In this document: positions 1 to 64,000 of the stretch, piece by piece
Layout: each line of letters starts with the position of its first letter
Position numbering within the stretch: position 1 is the first letter of the stretch
Source: Mycobacterium marseillense
Lineage (GTDB): Bacteria; Actinomycetota; Actinomycetes; Mycobacteriales; Mycobacteriaceae
NCBI RefSeq assembly: GCF_010731675.1
Contig: NZ_AP022584.1
Span: forward strand, 5,022,001 to 5,086,000
Direction: 5' to 3'
DNA: 64,000 bases
Program-made: the position numbers and the translations under genes
The notes under the pieces: generated by a model
The model's database searches: none
The model's input: the letters and a program-made list of their open reading frames with translations, nothing else
What the model was told of the DNA's origin: nothing

Positions 1-529
1 AGTGGTTGCGGTAGGCGACCGCCCGCGGCGAATTCCACGACGCGAACACCGCCTCGATGCCGGCACGCAACTGCGCGTGCGGGTCCGACGGCACCTCTCG
101 TTCGCCGCTACTCACGATGCGCCGGTACATGTCGCGGAACCGGCGGCGGGTGTCGCGGGCGAACGCCGGGTTGCCGGCCGCCGCCAGCGCCTGCTCGACG
201 TCGTCGTTGATGCCCAGGTCCAAGATGGTGTCCATCATGCCCGGCATGGACTGGGTGGCTCCCGAGCGCACGCTGACCAGCAGCGGCCGCGGGCCCCGGC
301 CGAATGTGCGCGAGGTCTGCGTCTGTAGCCAGCCCATCCGGTCGAGCACGCCGTCCCAGATGGCGTCCATCGTCGCCGCGGGGTCGGCGAGATAGCGCAA
401 CCCCACCGCGGTGGTGATGCAGAACGCGGGGGGAACCGGCAGATGGTGGCGGCGCATCGTCTGGATGCCGTGGCCCTTGTTGCCCAGCAACTCGCGCGGG
501 TGGCTCGATGTGCCGTCCAGCAACACCAC
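1..529 (-). CDS. ppdK: Pyruvate, phosphate dikinase, N-terminal part (runs off left edge)
   Basis: PPDK interconverts pyruvate + ATP + Pi and PEP + AMP + PPi in the cytosol. Only about the first 176 residues are in the window; the gene continues past position 1. Reading leftwards, the protein shows VVLLDG, then GNKGHGI, PVPPAFCITT, and the nucleotide-binding signature LLVSVRSGA followed by MPGMMDTILDLG. These are the conserved PPDK N-terminal blocks. I placed the start at GTG 529 because it immediately precedes the conserved block. The frame stays open upstream with no ATG and no convincing ribosome site, so the start is uncertain. Synteny with metE further right fits Rv1127c of M. tuberculosis (recalled). 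Confidence 0.85.
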   Translation of the reverse strand, partial: MVLLDGTSSHPRELLGNKGHGIQTMRRHHLPVPPAFCITTAVGLRYLADPAATMDAIWDGVLDRMGWLQTQTSRTFGRGPRPLLVSVRSGATQSMPGMMDTILDLGINDDVEQALAAAGNPAFARDTRRRFRDMYRRIVSSGEREVPSDPHAQLRAGIEAVFASWNSPRAVAYRNH

Positions 530-750
530 GGAATGCTCGGCAGGCGTGTCCCCGCGGGCGCTTGGCGCATCGCGATGGGCGCCGCTACCTGGTGCGGTGC
601 GAGCCGTGGTGCACCCCCTTGGTGGTGTCGCTACCGATCGGGCCGACGTCGGAACGCCAGCAATGCTCCCACACGAACCAGCGGATCGAGCGACGTAGCT
701 GCCCGGCGGCTCTTGTCGTGCGACCCCACCCATGATCTAGGTTTACAGAT

Positions 751-1272
751 ATGACTTCTTATGACACGTTCCATGACGTCGGATTACTGATCCTTCGGCT
801 GGTGTTGGGCGTGACGTTGGCCGCACATGGCTACAACAAGTTCTTCGGCGGTGGCCGCATCCCCGGCACCGCGCGGTGGTTCGAGAGCATTGGCATGAAA
901 CCCGGAAAGTTCCACGCCACCGTCGCGGCGACCACGGAGATGGCCGCCGGCCTGGGCCTGGCGGTCGGATTACTCACCCCCATCCCGGCGGCGGGCTTCG
1001 TCTCGCTGATGCTGGTCGCGGCCTGGACCGTGCACCGCGCCAACGGCTTCTTCATCGTCAAGGAGGGCTGGGAGTACAACCTGGTGCTGGCGGTCAGCGC
1101 GATCGTCGTGGCCACGCTGGGCGCCGGCAAGTACAGCCTGGACTACCTGGTTTTCGGGAAGAACTGGATGGACGGCTGGCACGGCCTGCTGATCTCGGCG
1201 GTGCTCGGCCTGGCCGGGGCCATCGGCCAGCTGGTCATCTTCTACCGGCCGCCGGCCAAGCAAGCCGGCTAG
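751..1272 (+). CDS. DoxX family membrane protein
   Basis: A 173-residue integral membrane protein with four hydrophobic segments (about residues 10-28, 52-75, 78-95 and 145-165). It has the DoxX-type N-terminal block RLVLGVTLAAHGYNKFF. DoxX proteins are small four-helix membrane proteins; some mycobacterial members take part in redox and thiol stress complexes, but family membership alone does not give the substrate. ATG 751 is preceded by AGGT at a short distance. The gene stands alone, divergent from ppdK and convergent with the amine oxidase. Family assignment is firm, role is not. Confidence 0.85.
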   Translation: MTSYDTFHDVGLLILRLVLGVTLAAHGYNKFFGGGRIPGTARWFESIGMKPGKFHATVAATTEMAAGLGLAVGLLTPIPAAGFVSLMLVAAWTVHRANGFFIVKEGWEYNLVLAVSAIVVATLGAGKYSLDYLVFGKNWMDGWHGLLISAVLGLAGAIGQLVIFYRPPAKQAG

Positions 1273-1284
1273 CTCGGGGGCCCC

Positions 1285-1309
1285 TTCGCCCAACCTCGAA
1301 TGGGGCGAA
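1285..1309. terminator. Hairpin between convergent DoxX and amine oxidase genes
   Basis: TTCGCCC at 1285-1291 pairs perfectly with GGGCGAA at 1303-1309 across an 11-nt loop. It lies 12 nt after the DoxX stop and 19 nt from the end of the opposing gene, so it could end transcription from either side. There is no U tract, which is common for mycobacterial terminators. Confidence 0.5.
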
Positions 1310-1327
1310 CACGCGGGCGAGGCACCC

Positions 1328-2707
1328 CTAGTCGAGGCTCGAGGCCGCCACGGCGGCCGTTTCCGCGGCGGTCACCTCGGCCGCGGCGCGCTCGCCGGAG
1401 CGAATCGCGCCGTCGACCCACCCGCACATGACGGCCGAGCTCTCGGTGCCGGCCCAGTGGATGCGGCCGCAGGGTTCGCGCAGGGTGTAACCGAATTCGG
1501 TCAGCACGCCGGTGGGCGCGTGGCTGATCATGCCGCCGCCGGAGTAGCGCTCCACCGTCCAGTTCTGCTCGTGGAATTCGCGATACTCGTTCGCCTTGCT
1601 CCCGAAGCGATCGACGAGCTCACCGATGATGACCGCTTGGCGTTCGGCCTCGCCGAGCCTGCCGAGCCGTCGCGCGGCCGGTCCCTCACTGATGACGCAC
1701 ATGACGCCCGGGTTTCCGGTGTCCGTGCAGGCGTCGATGGTCAGGGTCGCCGGGCATCCCGGCGCGGCCGACTGGCCCGACAGCCCGTCGGCCCGCCAGA
1801 ACGGCTCGTCGTAGACGACCGAGATCTTGACGACCGCGCCGCTCGGCATGCGCTGGTGCAGGAAGGCCCGATCCACCGGCAGCATCGGTTCGTAGGCGAT
1901 CGACGTCGCGATCGCCAGCGGGATCGCGACGATCACCCGCCGCGCCCGCACCGTCATGCCCTCCGCGCTGACGGTGACGCCCTCGGCGTCCTGCGTGATT
2001 CGCCGGACCGGCTGCGACAGGTGCACCGCAGCACCGAGTTCGGCGGCTATCTGTCGGTAGATGGCGCCCATGCCGCCGACCGGGCGGGCGTCCTGGGAGC
2101 CGCCCTTGCCGGAAATGGCGAAGGTCGGGCCGCCGGCCGATCCCGTCTGCAGCAGCGCCCACAGCAACGACGTTTCCGACCCCGCCGAGGTGTACAGGCC
2201 GGACAAGGCCATGTCCAGCATCTCCCGGGCCGCCTTGGACATTGTGTGCTTCTCGATCCACGCGCCCAGGCTGATCCGGTCCCATGCGGCGGCTTCCGTT
2301 GCCTCCCAAGGGGCTTCGCGCGGGATCGCTTTGCACATTCTCTCGAACGACATCAGTCCGAGGCCCAGGTTGGCGACGGCCCACGGGCTCATCGTCCAAG
2401 GGACGGTGCCGCCGTAGCGGTGCTTCTTGCCGCCGACGATCATCATCGCGTCGCCGTCGTTGTGCTGTTTGTACTCTGGCACGCCGAACTCGTCCATCAG
2501 CGCGTAGATCCGGTCTTGGCCGGGCCCGATCCACGCGCCGCCGCGGTCGATCCACGTTCCGTCCGGGCGGGTCTCGGTGAAGGTGCGCCCACCGACCCTG
2601 TCGCGGGCCTCCAGCAAGGCCACCGAACGGCCCGCCCGCTGGAGCCGCAGCGCGGCCGTCAGGCCCGCGAATCCCGCTCCGACCACGCAACAATCGACGT
2701 CGGACAT
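1328..2707 (-). CDS. Flavin monoamine oxidase family FAD-dependent oxidoreductase
   Basis: A 459-residue soluble flavoprotein of the amine oxidase family, which oxidises C-N bonds of amines with release of H2O2. The N-terminal dinucleotide fold reads VVGAGFAGLTAALRL and is followed by LLEARDRVGGRTF. A second block, RGGAWIGPGQDRIY, and the C-terminal FAD block IHWAGTESS with GWVDGAIRSGERAA complete the family pattern. Start: ATG 2707 has GAGGAG 6 nt upstream; the frame extends to 2743 but without a ribosome site. AofH of M. tuberculosis belongs to the same family, but I cannot claim orthology. The substrate is unknown. Confidence 0.85.
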   Translation of the reverse strand: MSDVDCCVVGAGFAGLTAALRLQRAGRSVALLEARDRVGGRTFTETRPDGTWIDRGGAWIGPGQDRIYALMDEFGVPEYKQHNDGDAMMIVGGKKHRYGGTVPWTMSPWAVANLGLGLMSFERMCKAIPREAPWEATEAAAWDRISLGAWIEKHTMSKAAREMLDMALSGLYTSAGSETSLLWALLQTGSAGGPTFAISGKGGSQDARPVGGMGAIYRQIAAELGAAVHLSQPVRRITQDAEGVTVSAEGMTVRARRVIVAIPLAIATSIAYEPMLPVDRAFLHQRMPSGAVVKISVVYDEPFWRADGLSGQSAAPGCPATLTIDACTDTGNPGVMCVISEGPAARRLGRLGEAERQAVIIGELVDRFGSKANEYREFHEQNWTVERYSGGGMISHAPTGVLTEFGYTLREPCGRIHWAGTESSAVMCGWVDGAIRSGERAAAEVTAAETAAVAASSLD

Positions 2708-2813
2708 GGTCGGCTCCTCAACGTAGTCCCGCCCCAGCAGCAAACTACACCGACCGCGGCGTCCGCGATAGTGAGTTCACCGGGATTTCTCAGACGATGT
2801 CGTCCTCTGCGGC

Positions 2814-3173
2814 TCACGGAGCCACGGGCACATGACCGTCGACGGGACCGTTGTTGCCGTACTCGCCTGGCGGCGCCGGCACCGGGGGCGGTGGTACTAC
2901 CCGTGGCGACCGCTGCCGTCCGCACTTGCCCTGACGAGGGAAGCAACCACAGTTGAGCCCGATGATGCAGCCATTGAATTCCGCACCGGCAGTGCGGCTT
3001 TCGGGGGCGACAGGAAGCGGCTGCGCCGGCCTCACGCCGGACCAAGCGGTCGTCGTGGCGACTGTCGGGCTTGCCGACGTCGCGACGACGCCGTCGTCGC
3101 ATCCGACCGTCGAGACAAGCAGTGCGGCGCCACCGCACAGTGTGAGGATCTTCTTCGTAGCTCCAAATATCAT
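2814..3173 (-). CDS. Small Cys-rich putative lipoprotein
   Basis: A 119-residue protein with a lipoprotein signal: basic start MIFGATKKI, hydrophobic core, and lipobox STVGC with the acylated Cys at residue 25. The mature part holds a Cys-dense patch (NGCIIGLNCGCF...GKCG, about residues 68-84) that could form disulfides or bind metal. A Pro-rich tail (VPPPPVPAPPGEYG) follows. GGAGG sits about 6 nt before ATG 3173, which supports the start. It lies just upstream of the amine oxidase on the same strand, separated by about 106 nt. I do not recognise a family. Confidence 0.65.
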   Translation of the reverse strand: MIFGATKKILTLCGGAALLVSTVGCDDGVVATSASPTVATTTAWSGVRPAQPLPVAPESRTAGAEFNGCIIGLNCGCFPRQGKCGRQRSPRVVPPPPVPAPPGEYGNNGPVDGHVPVAP

Positions 3174-3350
3174 CAGGTTCCTCCGTCCCCCTCGCGGTGC
3201 TGGGCACGGGTGATGTCGATCAGCAACATGAACAAACTTCTCCTTGGAAACGCGCGGACCTGCGCGTGGAATGGAATAGGCTGCCGTTCTCGCGAGCGTG
3301 AGTCGGCACCAGCGGCCGTCGCGCGTTGCGCAACGGCCGGTTCCGGCCGA

Positions 3351-3761
3351 TCAGCGTCTGGAGACGCAGAGCTGAGTCAAAAGATCCTGGGCGCCAAGGG
3401 AAGTGGCGGGTGCGCGCGAGTCGACGCCGTCGGCTCGCCAGGTCGACATGGATGATGTCGGCGACGGTGACCCCTGTGGCGTCGGCGTCCAGCGCGGCGA
3501 ATTCGATTGCCGGACATGAGGTCCGGTTACGGTCGCCGGAGCCTTGTGGTACTTGGCTGACAAACCCGAATCAGGAGTCGGGTGGTCGTTGCCGGCAGCG
3601 GTAACCACCGCATGCGGTGCCTCAGACGCGACTGACCCAGTCCCCGCTGACTCCGAGCGCGACGGACTGGACCCGACGACCGCGGCGTACAACCACACCA
3701 TGGCGGCGATCGCAATGACCGAGCGCGACCGTCGCGGTTTGGTTCCGTCGCTGAACCACAC
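3351..3761 (-). CDS. Possible membrane-anchored hypothetical protein, perhaps frameshifted
   Basis: A 136-codon open frame from GTG 3761. The N-terminus is basic (KPRRSRS) and is followed by one hydrophobic segment (VIAIAAMVWLYAAVVG), as in a type II anchor or signal peptide. After that the sequence is low-complexity and Ser/Pro-rich. From about position 3510 another frame on the same strand reads a more protein-like stretch (IEFAALDADATGVTVADII), so a single frameshift may have broken a longer gene. No ribosome site is visible and I recognise no family. Apart from this, 3180-3850 shows nothing. Confidence 0.3.
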   Translation of the reverse strand: MWFSDGTKPRRSRSVIAIAAMVWLYAAVVGSSPSRSESAGTGSVASEAPHAVVTAAGNDHPTPDSGLSAKYHKAPATVTGPHVRQSNSPRWTPTPQGSPSPTSSMSTWRADGVDSRAPATSLGAQDLLTQLCVSRR

Positions 3762-3851
3762 AATGATTCAATTTTAGCGACGGCACGCTGGGCGCTGCCG
3801 AACTCTGGCCGATCTCATATGTGCCGACCATGGCCATACCAGCGCGGACGA

Positions 3852-5357
3852 TCAGTCCGGTTCGCCGTACTCGTCGAACCAGTGCGCCAGTTTGCCGCGG
3901 CGACTCACCGCGCGGAGCCTGCGTTCGGCGGAGGCCCGTGTCTTGGGTGTGGTGACGATGAGCAGTTCGTCGCCGGCCTGGATGCGGGTGTGGGGCTGGG
4001 GGACGAACGTGCGGCCCTTGCGGATGATCAGGGTGATGACGGCGGGGTCCGGTAGCCGCAACTCGAGCACCGAGACGTTGTGCAGCCGCGACGGTGGTGA
4101 CACGGTCATCGTCAACAGTTCGGCCTCCAGCACGTCCAGTGGCGCCGCTTCCACCTGGATCTCGCGAGTGGCTTCACCGGAGATCAGCCCGATCTTGTGG
4201 GCCAGCAGGCTCAATCCGGGGCCCTGGATCAGGGTGAAGACCACGACCAGGATGAACACGATGTTGAGCAGCCGGTAGCTGCCCGCGACGCCTTCGACGA
4301 TGGGAAACGTCGCCAGCACAATGGGGACCGCGCCGCGCAGGCCCGCCCAGGATAAGAACACCTGCTCGCGCCACGGCACCCGAAAGGGGGCCAGGGAGAT
4401 CAAGACCGAGAGCGGCCGGCCGAGCAACAGCAACACCGCGCCGATGACGATCGCCGGTATCAGTTCGCGGCCCAACTGGCTCGGGCTCACCAACAGGCCG
4501 AGGAGGACGAACAGCCCGATCTGGGCGAGCCAGCCGAGGCCCTCCGCGAACGACCGGGTGGCCGAGCGATGGGGCAACCCGGAGTTCGCCAATATCACCG
4601 CGGACAGATACGCGGCGATGAACCCGCTGGCGTGAGCGCTGGCCGCCGCGGCGAACGCCACCATGCCGAGCGCAAATGTTGCCAGCGGATAGAGGCCGGA
4701 GGCCGGTAGCGCCGCCCGGCGCATGGCGAAGGCGCCGAGCACCCCGCTGAACAAGCCGACCGCGACGCCGACGGCCAGCTCGTACACCACGCCGGTCGCG
4801 GCCGTCCCCGGCGCAAGCGTCAGCGGTGTGGTGCTGAACATGAGCACGAGAATGGCGGCGGGCGCGTCGTTGAATCCGGACTCGGCCTCGAGGAGCCCGG
4901 CGACGCGCCTGGGCAACGGTAGGACACGCAGGACCGAGAACACCGCGGCGGCGTCGGTGGGCGAAACGACGGCTCCGAGCAGCAGGGAGAGCTGCCAGTT
5001 GATGCCGAGCAACAGGTGCGCACCGGCGGCCGTGATCACCATGCTGATGCCCACCCCGACGGTGGCCAGCACACTCGCGGGCGCCAGCAGCTTGCGGATG
5101 TCGGAGAACCGCGTCGTCAGGCCGCCTTCGACCAGGATGACGGCCAGCGCCGTCGTGCCGAGGTCGCTGGCGAGCTGGACGTCGTTGAATTCCAGCCCCA
5201 GCCCGTCGTCGCCGAGGGCGACTCCGACCGCGAGGAACAGCAGCAGGCTGGGGAGCCCGACTTTGGCGGCGGCCCGGGTGGCGACGATGCTGGCCAGCAG
5301 CACGAGGCCCCCGACCAGCAGCGTCACATACAGCTGCTGCAAGGTCATGTTGTTCAT
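3852..5357 (-). CDS. K+/H+ (or Na+/H+) antiporter with C-terminal RCK/TrkA-C domain
   Basis: A 501-residue cation/proton antiporter of the CPA family (NhaP2/KefB-like). About 12-13 membrane helices span residues 1-390, with the family blocks VVSPTDAAAVFSVL, ESGFNDAPAAILVL and WAGLRGAVPIVLATFP. The C-terminal 90 residues form a soluble TrkA-C regulatory domain (VLELRLPDPAVITLIIRKG, then AGDELLIVT) that usually senses nucleotides or K+. ATG 5357 begins MNNMTLQQ; the frame extends to 5378 without a better start. It is divergent from a TrkA-like protein, so both probably serve K+ and pH homeostasis. Ion specificity cannot be told from sequence. Confidence 0.85.
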   Translation of the reverse strand: MNNMTLQQLYVTLLVGGLVLLASIVATRAAAKVGLPSLLLFLAVGVALGDDGLGLEFNDVQLASDLGTTALAVILVEGGLTTRFSDIRKLLAPASVLATVGVGISMVITAAGAHLLLGINWQLSLLLGAVVSPTDAAAVFSVLRVLPLPRRVAGLLEAESGFNDAPAAILVLMFSTTPLTLAPGTAATGVVYELAVGVAVGLFSGVLGAFAMRRAALPASGLYPLATFALGMVAFAAAASAHASGFIAAYLSAVILANSGLPHRSATRSFAEGLGWLAQIGLFVLLGLLVSPSQLGRELIPAIVIGAVLLLLGRPLSVLISLAPFRVPWREQVFLSWAGLRGAVPIVLATFPIVEGVAGSYRLLNIVFILVVVFTLIQGPGLSLLAHKIGLISGEATREIQVEAAPLDVLEAELLTMTVSPPSRLHNVSVLELRLPDPAVITLIIRKGRTFVPQPHTRIQAGDELLIVTTPKTRASAERRLRAVSRRGKLAHWFDEYGEPD

Positions 5358-5410
5358 CGCCGTTCGGTCGCGGCACAAGCCAGCGAAGTCGGGTTGTGTG
5401 CAAGTGAATC

Positions 5411-5440
5411 ACTAGTAACACTAATGACTAGTCGGGTTAC
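5411..5440. promoter_or_regulatory. Repeated ACTAGT / GTAAC...GTTAC elements in a divergent promoter
   Basis: Within the 112-nt gap between the antiporter and the TrkA-like gene there are two copies of the palindrome ACTAGT, at 5411-5416 and 5427-5432, 16 bp centre to centre. They overlap an inverted pair GTAAC (5415-5419) and GTTAC (5436-5440). Such an arrangement in a divergent promoter suggests an operator, but no regulator is identified. Confidence 0.35.
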
Positions 5441-5469
5441 ACGCTGACCAGCCGTCAGGAGAGTGGATA

Positions 5470-6192
5470 GTGCGCATCGGGATCGCCGGCGCGGGCGCGG
5501 TCGGTCGCTCGGTCGCACACGAACTACTCGAGGCCGGTCACCGGATCTTGTTGATCGAGCGCAACGTCGACCACTACGTGCCGCACACCGTGCCCGAGGC
5601 GGAGTGGTTACTCGCCGACGCGTGCGAGCTGGCGTCGCTCCAGGAGTCCGGGCTGCAGCTGTGCGATGTCGTCATCGCGGCAACCGGCGACGACAAGGTG
5701 AACCTCGCGGCGGCGTTGCTGGCCAAGGCCGAGTTCGGGGTGGCCAGAGTCGTGGCGCGCGTCAACGACTTGAGAAACGAGTGGCTGTTCAGCGAGGCAT
5801 GGGGCATCGACGTGGCGGTCTCCACGCCTCGCGCCATGGTGGCCGGGGTGGAGGGGGCCATCGACGTCGGCCACCTCGTGCAGCTGATGGGTCTCGCGCG
5901 CGGTCAGGTCAGTCTGTCGAAACTGACACTGCCGGTGGACAACCCGCTTGTCGGACGCCGGATTTGTGACCTGCCGCTGCCGGAGAACTCCGCGCTGATC
6001 ACCGTGCTGCGCGGCGGGGACGTCATCTTGCCGCAGCCCGACGACGTGCTCGAGGCCGGCGACGAAATGTTGTTCGTCGCAGGCAGTGCCGCCGAGAATC
6101 AGGTCCGCGCCCTGATCGTCCACGGAGCCCCGGAGCGGGCGGCGCACTGGCGGGAAATACCGGCTGGCCCAGTGAGAAACTTGCCGGCTTAG
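5470..6192 (+). CDS. TrkA family potassium uptake regulatory protein (RCK_N + RCK_C)
   Basis: A 240-residue cytosolic subunit of Trk/Ktr-type K+ transport. The N-terminal Rossmann domain starts MRIGIAGAGAVGRSVAHELL with an acidic residue ending strand 2 (LLIERN), and DVVIAATGDDKVNL is the usual TrkA block. The C-terminal TrkA-C domain spans about residues 140-225 (LPVDNPLVGRRI, then AGDEMLFVAG). GTG 5470 has AGGAGAG about 7 nt upstream. It resembles mycobacterial CeoB/CeoC, but here a single copy sits divergent from an antiporter and no TrkH/TrkG channel gene is adjacent. It may therefore regulate the antiporter or a distant channel. Confidence 0.85.
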   Translation: MRIGIAGAGAVGRSVAHELLEAGHRILLIERNVDHYVPHTVPEAEWLLADACELASLQESGLQLCDVVIAATGDDKVNLAAALLAKAEFGVARVVARVNDLRNEWLFSEAWGIDVAVSTPRAMVAGVEGAIDVGHLVQLMGLARGQVSLSKLTLPVDNPLVGRRICDLPLPENSALITVLRGGDVILPQPDDVLEAGDEMLFVAGSAAENQVRALIVHGAPERAAHWREIPAGPVRNLPA

Positions 6193-6217
6193 TTCGGGCC
6201 CAACGCGTGCCACCCAC

Positions 6218-6233
6218 CTAGAACACGTTCTAG
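6218..6233 (+). promoter_or_regulatory. KstR-type operator (cholesterol regulon) before DUF3556 gene
   Basis: The sequence CTAGAACACGTTCTAG is a 16-bp inverted repeat with only the central dinucleotide unpaired. It fits the published KstR consensus TnnAACnnGTTnnA exactly. It ends 11 bp before the ATG at 6245, where a bound TetR repressor would block initiation. KstR is known to repress cholesterol and lipid catabolism genes until a 3-oxo-cholestenoyl-CoA type ligand binds. Confidence 0.8.
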
Positions 6234-6244
6234 TCTGTGAAACC

Positions 6245-7969
6245 ATGGGATTTCTGAAGCCCGAGCTACCGCAGCTCGACATGGCCGAATGGAACAAGGG
6301 CAGCCGCAGCGACAAGATCCGCCCCATGGCCAAGCACTGGGCCGAGGTCGGTTTCGGCACGCCGCTCGCACTGCACCTGTTCTATGTCGTCAAAATCCTG
6401 CTCTACATCCTCGGCGCGTGGCTGTTCGCCTCGGCCACCCGGGGCCTCGGCGGCTTCACGCAGGTCGCGTCGTGGTGGTCGGAGCCGATCGTGTTCGAGA
6501 AGGTCGTGCTCTACACGATGCTGTTCGAGGTGCTCGGCTTGGGCTGCGGCTTCGGGCCGTTGAACAACCGGTTCTTCCCGCCGATGGGCTCGGTCCTGTA
6601 CTGGATGCGTTTCGGCACCATCCGGCTGCCACCCTGGCCGGACCGCGTGCCCCTGACCAAGGGCACCAAGCGCAAGCCGATCGACGTCGCCCTGTATGCG
6701 CTGTTCCTTCTGGTGACGCTCGCGGCGCTGTTCGCCGACGGCACCGGGCCGATCCCCGAGTTGGGCACGACCATCGGGCTGCTGCCCGTGTGGAAGGTCG
6801 TGCTGATCCTGCTGCTGCTCGCGGTGCTCGGCCTGCGCGACAAGGTGATCTTCCTGGCCGCGCGCGGTGAGGTCTACGCGACCATGGCGGTGACGTTCCT
6901 GTTCGCCGCGCCCGACATGATCGTCGGGTCCAAGGTGGTGTTCCTGGTGATCTGGATGGGCGCGGCGACCTCCAAACTCAACAAGCACTTTCCGTTCGTC
7001 ATCTCCACGATGATGTCCAACAACCCGTTGGTGCGGCCCCGGGCGCTGAAACGGCGCTTCTTCGAGAAGTTCCCCGATGACCTGCGGCCGGGGTGGCTGT
7101 CGCGGTGGCTGGCGCACTTCAGCACCGCCATCGAGATGCTGGTGCCGCTACCGCTTTTCTTTTGTCACGGCGGGTGGCCGGTCACGGTGGCCGCCGTCGT
7201 CATGGTGTGCTTCCACCTCGGCATCCTCGTCTCGATCCCCATGGGCGTGCCGCTGGAGTGGAACGTCTTCATGATCTTCGGGGTGCTCTCGTTGTTCGTC
7301 GCGCACACCCACATCGGGCTTGCGGACCTCCAGCACCCGGTGGTGGTAGCCATCCTGTTCGTCGTGATCGCGGGAATCGTCTTGCTGGGCAACATGTTTC
7401 CGCGCAAGATCTCGTTCCTACCCGGGATGCGGTACTACGCCGGCAACTGGGACACCACCCTGTGGTGCATCAAGCCGTCCGCCAACGAGAAGATCGGCCG
7501 GGGCATCGTGGCGATCGCCAGCATGCCGCAGGCCCAGCTGGAACGGTTCTACGGCAGCCCGGAGGCGGCGCAGATCCCCCTCTACATGGGATATGCGTTC
7601 CGCGGCTTCAACACTCACGGCCGTGCGCTGTTCACGCTGGCGCACCGCGCCATGGCCGGCCAGAACGAGGACGACTACGTCCTCACCGACGGCGAGCGGA
7701 TCTGCAGCACCGCGATCGGCTGGAACTTCGGCGACGGCCATATGCACAACGAGCAACTGATCACCGCGCTGCAGGAGCGCTGCCACTTCGAGCCGGGCGA
7801 GGTCCGCGTGGTTTTGCTTGACGCGCAACCGATTCACAAGCAGACGCAGGCATATCGGTTGGTCGACGCGGCGACCGGTGAGTTCGAGTGCGGCATCGTC
7901 CGGGTCGCCGACATGGTCACCCGGCAGCCCTGGGCCGACGACGTTCCCGTCGAGGTGGTGTCGGGCTAG
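6245..7969 (+). CDS. DUF3556 domain multi-pass membrane protein
   Basis: A 574-residue protein of the actinobacterial DUF3556 family, with an N-terminal cytosolic segment of about 50 residues. At least nine hydrophobic helices lie between about residues 44 and 385. A soluble C-terminal domain of about 185 residues follows, with many aromatic, His and Cys residues (WDTTLWCIKPS, GDGHMHNEQLI, ERCHFEPGEVRVV). The layout recalls HTTM/VKGC-type membrane oxidoreductases, but that is only a structural impression. ATG 6245 follows the KstR-type operator, so I infer induction during growth on sterols or host lipids. It is a single-gene unit ending in a strong hairpin. Confidence 0.8.
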   Translation: MGFLKPELPQLDMAEWNKGSRSDKIRPMAKHWAEVGFGTPLALHLFYVVKILLYILGAWLFASATRGLGGFTQVASWWSEPIVFEKVVLYTMLFEVLGLGCGFGPLNNRFFPPMGSVLYWMRFGTIRLPPWPDRVPLTKGTKRKPIDVALYALFLLVTLAALFADGTGPIPELGTTIGLLPVWKVVLILLLLAVLGLRDKVIFLAARGEVYATMAVTFLFAAPDMIVGSKVVFLVIWMGAATSKLNKHFPFVISTMMSNNPLVRPRALKRRFFEKFPDDLRPGWLSRWLAHFSTAIEMLVPLPLFFCHGGWPVTVAAVVMVCFHLGILVSIPMGVPLEWNVFMIFGVLSLFVAHTHIGLADLQHPVVVAILFVVIAGIVLLGNMFPRKISFLPGMRYYAGNWDTTLWCIKPSANEKIGRGIVAIASMPQAQLERFYGSPEAAQIPLYMGYAFRGFNTHGRALFTLAHRAMAGQNEDDYVLTDGERICSTAIGWNFGDGHMHNEQLITALQERCHFEPGEVRVVLLDAQPIHKQTQAYRLVDAATGEFECGIVRVADMVTRQPWADDVPVEVVSG

Positions 7970-7974
7970 CCCCC

Positions 7975-8026
7975 GGTGTAACGCCACGGCGACATTTCCG
8001 GCCGGAAATCGCCGTGGCGTTACACC
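7975..8026. terminator. Long bidirectional hairpin between DUF3556 gene and metE
   Basis: An 18-bp perfect stem (7975-7992 with 8009-8026) encloses a 14-bp palindrome TTTCCGGCCGGAAA (7995-8008), so almost the whole 52 bp can fold back. It starts 6 nt after the DUF3556 stop and ends 14 nt before the metE stop. It is most simply a shared terminator for the convergent genes, though it is longer than usual and could be a dispersed palindromic repeat. Confidence 0.65.
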
Positions 8027-8039
8027 CGCGGGCGAAACG

Positions 8040-10319
8040 CTAGGCCCCCGCGCGCACCTCCTGCGCGGCGGCGACCATGTTTTTCAGCGACGCGCTGACC
8101 TCGTCGGAGTTGCGAGTCTTCAGCCCACAATCGGGGTTGACCCAAAGCCGTTCGGCCGGAACGGCCCGCAGCGCCGCGCGCAGCGACTCGGCCATCTCCT
8201 CGGTGCTCGGCACGCGCGGCGAGTGGATGTCGTAGACGCCCGGTCCGACGCTGTTGGAGAAGCCGATCGCGTTGAGGTCGTCGAGCACCTCCATGTGGGA
8301 GCGCGCCGCCTCGATCGACGTCACGTCGGCATCCAGATCGGCGATCGCGCCGATCACATCACCGAATTCCGAGTAGCACAGGTGGGTGTGGATCTGCGTG
8401 GAGTCCGCGACACCGGACGTGGCCAACCGGAAAGCCCCTACCGCCCAACGCAAATAGTCGCCCTGGTCGGCACGCCGCAGCGGCAGCAGCTCACGCAGCG
8501 CCGGCTCGTCGACCTGGATGACCGCGATACCGGCGGACTGCAGGTCCACGGTCTCGTCGCGAATCGCGAGCGCCACCTGGTTGGCGGTGTCGGCCAGCGG
8601 CTGGTCGTCGCGCACGAACGACCACGCCAGAATTGTGACCGGACCCGTCAGCATGCCCTTCACCGGCTTGTCGGTCAGCGACTGCGCGTACTTGGCCCAC
8701 TCCACCGTCATCGGGTGCTGGCGGATCACATCGCCGTAGAGGATCGGCGGGCGCACGCAGCGGCTGCCGTAGGACTGCACCCAGCCGTTCTTGGTGGCGA
8801 AAAAGCCCTCCAGCTGCTCGGCGAAGTACTGCACCATGTCGTTGCGCTCCGGCTCGCCGTGCACCAGCACGTCGATCCCGAGGTTCTCCTGCAGCTTGAT
8901 GACGTCGGCGATCTCCTGCTTCATCCGCTTTTCGTACTCGGCCGCGTCGATCTCGCCGGCGACCAGTGCGGCGCGGGCCTTGCGGATCTGAACGGTCTGC
9001 GGAAACGACCCGATCGTGGTCGTCGGCAGCGGCGGCAGCTGCAGTCGCTCGTCCTGACTGGCCCGGCGCCCGGCCGCGTCACCGCGGTGTGCGCCGGAGG
9101 CCACGATCGAGTCGATGCGGGCACGAATGTCGTCGTTGTGCAGGCGCGGGTCGCTCGCGCGGGCAGCCACCGCGGCGTTGGACGCCGCGACCTCATCGGC
9201 GACGGCCTCACGTCCCTCGCGCAGCGCGCGAGCCAGCGCCACCACCTCGACGACCTTCTCCTGCCCGAAGGCCAGCCAGCTGCGCAGCGCCTCGTCCAGT
9301 CCGGTCTCCGGCTCCAACGAATACGGGACGTGCAGCGTCGAGCAGGACGTCGAAACGGCAACTGCGGCAGCCGAACCCAGCAGGCTCGCCAGCTTGCTCA
9401 GCGCGGCCTGCAAGTCGGTGCGCCAGATGTTGCGTCCGTCGACGACGCCGGCCACCAGAATCTTGTCCGCCAGCTCGGGCGCTCCAGCTATCGAGGCTGT
9501 CGCCTCGTGGGCACCGTAGACGAGGTCGACGCCGATCGCCTCGACGGGTGTGCGGGCCAGTCCCGCCAATGCCGCGCCGGGGTCGCCGAAGTAGGTGGCG
9601 ACATAGATCGACGGCCGGTTGCTCAGCGCGCCCAACTTGTTGTAGACGGCCTCCGCCAACGCGGGCGCGTCGGGGGAGGCGTCGGTCACCAGCGCCGGCT
9701 CGTCGAGCTGCACCCACTGTGCGCCGTTGTCGGCGAGCAGCGACAGCAGCTCGGAATAGATGGGCACCAGTTCCTCGAGGCGTTCGATCGGTGCGCCCGC
9801 GCCGTCGACGCCCTTGCTGAGCAGCAGGAAGGTGACCGGCCCGATGACGACCGGTCGCGCGGGAATGCCCTGTGCCAGTGCCTCTTTCAGCTCCGAGAGC
9901 ACCTTGTCCGGGTTCAGCGCGAACTTCGTGGTGGGTGCGATCTCGGGAACGATGTAGTGGTAGTTGGTGTCGAACCACTTGGTCATTTCCAGCGGGGCGA
10001 CGTCGGAATTGCCACGCGCGGCGGCGAAGTAGCGGTCGAGGTCGTCGGAGACCTGCGTGGCCCGGGCCGGTAGCGCGTCGAGCATCACCGCGGTGTCCAG
10101 CATCTGGTCGTAGTAGGAGAAGGTGTTCACGGGCACGGAGTCGAGGCCCGCGGCCGCCAGGCTCGCCCAGGTGTCGCGACGCAGTGTCGCGGCAACGGAT
10201 TCCAGTTCCGATCTGCTGGTGCGGCCGGCCCAATAGCCCTCGGTGGCGCGTTTGAGTTCGCGTTTCGGGCCGATGCGCGGCGAGCCGGTAACCGTGGCGG
10301 TAAATGGTTGAGTGGTCAC
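8040..10319 (-). CDS. metE: Cobalamin-independent methionine synthase
   Basis: 5-methyltetrahydropteroyltri-L-glutamate:homocysteine methyltransferase, the B12-independent last step of methionine synthesis in the cytosol. Its 759 residues match the usual full length. The N-terminal barrel starts with [13 protein letters not shown]. The C-terminal catalytic barrel starts at [11 protein letters not shown] and carries the zinc-ligand regions [10 protein letters not shown] and [13 protein letters not shown] 10319 has AAGGACG 6 nt upstream. Expression should fall when B12 is plentiful because a cobalamin riboswitch lies in the leader. The gene ends convergently against DUF3556 at a strong hairpin. 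Confidence 0.97.
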
Positions 10320-10460
10320 GTTTTCGTCCTTTTATCAACGGTCTGGTCACCGCCGGCGGACGCGAGGCCGAACCGTCTGGCGGTGCCGTACCCGATTTCT
10401 TTCAGGCACTTACCACTAACGGTTACGGTCAAACGCCCATTCCACGAGGCGATGAGCCCG

Positions 10461-10481
10461 CCGGACGCGGCGCGTCCGGCA
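10461..10481 (-). promoter_or_regulatory. GC-rich hairpin directly after the B12 box (expression platform)
   Basis: GCCGGACGC (10461-10469) and GCGTCCGGC (10473-10481) form a perfect 9-bp stem with a 3-nt loop. In the metE leader it lies immediately 3' of the B12 box of the riboswitch. It can therefore act as the stem that is made or broken on ligand binding. No T-run follows, so Rho-dependent or translational control is as likely as intrinsic termination. Confidence 0.5.
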
Positions 10482-10483
10482 CA

Positions 10484-10662
10484 GCTGGCAGGTCTTCGGA
10501 CTCACAGGCGCGCACCGGGGTAGTGCTCCTAATGGCCGTCGCTTCCCAGTCTTTCGTAAGACCAGTGCTCGTGACGGCGGTCGTTCCTGCATACCGCTGC
10601 GGGACAGTCCCGGACTCCCACCGGGTTCCCTCTTGCGAAGCATGTCTAACATGTCTCGCTCG
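10484..10662 (-). promoter_or_regulatory. Cobalamin (B12) riboswitch in the metE leader
   Basis: Read on the minus strand from about 10662, the leader contains the canonical segments GGGAACCCGGTGGGAGTCC, then GGGACTGTCCCGCAGCGGT, and ends with the B12 box (GAGTCCGAAGACCTGCC, about 10486-10505). These are the diagnostic parts of the adenosylcobalamin aptamer, in the right order. A B12 riboswitch upstream of metE is established for mycobacteria. The boundaries are approximate. The remaining leader, 10320-10460, shows only the metE ribosome site. Confidence 0.93.
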
Positions 10663-10704
10663 ATGCCGACGCCGCGTTGTGCGGTGACGGCAAACCAGCT
10701 GCGT

Positions 10705-10722
10705 AGCGGAGCTTACTCCGCT
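10705..10722 (-). terminator. Hairpin after the NAD(P)-binding protein gene
   Basis: AGCGGAG (10705-10711) pairs with CTCCGCT (10716-10722) around a 4-nt loop. It starts 11 nt after the stop of the gene ending at 10733 and precedes the metE riboswitch. It probably separates the two transcripts. There is no T tract. Confidence 0.4.
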
Positions 10723-10732
10723 GGTGACGGGG

Positions 10733-11386
10733 TCAGCGAGCCAGCGCCTCGGCGATCGGGACGTCGCCGTTGTTGAACTCGATGGTGCGGCCGATCGTGG
10801 CGTCGTCCGCCAGCGCGGCGGCGGCGACCTGCGCGACGTCGGCGCGGGAGACCGAGCCGCTCTCGGCGCCATGCGTCCTCCGGAGCGCGATGCGGCCCGT
10901 GGCCGGATCGAGGGTGAGCCGGCCCGGTCCCAGGATTGTCCAGTCCAAATCGCTGGCGCGCAGGTGGGTGTCCGCGGCCGCCTTGGCCTCCGCGTAGGCG
11001 AAGAACGGATCACTCTGCGGCACACCATGGTCCGGGCCGGCGCCGAAGTAGGACACCAGCACGAACCGCTTGACGCCCGCCCGGGCGGCCGCGTCGATCA
11101 CCCGGATCGCGGCGTCGCGGTCGACGGCGTAGGTGCGCTCCGGATTGCCGCCACCGGCTCCGGCCGAGAAGACGACGGCGTCGTGGCCGGTCAGCAGCTC
11201 GGCCAGCGCGTCGACGTCGAGCTGTTCGATGTCGGCCACCACCGGATTGGCACCGGTGGCGGCGACATCGTCGGATTGGTCGGGATTGCGGAACACCGAG
11301 CTCACCTGGTCGCCGCGCTGGGTCAGGTTCTGAGCCAGCTGCAGTGCGACCTTGCCGTGTCCGCCGAAGACGATGATGCGTGCCAT
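10733..11386 (-). CDS. NAD(P)-binding protein, atypical SDR (NmrA/YwnB-like)
   Basis: A 217-residue single-domain Rossmann protein. It starts MARIIVFGGHGKVALQLAQ, a GxxGxxA nucleotide-binding loop of the atypical SDR type. DAVVFSAGAGGGNPERTYAVD, VKRFVLVSYFG and the C-terminal VAQVAAAAL block follow. Proteins of this group bind NAD(P)H and act as small reductases or redox sensors; the substrate is unknown. GGAG lies 5 nt before ATG 11386. It is the last gene of a minus-strand run that begins upstream with the SDR and TetR genes, with an 89-nt gap to the SDR. Confidence 0.8.
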   Translation of the reverse strand: MARIIVFGGHGKVALQLAQNLTQRGDQVSSVFRNPDQSDDVAATGANPVVADIEQLDVDALAELLTGHDAVVFSAGAGGGNPERTYAVDRDAAIRVIDAAARAGVKRFVLVSYFGAGPDHGVPQSDPFFAYAEAKAAADTHLRASDLDWTILGPGRLTLDPATGRIALRRTHGAESGSVSRADVAQVAAAALADDATIGRTIEFNNGDVPIAEALAR

Positions 11387-11475
11387 GTCTCCGACGGTAC
11401 TTCCCCGCGAGGCTGCAATTACCAACGCAAACTCCGGGTGGAGCGGTCGGCAGTGACGGTCTCGCGGGAGAAAAG

Positions 11476-12318
11476 TTAGAGCTTCACCTTGCCCATGATG
11501 ATGTCGATGATCGGCTTGCCCGGTGCGTAGGCGCCGGTCATCGAGGCCATGGTGTGACCCGAGTCCACCAGCAGGGTGATCCCGCTGACGCCGCAGGCCG
11601 CCTCGCTGTTGAGGAAGGCCATCACGTCGCCCATCTGCTCGGGCGTGTGCACCTTGGCGCCGGTCTCGTCGCGGTAGTCCTGGGCGAAGGACAGCCACAG
11701 GTCGGCGTTGGCCTGGGCCAGCGGGGTGTCGGTCGGGCCGGGGCAGATCGCGTTGATGCGAATGCCCTTCTTCGCCAACGGGTAGCCCTGGGTCGCCACG
11801 TAGGTGTTGATCACCTTCTTGCTGGTGCCGTAGTGGTTGATCCCCTCGGCCTCGTGCGCCTGGCACCACGCCTCGGCCGCCGCGAAGTCCGGGGTGGCCA
11901 GGAATTCCAGCATCAGGTCCAGGTCGTTCTCCCAGCCCATACCGGCGACCGAGGAGATGAAGCAGATGGCCGCGCCGTTGGGCAGTTGGTTCTTTTCCAG
12001 CAGACGGTCGATCAGGTGGCGGTGGCCGATGAAGTTGATCTTCATCAGGTCGATCGTTCCGTCGGCGACGCCGGCGGCGGAGAACACCGCGTGGATGGGG
12101 CCGTCGATCTGCTCGAGGGCGGCATCAATGGACGCGGGGTCGCGCAGGTCCACCTGGACGGACTGAGCGACCTTGTAGTCCACGGGCGCGTAGTCCATCA
12201 CGATGACTTCGGCGCCGAGTTCGGCCGCTGACTTGGCCGCGGCGGCGCCCATGCCAGTCGCGCCACCGACAACAAGAGCGCGCTTGCCGTCGTAGCGCAA
12301 CCGATCGACAATGGTCAT
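11476..12318 (-). CDS. Short-chain dehydrogenase/reductase
   Basis: A 280-residue classical SDR. Its cofactor loop is atypical, VVGGATGMGAAAAK, with an Asp ending strand 2 (VIVMDY) that suggests NAD preference. The active-site segment is HYGTSKKV (Tyr-x3-Lys) with the Ser in ICFISSVAG. After the catalytic region comes INAICPGPTDTPLA. Such enzymes oxidise sterol, terpenoid or hydroxyacyl alcohols. ATG 12318 has AAGGGGA about 6 nt upstream. The operator-like motif at 12375 lies 57 bp upstream, placing it with the tandem TetR cluster. Confidence 0.85.
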   Translation of the reverse strand: MTIVDRLRYDGKRALVVGGATGMGAAAAKSAAELGAEVIVMDYAPVDYKVAQSVQVDLRDPASIDAALEQIDGPIHAVFSAAGVADGTIDLMKINFIGHRHLIDRLLEKNQLPNGAAICFISSVAGMGWENDLDLMLEFLATPDFAAAEAWCQAHEAEGINHYGTSKKVINTYVATQGYPLAKKGIRINAICPGPTDTPLAQANADLWLSFAQDYRDETGAKVHTPEQMGDVMAFLNSEAACGVSGITLLVDSGHTMASMTGAYAPGKPIIDIIMGKVKL

Positions 12319-12374
12319 GGAAATCCCCTTCTCGGATAATGCCAACGCGGTTCTAACTGCTCAACTGTATGGGT

Positions 12375-12388
12375 AACAGTTATTTGGT
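12375..12388 (+). promoter_or_regulatory. Cluster operator motif, copy 1 (before SDR 11476-12318)
   Basis: AACAGTTATTTGGT lies 57 bp upstream of the SDR start in the gap between it and the tandem TetR gene. It matches the 14-bp motif at 17326 at 13 of 14 positions. See the other four copies at 13764, 17326, 19126 and 20069. Binding by the neighbouring regulator is inferred. Confidence 0.6.
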
Positions 12389-12415
12389 TCAATACCGGGG
12401 CGGGTTAAGTGAGAT

Positions 12416-13696
12416 TTACTTGCCGCCCACGGCGACGCCGCGCAGCACGGTGTCCCGCGCGTGCACCAGCCCCGCACGCGTGCCCACGTCGCGGAGGATG
12501 TTCTCCGGGATCCACTGCAAGCCGACGACACAGCGTGACAACATCGCGGTGGACGGCGCGTCGACGCCGATATCCCCCGCCCGGATGCCCTCGGAGAGCA
12601 GCGTTTTCATCTGCCGCAGCCGCGTGGCGTACAGCCAACCCGGGTTGGGCGTGTCCGGGGGCGATTGACGCATCCAGGCGAGCTGGATCCTGAACTCGTC
12701 GGAAAACCGGTCCAACGCGTTGACGTTGACCCAGCTCAGCGCGTCCAGCTTTTCGATCGGGGTGGCATCCGAGCGCAGGACGTTGACCCAGCCCGCCTCC
12801 ACCTTCTTGCCGAATGACTCCATGATCGAGGCGAGCAGCTCGTCCTTGGACCCGATCACCCGGTAGACGGTCCCGGTGCCCAGCCCGGCGGCCGACGCGA
12901 TGTCCCTGATGGTGGTGACCTCATAGCCTTTGCGACCGAATTCCGCCCGCGCCACCGCGCGCACCACCGCCGCCTTGTCGCTGGGGTCGGCGTCGCTGTC
13001 GTCGGACCAGGTGGCGATGACGTCGTTGGCGGCGGCGAAGGCCTTCGAACGGTCCAGTGCGGCGTCGGTTGGCGGTCGAGTTGCCAACCCTTGCAGGATG
13101 ATTCGGCAGAGCAGCCCGGCCACCTGGTCGCCGGGAGACTTGTGGCGCATGACGTCCAGGCCGACCTGCAGCATGGTTTGGCAGATGCGGTCGGCCAGCG
13201 TGGGCAGGTCGATGTCGGGTTTGATGTAGCCGCTCCACCGGCCGGCGCGCAGCGTCTGCAGCATCGCCTCCTGAATCGCCACGGGGCGCTGCTGCGTCAG
13301 CTTGATCAGCTCCGGATCCGTGCTCGGCCCCTCGTAGAAGGACATCTGCAAGGCGGCGCGGTGCTCGACGGCGCAATTGGCTATCGCCGCTCCGAGCTCG
13401 ACGATCTGGTCGGCGACCGGGCGGGAGTCCGGTTCGTCCAACTTCGCCTGCGCGGAGCGCCCGATCCGTTCCAGATCGTCTTGGTAGCGGCGGATCAGCT
13501 CGACGAGGATGGCCTCTTTGGACTCGAAATGGTGATACAGGCTGCCGGGAAGAATGCCTGCGGCATCGGCGATTTCCTGTAGCGAGGTCCGCAACCCCGA
13601 GGAGGCGATCAGTGACGCCGCGGTCGCCAGGATCTCGGCGCGGCGCGTCGGGGAATCGGTTGTGCCGCTGGGCCGCAGTGACTCGGCTCTCGCCAT
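12416..13696 (-). CDS. Tandem TetR regulator (two TetR domains, Mce3R-like)
   Basis: A 426-residue regulator built of two TetR units. The first helix-turn-helix lies at about residues 20-65 (LQEIADAAGILPGSLYHHFES). The second lies at about 240-285 (TIRDIASAAGLGTGTVYRVIG). Single TetR proteins are about 200 residues, so this is a fused dimer, an architecture known from Mce3R of M. tuberculosis. ATG 13696 is chosen because the motif copy at 13764 then lies in the promoter; the frame extends to 13816. It sits among genes that carry the same 14-bp motif, so I infer it represses them and itself. The inducer is probably an acyl-CoA or terpenoid intermediate. Confidence 0.88.
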   Translation of the reverse strand: MARAESLRPSGTTDSPTRRAEILATAASLIASSGLRTSLQEIADAAGILPGSLYHHFESKEAILVELIRRYQDDLERIGRSAQAKLDEPDSRPVADQIVELGAAIANCAVEHRAALQMSFYEGPSTDPELIKLTQQRPVAIQEAMLQTLRAGRWSGYIKPDIDLPTLADRICQTMLQVGLDVMRHKSPGDQVAGLLCRIILQGLATRPPTDAALDRSKAFAAANDVIATWSDDSDADPSDKAAVVRAVARAEFGRKGYEVTTIRDIASAAGLGTGTVYRVIGSKDELLASIMESFGKKVEAGWVNVLRSDATPIEKLDALSWVNVNALDRFSDEFRIQLAWMRQSPPDTPNPGWLYATRLRQMKTLLSEGIRAGDIGVDAPSTAMLSRCVVGLQWIPENILRDVGTRAGLVHARDTVLRGVAVGGK

Positions 13697-13763
13697 GATC
13701 AGCGCTGTGCGAGCCCGGACGACTGCGGGGTGGCGAACATGCGCATTCGTCCTCTCGTGCCGA

Positions 13764-13777
13764 ACCAAATCTTTGTT
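13764..13777 (-). promoter_or_regulatory. Cluster operator motif, copy 2 (before tandem TetR)
   Basis: On the minus strand this reads AACAAAGATTTGGT, 68 bp upstream of ATG 13696 of the tandem TetR gene. It suggests autoregulation. It differs from the copy at 17326 at two positions. Confidence 0.55.
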
Positions 13778-13834
13778 AGAGGCTATCAGACCGGGCCCGA
13801 TGAATGCGCTGCACAAAGCAGTGAAAGCCCCATT

Positions 13835-14482
13835 CTAAAGCGCCGGCCCGTCCCAGCGGTCTCGCGCAACCACTTCCTCGACCGGTCGCCGGGGGGCCGG
13901 CCGAAAGGTGCGCCCCGCGCGAAGCCGGCCCACCGGCAGCAGGCAACCCTGCACGTAGGTTTGCGGAATTCCGAGTAACTTTCGGACTTCTTCCTCGTGG
14001 TGCAGGTGCAGCGTCGTGACGCAGGTCCCGTATCCGCGGGTGTGCAGCGCGAGCTGAAAATTCCATACCGGCGGGAAGATCGACCCGTACAGCGTTGCCA
14101 GGTGGAACGATTCGTCACCGTCGATGCGGGGCAAGTAGGGCTCGTAGCAAGGGATTACCAGCAGCGGCACGCGGGCCATGTTCTCGACCAGCCACTCCGT
14201 GGACGACATGACCCGGCTCTCGGGCGTCCCCGCCGGCATGAGGTCGGCAAGCAACTGTCCGCCGACCCGCCGTAGGTAGGCCTCGCGATACAGCTCGGCG
14301 ATCTTGGCGCGCAGCACCGGTTCGGTGATCACCAGCCAGCGCCACGACTGGGCGTTGGATCCGTTCGCGGCCTGCAGGGCGATCCGCAGGCATTCGCGGA
14401 TGTCGTCGAGATCGACGGCCGCGTCCAGGTCGAGTGACTTGCGTGCCGACGGCGTCGCGGTGAGCAGATACTCGATGTCCAT
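13835..14482 (-). CDS. Nitroreductase family FMN oxidoreductase
   Basis: A 215-residue nitroreductase-fold protein, expected to bind FMN as a homodimer and use NAD(P)H. Typical blocks are TPSARKSLD near the start, ANGSNAQSWRW (FMN contact), MARVPLLVIPCYEP and WNFQLALHTRGYGTC. Its ATG 14482 overlaps the TAA of the upstream acyl-CoA dehydrogenase by one base, so it is translationally coupled to the FadE pair. In this setting it may be an ene-reductase or dehydrogenase for a degradation intermediate rather than a nitroaromatic enzyme. Substrate unknown. Confidence 0.85.
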   Translation of the reverse strand: MDIEYLLTATPSARKSLDLDAAVDLDDIRECLRIALQAANGSNAQSWRWLVITEPVLRAKIAELYREAYLRRVGGQLLADLMPAGTPESRVMSSTEWLVENMARVPLLVIPCYEPYLPRIDGDESFHLATLYGSIFPPVWNFQLALHTRGYGTCVTTLHLHHEEEVRKLLGIPQTYVQGCLLPVGRLRAGRTFRPAPRRPVEEVVARDRWDGPAL

Positions 14483-15600
14483 TAGTGACGTCCTCTCTTC
14501 GCAAGGCGCGCACCGATTTCGGTGAGGTGCCTGTCGGGGCCGCCGAGAAACGCGCTCCAGCCCAGCAGGCGCTTGAGATAGAGGTGGGCGTCGTGTTCCC
14601 AGGTGTAGCCGATGCCGCCGAACACCTGGATGGCGGTGTCGGCCACGGCGGCCAGCCGCCCCGCGAACGCCTTGGCCCGCAGCGCTGCAAGATGCCGCTC
14701 GTCGCCGGGTTGCCCGTCGGTGCCAGCGACCGCGTCGCTGGCCCACAGGGCGTGGATCACCCCGCTGCGGGCCAGCTCGACGGTCTCATACATGTCGACG
14801 CACAGATGCTGGATCGCCTGGAACGACCCGATCGGCTGACCGAATTGCCTTCGCGTTTTCGCGTATTCGACGGCGAGGTCCATGACGGCGCGCGCGGCGC
14901 CGAGCGCGTCGGCGGCGCCCGCGATCAGCACGTCGTCGGTCACCGCGGCGATTTGTGGCGCAGACGCGGGGCCCAGGCGCCGGGCGGGGGCCGCGTCGAA
15001 CGTGACGCGAAAGTGCTTGCGGGTCGGGTCGACGCCGCGCTCGGCCGTGACCGAAACCCCCGGCGATGGGTTCCGCACCGCGAGAAGCTGGCCGTCGGCG
15101 AGCGCGAGCAGGACGTCGGCGGCAGCGGCGTCCCGCACTCCGGCGGCCTCGCCCCGCAGTACCGCGCCGTCGTCGCGCCGGGCGGCGACCATCGGTGCAG
15201 TGGACGCGTTGTCGAGGTCCAGGAAGCACACGGCGGCGATGGTGGTGCCGTCCGCGATCCCGCGCAGCAGTTCGGTGGCGGTATCGTTGGCGCCCAACAG
15301 GTTCAGCGCCCGCGGGGCGGCCACCGCAGTCGACAACCATGGTCCCGGATGCAGCGCGGCGCCCAGCTCTTCGGCGACGATGCCGGCCTCGACCATTGTC
15401 ATGCCGGAGCCGCCATGGTCCTCCGGCACCAGCAGTCCGGTGGTGCCGAGACCGGCAAGCCCGCGCCATACGGCGTCGTCGGTTCCGGTCGGATCGTCGA
15501 GCAGCGGGCGAACATGATCGGAGATCGATGCCTTTTCGGCGAGAAAACGCCGGGTGGTGTCGCGCAGCGCCACCTGCTCGTCGGTGAGTTCGAGGTTCAT
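14482..15600 (-). CDS. Acyl-CoA dehydrogenase, FadE18-like subunit
   Basis: A 372-residue acyl-CoA dehydrogenase fold: N-terminal helical domain (DEQVALRDTTRRFLAEKA, LVPEDHGGSGM), middle beta domain, and C-terminal helical domain (AVEYAKTRRQFGQPIGSFQAI, then QVFGGIGYTWEHDAHLYLKR). It is preceded by a second, different FadE gene with an ATGA overlap. Such adjacent unlike pairs in mycobacteria (for example FadE17-FadE18 and FadE28-FadE29) form alpha2beta2 heterotetramers acting on bulky steroid- or terpenoid-CoA esters. The pair most resembles FadE17/FadE18 in arrangement, which in M. tuberculosis is also tied to Mce3R. Substrate inferred only. Confidence 0.88.
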   Translation of the reverse strand: MNLELTDEQVALRDTTRRFLAEKASISDHVRPLLDDPTGTDDAVWRGLAGLGTTGLLVPEDHGGSGMTMVEAGIVAEELGAALHPGPWLSTAVAAPRALNLLGANDTATELLRGIADGTTIAAVCFLDLDNASTAPMVAARRDDGAVLRGEAAGVRDAAAADVLLALADGQLLAVRNPSPGVSVTAERGVDPTRKHFRVTFDAAPARRLGPASAPQIAAVTDDVLIAGAADALGAARAVMDLAVEYAKTRRQFGQPIGSFQAIQHLCVDMYETVELARSGVIHALWASDAVAGTDGQPGDERHLAALRAKAFAGRLAAVADTAIQVFGGIGYTWEHDAHLYLKRLLGWSAFLGGPDRHLTEIGARLAKRGRH

Positions 15601-16745
15601 GTCCGCGGCAGCCCCAGTACCCGTTGAGCGGTGATGTTCTTGTTGATCTGGCTGGTGCCGCCCGCGATGGTCAGCGCGCGCGACGTCAGACGGTAGTCCG
15701 CCCACGGCGCGCGGCCGTCACCGTTGCCCAGGACGTCGAAGGCGAGGGCGGCAAGGTCCTGCCCGATCTCGCCCCAGACGGTCTTGGCGAGGCTGGCCGA
15801 CCCGAATGCATCACCGCCGTGCATCGTGGCCGAGATGGATCGCTGGCACAGGACTTCGAGATACTTGATGCGGACGGCGATTTCGCCGAGGCGTCGCAGG
15901 GTGACGGGGTCATTTAGCGCGCCAGGTGCGGCCGTGGCGAAGTCGTCCACCAGCTCTTCGAGTCGGACCTGCATCTCGGCGTAGAGCCGGGCGGCCCCCG
16001 CGCGCTCGTGGCTGAGCGTGGTGGTGGCCACCTGCCAGCCCGCATTGAGTGGCCCCAGCAACGCATCGGCCGGCACCCGCACGTCGTGAAAGAACACCTC
16101 GGCGAAGTCGGCGTCGCCGTTGAGCGTGACCAGCGGGCGCGCCTCGATGCCGGGCAGCCTCATGTCGACGATCAGGCAGGAGATCCCCTTGTGCTTGGGG
16201 GCGTCGGGGTCGGTGCGCACGTAGAGCTGACACCAGTCGGCCCGGTGTCCCAGCGACGTCCAGATCTTTTGGCCGTTCACGACGAAGTGGTCTGCGTCCC
16301 GAACCGCGCGGGTGCGCAGCGCCGCGAGGTCCGAGCCCGCCTCGGGTTCCGACATTCCCTGGCACCAGATGTCGTCGGCGCGCATCATGCGGGGGAGAAG
16401 GGTGAGCTTCTGGGACTCGGTGCCGTACTGCATGATGGCCGGCGCGATGTTGTTCAGCCCAATGACGTTGAGCGGCACCGGGGCTCGGGCTCGGGTGGTT
16501 TCCTCGGTGTAGACCAGTTGTTCGAGCACCGTCGCGCCGCGGCCGCCGTACTCACGCGGCCACGACACCGCGGCCCATCCCGCGTCGGCCATGGTCGCGT
16601 TCCACACCCGCAGCTTCTCGAACGCGGCATCGTCGCGGCCCGTGGGCCGGCGGGCGGCCACCAGCTCGTCGGTCAGGTGCTCCGCCAGCCAGTCACGCAG
16701 TTCGATGCGGAACTGTTCCACTTCCGCGGGGTATGAAAAGTCCAC
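15597..16745 (-). CDS. Acyl-CoA dehydrogenase, FadE17-like subunit
   Basis: A 382-residue acyl-CoA dehydrogenase and the first gene of a minus-strand operon FadE17-like, FadE18-like, nitroreductase. Key blocks are WPREYGGRGA, the FAD-contacting QGMSEPEAGSDLAALRT, VNGQKIWTSLGHRADW and the C-terminal LTIAGGTSQINKNI. It lacks the RRxFGxxI helix seen in its partner, as expected of one half of a heterotetramer. The start is GTG 16745 (MDFSYPAEVEQF) with only a weak purine-rich ribosome site. The upstream region holds an inverted repeat (16782-16819) rather than the cluster motif. Confidence 0.88.
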   Translation of the reverse strand: MDFSYPAEVEQFRIELRDWLAEHLTDELVAARRPTGRDDAAFEKLRVWNATMADAGWAAVSWPREYGGRGATVLEQLVYTEETTRARAPVPLNVIGLNNIAPAIMQYGTESQKLTLLPRMMRADDIWCQGMSEPEAGSDLAALRTRAVRDADHFVVNGQKIWTSLGHRADWCQLYVRTDPDAPKHKGISCLIVDMRLPGIEARPLVTLNGDADFAEVFFHDVRVPADALLGPLNAGWQVATTTLSHERAGAARLYAEMQVRLEELVDDFATAAPGALNDPVTLRRLGEIAVRIKYLEVLCQRSISATMHGGDAFGSASLAKTVWGEIGQDLAALAFDVLGNGDGRAPWADYRLTSRALTIAGGTSQINKNITAQRVLGLPRT

Positions 16746-16781
16746 GTCGCCTTTTTCTTTGGCCTGTTACACGTCCCTTGC

Positions 16782-16819
16782 GACCAAGCCGGACTCTACG
16801 TTCGCGCCGATGCTTGGTC
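16782..16819. promoter_or_regulatory. Inverted repeat upstream of the FadE pair
   Basis: GACCAAGC (16782-16789) is repeated inverted as GCTTGGTC (16812-16819), 30 bp apart, about 37-74 bp upstream of GTG 16745. The spacing is three helical turns, as in looped or dimer-of-dimer operators. The half-site shares the TTGGT core with the 14-bp cluster motif. Regulator not identified. Confidence 0.35.
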
Positions 16820-16957
16820 AATGACGCCGGAAGGCGGGCGAAAGGCGGCGAGCGCGCGATCCTGCCAGTCGATTCCCCGGGCGCAGCGCTGCATGCAATC
16901 GTAGCGCTCGGATCGGTCGGTCAGGTGCCGGACCTGTTGGCGCAATTCGTCATCCAC
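16796..16957 (-). pseudogene. NTF2/SnoaL-like protein remnant (N-terminal part only)
   Basis: A 53-codon fragment from GTG 16957. Its first 35 residues (DDELRQQVRHLTDRSERYD, CMQRCARGIDWQDRALAAF) match the start of SnoaL/NTF2-like proteins of about 130-170 residues. The normal continuation (the SAYHPDA-like block and the cone-shaped barrel) is missing and is replaced by unrelated sequence up to TAG 16796. It starts 2 nt after the stop of the SDR remnant, so the two were probably an operon before a deletion. Probably non-functional. Confidence 0.6.
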
Positions 16958-16959
16958 GA

Positions 16960-17232
16960 TCAGCTCCCGTGGTGTTGGGGGGTAGGGAATTCGATGGCGG
17001 TACCGCCCGGCATCGGGCTGACACCGCGGCGCGCGCACACTTCGAGCACCTCGTCGACGACGTCGTCGGCCACGCGCGAGTCGGGCGCTTCACCCGGAAG
17101 GCCCCGCATGCCGCCGCCGAGGTCGTTGACCACCACCGCGGCGCCGCGCCGGGCCAGGTCCAGCGCATAGAGCCGGCCGAGCCCGCGACCGGCGCCGGTG
17201 ACCACCGCCACCCGGCCGCTGAAGTCAATCAT
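16960..17232 (-). pseudogene. Truncated SDR remnant
   Basis: The frame starts as a normal classical SDR ([19 protein letters not shown], then [12 protein letters not shown]) and keeps the dinucleotide fold through about residue 62. It then runs into an unrelated 28-residue tail ([20 protein letters not shown]...) and stops at residue 90. The catalytic Ser, Tyr and Lys regions are absent, so it cannot be an active dehydrogenase. The tail looks coding and may be the C-terminus of a second, deleted gene fused in frame. The fragment lies back-to-back with the VWA gene. Confidence 0.65.
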
Positions 17233-17325
17233 GATGTGCTCCCGACTAACTCGTGTCCCGCGTGCGCCCCGTTGCGACAGACCAGCCCGGGCGATTGACT
17301 GCGCTCACGGCGGACTTTACGGTGG

Positions 17326-17339
17326 AACAGATATTTGGT
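17326..17339 (+). promoter_or_regulatory. Cluster operator motif, copy 3 (before VWA gene)
   Basis: AACAGATATTTGGT ends 24 bp before GTG 17364 of the VWA gene and lies between it and the SDR remnant. It is the best representative of the five copies and is used here as the reference. Its position over the likely -10 region suits repression. Confidence 0.65.
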
Positions 17340-17363
17340 CAACGACGGGTTCGGAGGTCGGGC

Positions 17364-19124
17364 GTGGCCCACGACGCACGTGGCGACCGGGTGCAGGGAC
17401 TCGGGATGCTGGCCTCGGCGCTGGCGGGCCGGGCGGTGGCCATCGCCGAACTGCAACCGGGTGAATCTACGTGGACCGACGGCCAGACGATCTACCTCGA
17501 CCCGGCCGCGCGCGGCCGCGCCCGGCTCGAGTCGGTTGCGGTGCAGGCCTCGTTGATCGCGGCCGGCAGTCTGGATCCCGACGTGGTGCGTCCCCTGGTG
17601 CGCCACCCGCGGCTGGCCAGACGCTACCTGGCGATCGAGGGCCATCGCGCATTGGTGAGTAACGCCGACCTGCTGCCGGGCGTCGTGGCGTCGGCCGGTG
17701 ATCGCGACATCGCCGGTCGCAGTGACTCGCCCGCCGCGTCGCTGGGCCTCGCCTCGTCCCGGGGAACCATCGCGGACCCGCCACCGGAATTCGGCGTGAT
17801 CCGTGCGGCGAAGGTGGTGGCGGCGGCCTCCCGAGCGGCCGCGCTGCAGAATCAGGCCGAACCGCAACATGTTCCGCGAAAGTCGGGCAACCGGAAACCG
17901 GAACTCGAGGAGCTCGACGACGGTGAGGTCGACGATTCCGACGACCCGGACTTGTTCACCAGCCCGGTGGGCGGGGGCGGATTCCTCGGCAAATGGTTGA
18001 AAAAGATGCTGTCCTCGGCGCGCAAGACCGGCAGCGGCGGCGGTCCGCCGGGCGCGGACAACCCGACCCATCGCACCAACTCCACCAAGCGCGGTGCCTA
18101 CGCCGTGACGTCGCTGGCGTCGGCCCCCGGCGATGGCGGGGACGCTGAGGGCCCCGCGGCGGACGGGGTGCGGTATCCGGAATGGGATGTCGCGCGCAAG
18201 AGCTACCGGCCCGCGTGGTGCACAGTGCGTGAGGTCGAGCCGACGATCAAAGCGTCCGCGACACAGGCCATCGACGATGCCATCGGTGTGCGACGGCCAC
18301 TGTCGCGGCTCGGCATGGGGTTGCACCGCCGCCATCGCCAGTCGCAAGGCGACGACATCGACATCGACGCCGCCGTCGAGGCCCGAGTCGAAGTGCGGGC
18401 CGGCTCGGTGCCTGACGAGGCGGTGTACCTCGACAGCCTGCGGCGCCGGCGCGACCTGTCGGTGCTGCTGCTGCTCGACGTGTCGGGGTCGGCGGGCGAG
18501 CCGGGAACCGTCGGGCGGACTGTGCACGAACAGCAGCGCGCCGCGGTCGCCAACCTCACCGTGGCGCTGCATGACCTGGGCGACCGCGTCGCGCTCTACG
18601 CCTACTACTCACAGGGCCGGCGCGCGGTGAGCATGATGCCCGTCAAGCGGTTCGACGACCATCTCAACGCTCAGGTCATCCGGCGGCTCAACAGCCTGGA
18701 ACCCGGCGCGTACTCGCGACTCGGCGCGGCGATCCGCCACGGCTCGGCCGTCCTGGAGGCGCGCGGCGGAACGTCGCGGCGGCTGCTGGTGGTGCTGTCC
18801 GACGGCCTCGCCTACGACCACGGATACGAGCGCGCCTACGGTGCGGCGGACGCGCGGCGCGCGCTGACCGAGGCTCGCAGGCGGGGGACCGGCTGCGTGT
18901 GCCTGACCATCGGCGCGGGAACCGATGTGCAATCGCTGCGCAAGGTGTTCGGCAGCGCCGCCCACGCGACGATCGCGCGGCCCGATCAGCTGGCCGGCGT
19001 CGTCGGACCGCTGTTCCGGTCCGCCCTGCGCTCGGCGGAAGTTCGCCGCAGGGCGTCGGTGATGTCAAGTCCCAGAACACAGTTGGCGCACCAACTCGCC
19101 GTACCCGCTCGCCAGGACACTTGA
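17364..19124 (+). CDS. VWA domain protein, NorD/CoxE-like partner of MoxR ATPase
   Basis: A 586-residue cytosolic protein. The C-terminal von Willebrand A domain begins at about residue 366 and has a perfect MIDAS, DVSGS (Asp at residue 372), plus LVVLSDGLAYD. The N-terminal half is helical, with an acidic, disordered middle (EELDDGEVDDSDDPD). NorD, CbbO and CoxE proteins of this type work with AAA+ MoxR/NorQ ATPases to insert metals into or remodel enzymes. GTG 17364 is chosen because GGAGG lies 6 nt upstream; the frame extends to 17253 without one. The MoxR gene follows 55 nt downstream with its own motif copy. The client is unknown. Confidence 0.88.
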   Translation: MAHDARGDRVQGLGMLASALAGRAVAIAELQPGESTWTDGQTIYLDPAARGRARLESVAVQASLIAAGSLDPDVVRPLVRHPRLARRYLAIEGHRALVSNADLLPGVVASAGDRDIAGRSDSPAASLGLASSRGTIADPPPEFGVIRAAKVVAAASRAAALQNQAEPQHVPRKSGNRKPELEELDDGEVDDSDDPDLFTSPVGGGGFLGKWLKKMLSSARKTGSGGGPPGADNPTHRTNSTKRGAYAVTSLASAPGDGGDAEGPAADGVRYPEWDVARKSYRPAWCTVREVEPTIKASATQAIDDAIGVRRPLSRLGMGLHRRHRQSQGDDIDIDAAVEARVEVRAGSVPDEAVYLDSLRRRRDLSVLLLLDVSGSAGEPGTVGRTVHEQQRAAVANLTVALHDLGDRVALYAYYSQGRRAVSMMPVKRFDDHLNAQVIRRLNSLEPGAYSRLGAAIRHGSAVLEARGGTSRRLLVVLSDGLAYDHGYERAYGAADARRALTEARRRGTGCVCLTIGAGTDVQSLRKVFGSAAHATIARPDQLAGVVGPLFRSALRSAEVRRRASVMSSPRTQLAHQLAVPARQDT

Positions 19125-19125
19125 A

Positions 19126-19139
19126 AACAAATATCTGTT
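19126..19139 (-). promoter_or_regulatory. Cluster operator motif, copy 4 (before MoxR gene)
   Basis: AACAAATATCTGTT on the plus strand; its complement AACAGATATTTGTT differs from copy 3 at one position. It starts 1 bp after the VWA stop and 41 bp before ATG 19180. It is the most symmetrical copy (AACA-N6-TGTT). Confidence 0.65.
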
Positions 19140-19179
19140 CCGGTTAGGCTCCATGCGTCGGACGATCTGAAGGGAAGCT

Positions 19180-20040
19180 ATGGCCAACGAGTCCGGGCTT
19201 GCATACTTCAACGGCGGTTCGTCCGAGGGGGAGACGCTGCGGCCCTATTACCAGGCGGTGGGAGGCGAAGAGGCCGTCTTCAAGGCGGCGTACCGCCAAG
19301 GCCTGTCGCTGGTCCTCAAAGGGCCGACGGGCTGCGGTAAGACGCGGTTCGTCGAGGCGATGGCCTATGACCTGGGCCGGCCGCTGATCACCGTCGCCTG
19401 TCATGACGACCTGACGACCGCGGACCTGGTCGGCCGGTATCTGTTGCGCGGTGACGAGACCGTCTGGGTGGACGGCCCGCTGACCCGGGCCGTGCGCGAG
19501 GGCGCGATCTGCTACCTCGACGAAGTGGTGGAAGCCCGGCAGGACACCACGGTGGTCCTGCATCCGCTCGCCGACCACCGGCGACAGCTGCCCATCGAGC
19601 GACTCGGCGTCACGCTGGACGCGGCCCCCGGATTCGGTCTGGTGGTGTCGTACAACCCCGGGTATCAGAGCGTGCTCAAGGATCTCAAGGATTCGACACG
19701 TCAGCGCATGGTCGCGATCGAATTCGACTTCCCCGCAGCCGATGTCGAAGAGGGGATCGTTGCGCACGAGGCCGGTGTGGACGGCGCGACCGCAGCCGGG
19801 TTGGTCCGTTTCGGTCAGGCGATTCGCCGGCTGGAGACCGGCGGGCTGCGCGAAGTCGCGTCGACGCGCGTGCTGATCGCGGCGGGCAGGCTGGTCGCCG
19901 AGGGGCTGAGCATGAAGGAAGCGGCCCGGGCCGCCATCGCGGGGCCACTGACCGATGACGTCGCCGTGGGCAAGGCCCTGGGCGAAATGATCGAGATTTA
20001 CCTCGGCGGGCCCGACCGGCCCGGCGGGCCCGATGATTGA
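19180..20040 (+). CDS. MoxR/NorQ/CbbQ-family AAA+ ATPase
   Basis: A 286-residue AAA+ ATPase of the CbbQ/NirQ/NorQ group. Walker A is GPTGCGKT at residues 48-55 and Walker B is ICYLDEV at about 110-116. The sensor-1 region is LVVSYNPGYQS, and a CbbQ_C-type domain follows (TRVLIAAGRLVAEGLS). Such ATPases form hexamers and, with a VWA partner, activate metalloenzymes such as Rubisco, NO reductase or CO dehydrogenase. Here the VWA partner is directly upstream, but none of those clients is in the window. ATG 19180 has GAAGGGAAG upstream. Confidence 0.92.
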   Translation: MANESGLAYFNGGSSEGETLRPYYQAVGGEEAVFKAAYRQGLSLVLKGPTGCGKTRFVEAMAYDLGRPLITVACHDDLTTADLVGRYLLRGDETVWVDGPLTRAVREGAICYLDEVVEARQDTTVVLHPLADHRRQLPIERLGVTLDAAPGFGLVVSYNPGYQSVLKDLKDSTRQRMVAIEFDFPAADVEEGIVAHEAGVDGATAAGLVRFGQAIRRLETGGLREVASTRVLIAAGRLVAEGLSMKEAARAAIAGPLTDDVAVGKALGEMIEIYLGGPDRPGGPDD

Positions 20041-20068
20041 CGCTGCATACCGCCCCCGCTAGGGTCTG

Positions 20069-20082
20069 AACAAATATTAGGT
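20069..20082 (+). promoter_or_regulatory. Cluster operator motif, copy 5 (before binding-protein gene)
   Basis: AACAAATATTAGGT lies 43 bp upstream of ATG 20125 and matches copy 3 at 11 of 14 positions. It is the weakest copy. It would control the five-gene or longer run from the binding-protein homologue to the P450. Confidence 0.5.
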
Positions 20083-20124
20083 TTTTGGTTTGGGGACGCG
20101 CGCGAGTTTGTTCCTGGAGGTCAG

Positions 20125-21243
20125 ATGTCCTACGAAAGCAGTGCTGAGCCGATCAAGGTCGGCTACCTGATGGACTTCACGCTGCCGCCGGGGTTTCCCG
20201 AGGATCTCTTCGCGTCCTTCACCCAGACCTTCGACCTCATCTTCGAAGAGGCGGTCGGCCAGGGACTGATGGACCGCCCCGTGCGGATGATCTACCGCGA
20301 GGTGGAGGGCCTGCCCAAGGGTTCGGTCAAGGCGGTGATCGACGCGTATGGCGAACTGGTCGACGAAGGCTGCCTGGTGGTCTTCGGTCCCAACATCACC
20401 GATAACTGCGTGCCGTTGCGCGAGGCGATCGAGGAGCGGTTCAAGGTGCCCGCGATCAGCGTGACCGGCACCGACGACTGGCTGGGCGAGTGGACCTTCG
20501 CCTTCCCCCAGGGATCGATGACCGACGAACCCATCTTCCTGGCCGACCTGATCGCCAAACGGGGACTCGCCGAGATCGGTGTCCTGGTCGAACAGAGCCT
20601 CATTGGTGAGAGCTACCTGAAGAACCTGCGAAGTGCCTGCCGGCGCAAGGGCATTCGGATCGCAGCGGAAGTGGCGATCGCCCAGACGGCCCAGGACATC
20701 AACGCCGCGGTCCAGACGCTGCACGAGGCAAAGGCCGAGGCGATCGTGCACCTCGGATTCGGATTCGGGATCGTCTTCATCAACCCGGCGCTCGAGGCGA
20801 TCGGCTGGGACCCACCCCGTTTCACCACCACCGCGTGGCAGAACGCCTGGGTGAACCCGATCATGTGGAACGCGTTCATGGGCTGGATCGGTATCGACCA
20901 GTACGACGAGGCGAACCGGATCGGCCAGGACTTCCTCGACAGTTACGCGATGAAGTACGACGGCAGTCGTCCCGAGTTCTGCGTGACGGTGGTGAATCGC
21001 GACGTCGCCGCGACACTGGTGCGCGCGTTCACCGACGCGCACCCGCTCAGCCCGCGCGGCGTCAAGGAGGCGCTGGAGCGGGTGAAGATGATGCCCGCCG
21101 CCTCGGGGGCGCCCGGAACCCGGATCTCCTTCGGCAAGTGGACGCGACGGGCCTGGATGGGCGCCGGGTATCTGGTGGCCCGGACGCTCGATGCCGACGG
21201 CATCAACTCGCATCTGGTTGATCGCTTCGGCGAGGAAGGCTGA
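20125..21243 (+). CDS. Periplasmic-binding-protein homologue (Leu/Ile/Val type) without export signal
   Basis: A 372-residue type I periplasmic-binding fold. IKVGYLMDFTLPPGF starts the first lobe, then LVVFGPNITDNC, FPQGSMTDEPIFLADLIAKRG, and AIVHLGFGFGIVFIN in the hinge and second lobe. Branched-chain amino acid receptors carry a signal peptide or lipobox, but this one starts MSYESSAEP with neither. No permease or ATPase genes follow. It may thus be a cytosolic ligand sensor (as AmiC is) or a recruited enzyme subunit. GGAGG lies about 6 nt before ATG 20125. It is the first gene of a tight run with the AveC-like, SDR and P450 genes. Confidence 0.85.
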   Translation: MSYESSAEPIKVGYLMDFTLPPGFPEDLFASFTQTFDLIFEEAVGQGLMDRPVRMIYREVEGLPKGSVKAVIDAYGELVDEGCLVVFGPNITDNCVPLREAIEERFKVPAISVTGTDDWLGEWTFAFPQGSMTDEPIFLADLIAKRGLAEIGVLVEQSLIGESYLKNLRSACRRKGIRIAAEVAIAQTAQDINAAVQTLHEAKAEAIVHLGFGFGIVFINPALEAIGWDPPRFTTTAWQNAWVNPIMWNAFMGWIGIDQYDEANRIGQDFLDSYAMKYDGSRPEFCVTVVNRDVAATLVRAFTDAHPLSPRGVKEALERVKMMPAASGAPGTRISFGKWTRRAWMGAGYLVARTLDADGINSHLVDRFGEEG

Positions 21244-21248
21244 CGACG

Positions 21249-22400
21249 ATGTCCACCGAACAGTCCACACCGCCTGCCGCGCAACAGGAACCGATCGCCC
21301 CACCGCGAACCAACAGGCGCCGCTGGGGCGGTTGGATCTCCGGCGCCGCGCTGGCCGCCTTCGCGTTGTTCTTCATCGCGAATTGCCGGGTGGCCCTTGA
21401 CCCGCGTGTGGCGAACCCGAACGTGCAGGGGCGGCCGCGCCCGGTGAAGTTCATGTTCGGGCTGGACTACATCGGCTTCCTGGACTGGGCCACCGTGGTG
21501 GCGCTGCTCGTGCTGTTGATCGTCTTCATCAGGGGCTGGCGCCGCAACCCCGGCAGCCCGGCGATGCTGATGTTCTTGTGCACCACGCTGATCGTGTGGC
21601 AGGACCCGATCATGAACTGGTCGCCGTTCGCGGTCTACAACCCCGATCTCGTGCACTGGCCGGAATCCTGGCCGCTGGTGTCGTTGTCGCCGACGGTCGA
21701 GCCGTTCGTGGTCTTCGGTTACGTGATGTTCTACTTCGGCCCCTACTTCCCCGCCGTCTGGCTGCTCCGCAAGCTGCAGGCGAAATACGGGCCCACGAGC
21801 TATGTGTCGCGGCACCCCTTGGTGTGCCTGGGTCTGATCACCCTGGTGATCGGTTTCGTCTTCGACGCCTTCCTGGAGAACACCCTCGTCCACTGGGGCA
21901 TGTACATCTACTCACAGGTCATCCCGTGGGGATCGCTGTTCACCGGCACCACCTTCCAGTTCCCGTTGATCTGGGAGTCGTTCTCGGTGTGCTTCGTGAT
22001 GGTGCCGGCCGCGATTCTGTGTTACCGCGACGACACGGGTAAGTCGGTCGCCGAAAAGCTTGCCGCCAAAGCGAAGTTGTTCCCGAGCCGACCGGTGCTA
22101 GGCACGTTCCTGGTGATGTTCGTCATCATCAACGTGTCCTACTTCGCCTACGGCGGCTGGTTCTGGGTCATCAAGGTCAGCCATGCCGCCACCTCGGTGG
22201 CCTGCCCCTGGCCGTACCCGGAAGCCAAAGTGTATGACCCGCAAGGCTTCTACGAAAAGGCCGGCGCGCAGGGTCCGTTCTCGGTCGGCATCTGGTCGAC
22301 GTGGGCGAGCGGGGAGCCCAACGGTCGGCCCCACGTCGAGCCCCCGCCACCGGGCGAAGGCGCGTGCGCGACCACTCCTGCCGTGAGCAACCATGGCTGA
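21249..22400 (+). CDS. Spirocyclase AveC family membrane protein
   Basis: A 383-residue multi-pass membrane protein of the AveC family. A short Pro-rich cytosolic start is followed by about seven hydrophobic segments between residues 32 and 320, with family blocks KFMFGLDYIGFLDWATVV, VWQDPIMNWSPF and TTFQFPLIWESF. AveC of Streptomyces avermitilis forms the avermectin spiroketal and influences the oxidation state, while mycobacterial members have no assigned reaction. The start is ATG 21249, 5 nt after the previous stop, so it is coupled to the binding-protein gene. It overlaps the next SDR by 8 nt. Confidence 0.85.
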   Translation: MSTEQSTPPAAQQEPIAPPRTNRRRWGGWISGAALAAFALFFIANCRVALDPRVANPNVQGRPRPVKFMFGLDYIGFLDWATVVALLVLLIVFIRGWRRNPGSPAMLMFLCTTLIVWQDPIMNWSPFAVYNPDLVHWPESWPLVSLSPTVEPFVVFGYVMFYFGPYFPAVWLLRKLQAKYGPTSYVSRHPLVCLGLITLVIGFVFDAFLENTLVHWGMYIYSQVIPWGSLFTGTTFQFPLIWESFSVCFVMVPAAILCYRDDTGKSVAEKLAAKAKLFPSRPVLGTFLVMFVIINVSYFAYGGWFWVIKVSHAATSVACPWPYPEAKVYDPQGFYEKAGAQGPFSVGIWSTWASGEPNGRPHVEPPPPGEGACATTPAVSNHG

Positions 22401-23394
22401 CCCGCGCACGGTCGTCATCACCGGCGCGTCGCGGGGGCTGGGGTTCGCCTCGGCGGTGCGGCTGTATCGGGAAGGCTGGCGGGTGGTCGCGGCCATGCGC
22501 ACACCCGATGAGGGAATGCCGCTGCTGCGTCAGGCGATTCAAGACCGGGGGCTGTCCCCTGACGATGACCGGTTGATCGGTGTGCAGCTCGACCTGACCG
22601 ACACCGCGTCGATCACCGCGGCAGCCAAGGCGATCGAAGAGGCCGTGGGCGCACCGTATGCGCTGGTGCACAATGCGGGCATCTCCGCGGCCGGGATGGT
22701 AGAGGAGACCGACATGGGGCTGTGGCAGCGCATGTTCGCCACCAGCGTCCTGGGGCCCGTCGCGCTCACCCAGGCGCTGCTGCCCTCGATGCGCGCGGCG
22801 GGCGCGGGCCGAATTGTGTTGGTGTCCAGCGCCGCTGGGGTACGCGGTCAGCCCGCCACCGCGCCGTACTCGGCGGCCAAGGGGGCGCTGGAGCGGTGGG
22901 GGGAATCGATGGCGTGCGAAATCGCGCCCTTCGGTCTCGGGGTCACCGTGGTGGTCGCCGGCACGTACGACACCGAGATCATCACCGACGCCGGCACCAC
23001 CGACGACCGCGATTTCGGCGGCCCGTACGCCCGACTGCACAACACCATGAACAGCCGCGGCCGCTTCGCGATGAAAATGGCCCGGCCGCCCGAGCGCTTC
23101 ACCGACGGCCTGCTCAAGGCGCTCGAGGACCGGGTGCCATTCCGCCGCCGCGGTATCGGCCCGGACGCCTCGATGCTGCTGGCCGCCAGCAGGATCCTGC
23201 CCGTGTCGGGCATGCACCACGTGTCGCGGATTGTGCTGGGCATACCCAGGCAGGGGTCGATGCGCGGTGGCGCGTGGCCGTTGACCGTCAGCCAGAAGGC
23301 GATGGTGATGGCCGCAAAAATCATTCCGGCGCCGGTGCTGCAGCGCCTGGCATCGCTGGCAGCCAAGCGCCACAAAGGAAACGAGGGGAACTGA
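22393..23394 (+). CDS. Short-chain dehydrogenase/reductase
   Basis: A 333-residue classical SDR with a longer C-terminal tail than usual (SDRs are about 250). The cofactor loop is VVITGASRGLGFASAV. HNAGISAAGM, the catalytic Ser in IVLVSSAAG and YSAAKGALE (Tyr-x3-Lys) follow. Beyond residue 270 the hydrophobic, basic tail (KAMVMAAKIIPAPVLQ) may attach to the membrane near the AveC-like protein. The ATG overlaps the AveC-like stop by 8 nt, and the P450 start overlaps its own stop (TGATG), so all three are translationally coupled. Substrate unknown. Confidence 0.88.
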   Translation: MADPRTVVITGASRGLGFASAVRLYREGWRVVAAMRTPDEGMPLLRQAIQDRGLSPDDDRLIGVQLDLTDTASITAAAKAIEEAVGAPYALVHNAGISAAGMVEETDMGLWQRMFATSVLGPVALTQALLPSMRAAGAGRIVLVSSAAGVRGQPATAPYSAAKGALERWGESMACEIAPFGLGVTVVVAGTYDTEIITDAGTTDDRDFGGPYARLHNTMNSRGRFAMKMARPPERFTDGLLKALEDRVPFRRRGIGPDASMLLAASRILPVSGMHHVSRIVLGIPRQGSMRGGAWPLTVSQKAMVMAAKIIPAPVLQRLASLAAKRHKGNEGN

Positions 23395-24611
23395 TGGAAC
23401 AGCTGTTCGACGACTTGGAGGATTTCGGCGCCTTCGACGACGCGATCTCCGGTGACGTGCGTGACCCGTACACCGAGCTGGCCCGGCTGCGCCGCGAGGA
23501 CCCGGTGCAGCGACTCGAGACGTCGGGAGCGCTTCCGCACGAGGAATCTCTGCCGATGTTCATCGTGTATCGCCACGAGGACATCCAGCAGATGTTGCGC
23601 GACAACGAGACGTTTTCCTCCTCCGCCGTCATCGCCGCATTCGGTCCGGTGCTGGGTGAAGGCGTGATGCTCGGCATGGACGAGCCCATCCACGGCCGGC
23701 TGCGTTCGCTGGTATCGAAGGCGTTCTCGCAGAAGTCGTTGGCGCGCTGGCAGGACGAGTTGGTCGGGCGCGTGGCGAACAGCCTGATCGACAACTTCGC
23801 GTCCAACGGAAAGGCAGACCTGGTCAAAGAATTCACCTTCGACTACCCGAGCCAGATCATCGCGGGATTGCTGGGCTTGCCGGAAGCGGACTACCCGCAG
23901 TTCCAGCGGTGGTCGATTTCGCTGCTGAGTTGGTTGATGAACCCGGATCGTGGGCTCGCGGCCTCCGCCGCGCTGTGCGAGTACTTCGCGCCGATACTCG
24001 AGGCCCGCCGGGCAGAGCCGAAGGACGACTTGATCAGTGCGCTCGCCGCGGCCGAGATCGACGGCGAAAAGCTCGCGGACGAGGAGATCTTCTCGTTCCT
24101 GCGCTTGCTGCTGCCCGCCGGGGTGGAGACCACGTATCGCTCGCTGGGCAGCCTGCTGCTCGCGCTGCTGTCCGATCCCGAGCAGTTGGACGCCATCCGC
24201 GCGGATCGTTCACTGCTGCCGCAGGCCATCGAGGAGGGCGTGCGCTGGGAATCGCCGCTGTTGACCATCACGCGGGTGGCGACTCGCGACACCGAACTCG
24301 GCGGCGTGGCGATCCCCGCCGGCGCGACCGTGATGCCGATGCTCGGTTCGGCCAACCGGCAAGACGATCGCTATCCGAATCCGGACACGTTCGACATTCA
24401 CCGGGAGGCCCGGGCACACCTGGGCTGGGGGCACGGCGTGCACGTCTGTCTCGGCATGCACCTGGCGCGGCTCGAGATGCGCACCGCCATCAACCTTCTG
24501 CTCGACCGGCTGCCGAACCTTCGGCTGGATCCCGACGGGGACGACCCCCACATCCGCGGGCAGGTCTTCCGGTCGCCGACGTCGGTGCCGGTGCTGTTCG
24601 ACCCCCAATAA
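23394..24611 (+). CDS. Cytochrome P450
   Basis: A 405-residue soluble bacterial P450 monooxygenase. The I-helix motif is LLPAGVETTYRS (AGxET), the K-helix ExxR is EGVRW, and the heme loop is LGWGHGVHVCLG with the thiolate Cys at residue 352. The Phe usually seven residues before this Cys is replaced by Leu. It needs a ferredoxin and reductase, and neither is adjacent. The position in an SDR/AveC-like/P450 run suggests hydroxylation of a hydrophobic ring or side chain that the SDR then oxidises. I cannot assign the CYP family number. Confidence 0.92.
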   Translation: MEQLFDDLEDFGAFDDAISGDVRDPYTELARLRREDPVQRLETSGALPHEESLPMFIVYRHEDIQQMLRDNETFSSSAVIAAFGPVLGEGVMLGMDEPIHGRLRSLVSKAFSQKSLARWQDELVGRVANSLIDNFASNGKADLVKEFTFDYPSQIIAGLLGLPEADYPQFQRWSISLLSWLMNPDRGLAASAALCEYFAPILEARRAEPKDDLISALAAAEIDGEKLADEEIFSFLRLLLPAGVETTYRSLGSLLLALLSDPEQLDAIRADRSLLPQAIEEGVRWESPLLTITRVATRDTELGGVAIPAGATVMPMLGSANRQDDRYPNPDTFDIHREARAHLGWGHGVHVCLGMHLARLEMRTAINLLLDRLPNLRLDPDGDDPHIRGQVFRSPTSVPVLFDPQ

Positions 24612-24702
24612 GCCGCCCCGCGGCCGGCTGCGCCTTGCCAATCGGCTAGTTTCCGGTAAGGCTCTCCGTAGCCCTTCAACGACCCAGAAGAGAGTGACAG
24701 AT

Positions 24703-26187
24703 ATGACTGAGGCTGTAAAGGTCCGCTTCGAGCCGAAGATGATGATCGACGGCAAGCTCGTCGACGGGCAGGCCGGCACCTTCACCAACATCAACCCGGC
24801 GACCGAGGAGTCGCTCGGCGAGGTGGCCGACGCCTCGATCCAGGACATGCACCGGGCCATCGACGCCGCCCGGCGCGCGTTCGACGAGACCGACTGGTCG
24901 ACCAACCGCGAACTGCGCAAGCGCTGCCTGTTGCAGCTGCACGAGGCGATCGAATCGGAGAAGGAAGAACTGCGCGAGGAGCTCATCCTCGAGGTCGGCT
25001 CGCCCCGGGCCATCACGTTCGGCCCCCAGCTGGACGCCCCGCTGGAAGACGGGCTGAAGTACCCCGCCCGGTTGATCGACGAGTACGCGTGGGAAACCGA
25101 CCTGGGCGACAAGGTCATCAGCCTCACCGGCACGCTGACCACCCGCAAGGTATGGCGGGAACCGGTGGGTGTGGTCGGCGCGATCGTGCCGTGGAACTTC
25201 CCATTCGAAGTCACCCTCAACAAGCTCGGCCAGGCGCTGGGCACCGGCAACACGGTGGTGCTCAAGCCGGCACCGAACACGCCGTTCAACGCCACCCGGC
25301 TCGGCCGGTTGATCGCCGAGAAGACCGACATCCCCGCCGGTGTGGTCAACGTCGTCACCGCGTCGGATCACTTCGTGGGCGAGGAGCTCACGCTGTCACC
25401 GAAGGTCGACCTGATCTCCTTCACCGGTTCGACGGTGGTCGGCAAGCGGATCATGGAAAAGGGTGCGGCCACCATGAAGCGGCTGTTCCTGGAGCTCGGC
25501 GGCAAATCGGCCACCATCGTGCTCGAGGACGCCGACTTCGGGACCGCCTGCATGGTCGGCATCGCGCCGTGCATGCACGCCGGTCAGGGTTGCGCCAACC
25601 CGACCCGGCTGCTGCTGCCGCGGTCCCGCTACGACGAGGGCGTGGAGATCCTCAAGAACATCTACGAGAACGTCACCTGTGGCGACCCGCAGGACCCCGC
25701 CACGCTGTGCGGTCCGGTGATCTCGCAGCGACAGTTCGAGCGGGTGACGGGCTACATCAAGAAGGGCGTGGAGGAAGGTGCCACGGCGCTGGTCGGCGGT
25801 CCCGACGCCCCGACCGGCTTCGACAAGGGATACTTCGTCCGGCCAACGCTTTTCACCAACGTCGACAACAAGATGACCATCGCGCAAGAGGAGATCTTCG
25901 GCCCGGTGCTCTCGGTCATTCCGTTCGACGACGAGGAGGACGCGATCCGGATCGCCAACGACAGCGTGTACGGGTTGGCCGGCAATGTGTTCGCGGGCTC
26001 CCTCGAGCGCGCGCTGTCGGTGACCCGCCGCATCAAGGCTGGCTTCATGGGTGTCAACGGCGGCGCCCCGTACGGCGCCGACACCCCGTTCGGTGGCTAC
26101 AAGGAAAGCGGTGTGGGTCGCCAGAACGGTGTCGCCGGGTTCGACCAGTACACCGAGGTCAAGTCGGTCGCCTACCCCGCCGGCTGA
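24703..26187 (+). CDS. Aldehyde dehydrogenase family protein
   Basis: A 494-residue NAD(P)-dependent aldehyde dehydrogenase. It has PWNFPFEVTLNKLGQALG, the cofactor loop FTGSTVVGKRIM, LELGGKSATIV with the general-base Glu, and the catalytic Cys at residue 297 in GQGCANPTR, then EEIFGPVLSVIPF. ATG 24703 has AGAAGAGAG about 8 nt upstream; GTG at 24694 is less likely. It follows the P450 by 91 nt and ends in a hairpin, so it is probably its own unit. It would oxidise an aldehyde to an acid for CoA activation. Confidence 0.92.
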   Translation: MTEAVKVRFEPKMMIDGKLVDGQAGTFTNINPATEESLGEVADASIQDMHRAIDAARRAFDETDWSTNRELRKRCLLQLHEAIESEKEELREELILEVGSPRAITFGPQLDAPLEDGLKYPARLIDEYAWETDLGDKVISLTGTLTTRKVWREPVGVVGAIVPWNFPFEVTLNKLGQALGTGNTVVLKPAPNTPFNATRLGRLIAEKTDIPAGVVNVVTASDHFVGEELTLSPKVDLISFTGSTVVGKRIMEKGAATMKRLFLELGGKSATIVLEDADFGTACMVGIAPCMHAGQGCANPTRLLLPRSRYDEGVEILKNIYENVTCGDPQDPATLCGPVISQRQFERVTGYIKKGVEEGATALVGGPDAPTGFDKGYFVRPTLFTNVDNKMTIAQEEIFGPVLSVIPFDDEEDAIRIANDSVYGLAGNVFAGSLERALSVTRRIKAGFMGVNGGAPYGADTPFGGYKESGVGRQNGVAGFDQYTEVKSVAYPAG

Positions 26188-26190
26188 GGC

Positions 26191-26209
26191 GGCGCGACCT
26201 GGTCGCGCC
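26191..26209 (+). terminator. Hairpin after aldehyde dehydrogenase gene
   Basis: GGCGCGAC (26191-26198) pairs with GTCGCGCC (26202-26209) around a 3-nt loop, 4 nt after the TGA. It is followed by a short run of C and A rather than T. Likely a terminator. Confidence 0.5.
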
Positions 26210-26289
26210 CCCAAAACGGCTGTGCCGGCGTCTTTTACGTGACGTCCGGGTGCGCCGGAACAGGCGATAGCGCGTGCGGCGAGGCAGTT

Positions 26290-26327
26290 GGTCACCGCGG
26301 CCCCACACCCCTGCGGCCGCGGTGACC
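26290..26327. terminator. Strong hairpin upstream of the thiolase gene
   Basis: A perfect 13-bp stem joins GGTCACCGCGGCC (26290-26302) to GGCCGCGGTGACC (26315-26327) with a 12-nt loop. It lies 135 bp before the thiolase start, so it may be a second terminator for upstream transcripts or an attenuator in the thiolase leader. Confidence 0.4.
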
Positions 26328-26461
26328 GCTGGGACGCGGCCTCGCCGACCCCCGATTACCGGGCGAGAAGCACCCCGGGCTGCGCCCTCCCAACCCCTTG
26401 GTTGACAATCGTGGCAAGACTCACTCGTTTTCGAAGCCCACGTGTCAAAGGAGACAAGACC

Positions 26462-27610
26462 ATGGCTGAAGCCGTCATCGTCGAGGCAGTGCGTTCACCG
26501 ATCGGGAAGCGCAACGGCGGATTGTCCGGGCTGCACCCGGCGGACCTGTCCGCCCAGGTGCTCAACGGCCTGGTCGACAGGGCCGGCGTCGACCCGGGCA
26601 TCGTCGACGACGTCATCTGGGGCTGCGTCATGCAGGCCGGCGAGCAGGCCCTCGACATCGGCCGCACCGCGCTGCTGACCGCCGGCTGGCCCGAGACCGT
26701 CCCCGGCGTGACCGTCGACCGCCAGTGCGGGTCGAGCCAGCAGTCCATCCACTTCGCGGCCGCCGGGGTGATCGCCGGGCACTACGACGTCGTCGTTGCC
26801 GGCGGGGTCGAGTCGATGTCGCGCACCCCGATGGGGGCGTCGCTGGCCAACGGCGGACGGCCGTACTCGCAGGCCTTCCTGGACCGCTACGAGGGCCAGA
26901 TCCCCAACCAGGGCATCGGGGCGGAGATGATCGCCGAGAAGTGGGGTTTCGACCGCACGGCGCTCGACGAGTTCTCGTTGGCCTCGCACGAAAAGGCTGC
27001 GGCCGCACAGGATTCCGGCGCCTTCGATGACCAGATCGTGGGCATCAAGGACCAGGACGGAAACGTGGTGCTCAAAGACGAGGGCATCCGGCGCGGTACG
27101 CCGATGGAGAAGATGGCCTCGCTGAAGCCGGCGTTCAAGGAAGACGGCGTGATCCACGCCGGTAACTCGTCGCAGATCTCCGACGGTTCGGCGGCGCTGC
27201 TGTTCATGTCCGCCGAGAAGGCCAAGGAGCTGGGCCTCAAGCCGATCGCCAAGGTGCACACCGCGTCGCTCGCCGGTGCCGACCCGGTGATCATGCTGAC
27301 CGCGCCCATCCCGGCGACGCAGAAGGTGCTCAAGAAATCCGGGCTGTCCATCGACGACATCGGCGCCTACGAGGTCAACGAGGCATTCGCGCCGGTTCCG
27401 CTGGCGTGGCTCAAGGACATCGGCGCCGACGAGAAGAAGCTCAACCCCAACGGCGGCGCGATCGCGCTGGGCCACCCGCTCGGCGGATCCGGCGCCCGGA
27501 TCATGACCACTCTGCTTTATCACATGCGGGACAAGGGAATTCGCTACGGTCTGCAGACCATGTGTGAGGGTGGCGGCCAGGCCAACGCCACCATCGTGGA
27601 ACTGTTGTGA
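26462..27610 (+). CDS. Thiolase family acetyl-CoA acyltransferase (FadA-type)
   Basis: A 382-residue thiolase performing the last beta-oxidation cleavage (3-ketoacyl-CoA + CoA to acyl-CoA + acetyl-CoA). The nucleophile Cys89 sits in VDRQCGSSQQSIHFAA. The His region is NEAFAPVPLAW, the GHPLGGSGAR block follows, and the second Cys is in MCEGGGQANA. ATG 26462 has AAGGAG 9 nt upstream; the open frame extends to 26288 but that part is unlike a thiolase. Its TGA overlaps the hydratase GTG, so the two form a beta-oxidation pair. I recall that M. tuberculosis keeps only fragments of such a pair at this locus. Confidence 0.93.
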   Translation: MAEAVIVEAVRSPIGKRNGGLSGLHPADLSAQVLNGLVDRAGVDPGIVDDVIWGCVMQAGEQALDIGRTALLTAGWPETVPGVTVDRQCGSSQQSIHFAAAGVIAGHYDVVVAGGVESMSRTPMGASLANGGRPYSQAFLDRYEGQIPNQGIGAEMIAEKWGFDRTALDEFSLASHEKAAAAQDSGAFDDQIVGIKDQDGNVVLKDEGIRRGTPMEKMASLKPAFKEDGVIHAGNSSQISDGSAALLFMSAEKAKELGLKPIAKVHTASLAGADPVIMLTAPIPATQKVLKKSGLSIDDIGAYEVNEAFAPVPLAWLKDIGADEKKLNPNGGAIALGHPLGGSGARIMTTLLYHMRDKGIRYGLQTMCEGGGQANATIVELL

Positions 27611-28398
27611 CCGAAGCGCCCGGCGCCCTGGCGGAACGCCGGGGCAACGTGATGGTGATAACCATCAACCGGCCGGAGGCCCGCAACGCGGTCAACGCCG
27701 CGGTCAGCATCGGCGTCGGGGATGCGCTCGAAGCGGCGCAAGACGATCCCGAGGTGCGGGCGGTGGTGCTCACCGGCGCGGGCGACAAGTCGTTCTGCGC
27801 CGGTGCCGACCTCAAGGCGATCGCTCGCCGCGAAAACCTGTACCACCCCGACCATCCCGAGTGGGGCTTCGCCGGCTACGTCCATCACTTCATCGACAAG
27901 CCCACGATCGCGGCGGTGAACGGGACCGCCCTGGGCGGTGGCACCGAGCTGGCGTTGGCCAGTGACCTGGTGGTGGCCGACGAGCGGGCCCAATTCGGGC
28001 TCCCCGAGGTCAAGCGTGGGCTGATCGCCGCCGCCGGTGGCGTTTTCCGCATCGCGCAGCAGCTGCCCCGCAAGGTCGCGATGCAACTGCTGCTGACCGG
28101 CGAGCCGCTCACCGCGGCCGCCGCCTGCGAGTGGGGGCTGATCAACGAGGTCGCCGCGGCGGGCTCGGTGCTGGACGCCGCGCTGGCGCTGGCCGCGCGG
28201 GTCACCGTCAACGCGCCGCTGTCGGTGCAGGCCAGCAAGCGCGTCGCCTACGGCGTCGACGACGGGGTCGTCGTCGACGACGAGCCGGGATGGGAGCGCA
28301 CCGTGCGCGAGATGCGGGCCCTGCTCAAGTCCGAGGACGCCAAAGAGGGGCCGCTGGCGTTCGCCGAGAAGCGGGAGCCGGTCTGGAAGGCCCGCTAG
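27607..28398 (+). CDS. Enoyl-CoA hydratase/isomerase family protein
   Basis: A 263-residue crotonase-fold enzyme. The oxyanion-hole segments are CAGADLKAIARRE and NGTALGGGTELALASD. The glutamate positions lie in LPEVKRGLIAAAGG. It starts at GTG 27607, overlapping the thiolase stop (GTGA), which implies translational coupling. The downstream bidirectional hairpin ends the unit. It probably hydrates the enoyl-CoA that the FadE pair makes, but the acyl chain cannot be read from the sequence. Confidence 0.92.
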   Translation: MTEAPGALAERRGNVMVITINRPEARNAVNAAVSIGVGDALEAAQDDPEVRAVVLTGAGDKSFCAGADLKAIARRENLYHPDHPEWGFAGYVHHFIDKPTIAAVNGTALGGGTELALASDLVVADERAQFGLPEVKRGLIAAAGGVFRIAQQLPRKVAMQLLLTGEPLTAAAACEWGLINEVAAAGSVLDAALALAARVTVNAPLSVQASKRVAYGVDDGVVVDDEPGWERTVREMRALLKSEDAKEGPLAFAEKREPVWKAR

Positions 28399-28405
28399 AA
28401 GCACC

Positions 28406-28474
28406 GCGAGCAGTCGCAAAAGCACGCGAAAGCACCCAAAATCCGCCGTTTTGGGTGCTTTTGCGTCTGCTCGC
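28406..28474. terminator. Large bidirectional terminator between convergent operons
   Basis: An inner 11-bp stem AGCACCCAAAA (28431-28441) / TTTTGGGTGCT (28449-28459) is flanked by an outer stem GCGAGCAG (28406-28413) / CTGCTCGC (28467-28474). T-runs follow the stem on the plus strand and A-runs precede it, so it works both ways. It is the clearest intrinsic-type terminator in the window. Confidence 0.8.
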
Positions 28475-28486
28475 GCTTCCTGCCGA

Positions 28487-29503
28487 CTAGTGCGCCAGGA
28501 CGTTGACCCCGCGGCGAAACACCGCCGGTAGCAGGGTGCACGCCGGCACGACGGCCCGGCGCACCACGGGCGGCGTGCTGGCCAGCACCAGCCCGCGGGT
28601 CAGCAGCCGGTAGTCGCGGGTGATCCGGTGCCACGCCTTCTCGTAGGACGCCGGCGTCTCGGCGGCGATGGCCTCGACGGCCGCGGCGGCCTGCTTGAGG
28701 GCGAGACTGATGCCCTCGCCGGTCAGGGCGTCCTCGTAACCCGCGGCGTCGCCGACCAGCAGGACGCGGCCCGCGACGCGCCGCGAAACCACCTGGCGCA
28801 GGGGACCGCACCCGCGCGGCTGCCCGCGGCTTGCGCCGTCCAGCTGCCGGGCCAGCCGCGGGAACCAGGCCAGATCGGGCCGGCCGCGCGACAGGATTGC
28901 CACGCCGACCAGATCGGGCTCGACCGGCGTCACGTAGGCCTCGCCCCAGCGCGACCAGTGCACCTCGACGAAGTCGGTCCACGCCGGCACCCGGTAATGC
29001 CAACGCACGCCGTAGCGTCGCGGCGTTCCCGCCGTCGTCGCGATGCCGACGTCCCGCCGGACCTGCGAATGCAGGCCGTCGGCCGCCACCAACCACCTCG
29101 CGCGCACCCCGGCGGCCGAGACGCCGTGCGCGTCCTGCCGGACGCTGGTCACCCGCGCGCGGATCCACTCGGTGTCTTGCTCTTTGGCGCGCGCGGCCAG
29201 CGCCGCGTGCAGCGTCGTGCGACGCACGCCTCGACCCGGCCCGCCGCGAAACGGCGCCTGGGCCCGCCGTCGTTCGCTCGCGTAGGCGATGCCGTGAAAC
29301 GGCATGCCGGCGGGGTCGACGCCCAGCGCGGTCAGCTCGGCCAGGCCGCCGGGCATCAGCCCCTCACCGCAGGCCTTGTCGATGGGGCCCTCGCGCGGCT
29401 CGGCAACGATCACCGAAAGCCCAAGGCGTCGAGCGTGTAACGCCGTGGCCAGGCCGCCCGGGCCGCCGCCGACGATCAGCACGTCCGCGTCGTAATCGGT
29501 CAT
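28487..29503 (-). CDS. FAD-dependent oxidoreductase (geranylgeranyl reductase / SrsC-like)
   Basis: A 338-residue class A flavoprotein monooxygenase or reductase. It has an N-terminal VLIVGGGPGGLATALHA, the motif LVAADGLHSQVRR (DG fold) and a C-terminal VLLVGDAAGYEDALTGEGIS. The length equals that of Rv1138c (recalled), annotated only as an oxidoreductase. It is the third gene of an operon after a type III polyketide synthase and an ICMT-like methyltransferase, with an ATGA overlap to the latter. In the Streptomyces srsABC cluster the corresponding flavoprotein hydroxylates an alkylresorcinol ring to give quinones, and I infer a similar role. Confidence 0.85.
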   Translation of the reverse strand: MTDYDADVLIVGGGPGGLATALHARRLGLSVIVAEPREGPIDKACGEGLMPGGLAELTALGVDPAGMPFHGIAYASERRRAQAPFRGGPGRGVRRTTLHAALAARAKEQDTEWIRARVTSVRQDAHGVSAAGVRARWLVAADGLHSQVRRDVGIATTAGTPRRYGVRWHYRVPAWTDFVEVHWSRWGEAYVTPVEPDLVGVAILSRGRPDLAWFPRLARQLDGASRGQPRGCGPLRQVVSRRVAGRVLLVGDAAGYEDALTGEGISLALKQAAAAVEAIAAETPASYEKAWHRITRDYRLLTRGLVLASTPPVVRRAVVPACTLLPAVFRRGVNVLAH

Positions 29504-30000
29504 GTGTAACCCAGAGCCGCGTCTTCCACCTGCAGACGCACCCTCAGCAACGCGGCATTGGCGAGTGTGAAGATGGCCGCGGTCAGCCACGCGGTGTGCA
29601 CCAGCGGCAACGCCAACCCCTCAGCCACCACTGCAACATAGTTCGGATGGTGCAGCCAGCGGTAGGGACCTCGTCGCACCAGCGGGGCCTGCGGCAGCAC
29701 GATCACCCGGGTGTTCCACCGCCGGCCCAGCGTCGCGATGCACCACCAGCGCAGCGCCTGGCTGGCCGCCACCACCGCCAGCATCGGCCAGCCCAGCCAT
29801 CCAATGAAGGGCCGGTGCAGCGCCCACGGTTCGACGAGGCAACCGACCAGCAGCGCGGTGTGGATGACCACCATCACCGGATAGTGCGATCGGCCAAACT
29901 CCTTGGCGCCCTGGGTAAACGACCATCGCGCGTTGCGGGTCGACACCACCAGCTCCGCGACGCGCTCGACCCCCACGGCCAGCACCAGCAGGTAATACAT
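29500..30000 (-). CDS. Isoprenylcysteine carboxyl methyltransferase family protein (SrsB-like)
   Basis: A 166-residue membrane methyltransferase with four to five hydrophobic segments. The C-terminal SAM-binding block has RRGPYRWLHHPNYVAVVAEG, typical of the ICMT/PEMT family. Bacteria lack prenylated CaaX proteins, so the substrate must be another lipid. It lies 20 nt after the type III polyketide synthase and overlaps the flavoprotein start (ATGA). SrsB of Streptomyces griseus, from the same family and context, O-methylates alkylresorcinols. The start is ATG 30000; the ribosome site is weak. Length equals Rv1139c (recalled). Confidence 0.85.
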   Translation of the reverse strand: MYYLLVLAVGVERVAELVVSTRNARWSFTQGAKEFGRSHYPVMVVIHTALLVGCLVEPWALHRPFIGWLGWPMLAVVAASQALRWWCIATLGRRWNTRVIVLPQAPLVRRGPYRWLHHPNYVAVVAEGLALPLVHTAWLTAAIFTLANAALLRVRLQVEDAALGYT

Positions 30001-30020
30001 GGCTACAGTCTTTACCAGCC

Positions 30021-31103
30021 CTACCAGGCCAGCAGCACCAGCTCGGAGCAGAACGCCGGGCCCATTGCGATCATCAGGCCGATCGAACCCGGCGCCGGCG
30101 GCTCGGCCATGTTGGCCGCGAGCACGTCGAGCACCGACACCGACGACAGATTGCCGTTCTCGCGCAACGACTTTCGGGTGCGGTCGAGGGCGTCCGCGGG
30201 CAGGTCCAACCCGTTCTCGACGGCCTCGATCACCCGGGGCCCGCCCGGGTGACACACCCAGGTCGTCACGTCGTGGGGGTGCAGACCGTAGTCGGCGAGG
30301 AAGTCGCGGACGTCGTCGCCCAGGTATTTTTCGGCGATGGTGGCGATGTCGGCGGAGAGCACGATGCGGAATCCGTCGCCGCCGATCTTCCAGCCCATGA
30401 CGTCTTCGGTGTCGGGATAGATCCGGCTCCGGGTGGCCAGCACCCGAGGCCCGGCGTGCTCGGGGCCGGCGCGGCGGGCGCCCTCGCTGATCACCACGGC
30501 CGCGCCGTCGCCGAAAAGGCTGGTGGCGACCAGGTTGGCGACCGACGCGTCGTCGCGCTGGATGGTCAGCGAGCACAGTTCGACCGCGAGCAGCGCGGCG
30601 GTGTGGTCGGGGAAGGCGCGCAGATAATCGTGCATGCGCGCCACTCCGGCCGCGCCCGCCACACAGCCCAGCCCGAACAGCGGGACGCGTTTGACGTCGG
30701 GCCGCAGCCCGACCCGCGTCGCCAAGCGCGCCTCCAGCGTCGGTACGGCGAGGCCGGTGACCGTCGTCGAAAACACGATGTCGAGCTCCGACGGTTTGAC
30801 CTTGGCCTCGTCCAGGGCCGCCAGAAGTGCCTGCTCGCCGAGGTCGAGCGCGACGTCGAGGTAGGCGTCGTTGGCCTCGGTGAAGCCGCTCAGCTCGCGG
30901 TAGCGGGGCAGCCGCAAGGCCGTGTTGCGGAACTCGACGCCGCTGCTGCGGCCGAAACGGCGGAAATCGGGCCCGGCGATGTCGGTCAGCGCGCGGATGG
31001 CCTCGTGTTGCGTGTAGCGATTGGGCGGGAACTTCACCGCCACGCCGGTGATGGATGGATATTTCACCGCGACGTCCGCGGTGCCCCCAGTGAACTTCTT
31101 CAT
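30021..31103 (-). CDS. Type III polyketide synthase (chalcone/stilbene synthase family)
   Basis: A 360-residue thiolase-fold ketosynthase that extends a starter acyl-CoA with malonyl-CoA and cyclises the product. The catalytic triad regions are visible: Cys147 in LFGLGCVAGAAG, His in WVCHPGGPRV and Asn in LRENGNLSSVS. ATG 31103 (MKKFTGGTAD) is the preferred start; TTG 31139 would add 12 residues. It heads the operon with the ICMT-like methyltransferase and flavoprotein. I infer a long-chain alkylresorcinol or alkylpyrone product. I recall no type III polyketide synthase at this point in M. tuberculosis, where Pks10, Pks11 and Pks18 lie elsewhere. Confidence 0.93.
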   Translation of the reverse strand: MKKFTGGTADVAVKYPSITGVAVKFPPNRYTQHEAIRALTDIAGPDFRRFGRSSGVEFRNTALRLPRYRELSGFTEANDAYLDVALDLGEQALLAALDEAKVKPSELDIVFSTTVTGLAVPTLEARLATRVGLRPDVKRVPLFGLGCVAGAAGVARMHDYLRAFPDHTAALLAVELCSLTIQRDDASVANLVATSLFGDGAAVVISEGARRAGPEHAGPRVLATRSRIYPDTEDVMGWKIGGDGFRIVLSADIATIAEKYLGDDVRDFLADYGLHPHDVTTWVCHPGGPRVIEAVENGLDLPADALDRTRKSLRENGNLSSVSVLDVLAANMAEPPAPGSIGLMIAMGPAFCSELVLLAW

Positions 31104-31194
31104 GCACCCGGACACGGTGCCGTGGCCGCACCGGTTCAAATCGGTCTTTGCGTCGCGCGGGTCATGACCCAGATGGTCGGGCTAGGGTCGGGGT

Positions 31195-32343
31195 ATGCGG
31201 GTTCTGGTCACCGGTGCCACCGGCTATGTGGGATCACGACTGGTCACGGCGCTGCTGGAAAACCAGCACCAGGTGGTGGCCGCGACGCGAAACCCGTTGC
31301 GGCTCAAGCGCTTCGGCTGGTTCGACAACATCACCCCGGTGACCCTCGACGCCGCCGACCCGGCGTCGCTGCGAGTGGCCTTCGCCGGCTGCGACCCCAT
31401 TGACGTGGTGTATTACCTGGTGCACGCCATCGGTCAGCCCGGATTCCGCGACGCGGACAAGTCCGCGGCCGCCAACCTCGCCACCGCGGCCCGCGACGCC
31501 GGGGTGCGCCGCATCGTGTACCTGGGCGGCTTCGTGCCCGCCGACGAGGCGTTATCCGAGCACCTGACCAGCCGGGCCGAGGTGGCCGAGGCGCTCACCG
31601 TCCCGGATGGCCCGGAGCTGGTGTGGCTCGGCGCGGCGATGATCATCGGCGCCGGCTCGACGTCGTTCGAGATGATGCGCTACGTGGGGGACCGCTTCCC
31701 GGTCATCCCGATACCGAGCTGGATGGACAACCCGATCGACCCGATCTCCATCCGTGACGTCCTGCACTATCTCGTCGCCGCGGCCGATCGCGACCAGGTG
31801 CCCGCGGGCGCCTACGACATCTCCGGGCCCGATACCACGTCGTATCGGCGGCTGCTCAAGACCTATGCCCGCATCTCGGGGCGCTGGCATACCGGCTTGT
31901 CGGTCGGCAGGGTCGACACCGGGCTGGCGTCGCTGATCACCGGCGTCGCCCTGCCGGTGCCCCCTGGACTGGCCGGGGACCTGGTCGAGTCGCTGGACCA
32001 CCCGATGGTGGCGTCTGTCAGCGACCTGCGCGAGCGGGTACCCGATCCGCCCGGCGGCCTACTCGGCATCGACGACGCCATCGCGCTGGCGCTGCGCGGC
32101 CGGTCCCATCAGCGGCCGCGCCCGGTCAACGCCCTGGCCGACCCGCACGACCTCGCCAACACCGACGCCGCCTGGGCCGGTGGCGATGCGCGACGCATCC
32201 GCCAACTCGCCCAGCGCGTCACCCCCTCCATCGCGCGGCCGACCCTGGGGCTGGTGAACATGGTCCCCGGCCCGGTTGCCGGAGCGCTTCGCGCCGGCCT
32301 CGACATCCTGATCGCCCTGACCCCGAAGGTGCGCCCCGCATGA
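31195..32343 (+). CDS. NAD(P)-binding protein, extended/atypical SDR (DUF2867-type N-domain)
   Basis: A 382-residue protein with an N-terminal Rossmann domain (MRVLVTGATGYVGSRLVTAL), then DVVYYLVHAIGQ, VRRIVYLGGFVP and DPISIRDVLHYLVAAAD. These same blocks occur in the protein encoded at 33064-34422, so the two are paralogues. This copy lacks the C-terminal beta-rich domain of the other. It is divergent from the polyketide synthase and overlaps the CPBP protease gene by ATGA. Such proteins resemble complex I assembly and nucleoside-sugar reductase folds. No reaction is assigned. Confidence 0.82.
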   Translation: MRVLVTGATGYVGSRLVTALLENQHQVVAATRNPLRLKRFGWFDNITPVTLDAADPASLRVAFAGCDPIDVVYYLVHAIGQPGFRDADKSAAANLATAARDAGVRRIVYLGGFVPADEALSEHLTSRAEVAEALTVPDGPELVWLGAAMIIGAGSTSFEMMRYVGDRFPVIPIPSWMDNPIDPISIRDVLHYLVAAADRDQVPAGAYDISGPDTTSYRRLLKTYARISGRWHTGLSVGRVDTGLASLITGVALPVPPGLAGDLVESLDHPMVASVSDLRERVPDPPGGLLGIDDAIALALRGRSHQRPRPVNALADPHDLANTDAAWAGGDARRIRQLAQRVTPSIARPTLGLVNMVPGPVAGALRAGLDILIALTPKVRPA

Positions 32344-33062
32344 GCCAGTCAACGACCCCGTACCACAGCAGCGTCTACGCCGAGTTGCGCCGCGCGGTCA
32401 CCAATGTTGCTGTGCCGCATCACGAACCGCCGTCCGTCGTGCGGCGGCGGCGCGTCGTCGTGGCGATCACACTGGTGGTCGGCGCGGTGGTGCTGGGTTA
32501 CTCGTTGCGGCGCCATCCCGGGGAGACCAGCTTCTACTGGCTGACGCTGGCGCTCGCGGCGGTGTGGACCGCCGGTGCGCTGGTCTCCGGGCCGCTGCAC
32601 CTGGGCGGCATCTGCTGGCGCGGCCGCAACCAGCGGCCGGTCATCACGGGAACCACCGTCGGCCTCCTGGTCGGGGGCGCGTTCGTCGTAGGCGGGCTGA
32701 TCGCCCGGGAGATCCCGGCCGTCTCCGACCTGATCACCCGGGTGCTGCTCTTCGCGCATCAGGGCTCGTATCTGCTGGTCGTGCTGATTACGGTGATCAA
32801 CGGCGTCGCCGAGGAGCTGTTCTTTCGCGGCGCGCTCTACACGGCGCTGGGCCGATACCACCCGGTGCTGATCTCCACGCTGCTGTACACCGCCGCGACC
32901 ATGGCCAGCGGCAACCCCATGCTGGGATTCGCCGCGATCATCCTGGGCACGGTGTGCGCGCTGGAGCGCCGCGCCAGCGGCGGCGTGCTGGCGCCGGTGC
33001 TGACCCACGTCGGCTGGGGACTGATCATGGTGCTGGTCTTGCCGCCGATGTTTGGGGTCTGA
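32340..33062 (+). CDS. CPBP family intramembrane glutamic endopeptidase
   Basis: A 240-residue polytopic protein with about six to seven hydrophobic helices. The CPBP/Rce1 motif EELFFRG (catalytic Glu158-Glu159 and Arg163) is present, and the later THVGWGLIMVL supplies the conserved His. Its ATG overlaps the stop of the upstream NAD(P)-binding protein (ATGA). It ends 1 nt before the stop of the opposite-strand paralogue. Bacterial members process or protect against small peptides; a substrate is unknown. Position suggests it corresponds to Rv1140 (recalled). Confidence 0.85.
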   Translation: MSQSTTPYHSSVYAELRRAVTNVAVPHHEPPSVVRRRRVVVAITLVVGAVVLGYSLRRHPGETSFYWLTLALAAVWTAGALVSGPLHLGGICWRGRNQRPVITGTTVGLLVGGAFVVGGLIAREIPAVSDLITRVLLFAHQGSYLLVVLITVINGVAEELFFRGALYTALGRYHPVLISTLLYTAATMASGNPMLGFAAIILGTVCALERRASGGVLAPVLTHVGWGLIMVLVLPPMFGV

Positions 33063-33063
33063 G

Positions 33064-34422
33064 TCAGGCCGACGCGACGACCTCGCGCGCCAGGGTCCGC
33101 AGCGCCGCGACGCGCAGCGGCCATACCGTGAGCCGGTACACCCGGCCCGCGACGCCGCTCGGCACGAAGATCACCCGCTGCGTGTACCGGCTGCCGCCGC
33201 CGTCGAGCGGTCGGACCGTGATCTCCAGCCACGCCCGGCCCGCCGGGTGCGACGCCGAATGCAGCCGCAGCGTGACACCGGGATCGCTGTCCTCGACGGT
33301 CCAGCCGTTGAGCGGTAGGCGGCGCCGCCACCGCCGGGCGGCGGTCGCGGCGCGGGCCGCCGACCACACGTCGCCGGGCCCGGCGGCGGCGGTCGCGGTC
33401 CGCACGCGGGTGTAGACGATCTCGCCGGCCCAGGCGGGGTCGCTGGGCAACGGCTCGGCCGGCTCGGACCGCAGCGAGGACCAGCTGGCGTCGGGGAGAC
33501 CGCGCGCGGCGCGCTGCAGCGCCAACTCGACCGCGCGGCGGTATCCGGTGAGCCCGCCCGGTGGCGGCGCGATGATGTCGTCGATATCGGAATCGCCCGT
33601 CACCGCATCGCATTCCAGCGACTCGACCAGCGGCCGCGCCAGGCCGGACGGGATCGGGGTCACCAGACCCACCCAGAGGCTGGCGATCGCCGGCGTCAGA
33701 AACGGCAGCACGTACAGATAGCGGGTGCCCAGACCCGCGACCTCGGCGTAGACCCGCATCATGTCGCCGTACTCCAACACGTCGGGACCACCGATGTCCC
33801 AGGTCCGTGACTTCGGGACCGGCGCGGTCGCCGCCGCCGCCAGGTAGTGCAGCACGTCGCGCACCGCGATCGGCTGGATCCGGTTGTGCACCCACTTCGG
33901 CGTGGTCATCACCGGCAACCGGTCGGTGAGGTGCCGGATCATTTCGAACGACGCGGATCCCGAGCCGATGACCACCCCGGCCTGCAAGACAACGGTCTCG
34001 ATGCCCGAGTCGATGAGCGCCTCGCCGACGGCTCTGCGTGACGCGAGATGCGGTGAGAGATCGGTGTTTTCGGGATGCAGTCCACTCAGGTAGACCACCC
34101 GCCGCACCCCGGAACGCCGCGCGGCCGTCACGACATTGCCGGCGGCGCGGGTCTCCTCGGCGGCGAAATCCTTCGATGTTCCCATCGAGTGGACCAGGTA
34201 GTACACCACGTCGATTCCGTCGAACGCGGCGATCAGCGAATCGACGTCACCGAGGTCGCCGCGCGCCACCTCCACTTGTTGCCGCCACGGCACCCCCGCC
34301 AGCTTGTCGGGGTCGCGCGCCAACGCCCGAACGTGATGTCCCTCGTCCAGCAGGCGGGGGACCAGGCGCCCGCCGATGTAGCCGGTCGCACCGGTCACCA
34401 GGCACCGCACCTGTTCGGGCAT
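33064..34422 (-). CDS. NAD(P)-binding SDR fused to a DUF2867-type domain
   Basis: A 452-residue two-domain protein. Residues 1-300 repeat the SDR architecture of the 31195-32343 protein (CLVTGATGYIGGRLVPRLL, DVVYYLVHSMG, VRRVVYLSGLHP, IAVRDVLHYLAAA). Residues from about 320 form a DUF2867-like domain (LPLNGWTVEDSDPGVTL, AWLEITVRPLDGG, RVYRLTVWPL). Related proteins in proteobacteria are annotated as DUF2867 epimerases without known chemistry. ATG 34422 has GGAGGA 4 nt upstream, better than 34440. The gene converges on the CPBP gene with a single base between stops. Confidence 0.82.
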   Translation of the reverse strand: MPEQVRCLVTGATGYIGGRLVPRLLDEGHHVRALARDPDKLAGVPWRQQVEVARGDLGDVDSLIAAFDGIDVVYYLVHSMGTSKDFAAEETRAAGNVVTAARRSGVRRVVYLSGLHPENTDLSPHLASRRAVGEALIDSGIETVVLQAGVVIGSGSASFEMIRHLTDRLPVMTTPKWVHNRIQPIAVRDVLHYLAAAATAPVPKSRTWDIGGPDVLEYGDMMRVYAEVAGLGTRYLYVLPFLTPAIASLWVGLVTPIPSGLARPLVESLECDAVTGDSDIDDIIAPPPGGLTGYRRAVELALQRAARGLPDASWSSLRSEPAEPLPSDPAWAGEIVYTRVRTATAAAGPGDVWSAARAATAARRWRRRLPLNGWTVEDSDPGVTLRLHSASHPAGRAWLEITVRPLDGGGSRYTQRVIFVPSGVAGRVYRLTVWPLRVAALRTLAREVVASA

Positions 34423-34491
34423 CGCTCCTCCGTCGCTCATCAGCCGTTGTTCTCTGACGAGGAGGATTACCGCATCGGCGCGGACTCAAGC

Positions 34492-34512
34492 GTTGCGCCG
34501 CGTCGGCGCAAC
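34492..34512 (-). terminator. Hairpin downstream of the enoyl-CoA hydratase
   Basis: GTTGCGCC (34492-34499) pairs with GGCGCAAC (34505-34512) around 5 nt, 6 nt beyond the hydratase stop. It precedes the promoter region of the next minus-strand gene and probably separates the two. Confidence 0.5.
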
Positions 34513-34517
34513 GATAT

Positions 34518-35330
34518 TCAGCGATCGGTGAAGTTCGGCGTGCGGCGCTGCTGGAAGGCCGTGGCGCCCTCGACGAAGTCCGGGGACTTCAACAGCACCG
34601 ACTGCCCGTCGAACTCCCGCTGCAGGGCCGGATCCAATGCGGTGAGCGTGGCCGCGTTGATCGCCAGCTTGGTCTTGGCGAACGCAACAGCCGGGCCGCC
34701 CAACAACCGTGCGATCACCTTGTCCACCTCGGCGTCGAAGTCGTCGGGCGGGTAGACCGCGGTGACCAGCCCCCAGGACAGCGCGTCGGCGGCGGTCAAC
34801 CGTTCGGGAAGCAACGCCATCTGCATGGCCCGGATCCGGCCGATCGCGGCCGCGATCAACGCCGACGCGCCGCCGTCGGGCATCAATCCGATCTTGGTGA
34901 AGGCGAGCATGAAAAACGCGCTCTCCGAAGCCAATACGACGTCACAGGCCAAGGCGATGGAAACGCCGACCCCGGCCGCGGGCCCCTGGACGACCGCGAC
35001 CACCGGGTGGGGCAGCGCGGCGATCGCGCGCACCAGCCGGTTGATCTCGAGGATGATCTCGTCCGGCGGGACACCACCGCCGTCGGAGACGTCGTCGGCG
35101 CTGATGCCCGCGCCCGAGCTGAAGCCGCGTCCGGCGCCGCCGAGCCGCACCACCTTGACCTCGGGGTCGGTCGCGGCGTACTCCATCGCGTCGGCGATTC
35201 CGGTGATCACCGGAATGGTCAGCGAATTCAGGCTGTCGGGCCGATTGATGGTCACCGAGAACACGCCGCCGGACAGCGTGACGTCGAGGCCTGCGACGGG
35301 GGCGAGGGTGGCGATCGCGGATGAAGGCAT
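34518..35330 (-). CDS. Enoyl-CoA hydratase family protein (EchA10/EchA11-like)
   Basis: A 270-residue crotonase. It has [15 protein letters not shown], the first oxyanion segment [31 protein letters not shown] and [16 protein letters not shown]. The catalytic glutamates of true hydratases are not clear (Gly-Leu-Met-Pro-Asp instead of a Glu), so it could be an isomerase or hydrolase. By position it corresponds to EchA10/EchA11 upstream of mcr in M. tuberculosis, where I recall two copies against one here. The start is ATG 35330. It is divergent from mcr with 120 nt between. Confidence 0.87.
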
Positions 35331-35450
35331 GGGCTCACCATAAGTGACCGGGCTGCGCGCGCCACGGGCACGGCTGCGAAGATGTCGAACGACCGGTTGT
35401 TTGAGCACGAACGGTCCAAGGCGTCAGAGCGGACGAAAGGTCGGTGGATC

Positions 35451-36545
35451 ATGGCTGGACCGTTGAACGGGCTGCGTGTTGTCGAGTTGGCCGGCATCGG
35501 GCCGGGCCCCCACGCCGCGATGATCCTGGGGGATCTGGGTGCCGACGTGGTGCGCATCGACCGGCCCTCCTCTTCTGCCGCGGCCGGCGGCGGAGGTGCA
35601 GCCAAGGACGCGATGATGCGCAACCGCCGCGTGGTGACCGCCGATCTGAAATCCGACGACGGTCGCGACCTCGTCCTCAAACTGATCGCCAAGGCCGACG
35701 TGCTGATCGAGGGCTACCGCCCGGGTGTCACCGAGCGCCTCGGCCTCGGGCCCGAAGACTGCGCGAAGGTCAATGACCGGCTGGTCTACGCCCGGATGAC
35801 CGGCTGGGGCCAGACCGGCCCGCGCAGCCAGCAGGCCGGCCACGACATCAACTACATCTCGCTCAACGGCATCCTGCATTCCATCGGCCGGGCGAACGAA
35901 CGGCCCGTCCCACCGCTGAACCTCGTCGGGGACTTCGGCGGCGGCTCGATGTTTTTGCTGCTGGGCATCCTGTCCGCGCTGTGGGAGCGGCAGACCTCCG
36001 GCAAGGGGCAGGTCGTCGACGCGGCGATGGTGGACGGCTCGAGCGTGCTCGTCCAGATGATGTGGCAGATGCGTTCGTCGGGCATGTGGACCGACGCGCG
36101 TGGCACCAACCTGCTCGACGGCGGCGCCCCCTACTACGACACCTACGAATGCGCCGACGGCCGCTACGTCGCGGTCGGCGCCATCGAGCCGCAGTTCTAC
36201 GCCGCCATGCTGACCGGGTTGGGCCTGGACGGCGCGGACCTGCCCGGGCAGAACGACGTCGGCCGCTGGCCCGAACTGCGCGCGGTGCTCACCGAGAAGT
36301 TCGCCAGCCAGGACCGCGACCACTGGGCCAAGGTGTTCGCCGACTCCGACGCGTGCGTGACGCCGATCCTGGCGTTCGGCGAGGTGCAGACCGAGCCGCA
36401 CATCACCGAGCGCAACACCTTCTACGAGGTCGACGGAGGCCTGCAGCCGCTGCCGGCGCCGCGGTTCTCCCGCACTGCGCCGGAGATGCCGCGTCCCGCG
36501 GCGCCGGTGGCCGACGCCGAAGCCGTCCTCAAGGACTGGGTATAG
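35451..36545 (+). CDS. mcr: Alpha-methylacyl-CoA racemase (CaiB/BaiF family)
   Basis: A 364-residue class III CoA-transferase fold enzyme. It epimerises (2R)- and (2S)-methylacyl-CoA so that methyl-branched and sterol side chains can enter beta-oxidation. [19 protein letters not shown] and [16 protein letters not shown] identify the MCR orthologue. The catalytic His lies in [10 protein letters not shown], the Asp in [10 protein letters not shown] and the Glu in [11 protein letters not shown] Ser/Ala/Gly-rich loop ([14 protein letters not shown]) near residue 42 looks expanded compared with the M. tuberculosis protein (360 residues). ATG 35451 is the only plausible start. The SDR follows 49 nt later. 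Confidence 0.95.
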
Positions 36546-36551
36546 TCCCAA

Positions 36552-36563
36552 CCAACCAGTTGG
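36552..36563. promoter_or_regulatory. Palindromic element between mcr and SDR
   Basis: CCAAC-CA-GTTGG forms 5-bp inverted arms around a 2-bp centre, 6 nt after the mcr stop and 31 nt before ATG 36595. The AACnnGTT core is that of TetR operators such as KstR, but the flanking T and A positions do not fit KstR. A regulator cannot be named. Confidence 0.35.
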
Positions 36564-36594
36564 CTGGATTCGAGGAGATCAGGGAAGGACTCGC

Positions 36595-37347
36595 ATGGAG
36601 ATCAAAGACGCCGTCGCCGTCGTCACCGGGGGCGCCTCAGGCCTGGGCCTGGCCACCACCAAGCGGCTGCTCGACCGCGGCGCCCAGGTGGTCGTGATCG
36701 ACCTGCGCGGCGAGGAAGCCGTCCGCGAACTGGGCGACCGCGCCCGCTTCGTCGAGGCCGACGTCACCGACGAGGCCGCCGTCGGCAAGGCGCTGGACGC
36801 CGCGGAGTCCATGGGCACGCTGCGCATCAACGTCAACTGCGCCGGCATCGGCAACGCCATCAAGACGCTGTCGAAGGACGGCCCGTTCCCGCTGGACGGC
36901 TTCAAGAAGGTCATCGGCGTCAACCTGATCGGCACCTTCAACGTGCTGCGGTTAGCCGCCGAGCGTATCGCCAAGACCGAAGCCATCGGGGAGGAGCGAG
37001 GCGTCATCATCAACACCGCCTCGGTCGCCGCGTTCGAGGGCCAGATCGGCCAGGCCGCTTACTCGGCGTCCAAGGGCGGCGTCGTCGGCATGACGCTGCC
37101 GATCGCCCGCGACCTGTCGCGCGAACTGATCCGCGTGGTGACCATCGCGCCCGGGCTGTTCAAGACCCCGCTGCTGGGCTCGCTGCCCGAAGAGGCGCAG
37201 GCCTCGCTGGGCAAGCAGGTGCCGCACCCGGCCCGGCTGGGCGACCCCGACGAGTACGGCGCGCTGGCCGTCCACATCGTCGAGAACCCGATGCTCAACG
37301 GCGAGGTCATCCGCCTCGATGGCGCCATTCGGATGGCGCCCCGCTAG
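36595..37347 (+). CDS. SDR, 3-hydroxyacyl-CoA / 17beta-HSD10-like dehydrogenase (Rv1144-like)
   Basis: A 250-residue classical SDR. Blocks are [20 protein letters not shown] with Asp ending strand 2 (VVIDLRG, NAD type), [24 protein letters not shown] and [11 protein letters not shown] (Tyr-x3-Lys), then [13 protein letters not shown]. This pattern is that of type 10 hydroxysteroid/3-hydroxyacyl-CoA dehydrogenases (HSD10). It follows mcr, as Rv1144 does in M. tuberculosis (recalled), which fits a role in oxidising branched-chain or sterol side-chain hydroxyacyl-CoA. GGGAAGG lies 8 nt before ATG 36595. Confidence 0.92.
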
Positions 37348-37368
37348 GGGCGTACCGTCGCTCGACAA

Positions 37369-37404
37369 CACGAAAGCCCCCCGCGTCGGCGGGGGGCTTT
37401 CGTG
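37369..37404 (+). terminator. Perfect 16-bp hairpin terminator after the SDR
   Basis: Positions 37369-37384 and 37389-37404 are perfectly complementary (CACGAAAGCCCCCCGC with its inverse) around a 4-nt loop, 22 nt after the SDR stop. The plus-strand 3' arm contains CTTTCGTG. It also lies downstream of the small minus-strand gene and may serve both. Confidence 0.75.
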
Positions 37405-37492
37405 ATGACCACGATCGATGGTTACTTGCGGAACCACCGACTGACGGAGGGTTCGGCCATTAACAGCCGTGCGAGCATGCTCATGGTCTGGC

Positions 37493-37615
37493 TCAGCTCG
37501 CCGCTTGCAGTTCGTCGAACTGCTCCGAGGTCTCGCCTTCCACCAGCACGTCGCCGTGGTAGAGAGCCTCGAAGTCGACCTTGATGACATCGGCACTTGC
37601 GTCGTCGATCCACAT
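37493..37615 (-). CDS. Small hypothetical protein, 40 residues
   Basis: A 40-residue acidic protein (MWIDDASADVIKVDFEALYH, then GDVLVEGETSEQFDELQAAS) with normal GC-rich third positions. It has no Cys and no membrane segment. It looks like a small strand-helix unit. The start is ATG 37615; no strong ribosome site is seen. A perfect palindrome, TACCCGCGGGTA, lies 66 nt upstream. I recognise no family. It sits alone between the SDR terminator and the MmpL gene. The rest of 37617-37926 is noncoding and comparatively AT-rich. Confidence 0.45.
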   Translation of the reverse strand: MWIDDASADVIKVDFEALYHGDVLVEGETSEQFDELQAAS

Positions 37616-37680
37616 GACACTGAGCGTATGGGCCACCTTTAAGGAAACTTTGAGTCACGATTCGGAAAATGGTGGCAATT

Positions 37681-37692
37681 TACCCGCGGGTA
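37681..37692. promoter_or_regulatory. Perfect 12-bp palindrome TACCCGCGGGTA
   Basis: A perfect palindrome in the 311-nt divergent region between the small minus-strand gene (start 37615) and the MmpL gene (start 37927). Such self-complementary 12-mers often bind dimeric regulators. No adjacent regulator gene is present. Confidence 0.35.
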
Positions 37693-37926
37693 GGGTGGCC
37701 GCCATTTCCGCTGGAATTTGTCTCCTGAGCTGCTTAGTTGCGACACATTTTTCTGGCCGGACTCTTACCGTGTGCCGGGTTTAAAAACTCGGCATTGAAC
37801 GGTGCGCCCGCCCTCCTGCGTGCTTAAGGACAACACTGTTCGACGCGTGGACATTAGCGTTTGTTACGTTGTCGCGGACTAGCCAGCGGCCAGCGCAACG
37901 GGGCACCGGCAGCGGAAGGGCTCACC

Positions 37927-40242
37927 ATGCTGCAGAAAATCGCCCGAGTCGCGATCGCGGCGCCGCGCCGGATCATCGCGATAGGCGTGCTGGTTTTCAT
38001 CGCCGCCGCCGTCTTCGGCATTCCCGTCGCCAAAAGCTTGTCTCCCGGCGGCTTCCAGGATCCGGACTCGGAGTCCGCCCGCGCCATCGACGTGTTGACC
38101 GACAAGTTCGGTCAGAGCGGTCAGCAGATGCTGATCCTGGTGACGGCCCCCGGCGGTACCAACAGCGAACAAGCCCGCGCGGTGGGCACCGACCTCGTTG
38201 GCCAACTGCAACGGTCCCCGCTGGTCTACAACGCGTCCTCGCCGTGGACCGGAACGGCGCCGCGCGACCTGGTGAGCCGCGACGGCAAGTCGGGACTCAT
38301 CGTGGTCAACCTCAAGGGCGGCGAAAACTTCGTTCAAAACAACGCCCAGACCCTGGCGGACCAGTTCGTCCACGACCGGGACGGTGTCACCGTCCGCGCC
38401 GGCGGCGCGGCCATGCAGTACGCGCAGATCAACAAGCAGAACCAGGACGACCTGCTGGTCATGGAGATGATCGCGCTGCCGCTGAGCTTCCTGGTGCTGA
38501 TCTGGGTGTTCGGCGGGTTGCTGGCCGCCGCGCTGCCGATGGCGCTGGGTGCGCTGGCCGTCGTCGGTTCGATGTCGGTGTTGCGGCTAGTCACCTTCAC
38601 CACCGAGGTGTCGATCTTCGCCCTCAACCTCAGCACCGCCCTGGGCCTGGCGCTGGCCATCGACTACACGCTGCTCATCGTCAGCCGCTACCGCGACGAA
38701 CTGGCCGACGGCCACGACCGCGACGAGGCGCTCATCCGGACGATGGCCACCTCCGGGCGCACGGTGCTGTTCTCCGCGGTCACCGTGGCGCTGTCGATGT
38801 CGGCGACGGTGGCCTTCCCGATGTACTTCCTCAAGTCGTTCGCCTACGCCGGGGTGGCCACCGTCGCCTTCGTCGCCACCGCCTCGATCGTGATCACCCC
38901 CGCGGCGATCGTGCTGCTGGGCGACCGGCTGGACGCGTTCAATGTGCGGCGGCTCTTGCGGCGAACGCTCCGGCGGCCCGAACCGGCGCGCAAGCCCGTC
39001 GAGCAACAGTTCTGGTATCGGTCGAGCAAGTTCGTGATGCGCCGCTGGGCGCCGATCGGGCTGGCCGTCGTGGGCCTGCTCCTGCTGCTCGGGCTGCCGT
39101 TCTTCTCGGTGAAGTGGGGGTTCCCGGACGACCGGGTGCTTCCGCGCTCGGCGTCGGCACATCAGGTCGGGGACCGGTTGCGCAGCGACTTCGCCGACGA
39201 CTCCGCGACATCGGTGCCCGTCGTCATCCCCGATGCCTCCGGCCTGAACCCGGGGGACTTCGACACCTACGCCGCCGACCTCTCGCGGGTGCCCGACGTC
39301 GCGGCGGTCTCCGCGCCCGGGGGCACCTTCACGGCCGGAAACCGGGTGGGGCCGCCGTCCGGGGCGACAGGGCTGGCCCAGGGCAGCGCCTTCCTGACCG
39401 TCAGCAGTACGGCGCCGCTGTTCTCCGCGGCGAACGACGCCCAGCTCGCGCGGTTGCACGGCGTTCCCGGCCCGGCCGGCCGGGCCGTCGAGATGGGCGG
39501 GGTGGCGCAGGTCAACCGTGACAGCGTCGACGCGGTGACCGAACGGCTCCCGCTGGTCCTCGGGCTGATGGCCGCGATCACCTTCGTGCTGCTGTTCCTG
39601 CTGACCGGCAGCGTGCTGCTACCGGTGAAGGCGCTCGCGTGCAACTTCCTGTCGCTGACCGCGGCCTTCGGCGCGCTGGTGTGGATCTTCCAGGACGGCC
39701 ATCTCGGTGCGCTCGGCACCACGCCGAGCGGGACGCTGGTGGCCAACATGCCGGTGTTGCTGTTCTGCATCGCCTTCGGGCTGTCGATGGACTACGAGGT
39801 GTTCCTGCTCTCCCGGATCCGGGAGTACTGGCTGGCGTCCGGCGCCGCCCGGCCCGCCACGCCGTCCCCGAAGCAGGCCCACGCCGCCAACGACGAGAGC
39901 GTGGCCCTCGGTGTCGCCCGCACCGGCCGGGTGATCACCGCGGCCGCGTTGGTGATGTCGATGTCGTTTGCCGCGCTGATCGCCGCCCACGTCTCGTTCA
40001 TGCGGATGTTCGGGCTGGGCCTGGTGCTGGCCGTGTTCGCCGACGCCACCCTGGTGCGGATGGTGGTCGTCCCGGCCTTCATGCACGTGATGGGCCGCTG
40101 GAATTGGTGGGCGCCGAAGCCCCTGGCGTGGCTGCACGATCGGTTCGGCATCAGCGAAGGGGCGGAACCGGCGCGCCGCGAGCCGATCCCGGGGCCGGTT
40201 CCCGGGGCAGCGCTCGCCGAGCCGGTGCCCAATATCGGTTAA
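37927..40242 (+). CDS. MMPL family RND transporter, MmpL13-like (undivided)
   Basis: A 771-residue RND-type exporter. It has two repeats, each with one transmembrane helix, an extracytoplasmic domain and five more helices; the second repeat starts near residue 370. Proton-relay type blocks are LGLALAIDYTLLIVSRYRDE and FGLSMDYEVFLLSRIREYW. It is shorter than the siderophore or TMM transporters (over 900 residues). In M. tuberculosis I recall the equivalent being split into mmpL13a and mmpL13b; here it is a single open frame. ATG 37927 has GGAAGGG upstream. No MmpS partner is adjacent. Cargo unknown, presumably a lipid. Confidence 0.9.
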   Translation: MLQKIARVAIAAPRRIIAIGVLVFIAAAVFGIPVAKSLSPGGFQDPDSESARAIDVLTDKFGQSGQQMLILVTAPGGTNSEQARAVGTDLVGQLQRSPLVYNASSPWTGTAPRDLVSRDGKSGLIVVNLKGGENFVQNNAQTLADQFVHDRDGVTVRAGGAAMQYAQINKQNQDDLLVMEMIALPLSFLVLIWVFGGLLAAALPMALGALAVVGSMSVLRLVTFTTEVSIFALNLSTALGLALAIDYTLLIVSRYRDELADGHDRDEALIRTMATSGRTVLFSAVTVALSMSATVAFPMYFLKSFAYAGVATVAFVATASIVITPAAIVLLGDRLDAFNVRRLLRRTLRRPEPARKPVEQQFWYRSSKFVMRRWAPIGLAVVGLLLLLGLPFFSVKWGFPDDRVLPRSASAHQVGDRLRSDFADDSATSVPVVIPDASGLNPGDFDTYAADLSRVPDVAAVSAPGGTFTAGNRVGPPSGATGLAQGSAFLTVSSTAPLFSAANDAQLARLHGVPGPAGRAVEMGGVAQVNRDSVDAVTERLPLVLGLMAAITFVLLFLLTGSVLLPVKALACNFLSLTAAFGALVWIFQDGHLGALGTTPSGTLVANMPVLLFCIAFGLSMDYEVFLLSRIREYWLASGAARPATPSPKQAHAANDESVALGVARTGRVITAAALVMSMSFAALIAAHVSFMRMFGLGLVLAVFADATLVRMVVVPAFMHVMGRWNWWAPKPLAWLHDRFGISEGAEPARREPIPGPVPGAALAEPVPNIG

Positions 40243-40308
40243 CGGCCGATCCATCGTGTCGTCGAACCCTATTGTGGGCGTCATCCGAGTCGGAAGGTTC
40301 ACGCACGT

Positions 40309-40941
40309 ATGACAACGGTGGTCGACAATCCCTTCTTCGCGCGCGTCTGGCCCGTCGTCGCCAGCCATGAAGCCGAGTCGATCCGGGTGCTGCGACGGGA
40401 GAACTTGGCCGGCTTGTCCGGCCGGGTGCTGGAAGTCGGCGCGGGGATCGGGACGAACTTTCCGCACTACCCGGCGTCGGTGGACGAGGTGATCGCGGTG
40501 GAGCCCGAACCGCGGCTGGCGGCGCGGGCCCGCGCCGCGGCCGACGCCGCGCCCGCCCGCGTGATCGTTTCCGGCGAGACGGCCGAAAGCCTCAGCGGCT
40601 CCGAGCCGTTCGACGCGGTGGTGTGCTCGCTGGTGCTGTGCTCGGTGCGTGACCCCGGGGCCGTGCTGGGGCGCCTGTACTCGTTGCTGCGGCCGGGCGG
40701 GGAACTGCGCTACCTCGAGCACATCGCCAGTGCCGGTGCGCGGGGCCGCTTTCAGCGTTTCGTCGATGCGACGTTGTGGCCCCGGCTGTTTGGCAACTGC
40801 CACACCCATCGCGACACCGAACGCTCGATCATCGAGGCGGGATTCGAAGTCGACACCTCGCGGCGGGAGTGGACGCTGCCGGCCTGGGCGCCGATGCCGG
40901 TGTCCGAGCTGCTGCTGGGCCGCGCGCGCCGGCCCGCCTGA
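40309..40941 (+). CDS. Class I SAM-dependent methyltransferase (Rv1147-like)
   Basis: A 210-residue methyltransferase of the UbiE/COQ5 type. Motif I is VLEVGAGIGTNFPHYP with the acidic residue of motif II in VEPEP. FDAVVCSLVLCSV forms strand 4, and LLRPGGELRYLEHIA is the post-II block. It resembles phospholipid N-methyltransferase and METTL7-like proteins, so a lipid or thiol substrate is possible. It follows the MmpL gene by 66 nt in the same direction. ATG 40309 lies after ACGCACGT with no clear ribosome site. Confidence 0.88.
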   Translation: MTTVVDNPFFARVWPVVASHEAESIRVLRRENLAGLSGRVLEVGAGIGTNFPHYPASVDEVIAVEPEPRLAARARAAADAAPARVIVSGETAESLSGSEPFDAVVCSLVLCSVRDPGAVLGRLYSLLRPGGELRYLEHIASAGARGRFQRFVDATLWPRLFGNCHTHRDTERSIIEAGFEVDTSRREWTLPAWAPMPVSELLLGRARRPA

Positions 40942-40957
40942 GTAGGGGCCGGCCCGC

Positions 40958-41671
40958 TTACTTCAGCAGAGCGGGCAGCCGCTGCAGCAGTCCGGGCAAC
41001 GCCTGGCTGGCCGACTCGCGGATGCTGAGGGTGGCGTTGGCCGATAGCGGCGTGACTTCGGGATTGACCTCGATGACGGCGGCGCCGCGCACCAGCGCCA
41101 GCTCCGCGAGCCCGGCCGCCGGATAGACGATCGCCGACGTCCCGACCACCACCATCACGTCGGCAGACTCGGTCGCCTCGACCGCGCGCTGCCACGGCCC
41201 GTCGGGCAACTGTTCACCGAACCACACGATGTCGGGCCGGATCAGGCCGCCGCAATCACATTGCGGGGGCTCCACCTCGAGCGCCGGTTCGGGCATCTGC
41301 GGCAGCGCGCCGCTGTACGGCACAGCGCATCGCGCACAACGGAATTCGAACAAGCTCCCGTGCAGGTGGTGGACGGAGTCGCTGCCGGCGCGCTCGTGCA
41401 GGTCATCGACGTTCTGGGTGATGACGGTGACCTGTGCATCGTCTTGCCAGGCGGCGATGGCGCGATGACCCGCGTTGGGTTGCACCTCGGCCACGAGGTA
41501 ATGCCGCCACAGATACCAGCCCCAGACGCGCTGAGGGTTGTCGCGCCACCCTTGCGTGCTGGACAGCTCGTAGGGATCGAAGCGGGCCCACAACCCGTTC
41601 TTGTCGTCGCGGAACGTCGGCACACCGCTTTCCGCGGAGATCCCCGCGCCGCTGAGCACCGCTACGCGCAT
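40958..41671 (-). CDS. cobB: Sir2-type NAD-dependent protein deacylase (Rv1151c-like)
   Basis: A 237-residue class III sirtuin that removes acyl groups from lysines using NAD+. [15 protein letters not shown] is the NAD-binding block, [13 protein letters not shown] precedes the catalytic His in [10 protein letters not shown], and zinc ligands are CARC and CDCGG. The Tyr-x2-Arg of desuccinylases (SIRT5-like) is seen in WYLWRHYLV near residue 55, so succinyl and malonyl lysines are probable substrates besides acetyl. The length equals Rv1151c (recalled). It is divergent from the GntR gene by only 37 nt, so a shared promoter region is likely. Confidence 0.93.
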
Positions 41672-41708
41672 CCCACCAAGATAGCCGGAGGTGGGGGATA
41701 CTGAACGG

Positions 41709-42074
41709 GTGGAGTTGGGTGACTGGTTGCGGGTCGACGTGAAGGCGGGCAAGCCGCTGTTCGACCAGCTCAGGACGCAGGTGATCGACGGCGTCCGCGA
41801 TGGCGCGCTGCCGCCGGGCACCCGCCTGCCCACCGTGCGGGACCTGGCCGGCCAACTCGGGGTCGCGGTCAACACCGTGGCTCGTGCCTACCGCGAGCTG
41901 GAGACCGCCGCCATCATCGAAACCCGGGGCCGCTTCGGCACATTCATCGCCCGCTACGACCCGACCGACGCCGCCATGGCGGCCGCGGCCCGCGAGTACG
42001 TCCGGGTGGCGCGCGGACTCGGGTTGGACAAGGCCGACGCCCTGCGCTACATCGAATCGGTGCCCGACGAGTAG
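41709..42074 (+). CDS. GntR family regulator, short YtrA-type (Rv1152-like)
   Basis: A 121-residue repressor with a winged helix ([42 protein letters not shown]) and only a short helical tail for dimerisation, the YtrA pattern. It lacks the FCD or UTRA ligand domain of longer GntR proteins. GTG 41709 gives the length of Rv1152; an upstream GTG at 41691 adds six residues. It is divergent from the sirtuin gene and may control it. Confidence 0.88.
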
Positions 42075-42129
42075 GCGCTATCGTCGGGCTTCGAAAAGCG
42101 TTGGCGTGCAGTTCGTGTGGTAGTACCGT

Positions 42130-42651
42130 TCAGCGCAGCACCTTGTCGAGCGTGCGCAGGTTGCGCGTCGTAGTCGACGACTTGTAGCGCGCCTTGCCCA
42201 TCGTCTTGCCGATCGTGCTGTCCAGGGTGCTGCCCTTGGGGACCTGCCAGTAGACCACGCCGTCGCCGCGGCTGATCCTCTCGCTCGGGCCGGCGTCCTT
42301 ACCGAGCGCGGCGAGCTCGTCGAGCATCGCCTGATCGGCGACGAACGTGACGTAGGACTGGTACCCCTTGGCGTCGCGCTCGAACGGATAGGCGTCGACC
42401 ACGTCGCGCACGGTGCCGAGGTCATAGGCGAGCACCCAGGCGTCGTAGCCGAACCGCTCGCGCAACGCGGCTTCGGCCTTTTTACGCACCGCCGCCACGC
42501 CGGCCGATGACTCCAGCACGACGTTGCCGCTGGCCAACACGGTTCGCACCGCGGTGAAGGCCGCATCGGTCAGCGCGGCCGCCACCTCGGCCATCTTGAG
42601 ATTGACACCCCCCACGTTGACGCCACGCAGAAACGCCGCGTACTTGGTCAT
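42130..42651 (-). CDS. DUF1697 family protein
   Basis: A 173-residue protein with the DUF1697 blocks at the start (YAAFLRGVNVGGVNLKMAEV, then VRTVLASGNVVLES). The middle has SYVTFVADQAMLDEL, and the end has YWQVPKGSTLDSTIGKTMGK. The family is widespread and without assigned function. ATG 42651 is taken because the family starts at this Met; the frame runs open to 43185 opposite the F420 gene. It converges on the GntR gene. Confidence 0.88.
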   Translation of the reverse strand: MTKYAAFLRGVNVGGVNLKMAEVAAALTDAAFTAVRTVLASGNVVLESSAGVAAVRKKAEAALRERFGYDAWVLAYDLGTVRDVVDAYPFERDAKGYQSYVTFVADQAMLDELAALGKDAGPSERISRGDGVVYWQVPKGSTLDSTIGKTMGKARYKSSTTTRNLRTLDKVLR

Positions 42652-42717
42652 GTTCCGATTCCACCAGCCCGGCCGGGGAACGGCCATCCCGGGCCGCGCG
42701 GGCGGCGCGCGACGTAG

Positions 42718-43170
<453 letters not shown>

Positions 43171-43218
43171 CCGCGCCGCCTGCACTCCCGCCGGGGAAAC
43201 CGGGACTAAGCTGCCCCT

Positions 43219-43443
43219 ATGGCCGCATCGAATGCCCGGCAGGGTTCACCGTCGTCCAAGTCTTCGGGGGCTTTTGAATCGCCCGGGTCGGACGAGGACA
43301 CCAAGCGCAGGTTCCGCGAAGCCCTCGACCGCAAGATGGCGAAATCCTCGAACGGATCCGACCACAAAGACGGCGCCGGCAAGCAGTCGCGGGCGCACGG
43401 CGCGGCGGGAAACCGCCGCGAATTCCGCCGCAAGAGCGGCTGA
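43219..43443 (+). CDS. DUF5302 family small basic protein
   Basis: A 74-residue hydrophilic protein, probably disordered. The first half is Ser/Gly-rich, and it has a helix EDTKRRFREALDRKMAK followed by a basic end (GNRREFRRKSG). This matches the actinobacterial DUF5302 pattern. No function is known; the basic character suggests nucleic acid or ribosome contact. ATG 43219 follows CCCCT with no strong ribosome site. Confidence 0.8.
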   Translation: MAASNARQGSPSSKSSGAFESPGSDEDTKRRFREALDRKMAKSSNGSDHKDGAGKQSRAHGAAGNRREFRRKSG

Positions 43444-43477
43444 TCCCCGAGAGCCGTTGGTAGACGGCCCGATTCGC

Positions 43478-44011
43478 CTAGCCGCTGGGCGGGGAGAACA
43501 GGGGTATCGAGGGGTCGTCCTGGCCCGGCTTGCCGCGCAGGCTGCCGCGGGTGCTGGGATGTTCGAAGTCCACTTGGGACGGGTCGTTCCGGTAGGCCCA
43601 GTCCGCCACGATGGTGCGTTTACCGAACTTCCAGCGGCCGTCGTGTTTGGTGTACTCGTCCAGGTACCGGCCGCCGATGATGACGTCGACGTCGTGCTCG
43701 GGACCGGCGAAGGTGTGAAACACCAGGCAGTAAATCTCGCCGCGGGCCCGCTGGCCCTCGATCACGAAATTCGTCCTGGTGATGTTGTGTTGGGAGACAC
43801 GCACATACGGCTCCGCGGCCTGCAACTGCGCGATGAACTGTTCGACGCCGCCCGTCGAGAACGAGCCGTGCGAGTCCGTCGCGTCGGGGTGATACATCTC
43901 CCGCAGGCCTTCATAATCGGCGCGGTCGACGGCCCGGCAGTAGGACGTGACGAGCGCGTGCAGTTCGTCACGGGCCAGCATCAGCTCTAATCGGGCCTCA
44001 TCCACCACCAC
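43478..44011 (-). CDS. NTF2/SnoaL-like family protein
   Basis: A 177-residue cone-barrel protein. ALVTSYCRAVDRADYEGLRE and MYHPDATDSHGSF are the family start. GRYLDEYTKHDGRWKFGKR is the typical C-terminal strand pair. Such proteins are isomerases, hydratases or ligand binders in steroid and polyketide metabolism. GTG 44011 is the longest start; Met at residue 11 is an alternative. It is divergent from the HhH-GPD gene. It is a complete homologue of the truncated fragment at 16796-16957. Confidence 0.85.
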   Translation of the reverse strand: MVVDEARLELMLARDELHALVTSYCRAVDRADYEGLREMYHPDATDSHGSFSTGGVEQFIAQLQAAEPYVRVSQHNITRTNFVIEGQRARGEIYCLVFHTFAGPEHDVDVIIGGRYLDEYTKHDGRWKFGKRTIVADWAYRNDPSQVDFEHPSTRGSLRGKPGQDDPSIPLFSPPSG

Positions 44012-44122
44012 GTCACGATAACTCGACGGTTAAGGTGCTGATCGTAGGCGCGGTTTCGGTGGTTGCTGTCGCGCGCAGCGGTCTCGGTCGTAGGGTGTTC
44101 AGCGGAAGGAAGGTCGTTGACG

Positions 44123-44695
44123 GTGAAACTGTGGCTGGCTCAAGATCCCGAGGCCGACGCGCTGCTGGACGAGAACCCCCTGGCGCTGCTCATCGGGATG
44201 GTTCTCGATCAGCAGGTGCCGTTCGAGACCGCCTTTTCGGGGCCGAAGAAGATCGCGGACCGCATGGGCGGCTTCGGCGCTCACGAAATCGCCGAGTACG
44301 ACCCGGACAAGTTCGCCGCGCTGTGCTCGGAACGGCCTGCGATACACCGTTTTCCGGGGTCGATGGCCAAACGCATCCAGACGCTGGCCCAGATCATCGT
44401 GGACCGCTACGACGGTGACGCCGCGGGCTTGTGGACCGCGGGTGACCCCGACGGCGCGGAGTTGCTGCGGCGCATCAAGGGCCTGCCCGGTTTCGGCGAC
44501 GTCAAGGCGCAGATCTTTCTGGCGCTGCTGGGCAAGCAATACGGCGTGACGCCGAAAGGCTGGCGAGCGGCGGCCGGGCAGTTCGGCAAGTCGGGCACGC
44601 ACATCTCCGTCGCCGATATCGTCGACGCCCAGTCGATGGGCGCGGTGCGTGCCTATAAGAAGCAGATGAAGGCGGCAGCCAAAGCGGCGAAGTAG
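44123..44695 (+). CDS. HhH-GPD family base-excision DNA repair protein (Rv1156-like)
   Basis: A 190-residue member of the endonuclease III/HhH-GPD superfamily. PLALLIGMVLDQQVPFETA begins the helical domain. The helix-hairpin-helix is LLRRIKGLPGFGDVKAQIFL. The catalytic Lys and the Fe-S loop of Nth are not evident, so it may be a divergent glycosylase. Rv1156 is recalled at this position. GTG 44123 has AGGAAGG about 10 nt upstream; TTG 44117 is an alternative. Confidence 0.85.
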   Translation: MKLWLAQDPEADALLDENPLALLIGMVLDQQVPFETAFSGPKKIADRMGGFGAHEIAEYDPDKFAALCSERPAIHRFPGSMAKRIQTLAQIIVDRYDGDAAGLWTAGDPDGAELLRRIKGLPGFGDVKAQIFLALLGKQYGVTPKGWRAAAGQFGKSGTHISVADIVDAQSMGAVRAYKKQMKAAAKAAK

Positions 44696-44723
44696 TCGGT
44701 GTACAGAAGGGAAGGGCAGCAAC

Positions 44724-44870
44724 GTGAAGACACACATCACGTGTCCGTGCGGCGAGGCCATTGTCGGTAAGGACGAGGACGAACTGGTCGAACTGACCCA
44801 GGCTCATCTCGCCAGCGATCACCCCGGCCTCGAGTACGACCGCGACGCGATCCTGTTCATGGCGTACTAA
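44724..44870 (+). CDS. DUF1059-type small protein, 48 residues
   Basis: A 48-residue protein: MKTHITCPCGEAIVGKDEDE, then a helix (ELTQAHLASDHPG) and DRDAILFMAY. The CPCG near the start and a later His-x-Ser-Asp-His match DUF1059-like zinc-binding miniproteins. GTG 44724 has AAGGGAAGGG upstream. It lies 28 nt after the HhH-GPD gene, probably co-transcribed, and its stop abuts a terminator. Confidence 0.8.
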   Translation: MKTHITCPCGEAIVGKDEDELVELTQAHLASDHPGLEYDRDAILFMAY

Positions 44871-44911
44871 GCGAACGCGCGTGACCCCGGTGCGGGGACA
44901 CGCGCGTTCGC
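44871..44911. terminator. Bidirectional hairpin between convergent genes
   Basis: A 13-bp perfect stem (44871-44883 with 44899-44911) begins directly after the DUF1059 stop, with an inner CCCC/GGGG pairing in the loop. It lies 30 nt from the end of the Ala/Pro-rich exported protein gene on the opposite strand. It serves both. Confidence 0.7.
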
Positions 44912-44941
44912 TGGTGGCGAGACGGTGACGACGCCGGTCTG

Positions 44942-45994
44942 TTACGGCACCACCGTCGAGCCGATCGTGGGCATGAACTGGCATTGCTTTTCCTTGGTCG
45001 TGACCTGCCCGAAGATCGTCGACATGATGCTGCCCGAGCCCGTGTCGGCGATCGCGCTCAACGTCGTCGGCCCGTCCGGGTTGATGTCCGAGCGCGGCTT
45101 GAGGGCGACGGTGCCGGACTTGCCGGTGGTCAGGTTCACCCAGGTGACGTTCAACGGCAGCTTCTGCACCTCGGCGGGCCCGGGCGTGCCGACCGCGGTG
45201 AACACATAGGCGGTCTGGCCGGGCCCCGGCCCGGGCAGCGGAATCGTGGCCGGCCCCGCGACCGACAGCGCGGTGGCGATAGCGCTGCTGCCATCCGCCA
45301 GGCAGTTGGTGCCGATGGAGGGATACATGAAGTCCTGGGTGGGTGGCGCGTCAGCGCCGAACCCCGGGGCCGCCGCCGTCGGGGCGGCGTCCGGCGCGGG
45401 TGCGGGCGCCGGAGCGGCCTCCGGTGCCGGTGGCGCCGGAATCGGTGCCGCGACGGGCACATTCGCGGGTTGGGCGGCGGGCTGGGCGGGTGCCGGCGCC
45501 GGAGCGGCGGCGGGCGCGGGTCCGGCCGCGTGCGCCGGGTCGACGCTCGCCGGCAGGTGCGCCTCGGGTGTGGCTTCGGGTGCGGGACCCGCCGCGTGCG
45601 CCGGGTCGATGCCGGTCGGCAGGTGCGACTGCAGACCGGGTTCCACGCCGGCCGCGGGAACGTGTTGCACCGGCGCGGCGGGCTCTTGGACGAACTGATT
45701 GACCGCCGCCGCCACGTTCTTGGACTCGCTGGGTGCGGTCGGGCTGTGGGCGAAGGCTTGCGCGGCGGCCATGAGCAGCTGTGTCGCCTGCTGCGGGTCG
45801 CCCGCCGCTTGCTGGATGAGCGGGCTGAGCTGCGACAGGGCAGGCAGACCCGGCAGCTGCCCAGCCGCGCTGGATTGTGGTGTCGGCTGCGGCGCCGCCG
45901 GGTCGGCTGCCGCGCCCGGGCAAAGCCCGAGCGCGGCAACCGATGCCGTGACGACAGCGGCCAAACCTTTGGACAGATTCCAAGTGGTTGCCAC
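44942..45994 (-). CDS. Ala/Pro-rich exported protein (Rv1157c-like)
   Basis: A 350-residue secreted or wall protein. The signal peptide (MATTWNLSKGLAAVVTASVA, then ALGLCPGAAADP) is cleaved near residue 31. The middle is Ala/Pro-rich with two near-copies of a 20-residue unit (HLPxxxDPAHAAGPAP, about residues 118-155). The C-terminal 140 residues are more globular with two or three Cys (IGTNCLADGSS, KEKQCQFMP). No enzymatic motif is seen. Rv1157c holds this position in M. tuberculosis (recalled). The following exported gene upstream is in the same direction. Confidence 0.82.
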   Translation of the reverse strand: MATTWNLSKGLAAVVTASVAALGLCPGAAADPAAPQPTPQSSAAGQLPGLPALSQLSPLIQQAAGDPQQATQLLMAAAQAFAHSPTAPSESKNVAAAVNQFVQEPAAPVQHVPAAGVEPGLQSHLPTGIDPAHAAGPAPEATPEAHLPASVDPAHAAGPAPAAAPAPAPAQPAAQPANVPVAAPIPAPPAPEAAPAPAPAPDAAPTAAAPGFGADAPPTQDFMYPSIGTNCLADGSSAIATALSVAGPATIPLPGPGPGQTAYVFTAVGTPGPAEVQKLPLNVTWVNLTTGKSGTVALKPRSDINPDGPTTLSAIADTGSGSIMSTIFGQVTTKEKQCQFMPTIGSTVVP

Positions 45995-46041
45995 GGTGTC
46001 CTCCGGTTCTCAGTGGTGGGTTAGGGCGATGACGACGCTGC

Positions 46042-46806
46042 TCAAGGCAGGGCGGCAAGCAGCGGCGCTGCCGGACCGGCCGGGCTGGCAGCCGGCGCGG
46101 GTGCGGCCGGAGCCGCGGGTGCGGCTGGAGCCGCCGGGGTCTGGCCCGAAGCCAGCGCCGGCAGATCCTGCGGCAGCCGCACCTGCGAGGGCACGCTGAC
46201 CGGAAGGCCCGCCGGCATCGCCGGCATGTTGACCTGCGCCTGCGGGATTTGCGGTGCGGGCGGCGTGGCCGGCGCGCTCGGCGCCGACAGCCCCGGGATC
46301 GCGGGCAGGCCCGGGATCGACGAGGAGGCCGGGGCGGCCGGGCTCGCGGCCGCCGGCTGTGCGCCGGTTAGGCCCTGGATCATCCCGGGAATACCGCTCG
46401 CCGCGGAGGGCGACGCCGGCGTGGCGGGCGTCGCCGACTGCGCCAGCCCCGGAATGGACGGGAGCGCCGCCGGAGATGACGCGGGAGCGGCGGGTGCCGC
46501 CGGCGTCAGGCCGGGAATCGACGGGATGCCCGCCGTGGCCGCCGACGCCGGGGAGGCGGCCGCCGGAACACCGGGGAAGCTGATGCCCGGCGTGGCGGGC
46601 GCCGCGGGCGGCGTGGCGCCGAGCGCGGTCGCGAGGTTCTGCAGGATTTGAGGTGCGTTGGCCGCCGAGCTGATCAGCTGCTGCGGAATGTTCGGCACGG
46701 CCGGAGCCGGCACGGGGTCGGCGTGGGCGATACCGCCCGTCAACAGTGCTGCGGACGAACCGACCACGACGGCGGCTGCACGCATGTAAGTCCAGATGGT
46801 TGGCAT
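46042..46806 (-). CDS. Ala/Pro-rich exported protein with IPGL repeats (Rv1158c-like)
   Basis: A 254-residue secreted protein of low complexity. The signal peptide starts MPTIWTYMRAAAVVVGSSAA and ends at HADPVPAP. The mature chain is Ala/Pro-rich with repeated IPGL/IPGM units (SIPGLTP, SIPGLAQ, GIPGMIQ, SIPGLPAIPGLS) and no Cys. AGGGAGAG lies 3-4 nt before ATG 46806. It is followed 47 nt downstream by the other Ala/Pro-rich gene, so the pair is likely an operon of wall-associated proteins. Function unknown. Confidence 0.8.
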   Translation of the reverse strand: MPTIWTYMRAAAVVVGSSAALLTGGIAHADPVPAPAVPNIPQQLISSAANAPQILQNLATALGATPPAAPATPGISFPGVPAAASPASAATAGIPSIPGLTPAAPAAPASSPAALPSIPGLAQSATPATPASPSAASGIPGMIQGLTGAQPAAASPAAPASSSIPGLPAIPGLSAPSAPATPPAPQIPQAQVNMPAMPAGLPVSVPSQVRLPQDLPALASGQTPAAPAAPAAPAAPAPAASPAGPAAPLLAALP

Positions 46807-47054
46807 GACTCTCCCTGATTGATCGATTACAGGTCCCGGCGCCGAAGTTACTTTGATGCAGATGGGACTCAAGTGACACGTGTGGCATTTATTTATTCGT
46901 TACGGATACGAGTGAGAGCGGTGACCGAACGCGCGAAATACCGTTCCCTGAATAGAGGTCGGGGACCGACGGGGCCGCGCCCCATGCTCCGATCGCTAAA
47001 GTCGGGCGGATAGACACCATCTCGGCCGCCCCGGCGGCGCCCCTCACCCAGCGG

Positions 47055-48260
47055 TTGGCGAATCGCCTCGTCGCGGCCGCGCCGATCCTGCTCATCGTCA
47101 GCGTCGCGGCGCGGCTGGCCTGGACATACCTGGCTCCCAACGGCGCGAACTTCGTCGACCTGCACGTCTACCTCGGCGGAGCCGCCGCGCTCGATCATCC
47201 CGGCACGCTGTACAGCTACGTCTACGCCGACCAGACTCCGGATTTCCCGCTGCCGTTCACCTACCCGCCCTTCGCGGCCGTCGTCTTCTACCCGCTGCAC
47301 CTGCTGCCGTTCGGGCTCGTCGCGTTTCTGTGGCAGCTCGCGACCATCGCCGCGCTGTACGGCGCGCTCCGGATCAGCCAGCGCCTGACGGGCGTGGCGG
47401 CCGGCCCGCGCGCCCGCCGACTCGCGATGGCGTGGACGGCGATCACCATCTGGATCGAGCCGCTGCGCAGCACATTCGACTACGGCCAGGTCAATGTGCT
47501 GCTCATGACCGCGGTGCTGTGGGCGGTCTACACCACGCGGTGGTGGCTGTCGGGGCTACTGGTCGGCGCGGCCGCCGGAATCAAGTTGACCCCCGCCATC
47601 TCCGGGGTCTACCTGGCCGGGGCCCGGCGGTGGGCCGCGGCGGTGTTCTCGGCGGTCGTTTTCGTTGCCACCATTGGGATTTCGGCCGTGGTCGTCGGCG
47701 ATCAGGCCCGCTACTACTTCACCGACCTGCTCGGCGACGCCCACCGGGTGGGTCCCATCGCCACGTCGTTCAATCAGTCCTGGCGCGGCGCCATCTCGCG
47801 GATCCTGGGCCACGACGTCGGTTTCGGGCCGCCGCTGGTCCTCGCCCTCGTCGTCACCGCGGTGCTGGCCGTCCTGGCCTGGCGCGCGCTGGACGCCTCC
47901 GATCAGCTGGGCAGGCTGATCGTGGTCGAGTTGTTCGGGCTGCTGCTGTCGCCGATTTCCTGGACCCACCACTGGGTGTGGCTGGTGCCGCTGATGATCT
48001 GGGCGATCCACGGCACCGGGCGCACGCTGCGCGGCGCGCGGATCGCCGGCTGGGGGTGGTTGGCGCTCACCGTGATCGGCGTGCCGTGGTTGCTGAGCTT
48101 CGCTCAGCCGACCATCTGGGAGATCAGCCGCCCGTGGTATCTGGCCTGGGCCGGGCTGATCTACACCGTGGCGGCGGTGGCGACGCTGATCTGGATCGCG
48201 GTCACCGGCAGCCGCGCCAGCGGCGCCAGGCCCGGCGAACGGGCCGAGCCCTCCCGCTAG
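47055..48260 (+). CDS. pimE: PIM alpha-1,2-mannosyltransferase PimE
   Basis: A polytopic GT-C/GT87 mannosyltransferase that adds the fifth mannose to phosphatidylinositol mannosides using polyprenyl-phosphate mannose on the outer face of the membrane. About ten helices are visible, with [10 protein letters not shown] (acidic catalytic site in the first loop), [14 protein letters not shown] and [15 protein letters not shown]. The start at TTG 47055 gives 401 residues but has no ribosome site. The frame stays open to 46956 without ATG/GTG/TTG, so the true N-terminus may be a little longer. Its TAG overlaps the TAG of phhB. Synteny fits Rv1159. Confidence 0.9.
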
Positions 48261-48541
48261 TTGTCGACGATCCCGTTGATGTCGCGGGCCATATCGACGT
48301 CGTTTTGGGTGATGCCGCCCTCGGAGTGGGTGACGAGAGCGAAAGTCACTGTCCGCCACCGAATATCGATGTCCGGGTGGTGATCCTTGCTTTCCGCGTG
48401 CTCGGCCACGCGGCGCACCGCGTCGATGCCGGCCAGGAAGCTTCCGAATTTGATCGAGCGGCGCAGGGCGCCGTCGGCACGTTCCCATCCGTCCAGATCG
48501 GGCAGTGCGGCGTCTACCTGTTCATCCGTTAACACAGCCAT
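48257..48541 (-). CDS. phhB: Pterin-4a-carbinolamine dehydratase
   Basis: A 94-residue PCD/DCoH protein that dehydrates 4a-hydroxytetrahydropterin. [19 protein letters not shown] and the active-site [15 protein letters not shown] motif (His-His-Pro) are unambiguous. [16 protein letters not shown] closes the fold. ATG 48541 gives a normal length. The gene is convergent with pimE, and the two stops share the palindrome CTAG (48257-48260). Position corresponds to Rv1159A. Confidence 0.95.
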
Positions 48542-48684
48542 AACTCGTAACCATTCTTCTCTAAAAGCCTTGCTAGATGCCAGTTTACGATAGCGAAGCA
48601 CGGGCAGCGTCCATGACGTCGCTCGTGAACGCCTTACTCGGAGTCAATCCCCGGATGCTCTAGGCAGCGGGCCTGGGTAAGGAC

Positions 48685-48900
48685 CTAGGCTCCCCGCCAC
48701 TGGTCGGGCTTCTTTTTGTCGCTGAGATGGCGGACGCGGGCAACGAGGGGTGAATGCCCCTGCTGTTTCGCCCAGTCCACAGCCTCCTGCTGGGTTTGGC
48801 TCTGGTGGAGCTCGCTGTCGGCGTGATCTTCAACGACGTAGTGCGTGATGGGGTCTCCGTCGCGGCCTTTGGGTCGCGGTTCGATGAAAACGTTGGCCAT
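48685..48900 (-). CDS. DUF2188 family protein
   Basis: A 71-residue protein with an antiparallel start (VFIEPRPKGRDGDPITHYVV) and a helix TQQEAVDWAKQQGHSPLVARV, the DUF2188 pattern found across bacteria. It ends in a basic stretch (RHLSDKKKPDQWRGA). GAGGAGAAG lies about 5 nt before ATG 48900. No function is known. It stands alone between phhB and mutT2. Confidence 0.85.
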   Translation of the reverse strand: MANVFIEPRPKGRDGDPITHYVVEDHADSELHQSQTQQEAVDWAKQQGHSPLVARVRHLSDKKKPDQWRGA

Positions 48901-49082
48901 GGGTGCTTCTCCTCACTGAGTGACGGTCAGCCGACCTATGCATACCCAGACAGCGCCGGCCTTCACAGCGCGCTACGGATCAGCGGCCACATCGGTGTCC
49001 CACGTGCCGCATTTCCCCGGTGGGGCGCAGCCGTGGCCGCGTGATGACGCGGCCATGCTCCGACGGTATACCGTCACAGGCC

Positions 49083-49475
49083 ATGCCGACCCAGATCGTC
49101 GTCGCCGGCGCCCTCATCTGCGACGCGCGCGTCCTGGTGGCACAGCGCGTCCACCCGCCGGAGCTCGCCGGTCGCTGGGAGCTGCCCGGCGGCAAGGTCG
49201 CACCCGGCGAGACCGAGCGCGACGCGCTGGCCCGCGAGCTGGCCGAGGAGTTGGGTTTGGTGACGGGCGACGTCGCGGTGGGCGACCGGCTCGGCGCGGA
49301 CATCCCGGTGGACGGCGGCATCACGCTGCGCGCGTACCGGGTGCATTTGCTCAGCGGCCGTCCGGACGCGCGTGAGCACCGCGCCTTGCGCTGGATCACG
49401 GCGGCTGAGCTGCACGATCTCGACTGGGTCCCGGCCGATCGGGGCTGGTTGCCGGATCTGGCCGGCGTCCTGTGA
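49083..49475 (+). CDS. mutT2: Nudix hydrolase MutT2 (8-oxo-dGTP / CTP pyrophosphatase)
   Basis: A 130-residue Nudix protein that sanitises the nucleotide pool. The Nudix box occupies residues 37-59 (GGKVAPGETERDALA then RELAEELGL) with the complete GX5EX7REUXEEXGU pattern. VVAGALICDARVLVAQR and the Trp-Glu-Leu-Pro before the box match MutT2, which in M. tuberculosis (Rv1160) lies just upstream of narG as here. ATG 49083 is used; the frame opens from 49020. Its downstream gap carries the narG promoter. Confidence 0.92.
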   Translation: MPTQIVVAGALICDARVLVAQRVHPPELAGRWELPGGKVAPGETERDALARELAEELGLVTGDVAVGDRLGADIPVDGGITLRAYRVHLLSGRPDAREHRALRWITAAELHDLDWVPADRGWLPDLAGVL

Positions 49476-49929
49476 ACACCCTTGTAACAAGTCCACAGAC
49501 TTCCCGCAGCTGATGTACAGGCACGTTGCAGGTCGCCACAGTGAACTGAATGCAACAAAATGACTTGTAGTAACGCCATACGAATCTGCCCTGGATGTGC
49601 GTGCCGATAGCTAGCCAGATGGTTGTCCAGACCTTGCCGTCCCGGCTCGGTGCCCGACCGGGACGCTTCGGCATGCGCGAAAACCGATGCTCATGACCCT
49701 GTTTTTCCTGGATCGGCCGCGCGCGGCGAAGGTGATTGCCCCGTGCACATCGACCTATGCTGGTGCAGTATCGCCGCCCAGCCCGCGGGCCCGAAATGCC
49801 AATGTTTGAGCCGATCCGAGCTGGTGCGGACGAGCGGATCACGGGGCCGATCGCCGACCACAACTCAACTGGGACCACACGCAGGGCCGGGCGACGAGGC
49901 GCGACGCTACCGATGAGGAGGAGTACTTC
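49476..49929 (+). promoter_or_regulatory. 454-nt intergenic region with the narGHJI promoter
   Basis: No gene is visible here. The first 130 nt are less GC-rich than the surroundings and hold the palindrome CTTGTAACAAG at 49481-49491. A related ACTTGTAGTAAC lies near 49561. A long leader precedes a strong ribosome site, GAGGAGGAG (49915-49923). I found no convincing DosR box. The promoter itself cannot be placed by eye. Confidence 0.5.
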
Positions 49930-52900
49930 TTGACTGCCACACCGCACATTGGTGGAGTGCTCGAGGAGCTCTTGGAGCGCAGCGGGCGGTTCTTCACGCC
50001 GGGCGATATCTCGGCCGACCTGCGCACCGTGACGCGGCGGGGCGGCCGCGAGGCCGACGTGTTCTATCGCGACCGGTGGAGCCACGACAAGGTGGTTCGC
50101 TCCACGCACGGCGTGAACTGCACCGGGTCCTGCTCCTGGAAGATCTACGTCAAGGACGGGATCATCACCTGGGAAACCCAGCAGACCGACTACCCGTCGG
50201 TGGGTCCGGACCGTCCCGAGTACGAGCCGCGCGGTTGCCCCCGCGGTGCCTCTTTTTCCTGGTACAGCTACTCGCCCACCCGGGTGCGCTACCCGTACGC
50301 CCGCGGCGTGCTGGTCGAGATGTACCGGGAAGCCAAGGCGCGCCTGGGCGATCCGGTGCTGGCGTGGGCCGACATCCAGGCCGATCCCGAGCGCCGCCGG
50401 CGCTATCAGCAGGCCCGCGGGAAGGGCGGACTGATCCGCGTCACCTGGGCCGAGGCCACCGAACTGATCGCCGCCGCCCATGTGCACACCATCAAAACCT
50501 ACGGTCCGGATCGGGTCGCCGGATTCTCCCCGATTCCGGCGATGTCGATGGTGTCCTATGCCGCAGGCTCGCGGTTCTTCGAACTGATCGGCGCCCCCAT
50601 GACGTCGTTCTACGACTGGTACGCCGACCTTCCGGTGGCCTCACCCCAGGTGTTCGGCGACCAGACCGACGTTCCCGAATCCGGAGACTGGTGGGACGCA
50701 GCGTATTTGATGATGTGGGGCTCGAACGTGCCGATCACTCGGACCCCCGACGCGCACTGGATGGCCGAGGCGCGCTACCGCGGCACCAAGGTCGTCACCG
50801 TCAGCCCCGACTACGCCGACAACACCAAGTTCGCCGATGAGTGGATGCCGTGCGCGGCCGGCACCGACGGGGCGCTGGCCATGGCGATGGGTCACGTCAT
50901 TCTCTCGGAATGCTATGTGCAAAAGCAGGTTCCGTTCTTCGCCGACTATTCGCGTCGCTACACCGATCTACCGTTCCTGATCAAGCTGGAAGAACGCGGC
51001 GACATGCTGGTGCCGGGGAAGAACCTGACGGCGGCGGACCTGGGGGAGGCGGTCGAGAACGCGGCACTCAAGCCCGCGGTGCTCGACGAAACCACCAATT
51101 CGGTTGTGGTGCCGCACGGTTCGCTGGGCTTCCGGTACGGCGAATCCGGGGTCGGCAAGTGGAACCTCGATCTCGGTGACCTGGTGCCGGCGCTCAGTGT
51201 GCGAGACGCGCACGGCACCAACGGCGACGGCAGCACCGCGCTGGTGCACATGCCCAGCTTCGACACCCTCGACGGCGAGGGCACGACCGCGGCCCGCGGC
51301 GTCCCGGTGCGCCGCATCGGCAAGCACCTGGTGTGCACAGTCTTCGACCTGATGCTCGCGCAATATGGCGTCGCGCGCGCGGGGTTGCCCGGCGAATGGC
51401 CCACCGGCTACGACGACGCGACGCAGCAGAACACCCCGGCTTGGCAGGAAGCGATCACCGGCGTGTCGGCCGCCCAAGCCATCCGCGTGGCACGGGAATT
51501 CGCGCACAGCGCCGAGGAATCCGGCGGCCGGTCCATGATCATCATGGGCGGCGGCATCTGCCACTGGTTCCACGCCGACGCGATCTACCGGGCGGTGCTG
51601 GCGCTGCTGATGCTGACCGGGTCGATGGGCCGCAACGGCGGCGGCTGGGCCCACTACGTCGGCCAGGAAAAGGTGCGTCCGCTCACCGGGTTTCACACGA
51701 TGGCGATGGCCACCGACTGGGTGCGCCCGCCGCGCCAGGTGCCCGGCGCCTCGTACTGGTACGCACACACCGACCAATGGCGCTATGACGGCTACGGGGC
51801 GGACAAGTTGTCCAGCCCGGTGGGCCGGGGCCGCTTCGCGGGCAAGCACACGATGGATCTGCTGGCGTCGTCGGTGGCCATGGGGTGGAGCCCGTACTAC
51901 CCCCAGTTCGACCGGTCGAGTCTGGACGTCGCCGACGAGGCGCGCGCCGCGGGTCGCGACGTCGCCGACTACGTCGCCGAGCAGCTCGGGCAGCGCAAAC
52001 TCAAACTCGCGGTGACCGATCCGGACAACCCCGTCAACTGGCCCCGGGTGCTCACCGTGTGGCGCGCCAACCTGATCGGGTCGTCGGGCAAGGGCGGCGA
52101 GTACTTCCTGCGCCACCTGTTGGGAACCGACTCCAACGCGTCGGCGCTGCCGCCCGAGGACGGGGTGCGGCCCGTCGACGTGACGTGTGAGGGGGACATC
52201 CCCGAGGGCAAGCTCGACCTGATGATGTCGATCGACTTCCGGATGACCTCGACGACTTTGGTTTCCGATATCGTGCTGCCGGCGGCGACCTGGTACGAGA
52301 AGTCCGACATCTCCAGCACGGACATGCACCCCTACGTGCACGCGTTCAGCGCCGCGACCGATCCGCCGTGGGAAACACGTTCGGACTTCGACGCTTTCGG
52401 TGCGATCGCCCGCGCCTTCAGTGCCATGGCCAAAGAGCATCTGGGCACCCGCACCGACGTCGTGCTCAGCGCGCTGCAGCACGACACACCCGACGCGATG
52501 GCCTATCCCGATGGCACCGAACAGGATTGGCTGCACAGCGGGGCGACGCCGGTACCCGGCCGCACCATGGGCAAGCTCACCGTGGTGGACCGTGACTACG
52601 CCGCCATCTACGACAAGTGGCTGACGCTGGGTCCGCTGGTCGACAAGTTCGGACTGACCACCAAGGGCATCACCGTGCACCCCTTCCGGGAGGTCGAGGA
52701 GCTCGCCGCCAAGTTCGGGGTGCTCAAATCCGGTGTGGCGGCGGGTCGCCCGGCCATCACCACCGCCGCCCGGATGGCCGACGTGCTGCTGCTGCTGTCG
52801 GGGACGACCAACGGCCGGCTGGCGGTCGAGGGCTTCCACGAGCTGGAAAAGCGCACGGGTCAACGCCTGGTGCACCTGGCCGAGGGCAGCGAGGACAAGC

Positions 52901-53628
52901 GCATCAGCTACGCCGACACCCAGGCGCGGCCCGTACCCGTGGTCACCAGCCCGGAATGGTCGGGCAGCGAAACGGGCGGTCGCCGCTACGCGCCGTTCAC
53001 CATCAACATCGAAAACCTCAAGCCGTTCCACACCCTGACCGGGCGGATGCATTTCTATCTGGCCCACGACTGGGTCGAGGAACTCGGCGAGCATCTGCCG
53101 GTCTTCCGGCCGCCGCTGGACATGGCGCGCTTGTTCGGCGCACCCACGCTCGGCCCGACCGAGGACGGAATCGGGCTCACCGTGCGGTACCTCACGCCGC
53201 ACTCGAAGTGGTCCTTCCACTCCACCTACCAGGACAACCTCTACATGCTCTCGCTGTCCCGCGGCGGCCCGACGATGTGGATGAGCCCGGGTGACGCGGC
53301 GAAAATCCAAGTGCGCGACAACGATTGGGTTGAGGCGGTCAACGTCAACGGCATCTACGTGTGCCGGGCGATCGTCTCGCACCGGATGCCCGACGGGGTG
53401 GTGTACGTCTATCACGTGCAGGAGCGCACCGTCGACACCCCGCGCACCGAGACCAACAACAAGCGCGGCGGTAACCACAACGCGCTCACCCGGGTGCGGA
53501 TCAAGCCCAGCCACCTGGCCGGCGGCTACGGTCAGCACGCGTTCGCGTTCAACTACCTGGGGCCGACCGGCAACCAGCGCGACGAGGTGACCGTCGTGCG
53601 TCGCCGCAGCCAGGAGGTGCAGTACTAA
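49930..53628 (+). CDS. narG: Respiratory nitrate reductase alpha subunit NarG
   Basis: The 1232-residue molybdopterin catalytic subunit, reducing nitrate to nitrite on the cytosolic side of the membrane. The FS0 iron-sulfur ligands are His60, Cys64, Cys68 (HGVNCTGSC) and Cys103 (RGCPRG). The Asp Mo ligand lies in WGSNVPITRTPDAHW. TTG 49930 is the start, with GAGGAGGAG 6 nt upstream. The length matches NarG of other mycobacteria. narH follows 2 nt after the stop. The operon serves anaerobic respiration or nitrogen assimilation and lacks an adjacent narK transporter. Confidence 0.97.
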   Translation: MTATPHIGGVLEELLERSGRFFTPGDISADLRTVTRRGGREADVFYRDRWSHDKVVRSTHGVNCTGSCSWKIYVKDGIITWETQQTDYPSVGPDRPEYEPRGCPRGASFSWYSYSPTRVRYPYARGVLVEMYREAKARLGDPVLAWADIQADPERRRRYQQARGKGGLIRVTWAEATELIAAAHVHTIKTYGPDRVAGFSPIPAMSMVSYAAGSRFFELIGAPMTSFYDWYADLPVASPQVFGDQTDVPESGDWWDAAYLMMWGSNVPITRTPDAHWMAEARYRGTKVVTVSPDYADNTKFADEWMPCAAGTDGALAMAMGHVILSECYVQKQVPFFADYSRRYTDLPFLIKLEERGDMLVPGKNLTAADLGEAVENAALKPAVLDETTNSVVVPHGSLGFRYGESGVGKWNLDLGDLVPALSVRDAHGTNGDGSTALVHMPSFDTLDGEGTTAARGVPVRRIGKHLVCTVFDLMLAQYGVARAGLPGEWPTGYDDATQQNTPAWQEAITGVSAAQAIRVAREFAHSAEESGGRSMIIMGGGICHWFHADAIYRAVLALLMLTGSMGRNGGGWAHYVGQEKVRPLTGFHTMAMATDWVRPPRQVPGASYWYAHTDQWRYDGYGADKLSSPVGRGRFAGKHTMDLLASSVAMGWSPYYPQFDRSSLDVADEARAAGRDVADYVAEQLGQRKLKLAVTDPDNPVNWPRVLTVWRANLIGSSGKGGEYFLRHLLGTDSNASALPPEDGVRPVDVTCEGDIPEGKLDLMMSIDFRMTSTTLVSDIVLPAATWYEKSDISSTDMHPYVHAFSAATDPPWETRSDFDAFGAIARAFSAMAKEHLGTRTDVVLSALQHDTPDAMAYPDGTEQDWLHSGATPVPGRTMGKLTVVDRDYAAIYDKWLTLGPLVDKFGLTTKGITVHPFREVEELAAKFGVLKSGVAAGRPAITTAARMADVLLLLSGTTNGRLAVEGFHELEKRTGQRLVHLAEGSEDKRISYADTQARPVPVVTSPEWSGSETGGRRYAPFTINIENLKPFHTLTGRMHFYLAHDWVEELGEHLPVFRPPLDMARLFGAPTLGPTEDGIGLTVRYLTPHSKWSFHSTYQDNLYMLSLSRGGPTMWMSPGDAAKIQVRDNDWVEAVNVNGIYVCRAIVSHRMPDGVVYVYHVQERTVDTPRTETNNKRGGNHNALTRVRIKPSHLAGGYGQHAFAFNYLGPTGNQRDEVTVVRRRSQEVQY

Positions 53629-53630
53629 CC

Positions 53631-55241
53631 ATGAAGGTTATGGCGCAGTTGGCGATGGTGATGAACCTCGACAAGTGCATCGGTTGTCACACCTGCTCGG
53701 TGACCTGCAAGCAGGCGTGGACCAACCGATCCGGCACCGAATACGTGTGGTTCAACAACGTCGAAACCCGTCCCGGACAAGGCTATCCGCGCACCTACGA
53801 GGACCAGGAGAAGTGGCGGGGTGGCTGGATTCGCGACAAGAAGGGGCGGCTGCGGCTGCGCGACGGCGGCCGCATCCAGAAGCTGCTGCGCATCTTCGCC
53901 AATCCGAAGTTGCCCGTCATCGGCGACTACTACGAGCCGTGGACCTACGACTACGAGAACCTGACCACCGCACCCGCGGGTGACACGTTCCCGACAGCGG
54001 CGCCCCGAAGCGTGATCAGCGGTGAGCCGATGAAGGTGTCGTGGGGACCGAACTGGGACGACAACCTGGCCGGCTCGTCGGAGATCCTGGCCGAGGACCC
54101 GATCCTGAAGAAGGTCAACGACGAGATCAAGCTCAAGCTCGAAGAGACCTTCATGTTCTACCTGCCGCGAATCTGCGAGCACTGCCTCAACCCCTCGTGT
54201 GTGGCGTCGTGCCCGTCGGGCGCGATGTACAAGCGCAGCGAGGACGGCATCGTGCTGGTGGACCAGGACCGCTGCCGCGGCTGGCGGATGTGTGTGTCCG
54301 GATGCCCTTACAAGAAGGTCTATTTCAACCACAAGACGGGCAAAGCCGAGAAGTGCACGCTGTGCTATCCGCGCATGGAGGTCGGGCTGCCGACCATCTG
54401 CTCGGAGACCTGCGTGGGGCGGTTGCGCTACCTCGGGGTGGTTCTCTACGACGCCGACCGGGTGCTGGAAGCGGCGTCGGTGGAAAAGGACACCGATCTC
54501 TATCGGGCGCAGTGCGAGATCCTGCTGGACCCCAACGATCCGGACGTCATCGCCGGCGCGCGGGCCGAGGGCATCCCCGACGAGTGGATCGAGGCCGCGC
54601 AGCGTTCCCCGATCTACGCGCTGATCCACACCTACCAGGTGGCGCTGCCCCTGCATCCGGAATACCGCACCATGCCGATGGTTTGGTACATCCCGCCGCT
54701 GTCGCCCGTGGTCGACGCGGTCAGCCGCGACGGGCACGACGGGGAGGACGTCGGCAACCTGTTCGGCGCGCTGGACGCGTTGCGCATCCCGATGCAATAT
54801 CTGGCCGAACTGTTCACTGCCGGCGATACCGCCGTCGTCGAAGGGGTGCTGCGGCGGCTGGCGGCGATGCGCTCCTACATGCGCGACATCAACCTCGGCC
54901 GCGACACCCAGCCGCACATCCCGCATTCGGTCGGCATGACCGAAGAGCAGATCTACGAGATGTATCGGCTGCTCGCGATCGCGAAATACGAAGAGCGCTA
55001 CGTGATTCCGACGGCGTTCGCCCCTCAGGCCCGCGATCTCGAGGAGATGGGCTGTTCGTTGACGGGCGAGGGCGGCCCGGGCATGTACGAATCGGAGCCG
55101 ATTCCGGTGTCCGTGGAAACCTTCCACGCGCTCAAGCGTGGGGGGGACGAGCCCGGCCAGGCGCGGCCGCGGGTGAACCTGCTCAACTGGGACGGCGGCC
55201 AGGTGCCGGCGGGGATGTTCCCCGAGGGGCAGAAGCGGTGA
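53631..55241 (+). CDS. narH: Nitrate reductase beta subunit NarH
   Basis: The 536-residue electron-transfer subunit with four Fe-S clusters. Ligand sets are CIGCHTCSVTC (Cys16, 19, 22, 26), CEHCLNPSCVASC, CRGWRMCVSGC in which a Trp marks the 3Fe-4S cluster, and CTLCYP with ICSETC. It shuttles electrons from NarI to NarG. The start is ATG 53631, directly after narG. Its TGA overlaps the narJ GTG (GTGA), consistent with coupled translation of the operon. Confidence 0.97.
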   Translation: MKVMAQLAMVMNLDKCIGCHTCSVTCKQAWTNRSGTEYVWFNNVETRPGQGYPRTYEDQEKWRGGWIRDKKGRLRLRDGGRIQKLLRIFANPKLPVIGDYYEPWTYDYENLTTAPAGDTFPTAAPRSVISGEPMKVSWGPNWDDNLAGSSEILAEDPILKKVNDEIKLKLEETFMFYLPRICEHCLNPSCVASCPSGAMYKRSEDGIVLVDQDRCRGWRMCVSGCPYKKVYFNHKTGKAEKCTLCYPRMEVGLPTICSETCVGRLRYLGVVLYDADRVLEAASVEKDTDLYRAQCEILLDPNDPDVIAGARAEGIPDEWIEAAQRSPIYALIHTYQVALPLHPEYRTMPMVWYIPPLSPVVDAVSRDGHDGEDVGNLFGALDALRIPMQYLAELFTAGDTAVVEGVLRRLAAMRSYMRDINLGRDTQPHIPHSVGMTEEQIYEMYRLLAIAKYEERYVIPTAFAPQARDLEEMGCSLTGEGGPGMYESEPIPVSVETFHALKRGGDEPGQARPRVNLLNWDGGQVPAGMFPEGQKR

Positions 55242-55906
55242 GGCTGCTCTCCGCGCTCCGCGAGCGTTCCGCCGGCCGGGCGATGCAGGATCGCCTGGTG
55301 TGGCAGGCGGCCTCGCTGCTGTTGGCGTACCCGGACGACGGCTTCACCGACCGCCTGGACGCCGTCGACGAAATGCTCGGCCACATCAGCGGTCCCGCCG
55401 CGACGCTCCTCGGGCAGGCGGCCGCGGCGCTGCGGGCCCGCGAGCCGATGGTCGCCGCGATGGACTATGTCGCGACGTTCGATATGCGCCGGCGCGCCAC
55501 GATGTACCTGACGTACTGGACCGCGGGGGACACCCGCAACCGCGGCCGGGAGATGCTGGCGTTCGCCACCGCCTACCGGGAGGCGGGTGCGCAGCCGCCG
55601 AGCGGCGAGGCGCCCGATCATTTGACCGTGGTGCTCGAATTCGCCGCCACCGTCGACCCCGAGGCCGGACGGCGACTGCTGACCGAGCACCGCGTGCCGA
55701 TCGACGTGCTGCGCGGCGCCCTGGCCGACGCCCGGTCACCGTACGAGCCCGCCGTGGCCGCGGTCTGCGAGACCCTGCCGGCGGCCACCGACCAGGAGGC
55801 GCGCCGCGCCGAGCGGCTGGCGCAGGCCGGCCCGCCCGCGGAAGCCGTTGGGCTGGAACCGTTTACCTTGACCGTGCCACCCCGCAAAGGAACGCCAGGT
55901 GTTTAG
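55238..55906 (+). CDS. narJ: Nitrate reductase assembly chaperone NarJ
   Basis: A 222-residue all-helical TorD/NarJ-type chaperone needed for Mo-cofactor insertion into NarG; not part of the final enzyme. WQAASLLLAYPDDGFTDRLD is the family start, and YVATFDMRRRATMYLTYW with GDTRNRGREMLAF is the conserved NarJ core. GTG 55238 overlaps the narH stop. The end overlaps the narI start by 8 nt. Confidence 0.95.
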   Translation: MRLLSALRERSAGRAMQDRLVWQAASLLLAYPDDGFTDRLDAVDEMLGHISGPAATLLGQAAAALRAREPMVAAMDYVATFDMRRRATMYLTYWTAGDTRNRGREMLAFATAYREAGAQPPSGEAPDHLTVVLEFAATVDPEAGRRLLTEHRVPIDVLRGALADARSPYEPAVAAVCETLPAATDQEARRAERLAQAGPPAEAVGLEPFTLTVPPRKGTPGV

Positions 55907-56630
55907 CAACGTCCTGTTCTGGGATATCGCCCCGTACGTCACGCTCTCGGTCCTGATCGTGGGGACGTGGTGGCGCTACCGCTACGACAAGTTCGGTTGG
56001 ACCTCGCGGTCCTCGCAGATCTACGAGTCGCGACTGCTGAGCATCGCCAGCCCCATGTTCCATTTCGGCATCCTGGCGGTTTTCGCCGGACACGTGGTGG
56101 GGCTGTTCATTCCGCCGAAGGTGACGCAGCTGCTGAAGATGAGCGACCACTTCTACCACCTGCAGGCGGTCATCGCCGGGTCGATCGCCGGCGTCGCGAC
56201 GCTCGTCGGAATCGGGCTGCTCGTCTACCGACGGTTCACCCGTCCCGCCGTGTCCTTGGCCACCACCCGGAGCGACAAGGTGATGTATGTGGTGCTGGTG
56301 CTGGCGATCGTGGTGGGCCTGTACTGCGACCTGATCGGCACCGGCCCGCACGGCGGCGAGTTCCACTACCGCTACACCGTCGGTTTGTGGTTCCGCCGGA
56401 TCTGGATCTTTCAGCCGCACGGCGAGGTGATGATCAACGCCCCGCTGGACTATCAGCTGCACGCCCTGATCGGCATGGTGCTGTTCACGCTGTGGCCGTT
56501 CACCCGGCTGGTGCACGTGTTCAGCGCCCCGGTCGTCTACCTGTTCCGGCCCTACATCGTCTACCGCAGCCGCGAGGCGGCGGGTAAGGGCCAGCTGGTC
56601 GGCACGGCGCCGAAGCGCCGGGGCTGGTAG
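55899..56630 (+). CDS. narI: Nitrate reductase gamma subunit NarI (cytochrome b)
   Basis: A 243-residue membrane subunit with five helices and two b hemes, oxidising menaquinol and anchoring NarGH. YVTLSVLIVGTWWRYRYDKF begins the family pattern. The heme His residues lie in MFHFGILAVFAGHVVG and in LDYQLHALIGM...RLVHVFSAP. GTG 55899 overlaps narJ by 8 nt. It ends the operon; 104 nt separate it from typA. Confidence 0.95.
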   Translation: MFSNVLFWDIAPYVTLSVLIVGTWWRYRYDKFGWTSRSSQIYESRLLSIASPMFHFGILAVFAGHVVGLFIPPKVTQLLKMSDHFYHLQAVIAGSIAGVATLVGIGLLVYRRFTRPAVSLATTRSDKVMYVVLVLAIVVGLYCDLIGTGPHGGEFHYRYTVGLWFRRIWIFQPHGEVMINAPLDYQLHALIGMVLFTLWPFTRLVHVFSAPVVYLFRPYIVYRSREAAGKGQLVGTAPKRRGW

Positions 56631-56734
56631 GCGGCATCGCACCGCCCACCCAACGCCGCCACCGCACACTCGACGCCGCCCGTCGGCGACCTGCCAGTTC
56701 GCTATCCGGGCCCCCCGCTGCCACAATCTCCGAC

Positions 56735-58624
56735 GTGTCATTTCGCAACGTCGCCATCGTCGCCCACGTCGACCACGGCAAGACCACTCTGGTTGACGCG
56801 ATGCTGCGGCAGTCGGGGGCGCTGCATCACCGGGGTGACGACGCGGTCGAGCGCCTCATGGACTCCGGCGACCTGGAGAAGGAAAAAGGCATCACGATCC
56901 TGGCCAAGAACACGGCCGTGCATCGCAAGAATGCGGACGGAACGACGACCGTCATCAATGTCATCGACACCCCGGGCCACGCCGACTTCGGCGGCGAGGT
57001 GGAGCGCGGCCTGTCGATGGTGGACGGGGTGCTGCTGCTGGTCGACGCCTCGGAGGGGCCGCTGCCGCAGACCCGGTTCGTGCTGCGCAAGGCCCTGGCC
57101 GCCCACCTTCCGGTGATCCTGGTCGTCAACAAGACGGACCGGCCGGACGCCCGGATCTCCGAGGTCGTCTCCGAAAGCCACGACCTGCTGCTCGACGTCG
57201 CCTCCGACCTGGACGAGGACGCGCAGAGGGCCGCCGAGGCCGCCCTGGACCTGCCGACGCTGTACGCCTCGGGACGGGCCGGCATCGCCAGCACGACGGA
57301 ACCGGCGAATGGCGAGAACCCCGAGGGCGACAACCTCGATCCGCTGTTCGACGTGCTGCTCGAGCACATCCCGCCGCCGCAGGGCGATCCCGAGGCGCCG
57401 CTGCAGGCGCTGGTGACCAACCTGGACGCGTCGGCGTTCCTGGGCCGGCTCGCGCTGATCCGCATCTACAAGGGTCGTATCAAGAAGGGCCAGCAGGTGG
57501 CCTGGATGCGCGAGGTCGACGGCCATCCCGTCATCACGAACGCGAAGATCACCGAGCTGCTTGTCACCGAGGGCGTCGAGCGTTCCTCGACCGACGAGGC
57601 CGTCGCCGGGGACATCGTCGCCGTCGCGGGCATTCCGGAGATCATGATCGGCGACACGCTGGCCGATCCGGACCACGCGCACGCGCTGCCGCGCATCACC
57701 GTCGACGAGCCCGCGATCTCGGTGACCATCGGCACCAACACCTCGCCGCTGGCGGGCAAGGTGAAGGGACACAAGCTGACCGCTCGCATGGTGAAGTCGC
57801 GGCTGGACACCGAACTCGTGGGCAACGTCTCCATCAAGGTGGTCGACATCGACCGGCCCGACGCCTGGGAGGTGCAGGGCCGCGGCGAGCTCGCGCTGGC
57901 GGTGCTCGTGGAGCAGATGCGCCGCGAGGGTTTCGAGCTCACGGTGGGCAAGCCGCAGGTCGTCACGCAGACGATCGACGGCAAGCTGCATGAGCCCTTC
58001 GAGGCGATGACCATCGACTGTCCCGAGGAATTCGTCGGCGCCATCACCCAGCTGATGGCCGCCCGCAAGGGCCGGATGGAAGAGATGACCAACCACGCCG
58101 CCGGGTGGGTCCGGATGGACTTCATCGTGCCCAGCCGCGGCCTGATCGGCTTCCGCACCGACTTCCTCACGCTGACCCGCGGCACCGGGATCGCCAACGC
58201 GGTGTTCGACGGCTACCGGCCGTGGGCCGGGGAGATCCGCGCCCGCCACACCGGGTCACTGGTGTCCGACCGCGCGGGCACCATCACCCCGTTCGCCATG
58301 ATTCAGCTCGCCGACCGGGGTCAGTTCTTCGTCGAGCCCGGCCAGGACACCTACGAGGGCATGGTCGTCGGAATCAACCCGCGCGCAGAGGATCTCGACA
58401 TCAACGTCACCCGCGAGAAGAAGCTGACCAACATGCGGTCGTCGACCGCCGATGTCATCGAAACGTTGGCCAGGCCGCTCGAACTCGATCTCGAGCAGGC
58501 CATGGAATTCTGCGCGCAAGACGAATGCGTCGAGGTGACCCCCGAGATCGTGCGGGTGCGCAAGGTCGAGCTGGACGCCACCTCCCGGGCTCGCAGCCGG
58601 TCGCGCGCCAAGGCCCGGGGTTAA
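56735..58624 (+). CDS. typA: Ribosome-associated GTPase TypA/BipA
   Basis: A 629-residue translational GTPase of the EF-G family that aids 50S assembly under stress. G motifs are AHVDHGKTT, EKEKGITI, DTPGHADF and NKTD. EF-G-like domains III and V and the TypA-specific C-terminal domain (GLIGFRTDFLTLTRGTG, AEDLDINVTREKKLTNMR) follow. The end is basic (RARSRSRAKARG). GTG 56735 gives MSFRNVAIVAHVDHG as in orthologues. Synteny fits Rv1165. Confidence 0.97.
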   Translation: MSFRNVAIVAHVDHGKTTLVDAMLRQSGALHHRGDDAVERLMDSGDLEKEKGITILAKNTAVHRKNADGTTTVINVIDTPGHADFGGEVERGLSMVDGVLLLVDASEGPLPQTRFVLRKALAAHLPVILVVNKTDRPDARISEVVSESHDLLLDVASDLDEDAQRAAEAALDLPTLYASGRAGIASTTEPANGENPEGDNLDPLFDVLLEHIPPPQGDPEAPLQALVTNLDASAFLGRLALIRIYKGRIKKGQQVAWMREVDGHPVITNAKITELLVTEGVERSSTDEAVAGDIVAVAGIPEIMIGDTLADPDHAHALPRITVDEPAISVTIGTNTSPLAGKVKGHKLTARMVKSRLDTELVGNVSIKVVDIDRPDAWEVQGRGELALAVLVEQMRREGFELTVGKPQVVTQTIDGKLHEPFEAMTIDCPEEFVGAITQLMAARKGRMEEMTNHAAGWVRMDFIVPSRGLIGFRTDFLTLTRGTGIANAVFDGYRPWAGEIRARHTGSLVSDRAGTITPFAMIQLADRGQFFVEPGQDTYEGMVVGINPRAEDLDINVTREKKLTNMRSSTADVIETLARPLELDLEQAMEFCAQDECVEVTPEIVRVRKVELDATSRARSRSRAKARG

Positions 58625-58675
58625 CACCTGGTGGTCGGACGGGCCGCTGTGCGGCTGCTCGATACCCTGATCAGC

Positions 58676-60586
58676 GTGCCGAGACGCGTCCGCCGCTTGT
58701 TCATGGTGCTCGGCGGCCTCGTCTCGTTGGTCGGGCTGGTGCTCTCGGCGTGTACGGTCAACCCGCCGCCGGCGCCGCAAAGCACCGATACGCCGCACAA
58801 TTCGGTGCCGCCGCCCCCGCGGGTCAGCGAGATCATCATGGGCATCGACTCGATCGGCGCGGGGTTCAATCCGCATCTGTTGTCGGACCTGTCCCCGGTG
58901 AACGCGGCGATCAGCGCGCTGGTGTTGCCCAGCGCCTTCCGGCCGGTCCCGGACCCCAACGTGCCGACCGGTTCACGCTGGGAGATGGACCCGACGCTGT
59001 TGGTGTCCGCCGATGTGACGAGCCAGAACCCGTTCACGGTGACCTACAAGATCCGGCCCGAGGCGCAGTGGACCGACAACGCCCCCATTGCCGCCGACGA
59101 CTTCTGGTACCTGTGGCGGCAGATGGTCAGTCAGCCCGGTGTCGTCGACCCCGCCGGGTATGACCTCATCACCGGCGTGCAGTCGCTCGAGGGTGGCAAG
59201 CAGGCGGTGGTGACCTTCGCGCAGCCGTACCCGGCGTGGAAAGAGTTGTTCAGCAACATCCTTCCGGCGCACATCGTCAAGGACGTGCCGGGCGGATTCG
59301 CGGCCGGGCTGGCAAGGGCGCTTCCGGTCACGGGCGGGCAGTTCCGGGTGGAAAGCATCGACCCGCAGCGCGACGAGATCCTGGTCGCCCGCAACGACCG
59401 CTACTGGGGGCCGCCGGCCAAACCCGCGCTCATCCTCTTCCGCCGCGCCGGGGCGCCGGCCGCGCTGGCCGACTCCGTGCGCAACGGCGACACCCAGGTG
59501 GCGCAGGTCCACGGCGGCTCGGCGGCCTTCGCGCAGCTGTCGGCCATCCCCGACGTGCGGACCGCCCGCATCGTGACGCCGCGCGTCATGCAGCTCACGC
59601 TGCGCGCCGCCGAGCCCAAACTCTCTGACACCCAAGTCCGCAAGGCGATCCTGGGGTTGCTCGACGTCGACCTGCTCGCCGCCGTCGGCGCGGGCAGCGA
59701 CAACACGGTCACCCTGGATCAGGCCCTGATCCGCGCGCCGAGCGATCCCGGCTACGAGCCGACCGCGCCGCCCGCGATGACGACGGCGGCCGCGCTGACC
59801 CTGCTGCAGGGCGCCGGATACCGGGTCGAACCCAATGCGTCGGGTTCGGGTACCTCTCCCGCGCCGCCCCCGGCGAACCCCGGGCCGCCCGAGGTCATCC
59901 GGGGCCGGATCAGCAAGGACGGCCAACAGCTGTCGTTGGCGATCGGGGTGGCGGCCAACGACCCGACCTCGGTCGCGGTGGCCAACACGGCCGCCGACCA
60001 GTTGCGCAACGTCGGCATCGCCGCGACCGTGCTGGCGCTGGACCCCGTCACCCTCTACCGCGACGCGCTCAACGACAGCCGGGTGGACGCGATCGTCGGC
60101 TGGCGTCAGGCCGGCGGCAACCTGGCGACCCGGCTCGCCTCCCGCTACGGCTGTCCCGCGCTGCAATCGACCGAGGTTCCCGCAACCGGCGAGGCGACGC
60201 CGGTGTCGTCCACTCCGGCCGGGCCCGCGCCGTCCACCGGGCCGGGCACCACGACCGCCCCCACCTCGGCACTGCCGACGTCGGCGCCCCCGCCGAGTCG
60301 CCCCGCGGATCCCAACGCCCTGGTGCAGGCGCCGTCGAACCTCACCGGCATCTGCGATCGCAGCATCCAGTCGAACATCGATGCCGCCCTCAACGGCACC
60401 AAGAGCATCAACGACGTCATCACCGCGGTCGAACCGCGACTGTGGAACATGTCGACGGTCTTGCCGATCCTGCAGGACACCACGATCGTCGCGGCCGGAC
60501 CGAGCGTGCAGAACGTCAGCCTGTCCGGCGCGGTTCCGGTCGGCATCGTCGGCGACGCCGGTCAGTGGATCAAAACCGGGCCCTAA
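58676..60586 (+). CDS. lpqW: Lipoprotein LpqW, PIM/LAM synthesis regulator
   Basis: A 636-residue lipoprotein with a substrate-binding (SBP_bac_5) fold; in mycobacteria LpqW directs intermediates between PIM and lipoarabinomannan synthesis. The signal ends at the lipobox LSAC with Cys26 as the acylation site. [19 protein letters not shown] and [14 protein letters not shown] are the family blocks. A Pro/Thr/Ser-rich linker lies near residues 505-550. GTG 58676 is used; GTG 58631 would add 15 residues. It starts 52 nt after typA, and pimE, with which it acts, lies 10 kb upstream. Confidence 0.92.
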
Positions 60587-60595
60587 CGGCGATCG

Positions 60596-61210
60596 TCAAT
60601 CGGTGGGCGGGCGCGACGGCCGCGGCGGGATCACGGTGTCGACGATGAGCGCCAGCTCCCGCCGGTTCGGCGGCGAGCCGTTCAGCAGGAAGTGCTGATT
60701 GATCAACGCCGACCCGATGCGGGCGGTCAGCGGCGTGACCGCCGTTGGATCGAGGTCACCGTCGTCCACGGCGGCTTGCAGGATCGATTCCATGATTTTC
60801 AGCCGCGGCAGTACCACGGCGTCGGCGAAGATGGCCCGCATCTCAGGTTCGTGCAACAGCTGATGGATGACGTCGAGACCGGGAAAGCCGGTCTTTCCGG
60901 CCAGCAGGTCACGTTGGGCCGTGAACATCGCTAGCAGGTTCTCCCGGGCCGAACGGCCGGAACGCAGCTCGGGCAGCGGCGGCAGCGCGAAAACCAAAGC
61001 GGCGTGCACCAGCTCGCACTTGGTGTCCCAGCGCCGGTAGAGCGCGGCCTTGCCGGTCTGAGCCCGCGCCGCGATGCCCTCCATGGTCAGGCTCCCGTAC
61101 CCGACTTCGGTCAGCTCGGCCAGGGTGGCCTCGTAGAGGGCGCGTTCGAGGACCTCACCGCGCCGGCGGCTTCGGCTGCCGGTCTGGTCTGCGTCCGTGA
61201 GCTGAGGCAC
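60596..61210 (-). CDS. TetR family regulator (Rv1167c-like)
   Basis: A 204-residue repressor. The helix-turn-helix is SLTMEGIAARAQTGKAALYR (about residues 40-59). The ligand domain resembles the TetR_C 'AefR/YcfQ' type (LPPLPELRSGRSARENLLAM, IGSALINQHFLLNG). GTG 61210 is chosen for family length; the frame extends to 61483. It is convergent with lpqW (9 nt between stops) and divergent from DUF421. Rv1167c is recalled at this position. Regulon unknown. Confidence 0.87.
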   Translation of the reverse strand: MPQLTDADQTGSRSRRRGEVLERALYEATLAELTEVGYGSLTMEGIAARAQTGKAALYRRWDTKCELVHAALVFALPPLPELRSGRSARENLLAMFTAQRDLLAGKTGFPGLDVIHQLLHEPEMRAIFADAVVLPRLKIMESILQAAVDDGDLDPTAVTPLTARIGSALINQHFLLNGSPPNRRELALIVDTVIPPRPSRPPTD

Positions 61211-61522
61211 CCTCTGATAGTAGCCGTCCGCGTTCCTATCTCGCTGAGAAGATTCCCTAACTCCGTTACGGATGACGGCGCCCGGCCGTCCGGCGTCGCT
61301 GATTCTGACCGGCCTGACCCTGACGCCGGCTACTGCGGGGCAAATAGCGCAGCAACGACCGCTTAACCCTGGCTGCACCGATGCAGCGGAATAATTGTGA
61401 GTGCTGCTTGTGTCGACGTACCGATCTTGTCGCTGCTCGCATGGAGACGCATATCTGCATGACGAGTTCTGCTGATACGTCATGGCGTGGCCGCCGAACC
61501 ATCAACCGCCAAGGAGACGTCA

Positions 61523-62053
61523 ATGTTCTACCTGATCGGCCAGTACGAACAACTCGGTTGGACGGCGCTGAAAACCGTCTTGCTATTCATCGTCGCAGTT
61601 ATCGGTCTTCGTGTGTCACGACGGCGAATGTTGGCCGAGCTCAATGTATTTGACTTTGTGGTGGCGGTGGCGATCGGCGCCATCATAGGCCGTACGGCGA
61701 CATCGGTGACAACCTCCTTCGCCACCGGCGCAGTCGCGCTGATCACGCTGTTCACGGCGCATCGGATTGTCGCCGAGCTGCATCGGCGTGGCTGGTTAGG
61801 TGAGTTGTTGATCCGTAAACCGCTGATCCTGCTGGCGAACGGGCGCTTGCAGCCGAAGGCTCTGCGAACGGCCGGCTTGGCCGATCACGATGTGTACCGA
61901 CTCCTGCGCCAAGCAGGTGAAAGCGACGTCGAGGATCTGCAGTATGTCCTGTTCGAGGAGCGTGGCGAGGTCACGATCGTGCGAGCCGGCGCGCCATACG
62001 GAGAGGCGATGCGAGTTGGTCTCGCCCACGCCGGAGTCGATGACCGTCAATGA
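61523..62053 (+). CDS. DUF421 / YetF-like membrane protein
   Basis: A 176-residue protein with three hydrophobic segments at about residues 15-33, 42-60 and 65-85, and a soluble C-terminal YcaP/YetF-type domain (LLIRKPLILLANGRLQPKAL, VEDLQYVLFEERGEVTIVR). The family is common in Bacillus spore and general bacterial membranes; function unknown. AAGGAG lies 7 nt before ATG 61523. In M. tuberculosis I recall PPE17 and PE11 between Rv1167c and mshB; here this gene stands instead. The preceding 311 nt hold only a small hairpin (GCTGCA/TGCAGC, 61372-61387). Confidence 0.85.
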   Translation: MFYLIGQYEQLGWTALKTVLLFIVAVIGLRVSRRRMLAELNVFDFVVAVAIGAIIGRTATSVTTSFATGAVALITLFTAHRIVAELHRRGWLGELLIRKPLILLANGRLQPKALRTAGLADHDVYRLLRQAGESDVEDLQYVLFEERGEVTIVRAGAPYGEAMRVGLAHAGVDDRQ

Positions 62054-62188
62054 CGATCGATCGCCGGCAGGAGGCGTTGGTGACTTCCCGGCAACGTGAC
62101 GCAACTCCTGGACGCCGGCGATTAAGAAACGGCGCCGGTCACTAACCTGAGCGCCATGACCATCGCCGCTGCCGGTAGGGTGCCGTCC

Positions 62189-63103
62189 ATGCCTGAGACG
62201 CCGCGGCTGTTGTTCGTCCACGCACATCCCGACGACGAAAGCCTCGGCACCGGCGCCACCATCGCCCACTACGCCGCCCGCGGCGCGGACGTCCGCGTCG
62301 TCACGTGCACGCTCGGCGAGGAGGGCGAGGTGATCGGCGATCGGTGGGCCGAACTCGCCGTCGATCGCGCCGACCAGCTCGGCGGCTACCGGATCGGCGA
62401 ATTGACCGCCGCGCTGCGGGCGCTGGGGGTCGGTGGACCCCGCTATCTCGGGGGCGCGGGCCGGTGGCGGGATTCGGGCATGCGCGGCACCCCCACGCGG
62501 CACCGGCAACGATTCATCGACGCCGACGAGCGCGAGACCGTCGGCGCGCTGGTGGCCCTGATCCGCGAGCAGCGCCCCCACGTCGTCGTCACCTACGACC
62601 CGGCCGGCGGTTACGGCCATCCCGACCACGTGCACGCGCACACGGTGACCACGGCCGCCGTCGCGGCCGCCGGTTCGTCGGGCGGCGCCTCCGGCTTTCC
62701 GGGCGAGCCGTGGGCGGTGCCGAAGTTCTACTGGTCGGTCTTTTCCACCCAGGCATTCGAGGCCGGCCTGGCCGCGCTGACCCCCGAGGATCTGCGGCCG
62801 GAATGGTCGCTCCCGTCCGAGGAGGAGTTCACGTTCGGATACGACGACGGCGACATCGACGCGGTCGTCGAGACCGGCGCGGACGCCGTGGCCGCCAAGC
62901 GCGCGGCGCTCGCCGCGCACGCCACCCAGGTGGTGGTCGGGCCCACCGGGCGCGCGTGCGCCCTGTCCAACAACGTGGCCCTGCCGATCGTGGGGGACGA
63001 GCACTACGTCCTGGCCGCGGGCGACGCGGGGGAGCGCGACGGGCGTGGCTGGGAGACGGACCTGCTCGCAGGCGTCGATCTCGCCGCCACCCGTACGCGG
63101 TAG
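62189..63103 (+). CDS. mshB: GlcNAc-Ins deacetylase MshB (mycothiol synthesis)
   Basis: A 304-residue zinc deacetylase of the LmbE fold that converts GlcNAc-inositol to GlcN-inositol in mycothiol synthesis. Zinc ligands are His13 and Asp16 in VHAHPDDES, and the third His lies in [11 protein letters not shown]; Asp15 is the general base. [11 protein letters not shown] is a typical MshB block. ATG 62189 matches the start of M. tuberculosis MshB ([17 protein letters not shown]); ATG 62156 would add 11 residues. A hairpin overlaps its stop. Confidence 0.97.
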
Positions 63104-63121
63104 GCTGCCAAACAGGCAGCC
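63103..63121 (+). terminator. Hairpin at the mshB stop
   Basis: GGCTGCC (63103-63109) and GGCAGCC (63115-63121) pair around 5 A-rich nt, starting at the last base of the mshB stop codon. It may end mshB transcripts or occlude translation of the next small gene, whose ribosome site follows. Confidence 0.45.
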
Positions 63122-63136
63122 ACGGAAGGAATTCGC

Positions 63137-63244
63137 ATGGACCCCGACCTGGACCCTAATCAGCAGCACTGGCAGGACCGGCTCGACAGCCTGCAGTGGG
63201 TAATCGGCTCGATACTCTCCAACATCGACAGCGTTCCGACCTGA
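63137..63244 (+). CDS. Small protein, 35 residues, between mshB and the membrane gene
   Basis: A 35-residue frame ([20 protein letters not shown], then [15 protein letters not shown]) with a clear ribosome site GGAAGGA about 6 nt before ATG 63137. The sequence is amphipathic and resembles a short helix with a hydrophobic end. It overlaps the start of the downstream membrane protein frame by 49 nt. It could be a genuine miniprotein or a leader that couples translation to the next gene. I do not recognise it. Confidence 0.5.
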   Translation: MDPDLDPNQQHWQDRLDSLQWVIGSILSNIDSVPT

Positions 63245-63657
63245 CCGACACCCAGCCTCGCGTCGCATCCGTTGAAGACGGCGGCGCCACAGACCCCGCG
63301 ATTCGTTTCGTTGTCCTGTCTCTCCTGGCGGTCGATGGGGTTTTGTCCGCACTAGCCGGGGCCCTGCTGCTGCCCTCCTATATCGGGACGGTTCCGTTTC
63401 CTATCAGCGGATTGATTTCCGGGTTGGTCAATGCGGCCCTGGTGTGGGCCGCGGGGCGATGGACCCGCTCGCCCCGGTTGGCGGCGCTGCCGCTGTGGAC
63501 GTGGCTGCTGACGGTGGCGGTGATCAGCATGGGCGGACCGGCCGACGACGTCATCCTGGGTGGTCGCGGCCTGATGGCCTACGGGGCCCTGCTGCTGTTG
63601 GTGTTCGGTGTCGTGCCGCCGGTCTGGGTGCTGTGGCGGCGGGGCCACAGCGGTTGA
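63196..63657 (+). CDS. Small integral membrane protein (Rv1171-like)
   Basis: A 153-residue frame with four hydrophobic segments (starting about residues 37, 62, 95 and 127; [20 protein letters not shown], then [30 protein letters not shown] and [16 protein letters not shown]). The start is unclear. GTG 63196 lies within the upstream miniprotein and has no ribosome site; a CTG at 63241 that overlaps its stop (CTGA) would fit translational coupling. Rv1171 holds this place in M. tuberculosis (recalled). Function unknown. Confidence 0.75.
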
Positions 63658-63676
63658 TCACGGACCGCGGTGGGTG

Positions 63677-63696
63677 GACATTTCGGCCGGGATGTC
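63677..63696 (+). terminator. Hairpin after the membrane gene
   Basis: GACAT and ATGTC flank a CGGCCG palindrome (63677-63696), 19 nt after the stop. The core resembles the centre of the long hairpin next to metE. The rest of 63697-63829 shows no gene; I recall PE12 at this place in M. tuberculosis, which is not present here. Confidence 0.35.
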
Positions 63697-63829
63697 GCCC
63701 GCTTGCGCCCGCGGGTGTGGGTCTACTGTTGACTGTTGCCCATACGGGACCCGCCATTGGGTGCCACGATTTCACATGTTGGGACGCACGGATGAAATTC
63801 GATCGTGGGGAAGTTACACGAAGGTGCTG

Positions 63830-64000
63830 TTGACTCCGGGCGAGGAGCCTACCGCTTTGCCTGATCCACAGATTCCGGCGAAGGCCAGTGCGTCGAAGGC
63901 CGATGCGTCGGCGCTGCGACGGGTATTGCGGCGGGCCCGAGATGGCGTTGCACTGAACATCGACGAGGCGGCGGTCGCGATGACCGCGCGTGGTGCGGAT
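63830..64000 (+). CDS. fbiC: FO synthase FbiC, first 57 codons (runs off right edge)
   Basis: FbiC is a two-part radical-SAM enzyme making the deazaflavin FO, the chromophore of F420. Only the N-terminus is present: a variable, Ser/Ala-rich start followed by [19 protein letters not shown], then [12 protein letters not shown], which matches the FbiC start before the first radical-SAM domain. The Cys ligands lie outside the window. TTG 63830 has GAAGG 5 nt upstream; GTG 63824 in the same frame is an alternative. Synteny after mshB fits Rv1173. Confidence 0.88.

Follow-up and report, generated by a model that had tools for sequence, protein, structure and literature searches.

Promoter-overlapping 14-bp words as probable operators of a tandem TetR regulator in Mycobacterium marseillense

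Mce3R of Mycobacterium tuberculosis is the only tandem TetR regulator for which an operator or a DNA complex was found in the literature searched. Its operator is described as two 25-bp asymmetric sites that lie 53 bp apart and form no palindrome, and its homodimers are described as holding two DNA duplexes (PMC11667970). KstR2, a single-domain regulator, has as its motif AnCAAGnnCTTGnT, a 14-bp palindrome (PMC3068626), and the kstR2 gene is reported to be retained in every mycobacterium compared other than M. leprae (PMC4482099). The regulator considered here is likewise paired with a 14-bp candidate operator and a local regulon, and it resembles KstR2 in sequence in its N-terminal half and in fold in either half; it differs from KstR2 in having two TetR_N domains, and from Mce3R in that its candidate sites are single 14-bp near-palindromes, found at six promoters with one further eroded copy, rather than two 25-bp sites. 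No publication on this regulon was found in the literature searched, whose partial coverage is no proof of absence.

The window, that is, the whole stretch of 64,000 nucleotides analyzed here, is C1:5022001-5086000 within a 5.5-Mb genome (5.49-Mb contig). An SDR gene, the tandem TetR gene, a nitroreductase gene, two acyl-CoA dehydrogenase genes, and an SDR remnant lie in this order on the minus strand, followed on the plus strand by genes for VWA, MoxR/CbbQ ATPase, Peripla_BP_6, AveC-like, SDR, P450, and aldehyde dehydrogenase proteins:

11476..12318, minus strand, short-chain dehydrogenase (SDR; PF13561/PF00106)
12416..13696, minus strand, tandem TetR regulator of 426 aa with two TetR_N domains, the proposed repressor
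13835..14482, minus strand, nitroreductase-family protein (PF00881), last gene of the FadE operon
14482..15600, minus strand, acyl-CoA dehydrogenase subunit (best PDB sequence match 6wy8_A)
15597..16745, minus strand, acyl-CoA dehydrogenase subunit (best PDB sequence match 4x28_A, then 6wy9_A)
17364..19124, plus strand, VWA-domain protein, the MoxR partner (PF13519)
19180..20040, plus strand, MoxR/CbbQ-type AAA+ ATPase (PF07728, PF08406)
20125..21243, plus strand, Peripla_BP_6 protein (binding protein, BP)
21249..22400, plus strand, AveC-like protein (PF17198)
22393..23394, plus strand, second SDR (SDR2)
23394..24611, plus strand, cytochrome P450 (PF00067)
24694..26187, plus strand, aldehyde dehydrogenase (ALDH; PF00171)

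No mce gene was present among the proteins scanned against Pfam. The binding protein shows no evident signal sequence in its first 40 residues, judged by eye, and a sequence search found no solved relative for it. The FadE proteins each match a different subunit of the two-subunit acyl-CoA dehydrogenases: the protein encoded at 15597-16745 best matches 4x28_A and Tcur3483, and that at 14482-15600 best matches Tcur3481, with 4x28_D in fourth place. PDB entries 6wy8 and 6wy9 hold Tcur3483 and Tcur3481, and 4x28 we take to be FadE26-FadE27. Against NCBIfam equivalogs, scores were far below the cut-offs.

The initial annotation of this DNA had proposed five copies of one 14-bp word, each 24 to 68 bp upstream of a start codon, with no further copy in the window. 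All five words are present where it placed them, with 1 (SDR), 2 (TetR), 0 (VWA), 1 (MoxR, minus strand), and 2 (BP) mismatches to the reference AACAGATATTTGGT, and the gaps to the start codons are 56, 67, 24, 40, and 42 bp, respectively, a range of 24 to 67 bp. At up to 3 mismatches, AACAGATATTTGGT has seven matches in the window: the five sites, the other strand of the MoxR site, and 40227-40240, which the initial annotation did not list. Dinucleotide shuffles of the window gave a mean of 0.57 matches and a maximum of 4, and none of 100 reached seven. The imperfect symmetry ascribed to the motif is also borne out: it is a near-palindrome, AACARATATTTGGT, with the halves AACARAT and ACCAAAT. 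The candidate operators, including the eroded one, are placed as follows:

12375..12388, plus strand, SDR operator AACAGTTATTTGGT, between -35 TTGAAC (12387-12392, minus) and -10 TACAGT (12364-12369, minus)
13764..13777, minus strand, the TetR gene's own operator AACAAAGATTTGGT, directly past -10 TAGCCT (13780-13785, minus)
16805..16818, plus strand, eroded FadE operon operator with 5 mismatches, lying within the 17-bp spacer of a promoter that is kept
17326..17339, plus strand, VWA operator AACAGATATTTGGT, after -10 TACGGT (17318-17323) and -35 TTGACT (17295-17300)
19126..19139, minus strand, MoxR operator, between -35 TTGAAA (19121-19126) and -10 TAGGCT (19145-19150)
20069..20082, plus strand, binding-protein operon operator AACAAATATTAGGT, after -10 TAGGGT (20060-20065) and -35 TTGACG (20037-20042)

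In six promoter sets from relatives, as well as in the window, the sites overlap core promoters, and they do so in two arrangements. Read in the direction of the gene, the reverse-type promoters (SDR, FadE, and MoxR) have a -35-like TTGA.. element that starts 3 to 5 bases ahead of the site and, at +19 or +20, a TAnnnT -10 element, so that the operator fills the spacer; the -10 element is at its fixed offset in 70/70 SDR, 50/52 FadE, and 53/68 MoxR promoters (in 11 more of the latter, it is one base on). At the forward-type promoters (VWA, TetR, and BP), the -10 element lies just before the operator, mostly at -8 or -9, with 80/85 VWA (3 more), 77/84 TetR, and 70/85 BP promoters conforming to the fixed offset and a further 10/85 BP promoters having it at -10. 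VWA and BP promoters also carry a -35 element at -31 to -33, where the TetR promoters of the set surveyed have none. These elements are present at the promoters of the window, where the MoxR spacer is 18 bp; a promoter on the minus strand, TTGACC (17337-17342) / TAAAGT (17314-17319), likewise has the VWA operator in its spacer. At every promoter whose orientation could be told, the AACA half faces the -10 element.

Conservation was assessed at orthologous promoters. The TetR gene was searched for in 148 relatives, 51 of which hold it, at 60 places; of the 59 that lie beyond the window, 58 were taken in (the one left out, G043:C178, is near a contig start), together with 80 named loci, the best 80 of 432 confirmed, for a total of 138 loci plus the window. 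For every gene matched from its first 15 residues, the best match to the reference was recorded within the distinct upstream stretches of up to 200 bp. In counts that are not independent events, given that the promoters come from related species and that some named and other loci come from one strain, copies within 2 mismatches were present at 83/87 VWA (78 of them exact), 63/72 SDR, 67/80 MoxR, 72/106 TetR, 69/91 BP (85/91 within three), and 46/80 FadE promoters; the 34 TetR promoters without such a copy include those of paralogues. Intra-operon control genes were nearly devoid of copies (FadA, 0/80; AveC, 0/78; P450, 0/62; nitroreductase, 1/55; SDR2, 2/88; ALDH, 3/54), and shuffled motifs averaged at most 0.16 over the promoter sets. 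Information per column was 1.69 to 1.93 bits in the site, a value inflated by preselection of rows at up to 3 mismatches, versus 0.67 to 1.29 bits in the flanks. As a rule, there is one 14-bp near-palindrome per promoter, with spelling and orientation mostly kept at each (reversed in 4/88 TetR and 1/69 MoxR sites). TetR paralogues at L062, L076, L077, and L079-L081 have ACC at both ends of a site before or beside the gene; the wider group thus does not share the A/C asymmetry throughout.

The FadE promoter of the window had been noted as lacking a clear copy and as carrying an inverted repeat. The aligned place, 16805-16818, indeed has 5 mismatches, and it lies within a promoter that retains both its -35 TTGACC (16816-16821, minus) and its -10 TAGAGT (16793-16798, minus). 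The repeat is also present (16783-16789 / 16812-16818), with a left arm that is spelled differently in the relative L031 and a right arm that is a remnant of the operator; the missing copy is, by its alignment, an eroded operator. Among 69 distinct divergent FadE/VWA regions, 27 are shorter than 250 bp, 23 of these with one site between the genes, and 36 are at least 600 bp, 25 of these with two or three sites; the region in the window spans 618 bp and contains the SDR remnant and one intact site. Because the promoter was kept and the operator lost, the FadE operon should have escaped repression in this genome, and in this species it appears to stand outside the regulator's control as a natural experiment.

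A whole-genome scan, the check proposed with the initial annotation, was run with AACANWNDTTWGKT, a degenerate pattern written to cover the five window words and a sixth. It returned exactly six matches (reversed control, 1), namely, the five window sites and C1:348149-348162; since the pattern was built on these six words, the information lies in the lack of any other match. With one mismatch allowed, it gave 24 extra rows (one being the other strand of the MoxR site) versus 25 in the control, which is background, so the genome holds no further clear copy. Scanning with AACAGATATTTGGT at up to 3 mismatches was noisy genome-wide, with 102 matches versus 43 for the reversed control. The original list missed the sixth site as well as the placement on -35 and -10 elements. 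The remote site is about 0.8 Mb from the window, assuming a circular 5.49-Mb contig. Divergent genes flank it, encoding luciferase-like monooxygenases on one side and a DapB-like oxidoreductase on the other, and its neighborhood also encodes another Peripla_BP_6 protein (76% identical), another AveC-like protein, and a P450. The word adjoins a DapB-like gene in 9 of 19 other stretches (L211-L215, L220, L224, L228, and L229), most of which were picked for having a pattern match.

Presence of the word follows presence of the regulator. In 88 genomes of the genus, tallied by hand, AACARATNTTWGKT occurs in 47/48 with the TetR gene versus 2/40 without it (Fisher p 2.5e-21, a value that overstates independence because the genomes are related); the two exceptions are G077 and G005, the latter a draft of 84% completeness that contains the cluster. 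Across 298 genomes of the order, a sample overlapping that of the genus, a slightly wider pattern (T to Y at position 7, a one-letter change made after such words appeared in L086) was found in 29/31 with TetR versus 14/267 without it, and at two or more distinct places in 28/31 versus 0/267. G052 has the TetR gene and no pattern match, its TetR promoter holding a 2-mismatch form; G170, with a 40%-identical TetR, has no match, and G263 has one place only. TetR, cluster, and sites are mostly co-inherited, so co-occurrence within the genus cannot by itself separate TetR binding from cluster membership. G111, G120, and G128 belong to another family and also match the narrower pattern. In them, copies are found no more than 12 kb from a TetR with 46 to 48% identity (one of the four G111 places is on another contig), and two of the three genomes have no binding-protein gene at the cut-off used, which ties the word to the regulator and not to the cluster alone. 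The regulon originally proposed for the tandem TetR is thus supported, at the level of sequence, by six conserved promoters, near-empty controls, co-occurrence, and promoter geometry.

The regulator has its two TetR_N stretches (Pfam) in one polypeptide, which appears as one 472-codon frame in the genome scan. Its nearest relatives, up to 96% identical among the best 80 of 432, belong to Mycobacterium and include one from M. intracellulare. The likeness to Mce3R proposed initially holds for architecture and predicted fold but not for orthology: sequence matches to Mce3R (PDB 9b7y) are limited to query residues 17-109 and 19-72, in the DNA-binding parts, and a second tandem TetR encoded in this genome is closer to Mce3R, aligning along most of its length (20-395, E value 1.2e-28), so orthology was rejected. 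The predicted fold resembles Mce3R over both halves, as an asymmetric intramolecular pseudo-dimer, with Foldseek TM scores of 0.61/0.67 and an rmsd of 7.1, a match that is not close in every measure; other TetR chains rank below Mce3R in the fold searches and indicate a common fold only. As far as sequence and model allow, the regulator is a tandem TetR of the Mce3R fold and not Mce3R, with putative operators of a different kind. The location of 13764-13777 in the TetR gene's own promoter points to autoregulation.

Binding of the sites by some other regulator is very unlikely, the most plausible candidate being KstR2. The KstR2 motif agrees with the operator at 7 or 8 of 10 fixed letters (hand count) and has a similar length and outline, and the N-terminal half of the tandem TetR counts KstR2 among its closest relatives of solved structure. 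However, the G6/C9 core of that motif is in none of the six operators, and the pattern AVCAAGNNCTTGBT, narrower than the published motif (control, 4 rows), has six places in the genome, none of them at these operators; three of the six lie at C1:4377868-4387264 beside a 204-aa TetR. Genomes that lack the tandem TetR, moreover, almost never have the operator word, although kstR2 is widespread in mycobacteria. KstR2 was set aside as the binder because its type of sites lies elsewhere in the genome.

Just as improbable is a reading of the words as parts of the promoter, such as sigma-factor or activator recognition elements. Their near-fixed places on -35 and -10 elements would suit it, but the existence of two arrangements with respect to the -10, one on each strand, does not fit a promoter element, the window FadE promoter keeps its -35 and -10 though the word is eroded, and the presence of the word tracks the TetR gene. 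On sequence alone, an activator role is still conceivable. Chance matches or a mobile repeat can be credited hardly at all: loose 3-mismatch matches are common genome-wide, yet chance is contradicted by the shuffles, by the control genes inside operons, and by the retention of the sites in many species, and the divergence of the flanks leaves no larger repeat.

The 14-bp words are thus very probably operators of the tandem TetR at 12416-13696, governing a putative repressor regulon for bulky-lipid breakdown. One chain would fold as an asymmetric pseudo-dimer like Mce3R and place its two dissimilar DNA-binding heads on a single near-palindrome, AACARATATTTGGT, where it would block RNA polymerase. 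At reverse-type promoters (SDR, MoxR, and, in relatives, FadE), it would cover the spacer between -35 and -10; at forward-type promoters (VWA, its own gene, BP, and probably the remote luciferase-like locus), it would sit just past the -10, over the probable transcription start. Release would come from a small ligand, and we infer, by analogy, an acyl-CoA inducer, probably a thioester from the pathway itself. The predicted regulon comprises the two-subunit acyl-CoA dehydrogenase, two SDRs, P450, aldehyde dehydrogenase, MoxR/VWA, AveC-like and BP-like proteins, and luciferase-like monooxygenases; the FadE pair together with the SDRs, P450, ALDH, and luciferase-like enzymes suggests degradation of a bulky lipid, steroid-like or otherwise. 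More speculative, and on balance doubtful, is the proposal that one fixed head of the regulator always points toward the -10, making the operator an oriented one, and that the operators are also paired in the manner of Mce3R, looping the 7.7-kb cluster into one co-repressed domain.

These data delineate a distinct tandem-TetR group with a sharp operator and six target promoters, spread over many Mycobacterium species and another actinobacterial family. A repressor sitting on promoters is an ordinary principle; what would be new is a second type of tandem-TetR operator and its oriented placement, which allows a direct look at how near-symmetrical DNA is recognized by a repressor with two heads, along with a predicted regulon for an uncharacterized lipid pathway of nontuberculous mycobacteria.

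Ten near-match stretches of the same genome were also considered, of which L176 is the remote operator and the other nine were set aside as being at background match strength. Several of these nine sit within long frames, and the match in L171 precedes a 563-aa frame by 57 bp.

At the FadE promoter (window 16793-16821), the -35 and -10 elements have been retained and the operator is eroded, and repression is predicted from the sequence to have been lost there in M. marseillense. A promoter-like pair on the minus strand, overlain by the VWA operator, belongs to an SDR remnant, fuller versions of which may be present in the longer intergenic regions of relatives.
Window about 16964-17231, minus strand: truncated SDR remnant

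The binding-protein operon begins with a gene encoding a Peripla_BP_6 protein, for which a sequence search for solved relatives found none. No signal sequence was evident in its N-terminus, judged by eye, and the protein is therefore perhaps cytoplasmic.
Window 20125-21243: Peripla_BP_6 protein, N-terminus MSYESSAEPIKVGYLMDF
L210:13376-14485, remote regulon locus: Peripla_BP_6 paralogue, 76% identical to the window protein

Close relatives have an additional AACAAATATTAGGT some kilobases past this operon (L031:78, G060:C120:24488, and G058:C419:28764), whereas the window lacks a match of this type in the region beyond the operon; the regulon edges thus vary by species. The window match AACCGATATTGGGC (40227-40240) has three mismatches and may be coding chance, since a similar word occurs within P450 genes of two other stretches (L057 and L063).

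The genome encodes a second tandem TetR, whose alignment to Mce3R spans residues 20 to 395 (E 1.2e-28). Genomes G012 and G305 contain a 57%-identical paralogue of the window's tandem TetR, surrounded by a variant-site group of its own.
L179:6418-7716 (G000:C1:3985417-3986715): second tandem TetR
L084:3854, 5589, and 5697; G305:C1:4992648-4997098: variant sites grouped around the paralogue

Three of the six KstR2-type palindromes of the M. marseillense genome adjoin a 204-aa TetR at G000:C1:4377868-4387264, a probable KstR2 cluster.
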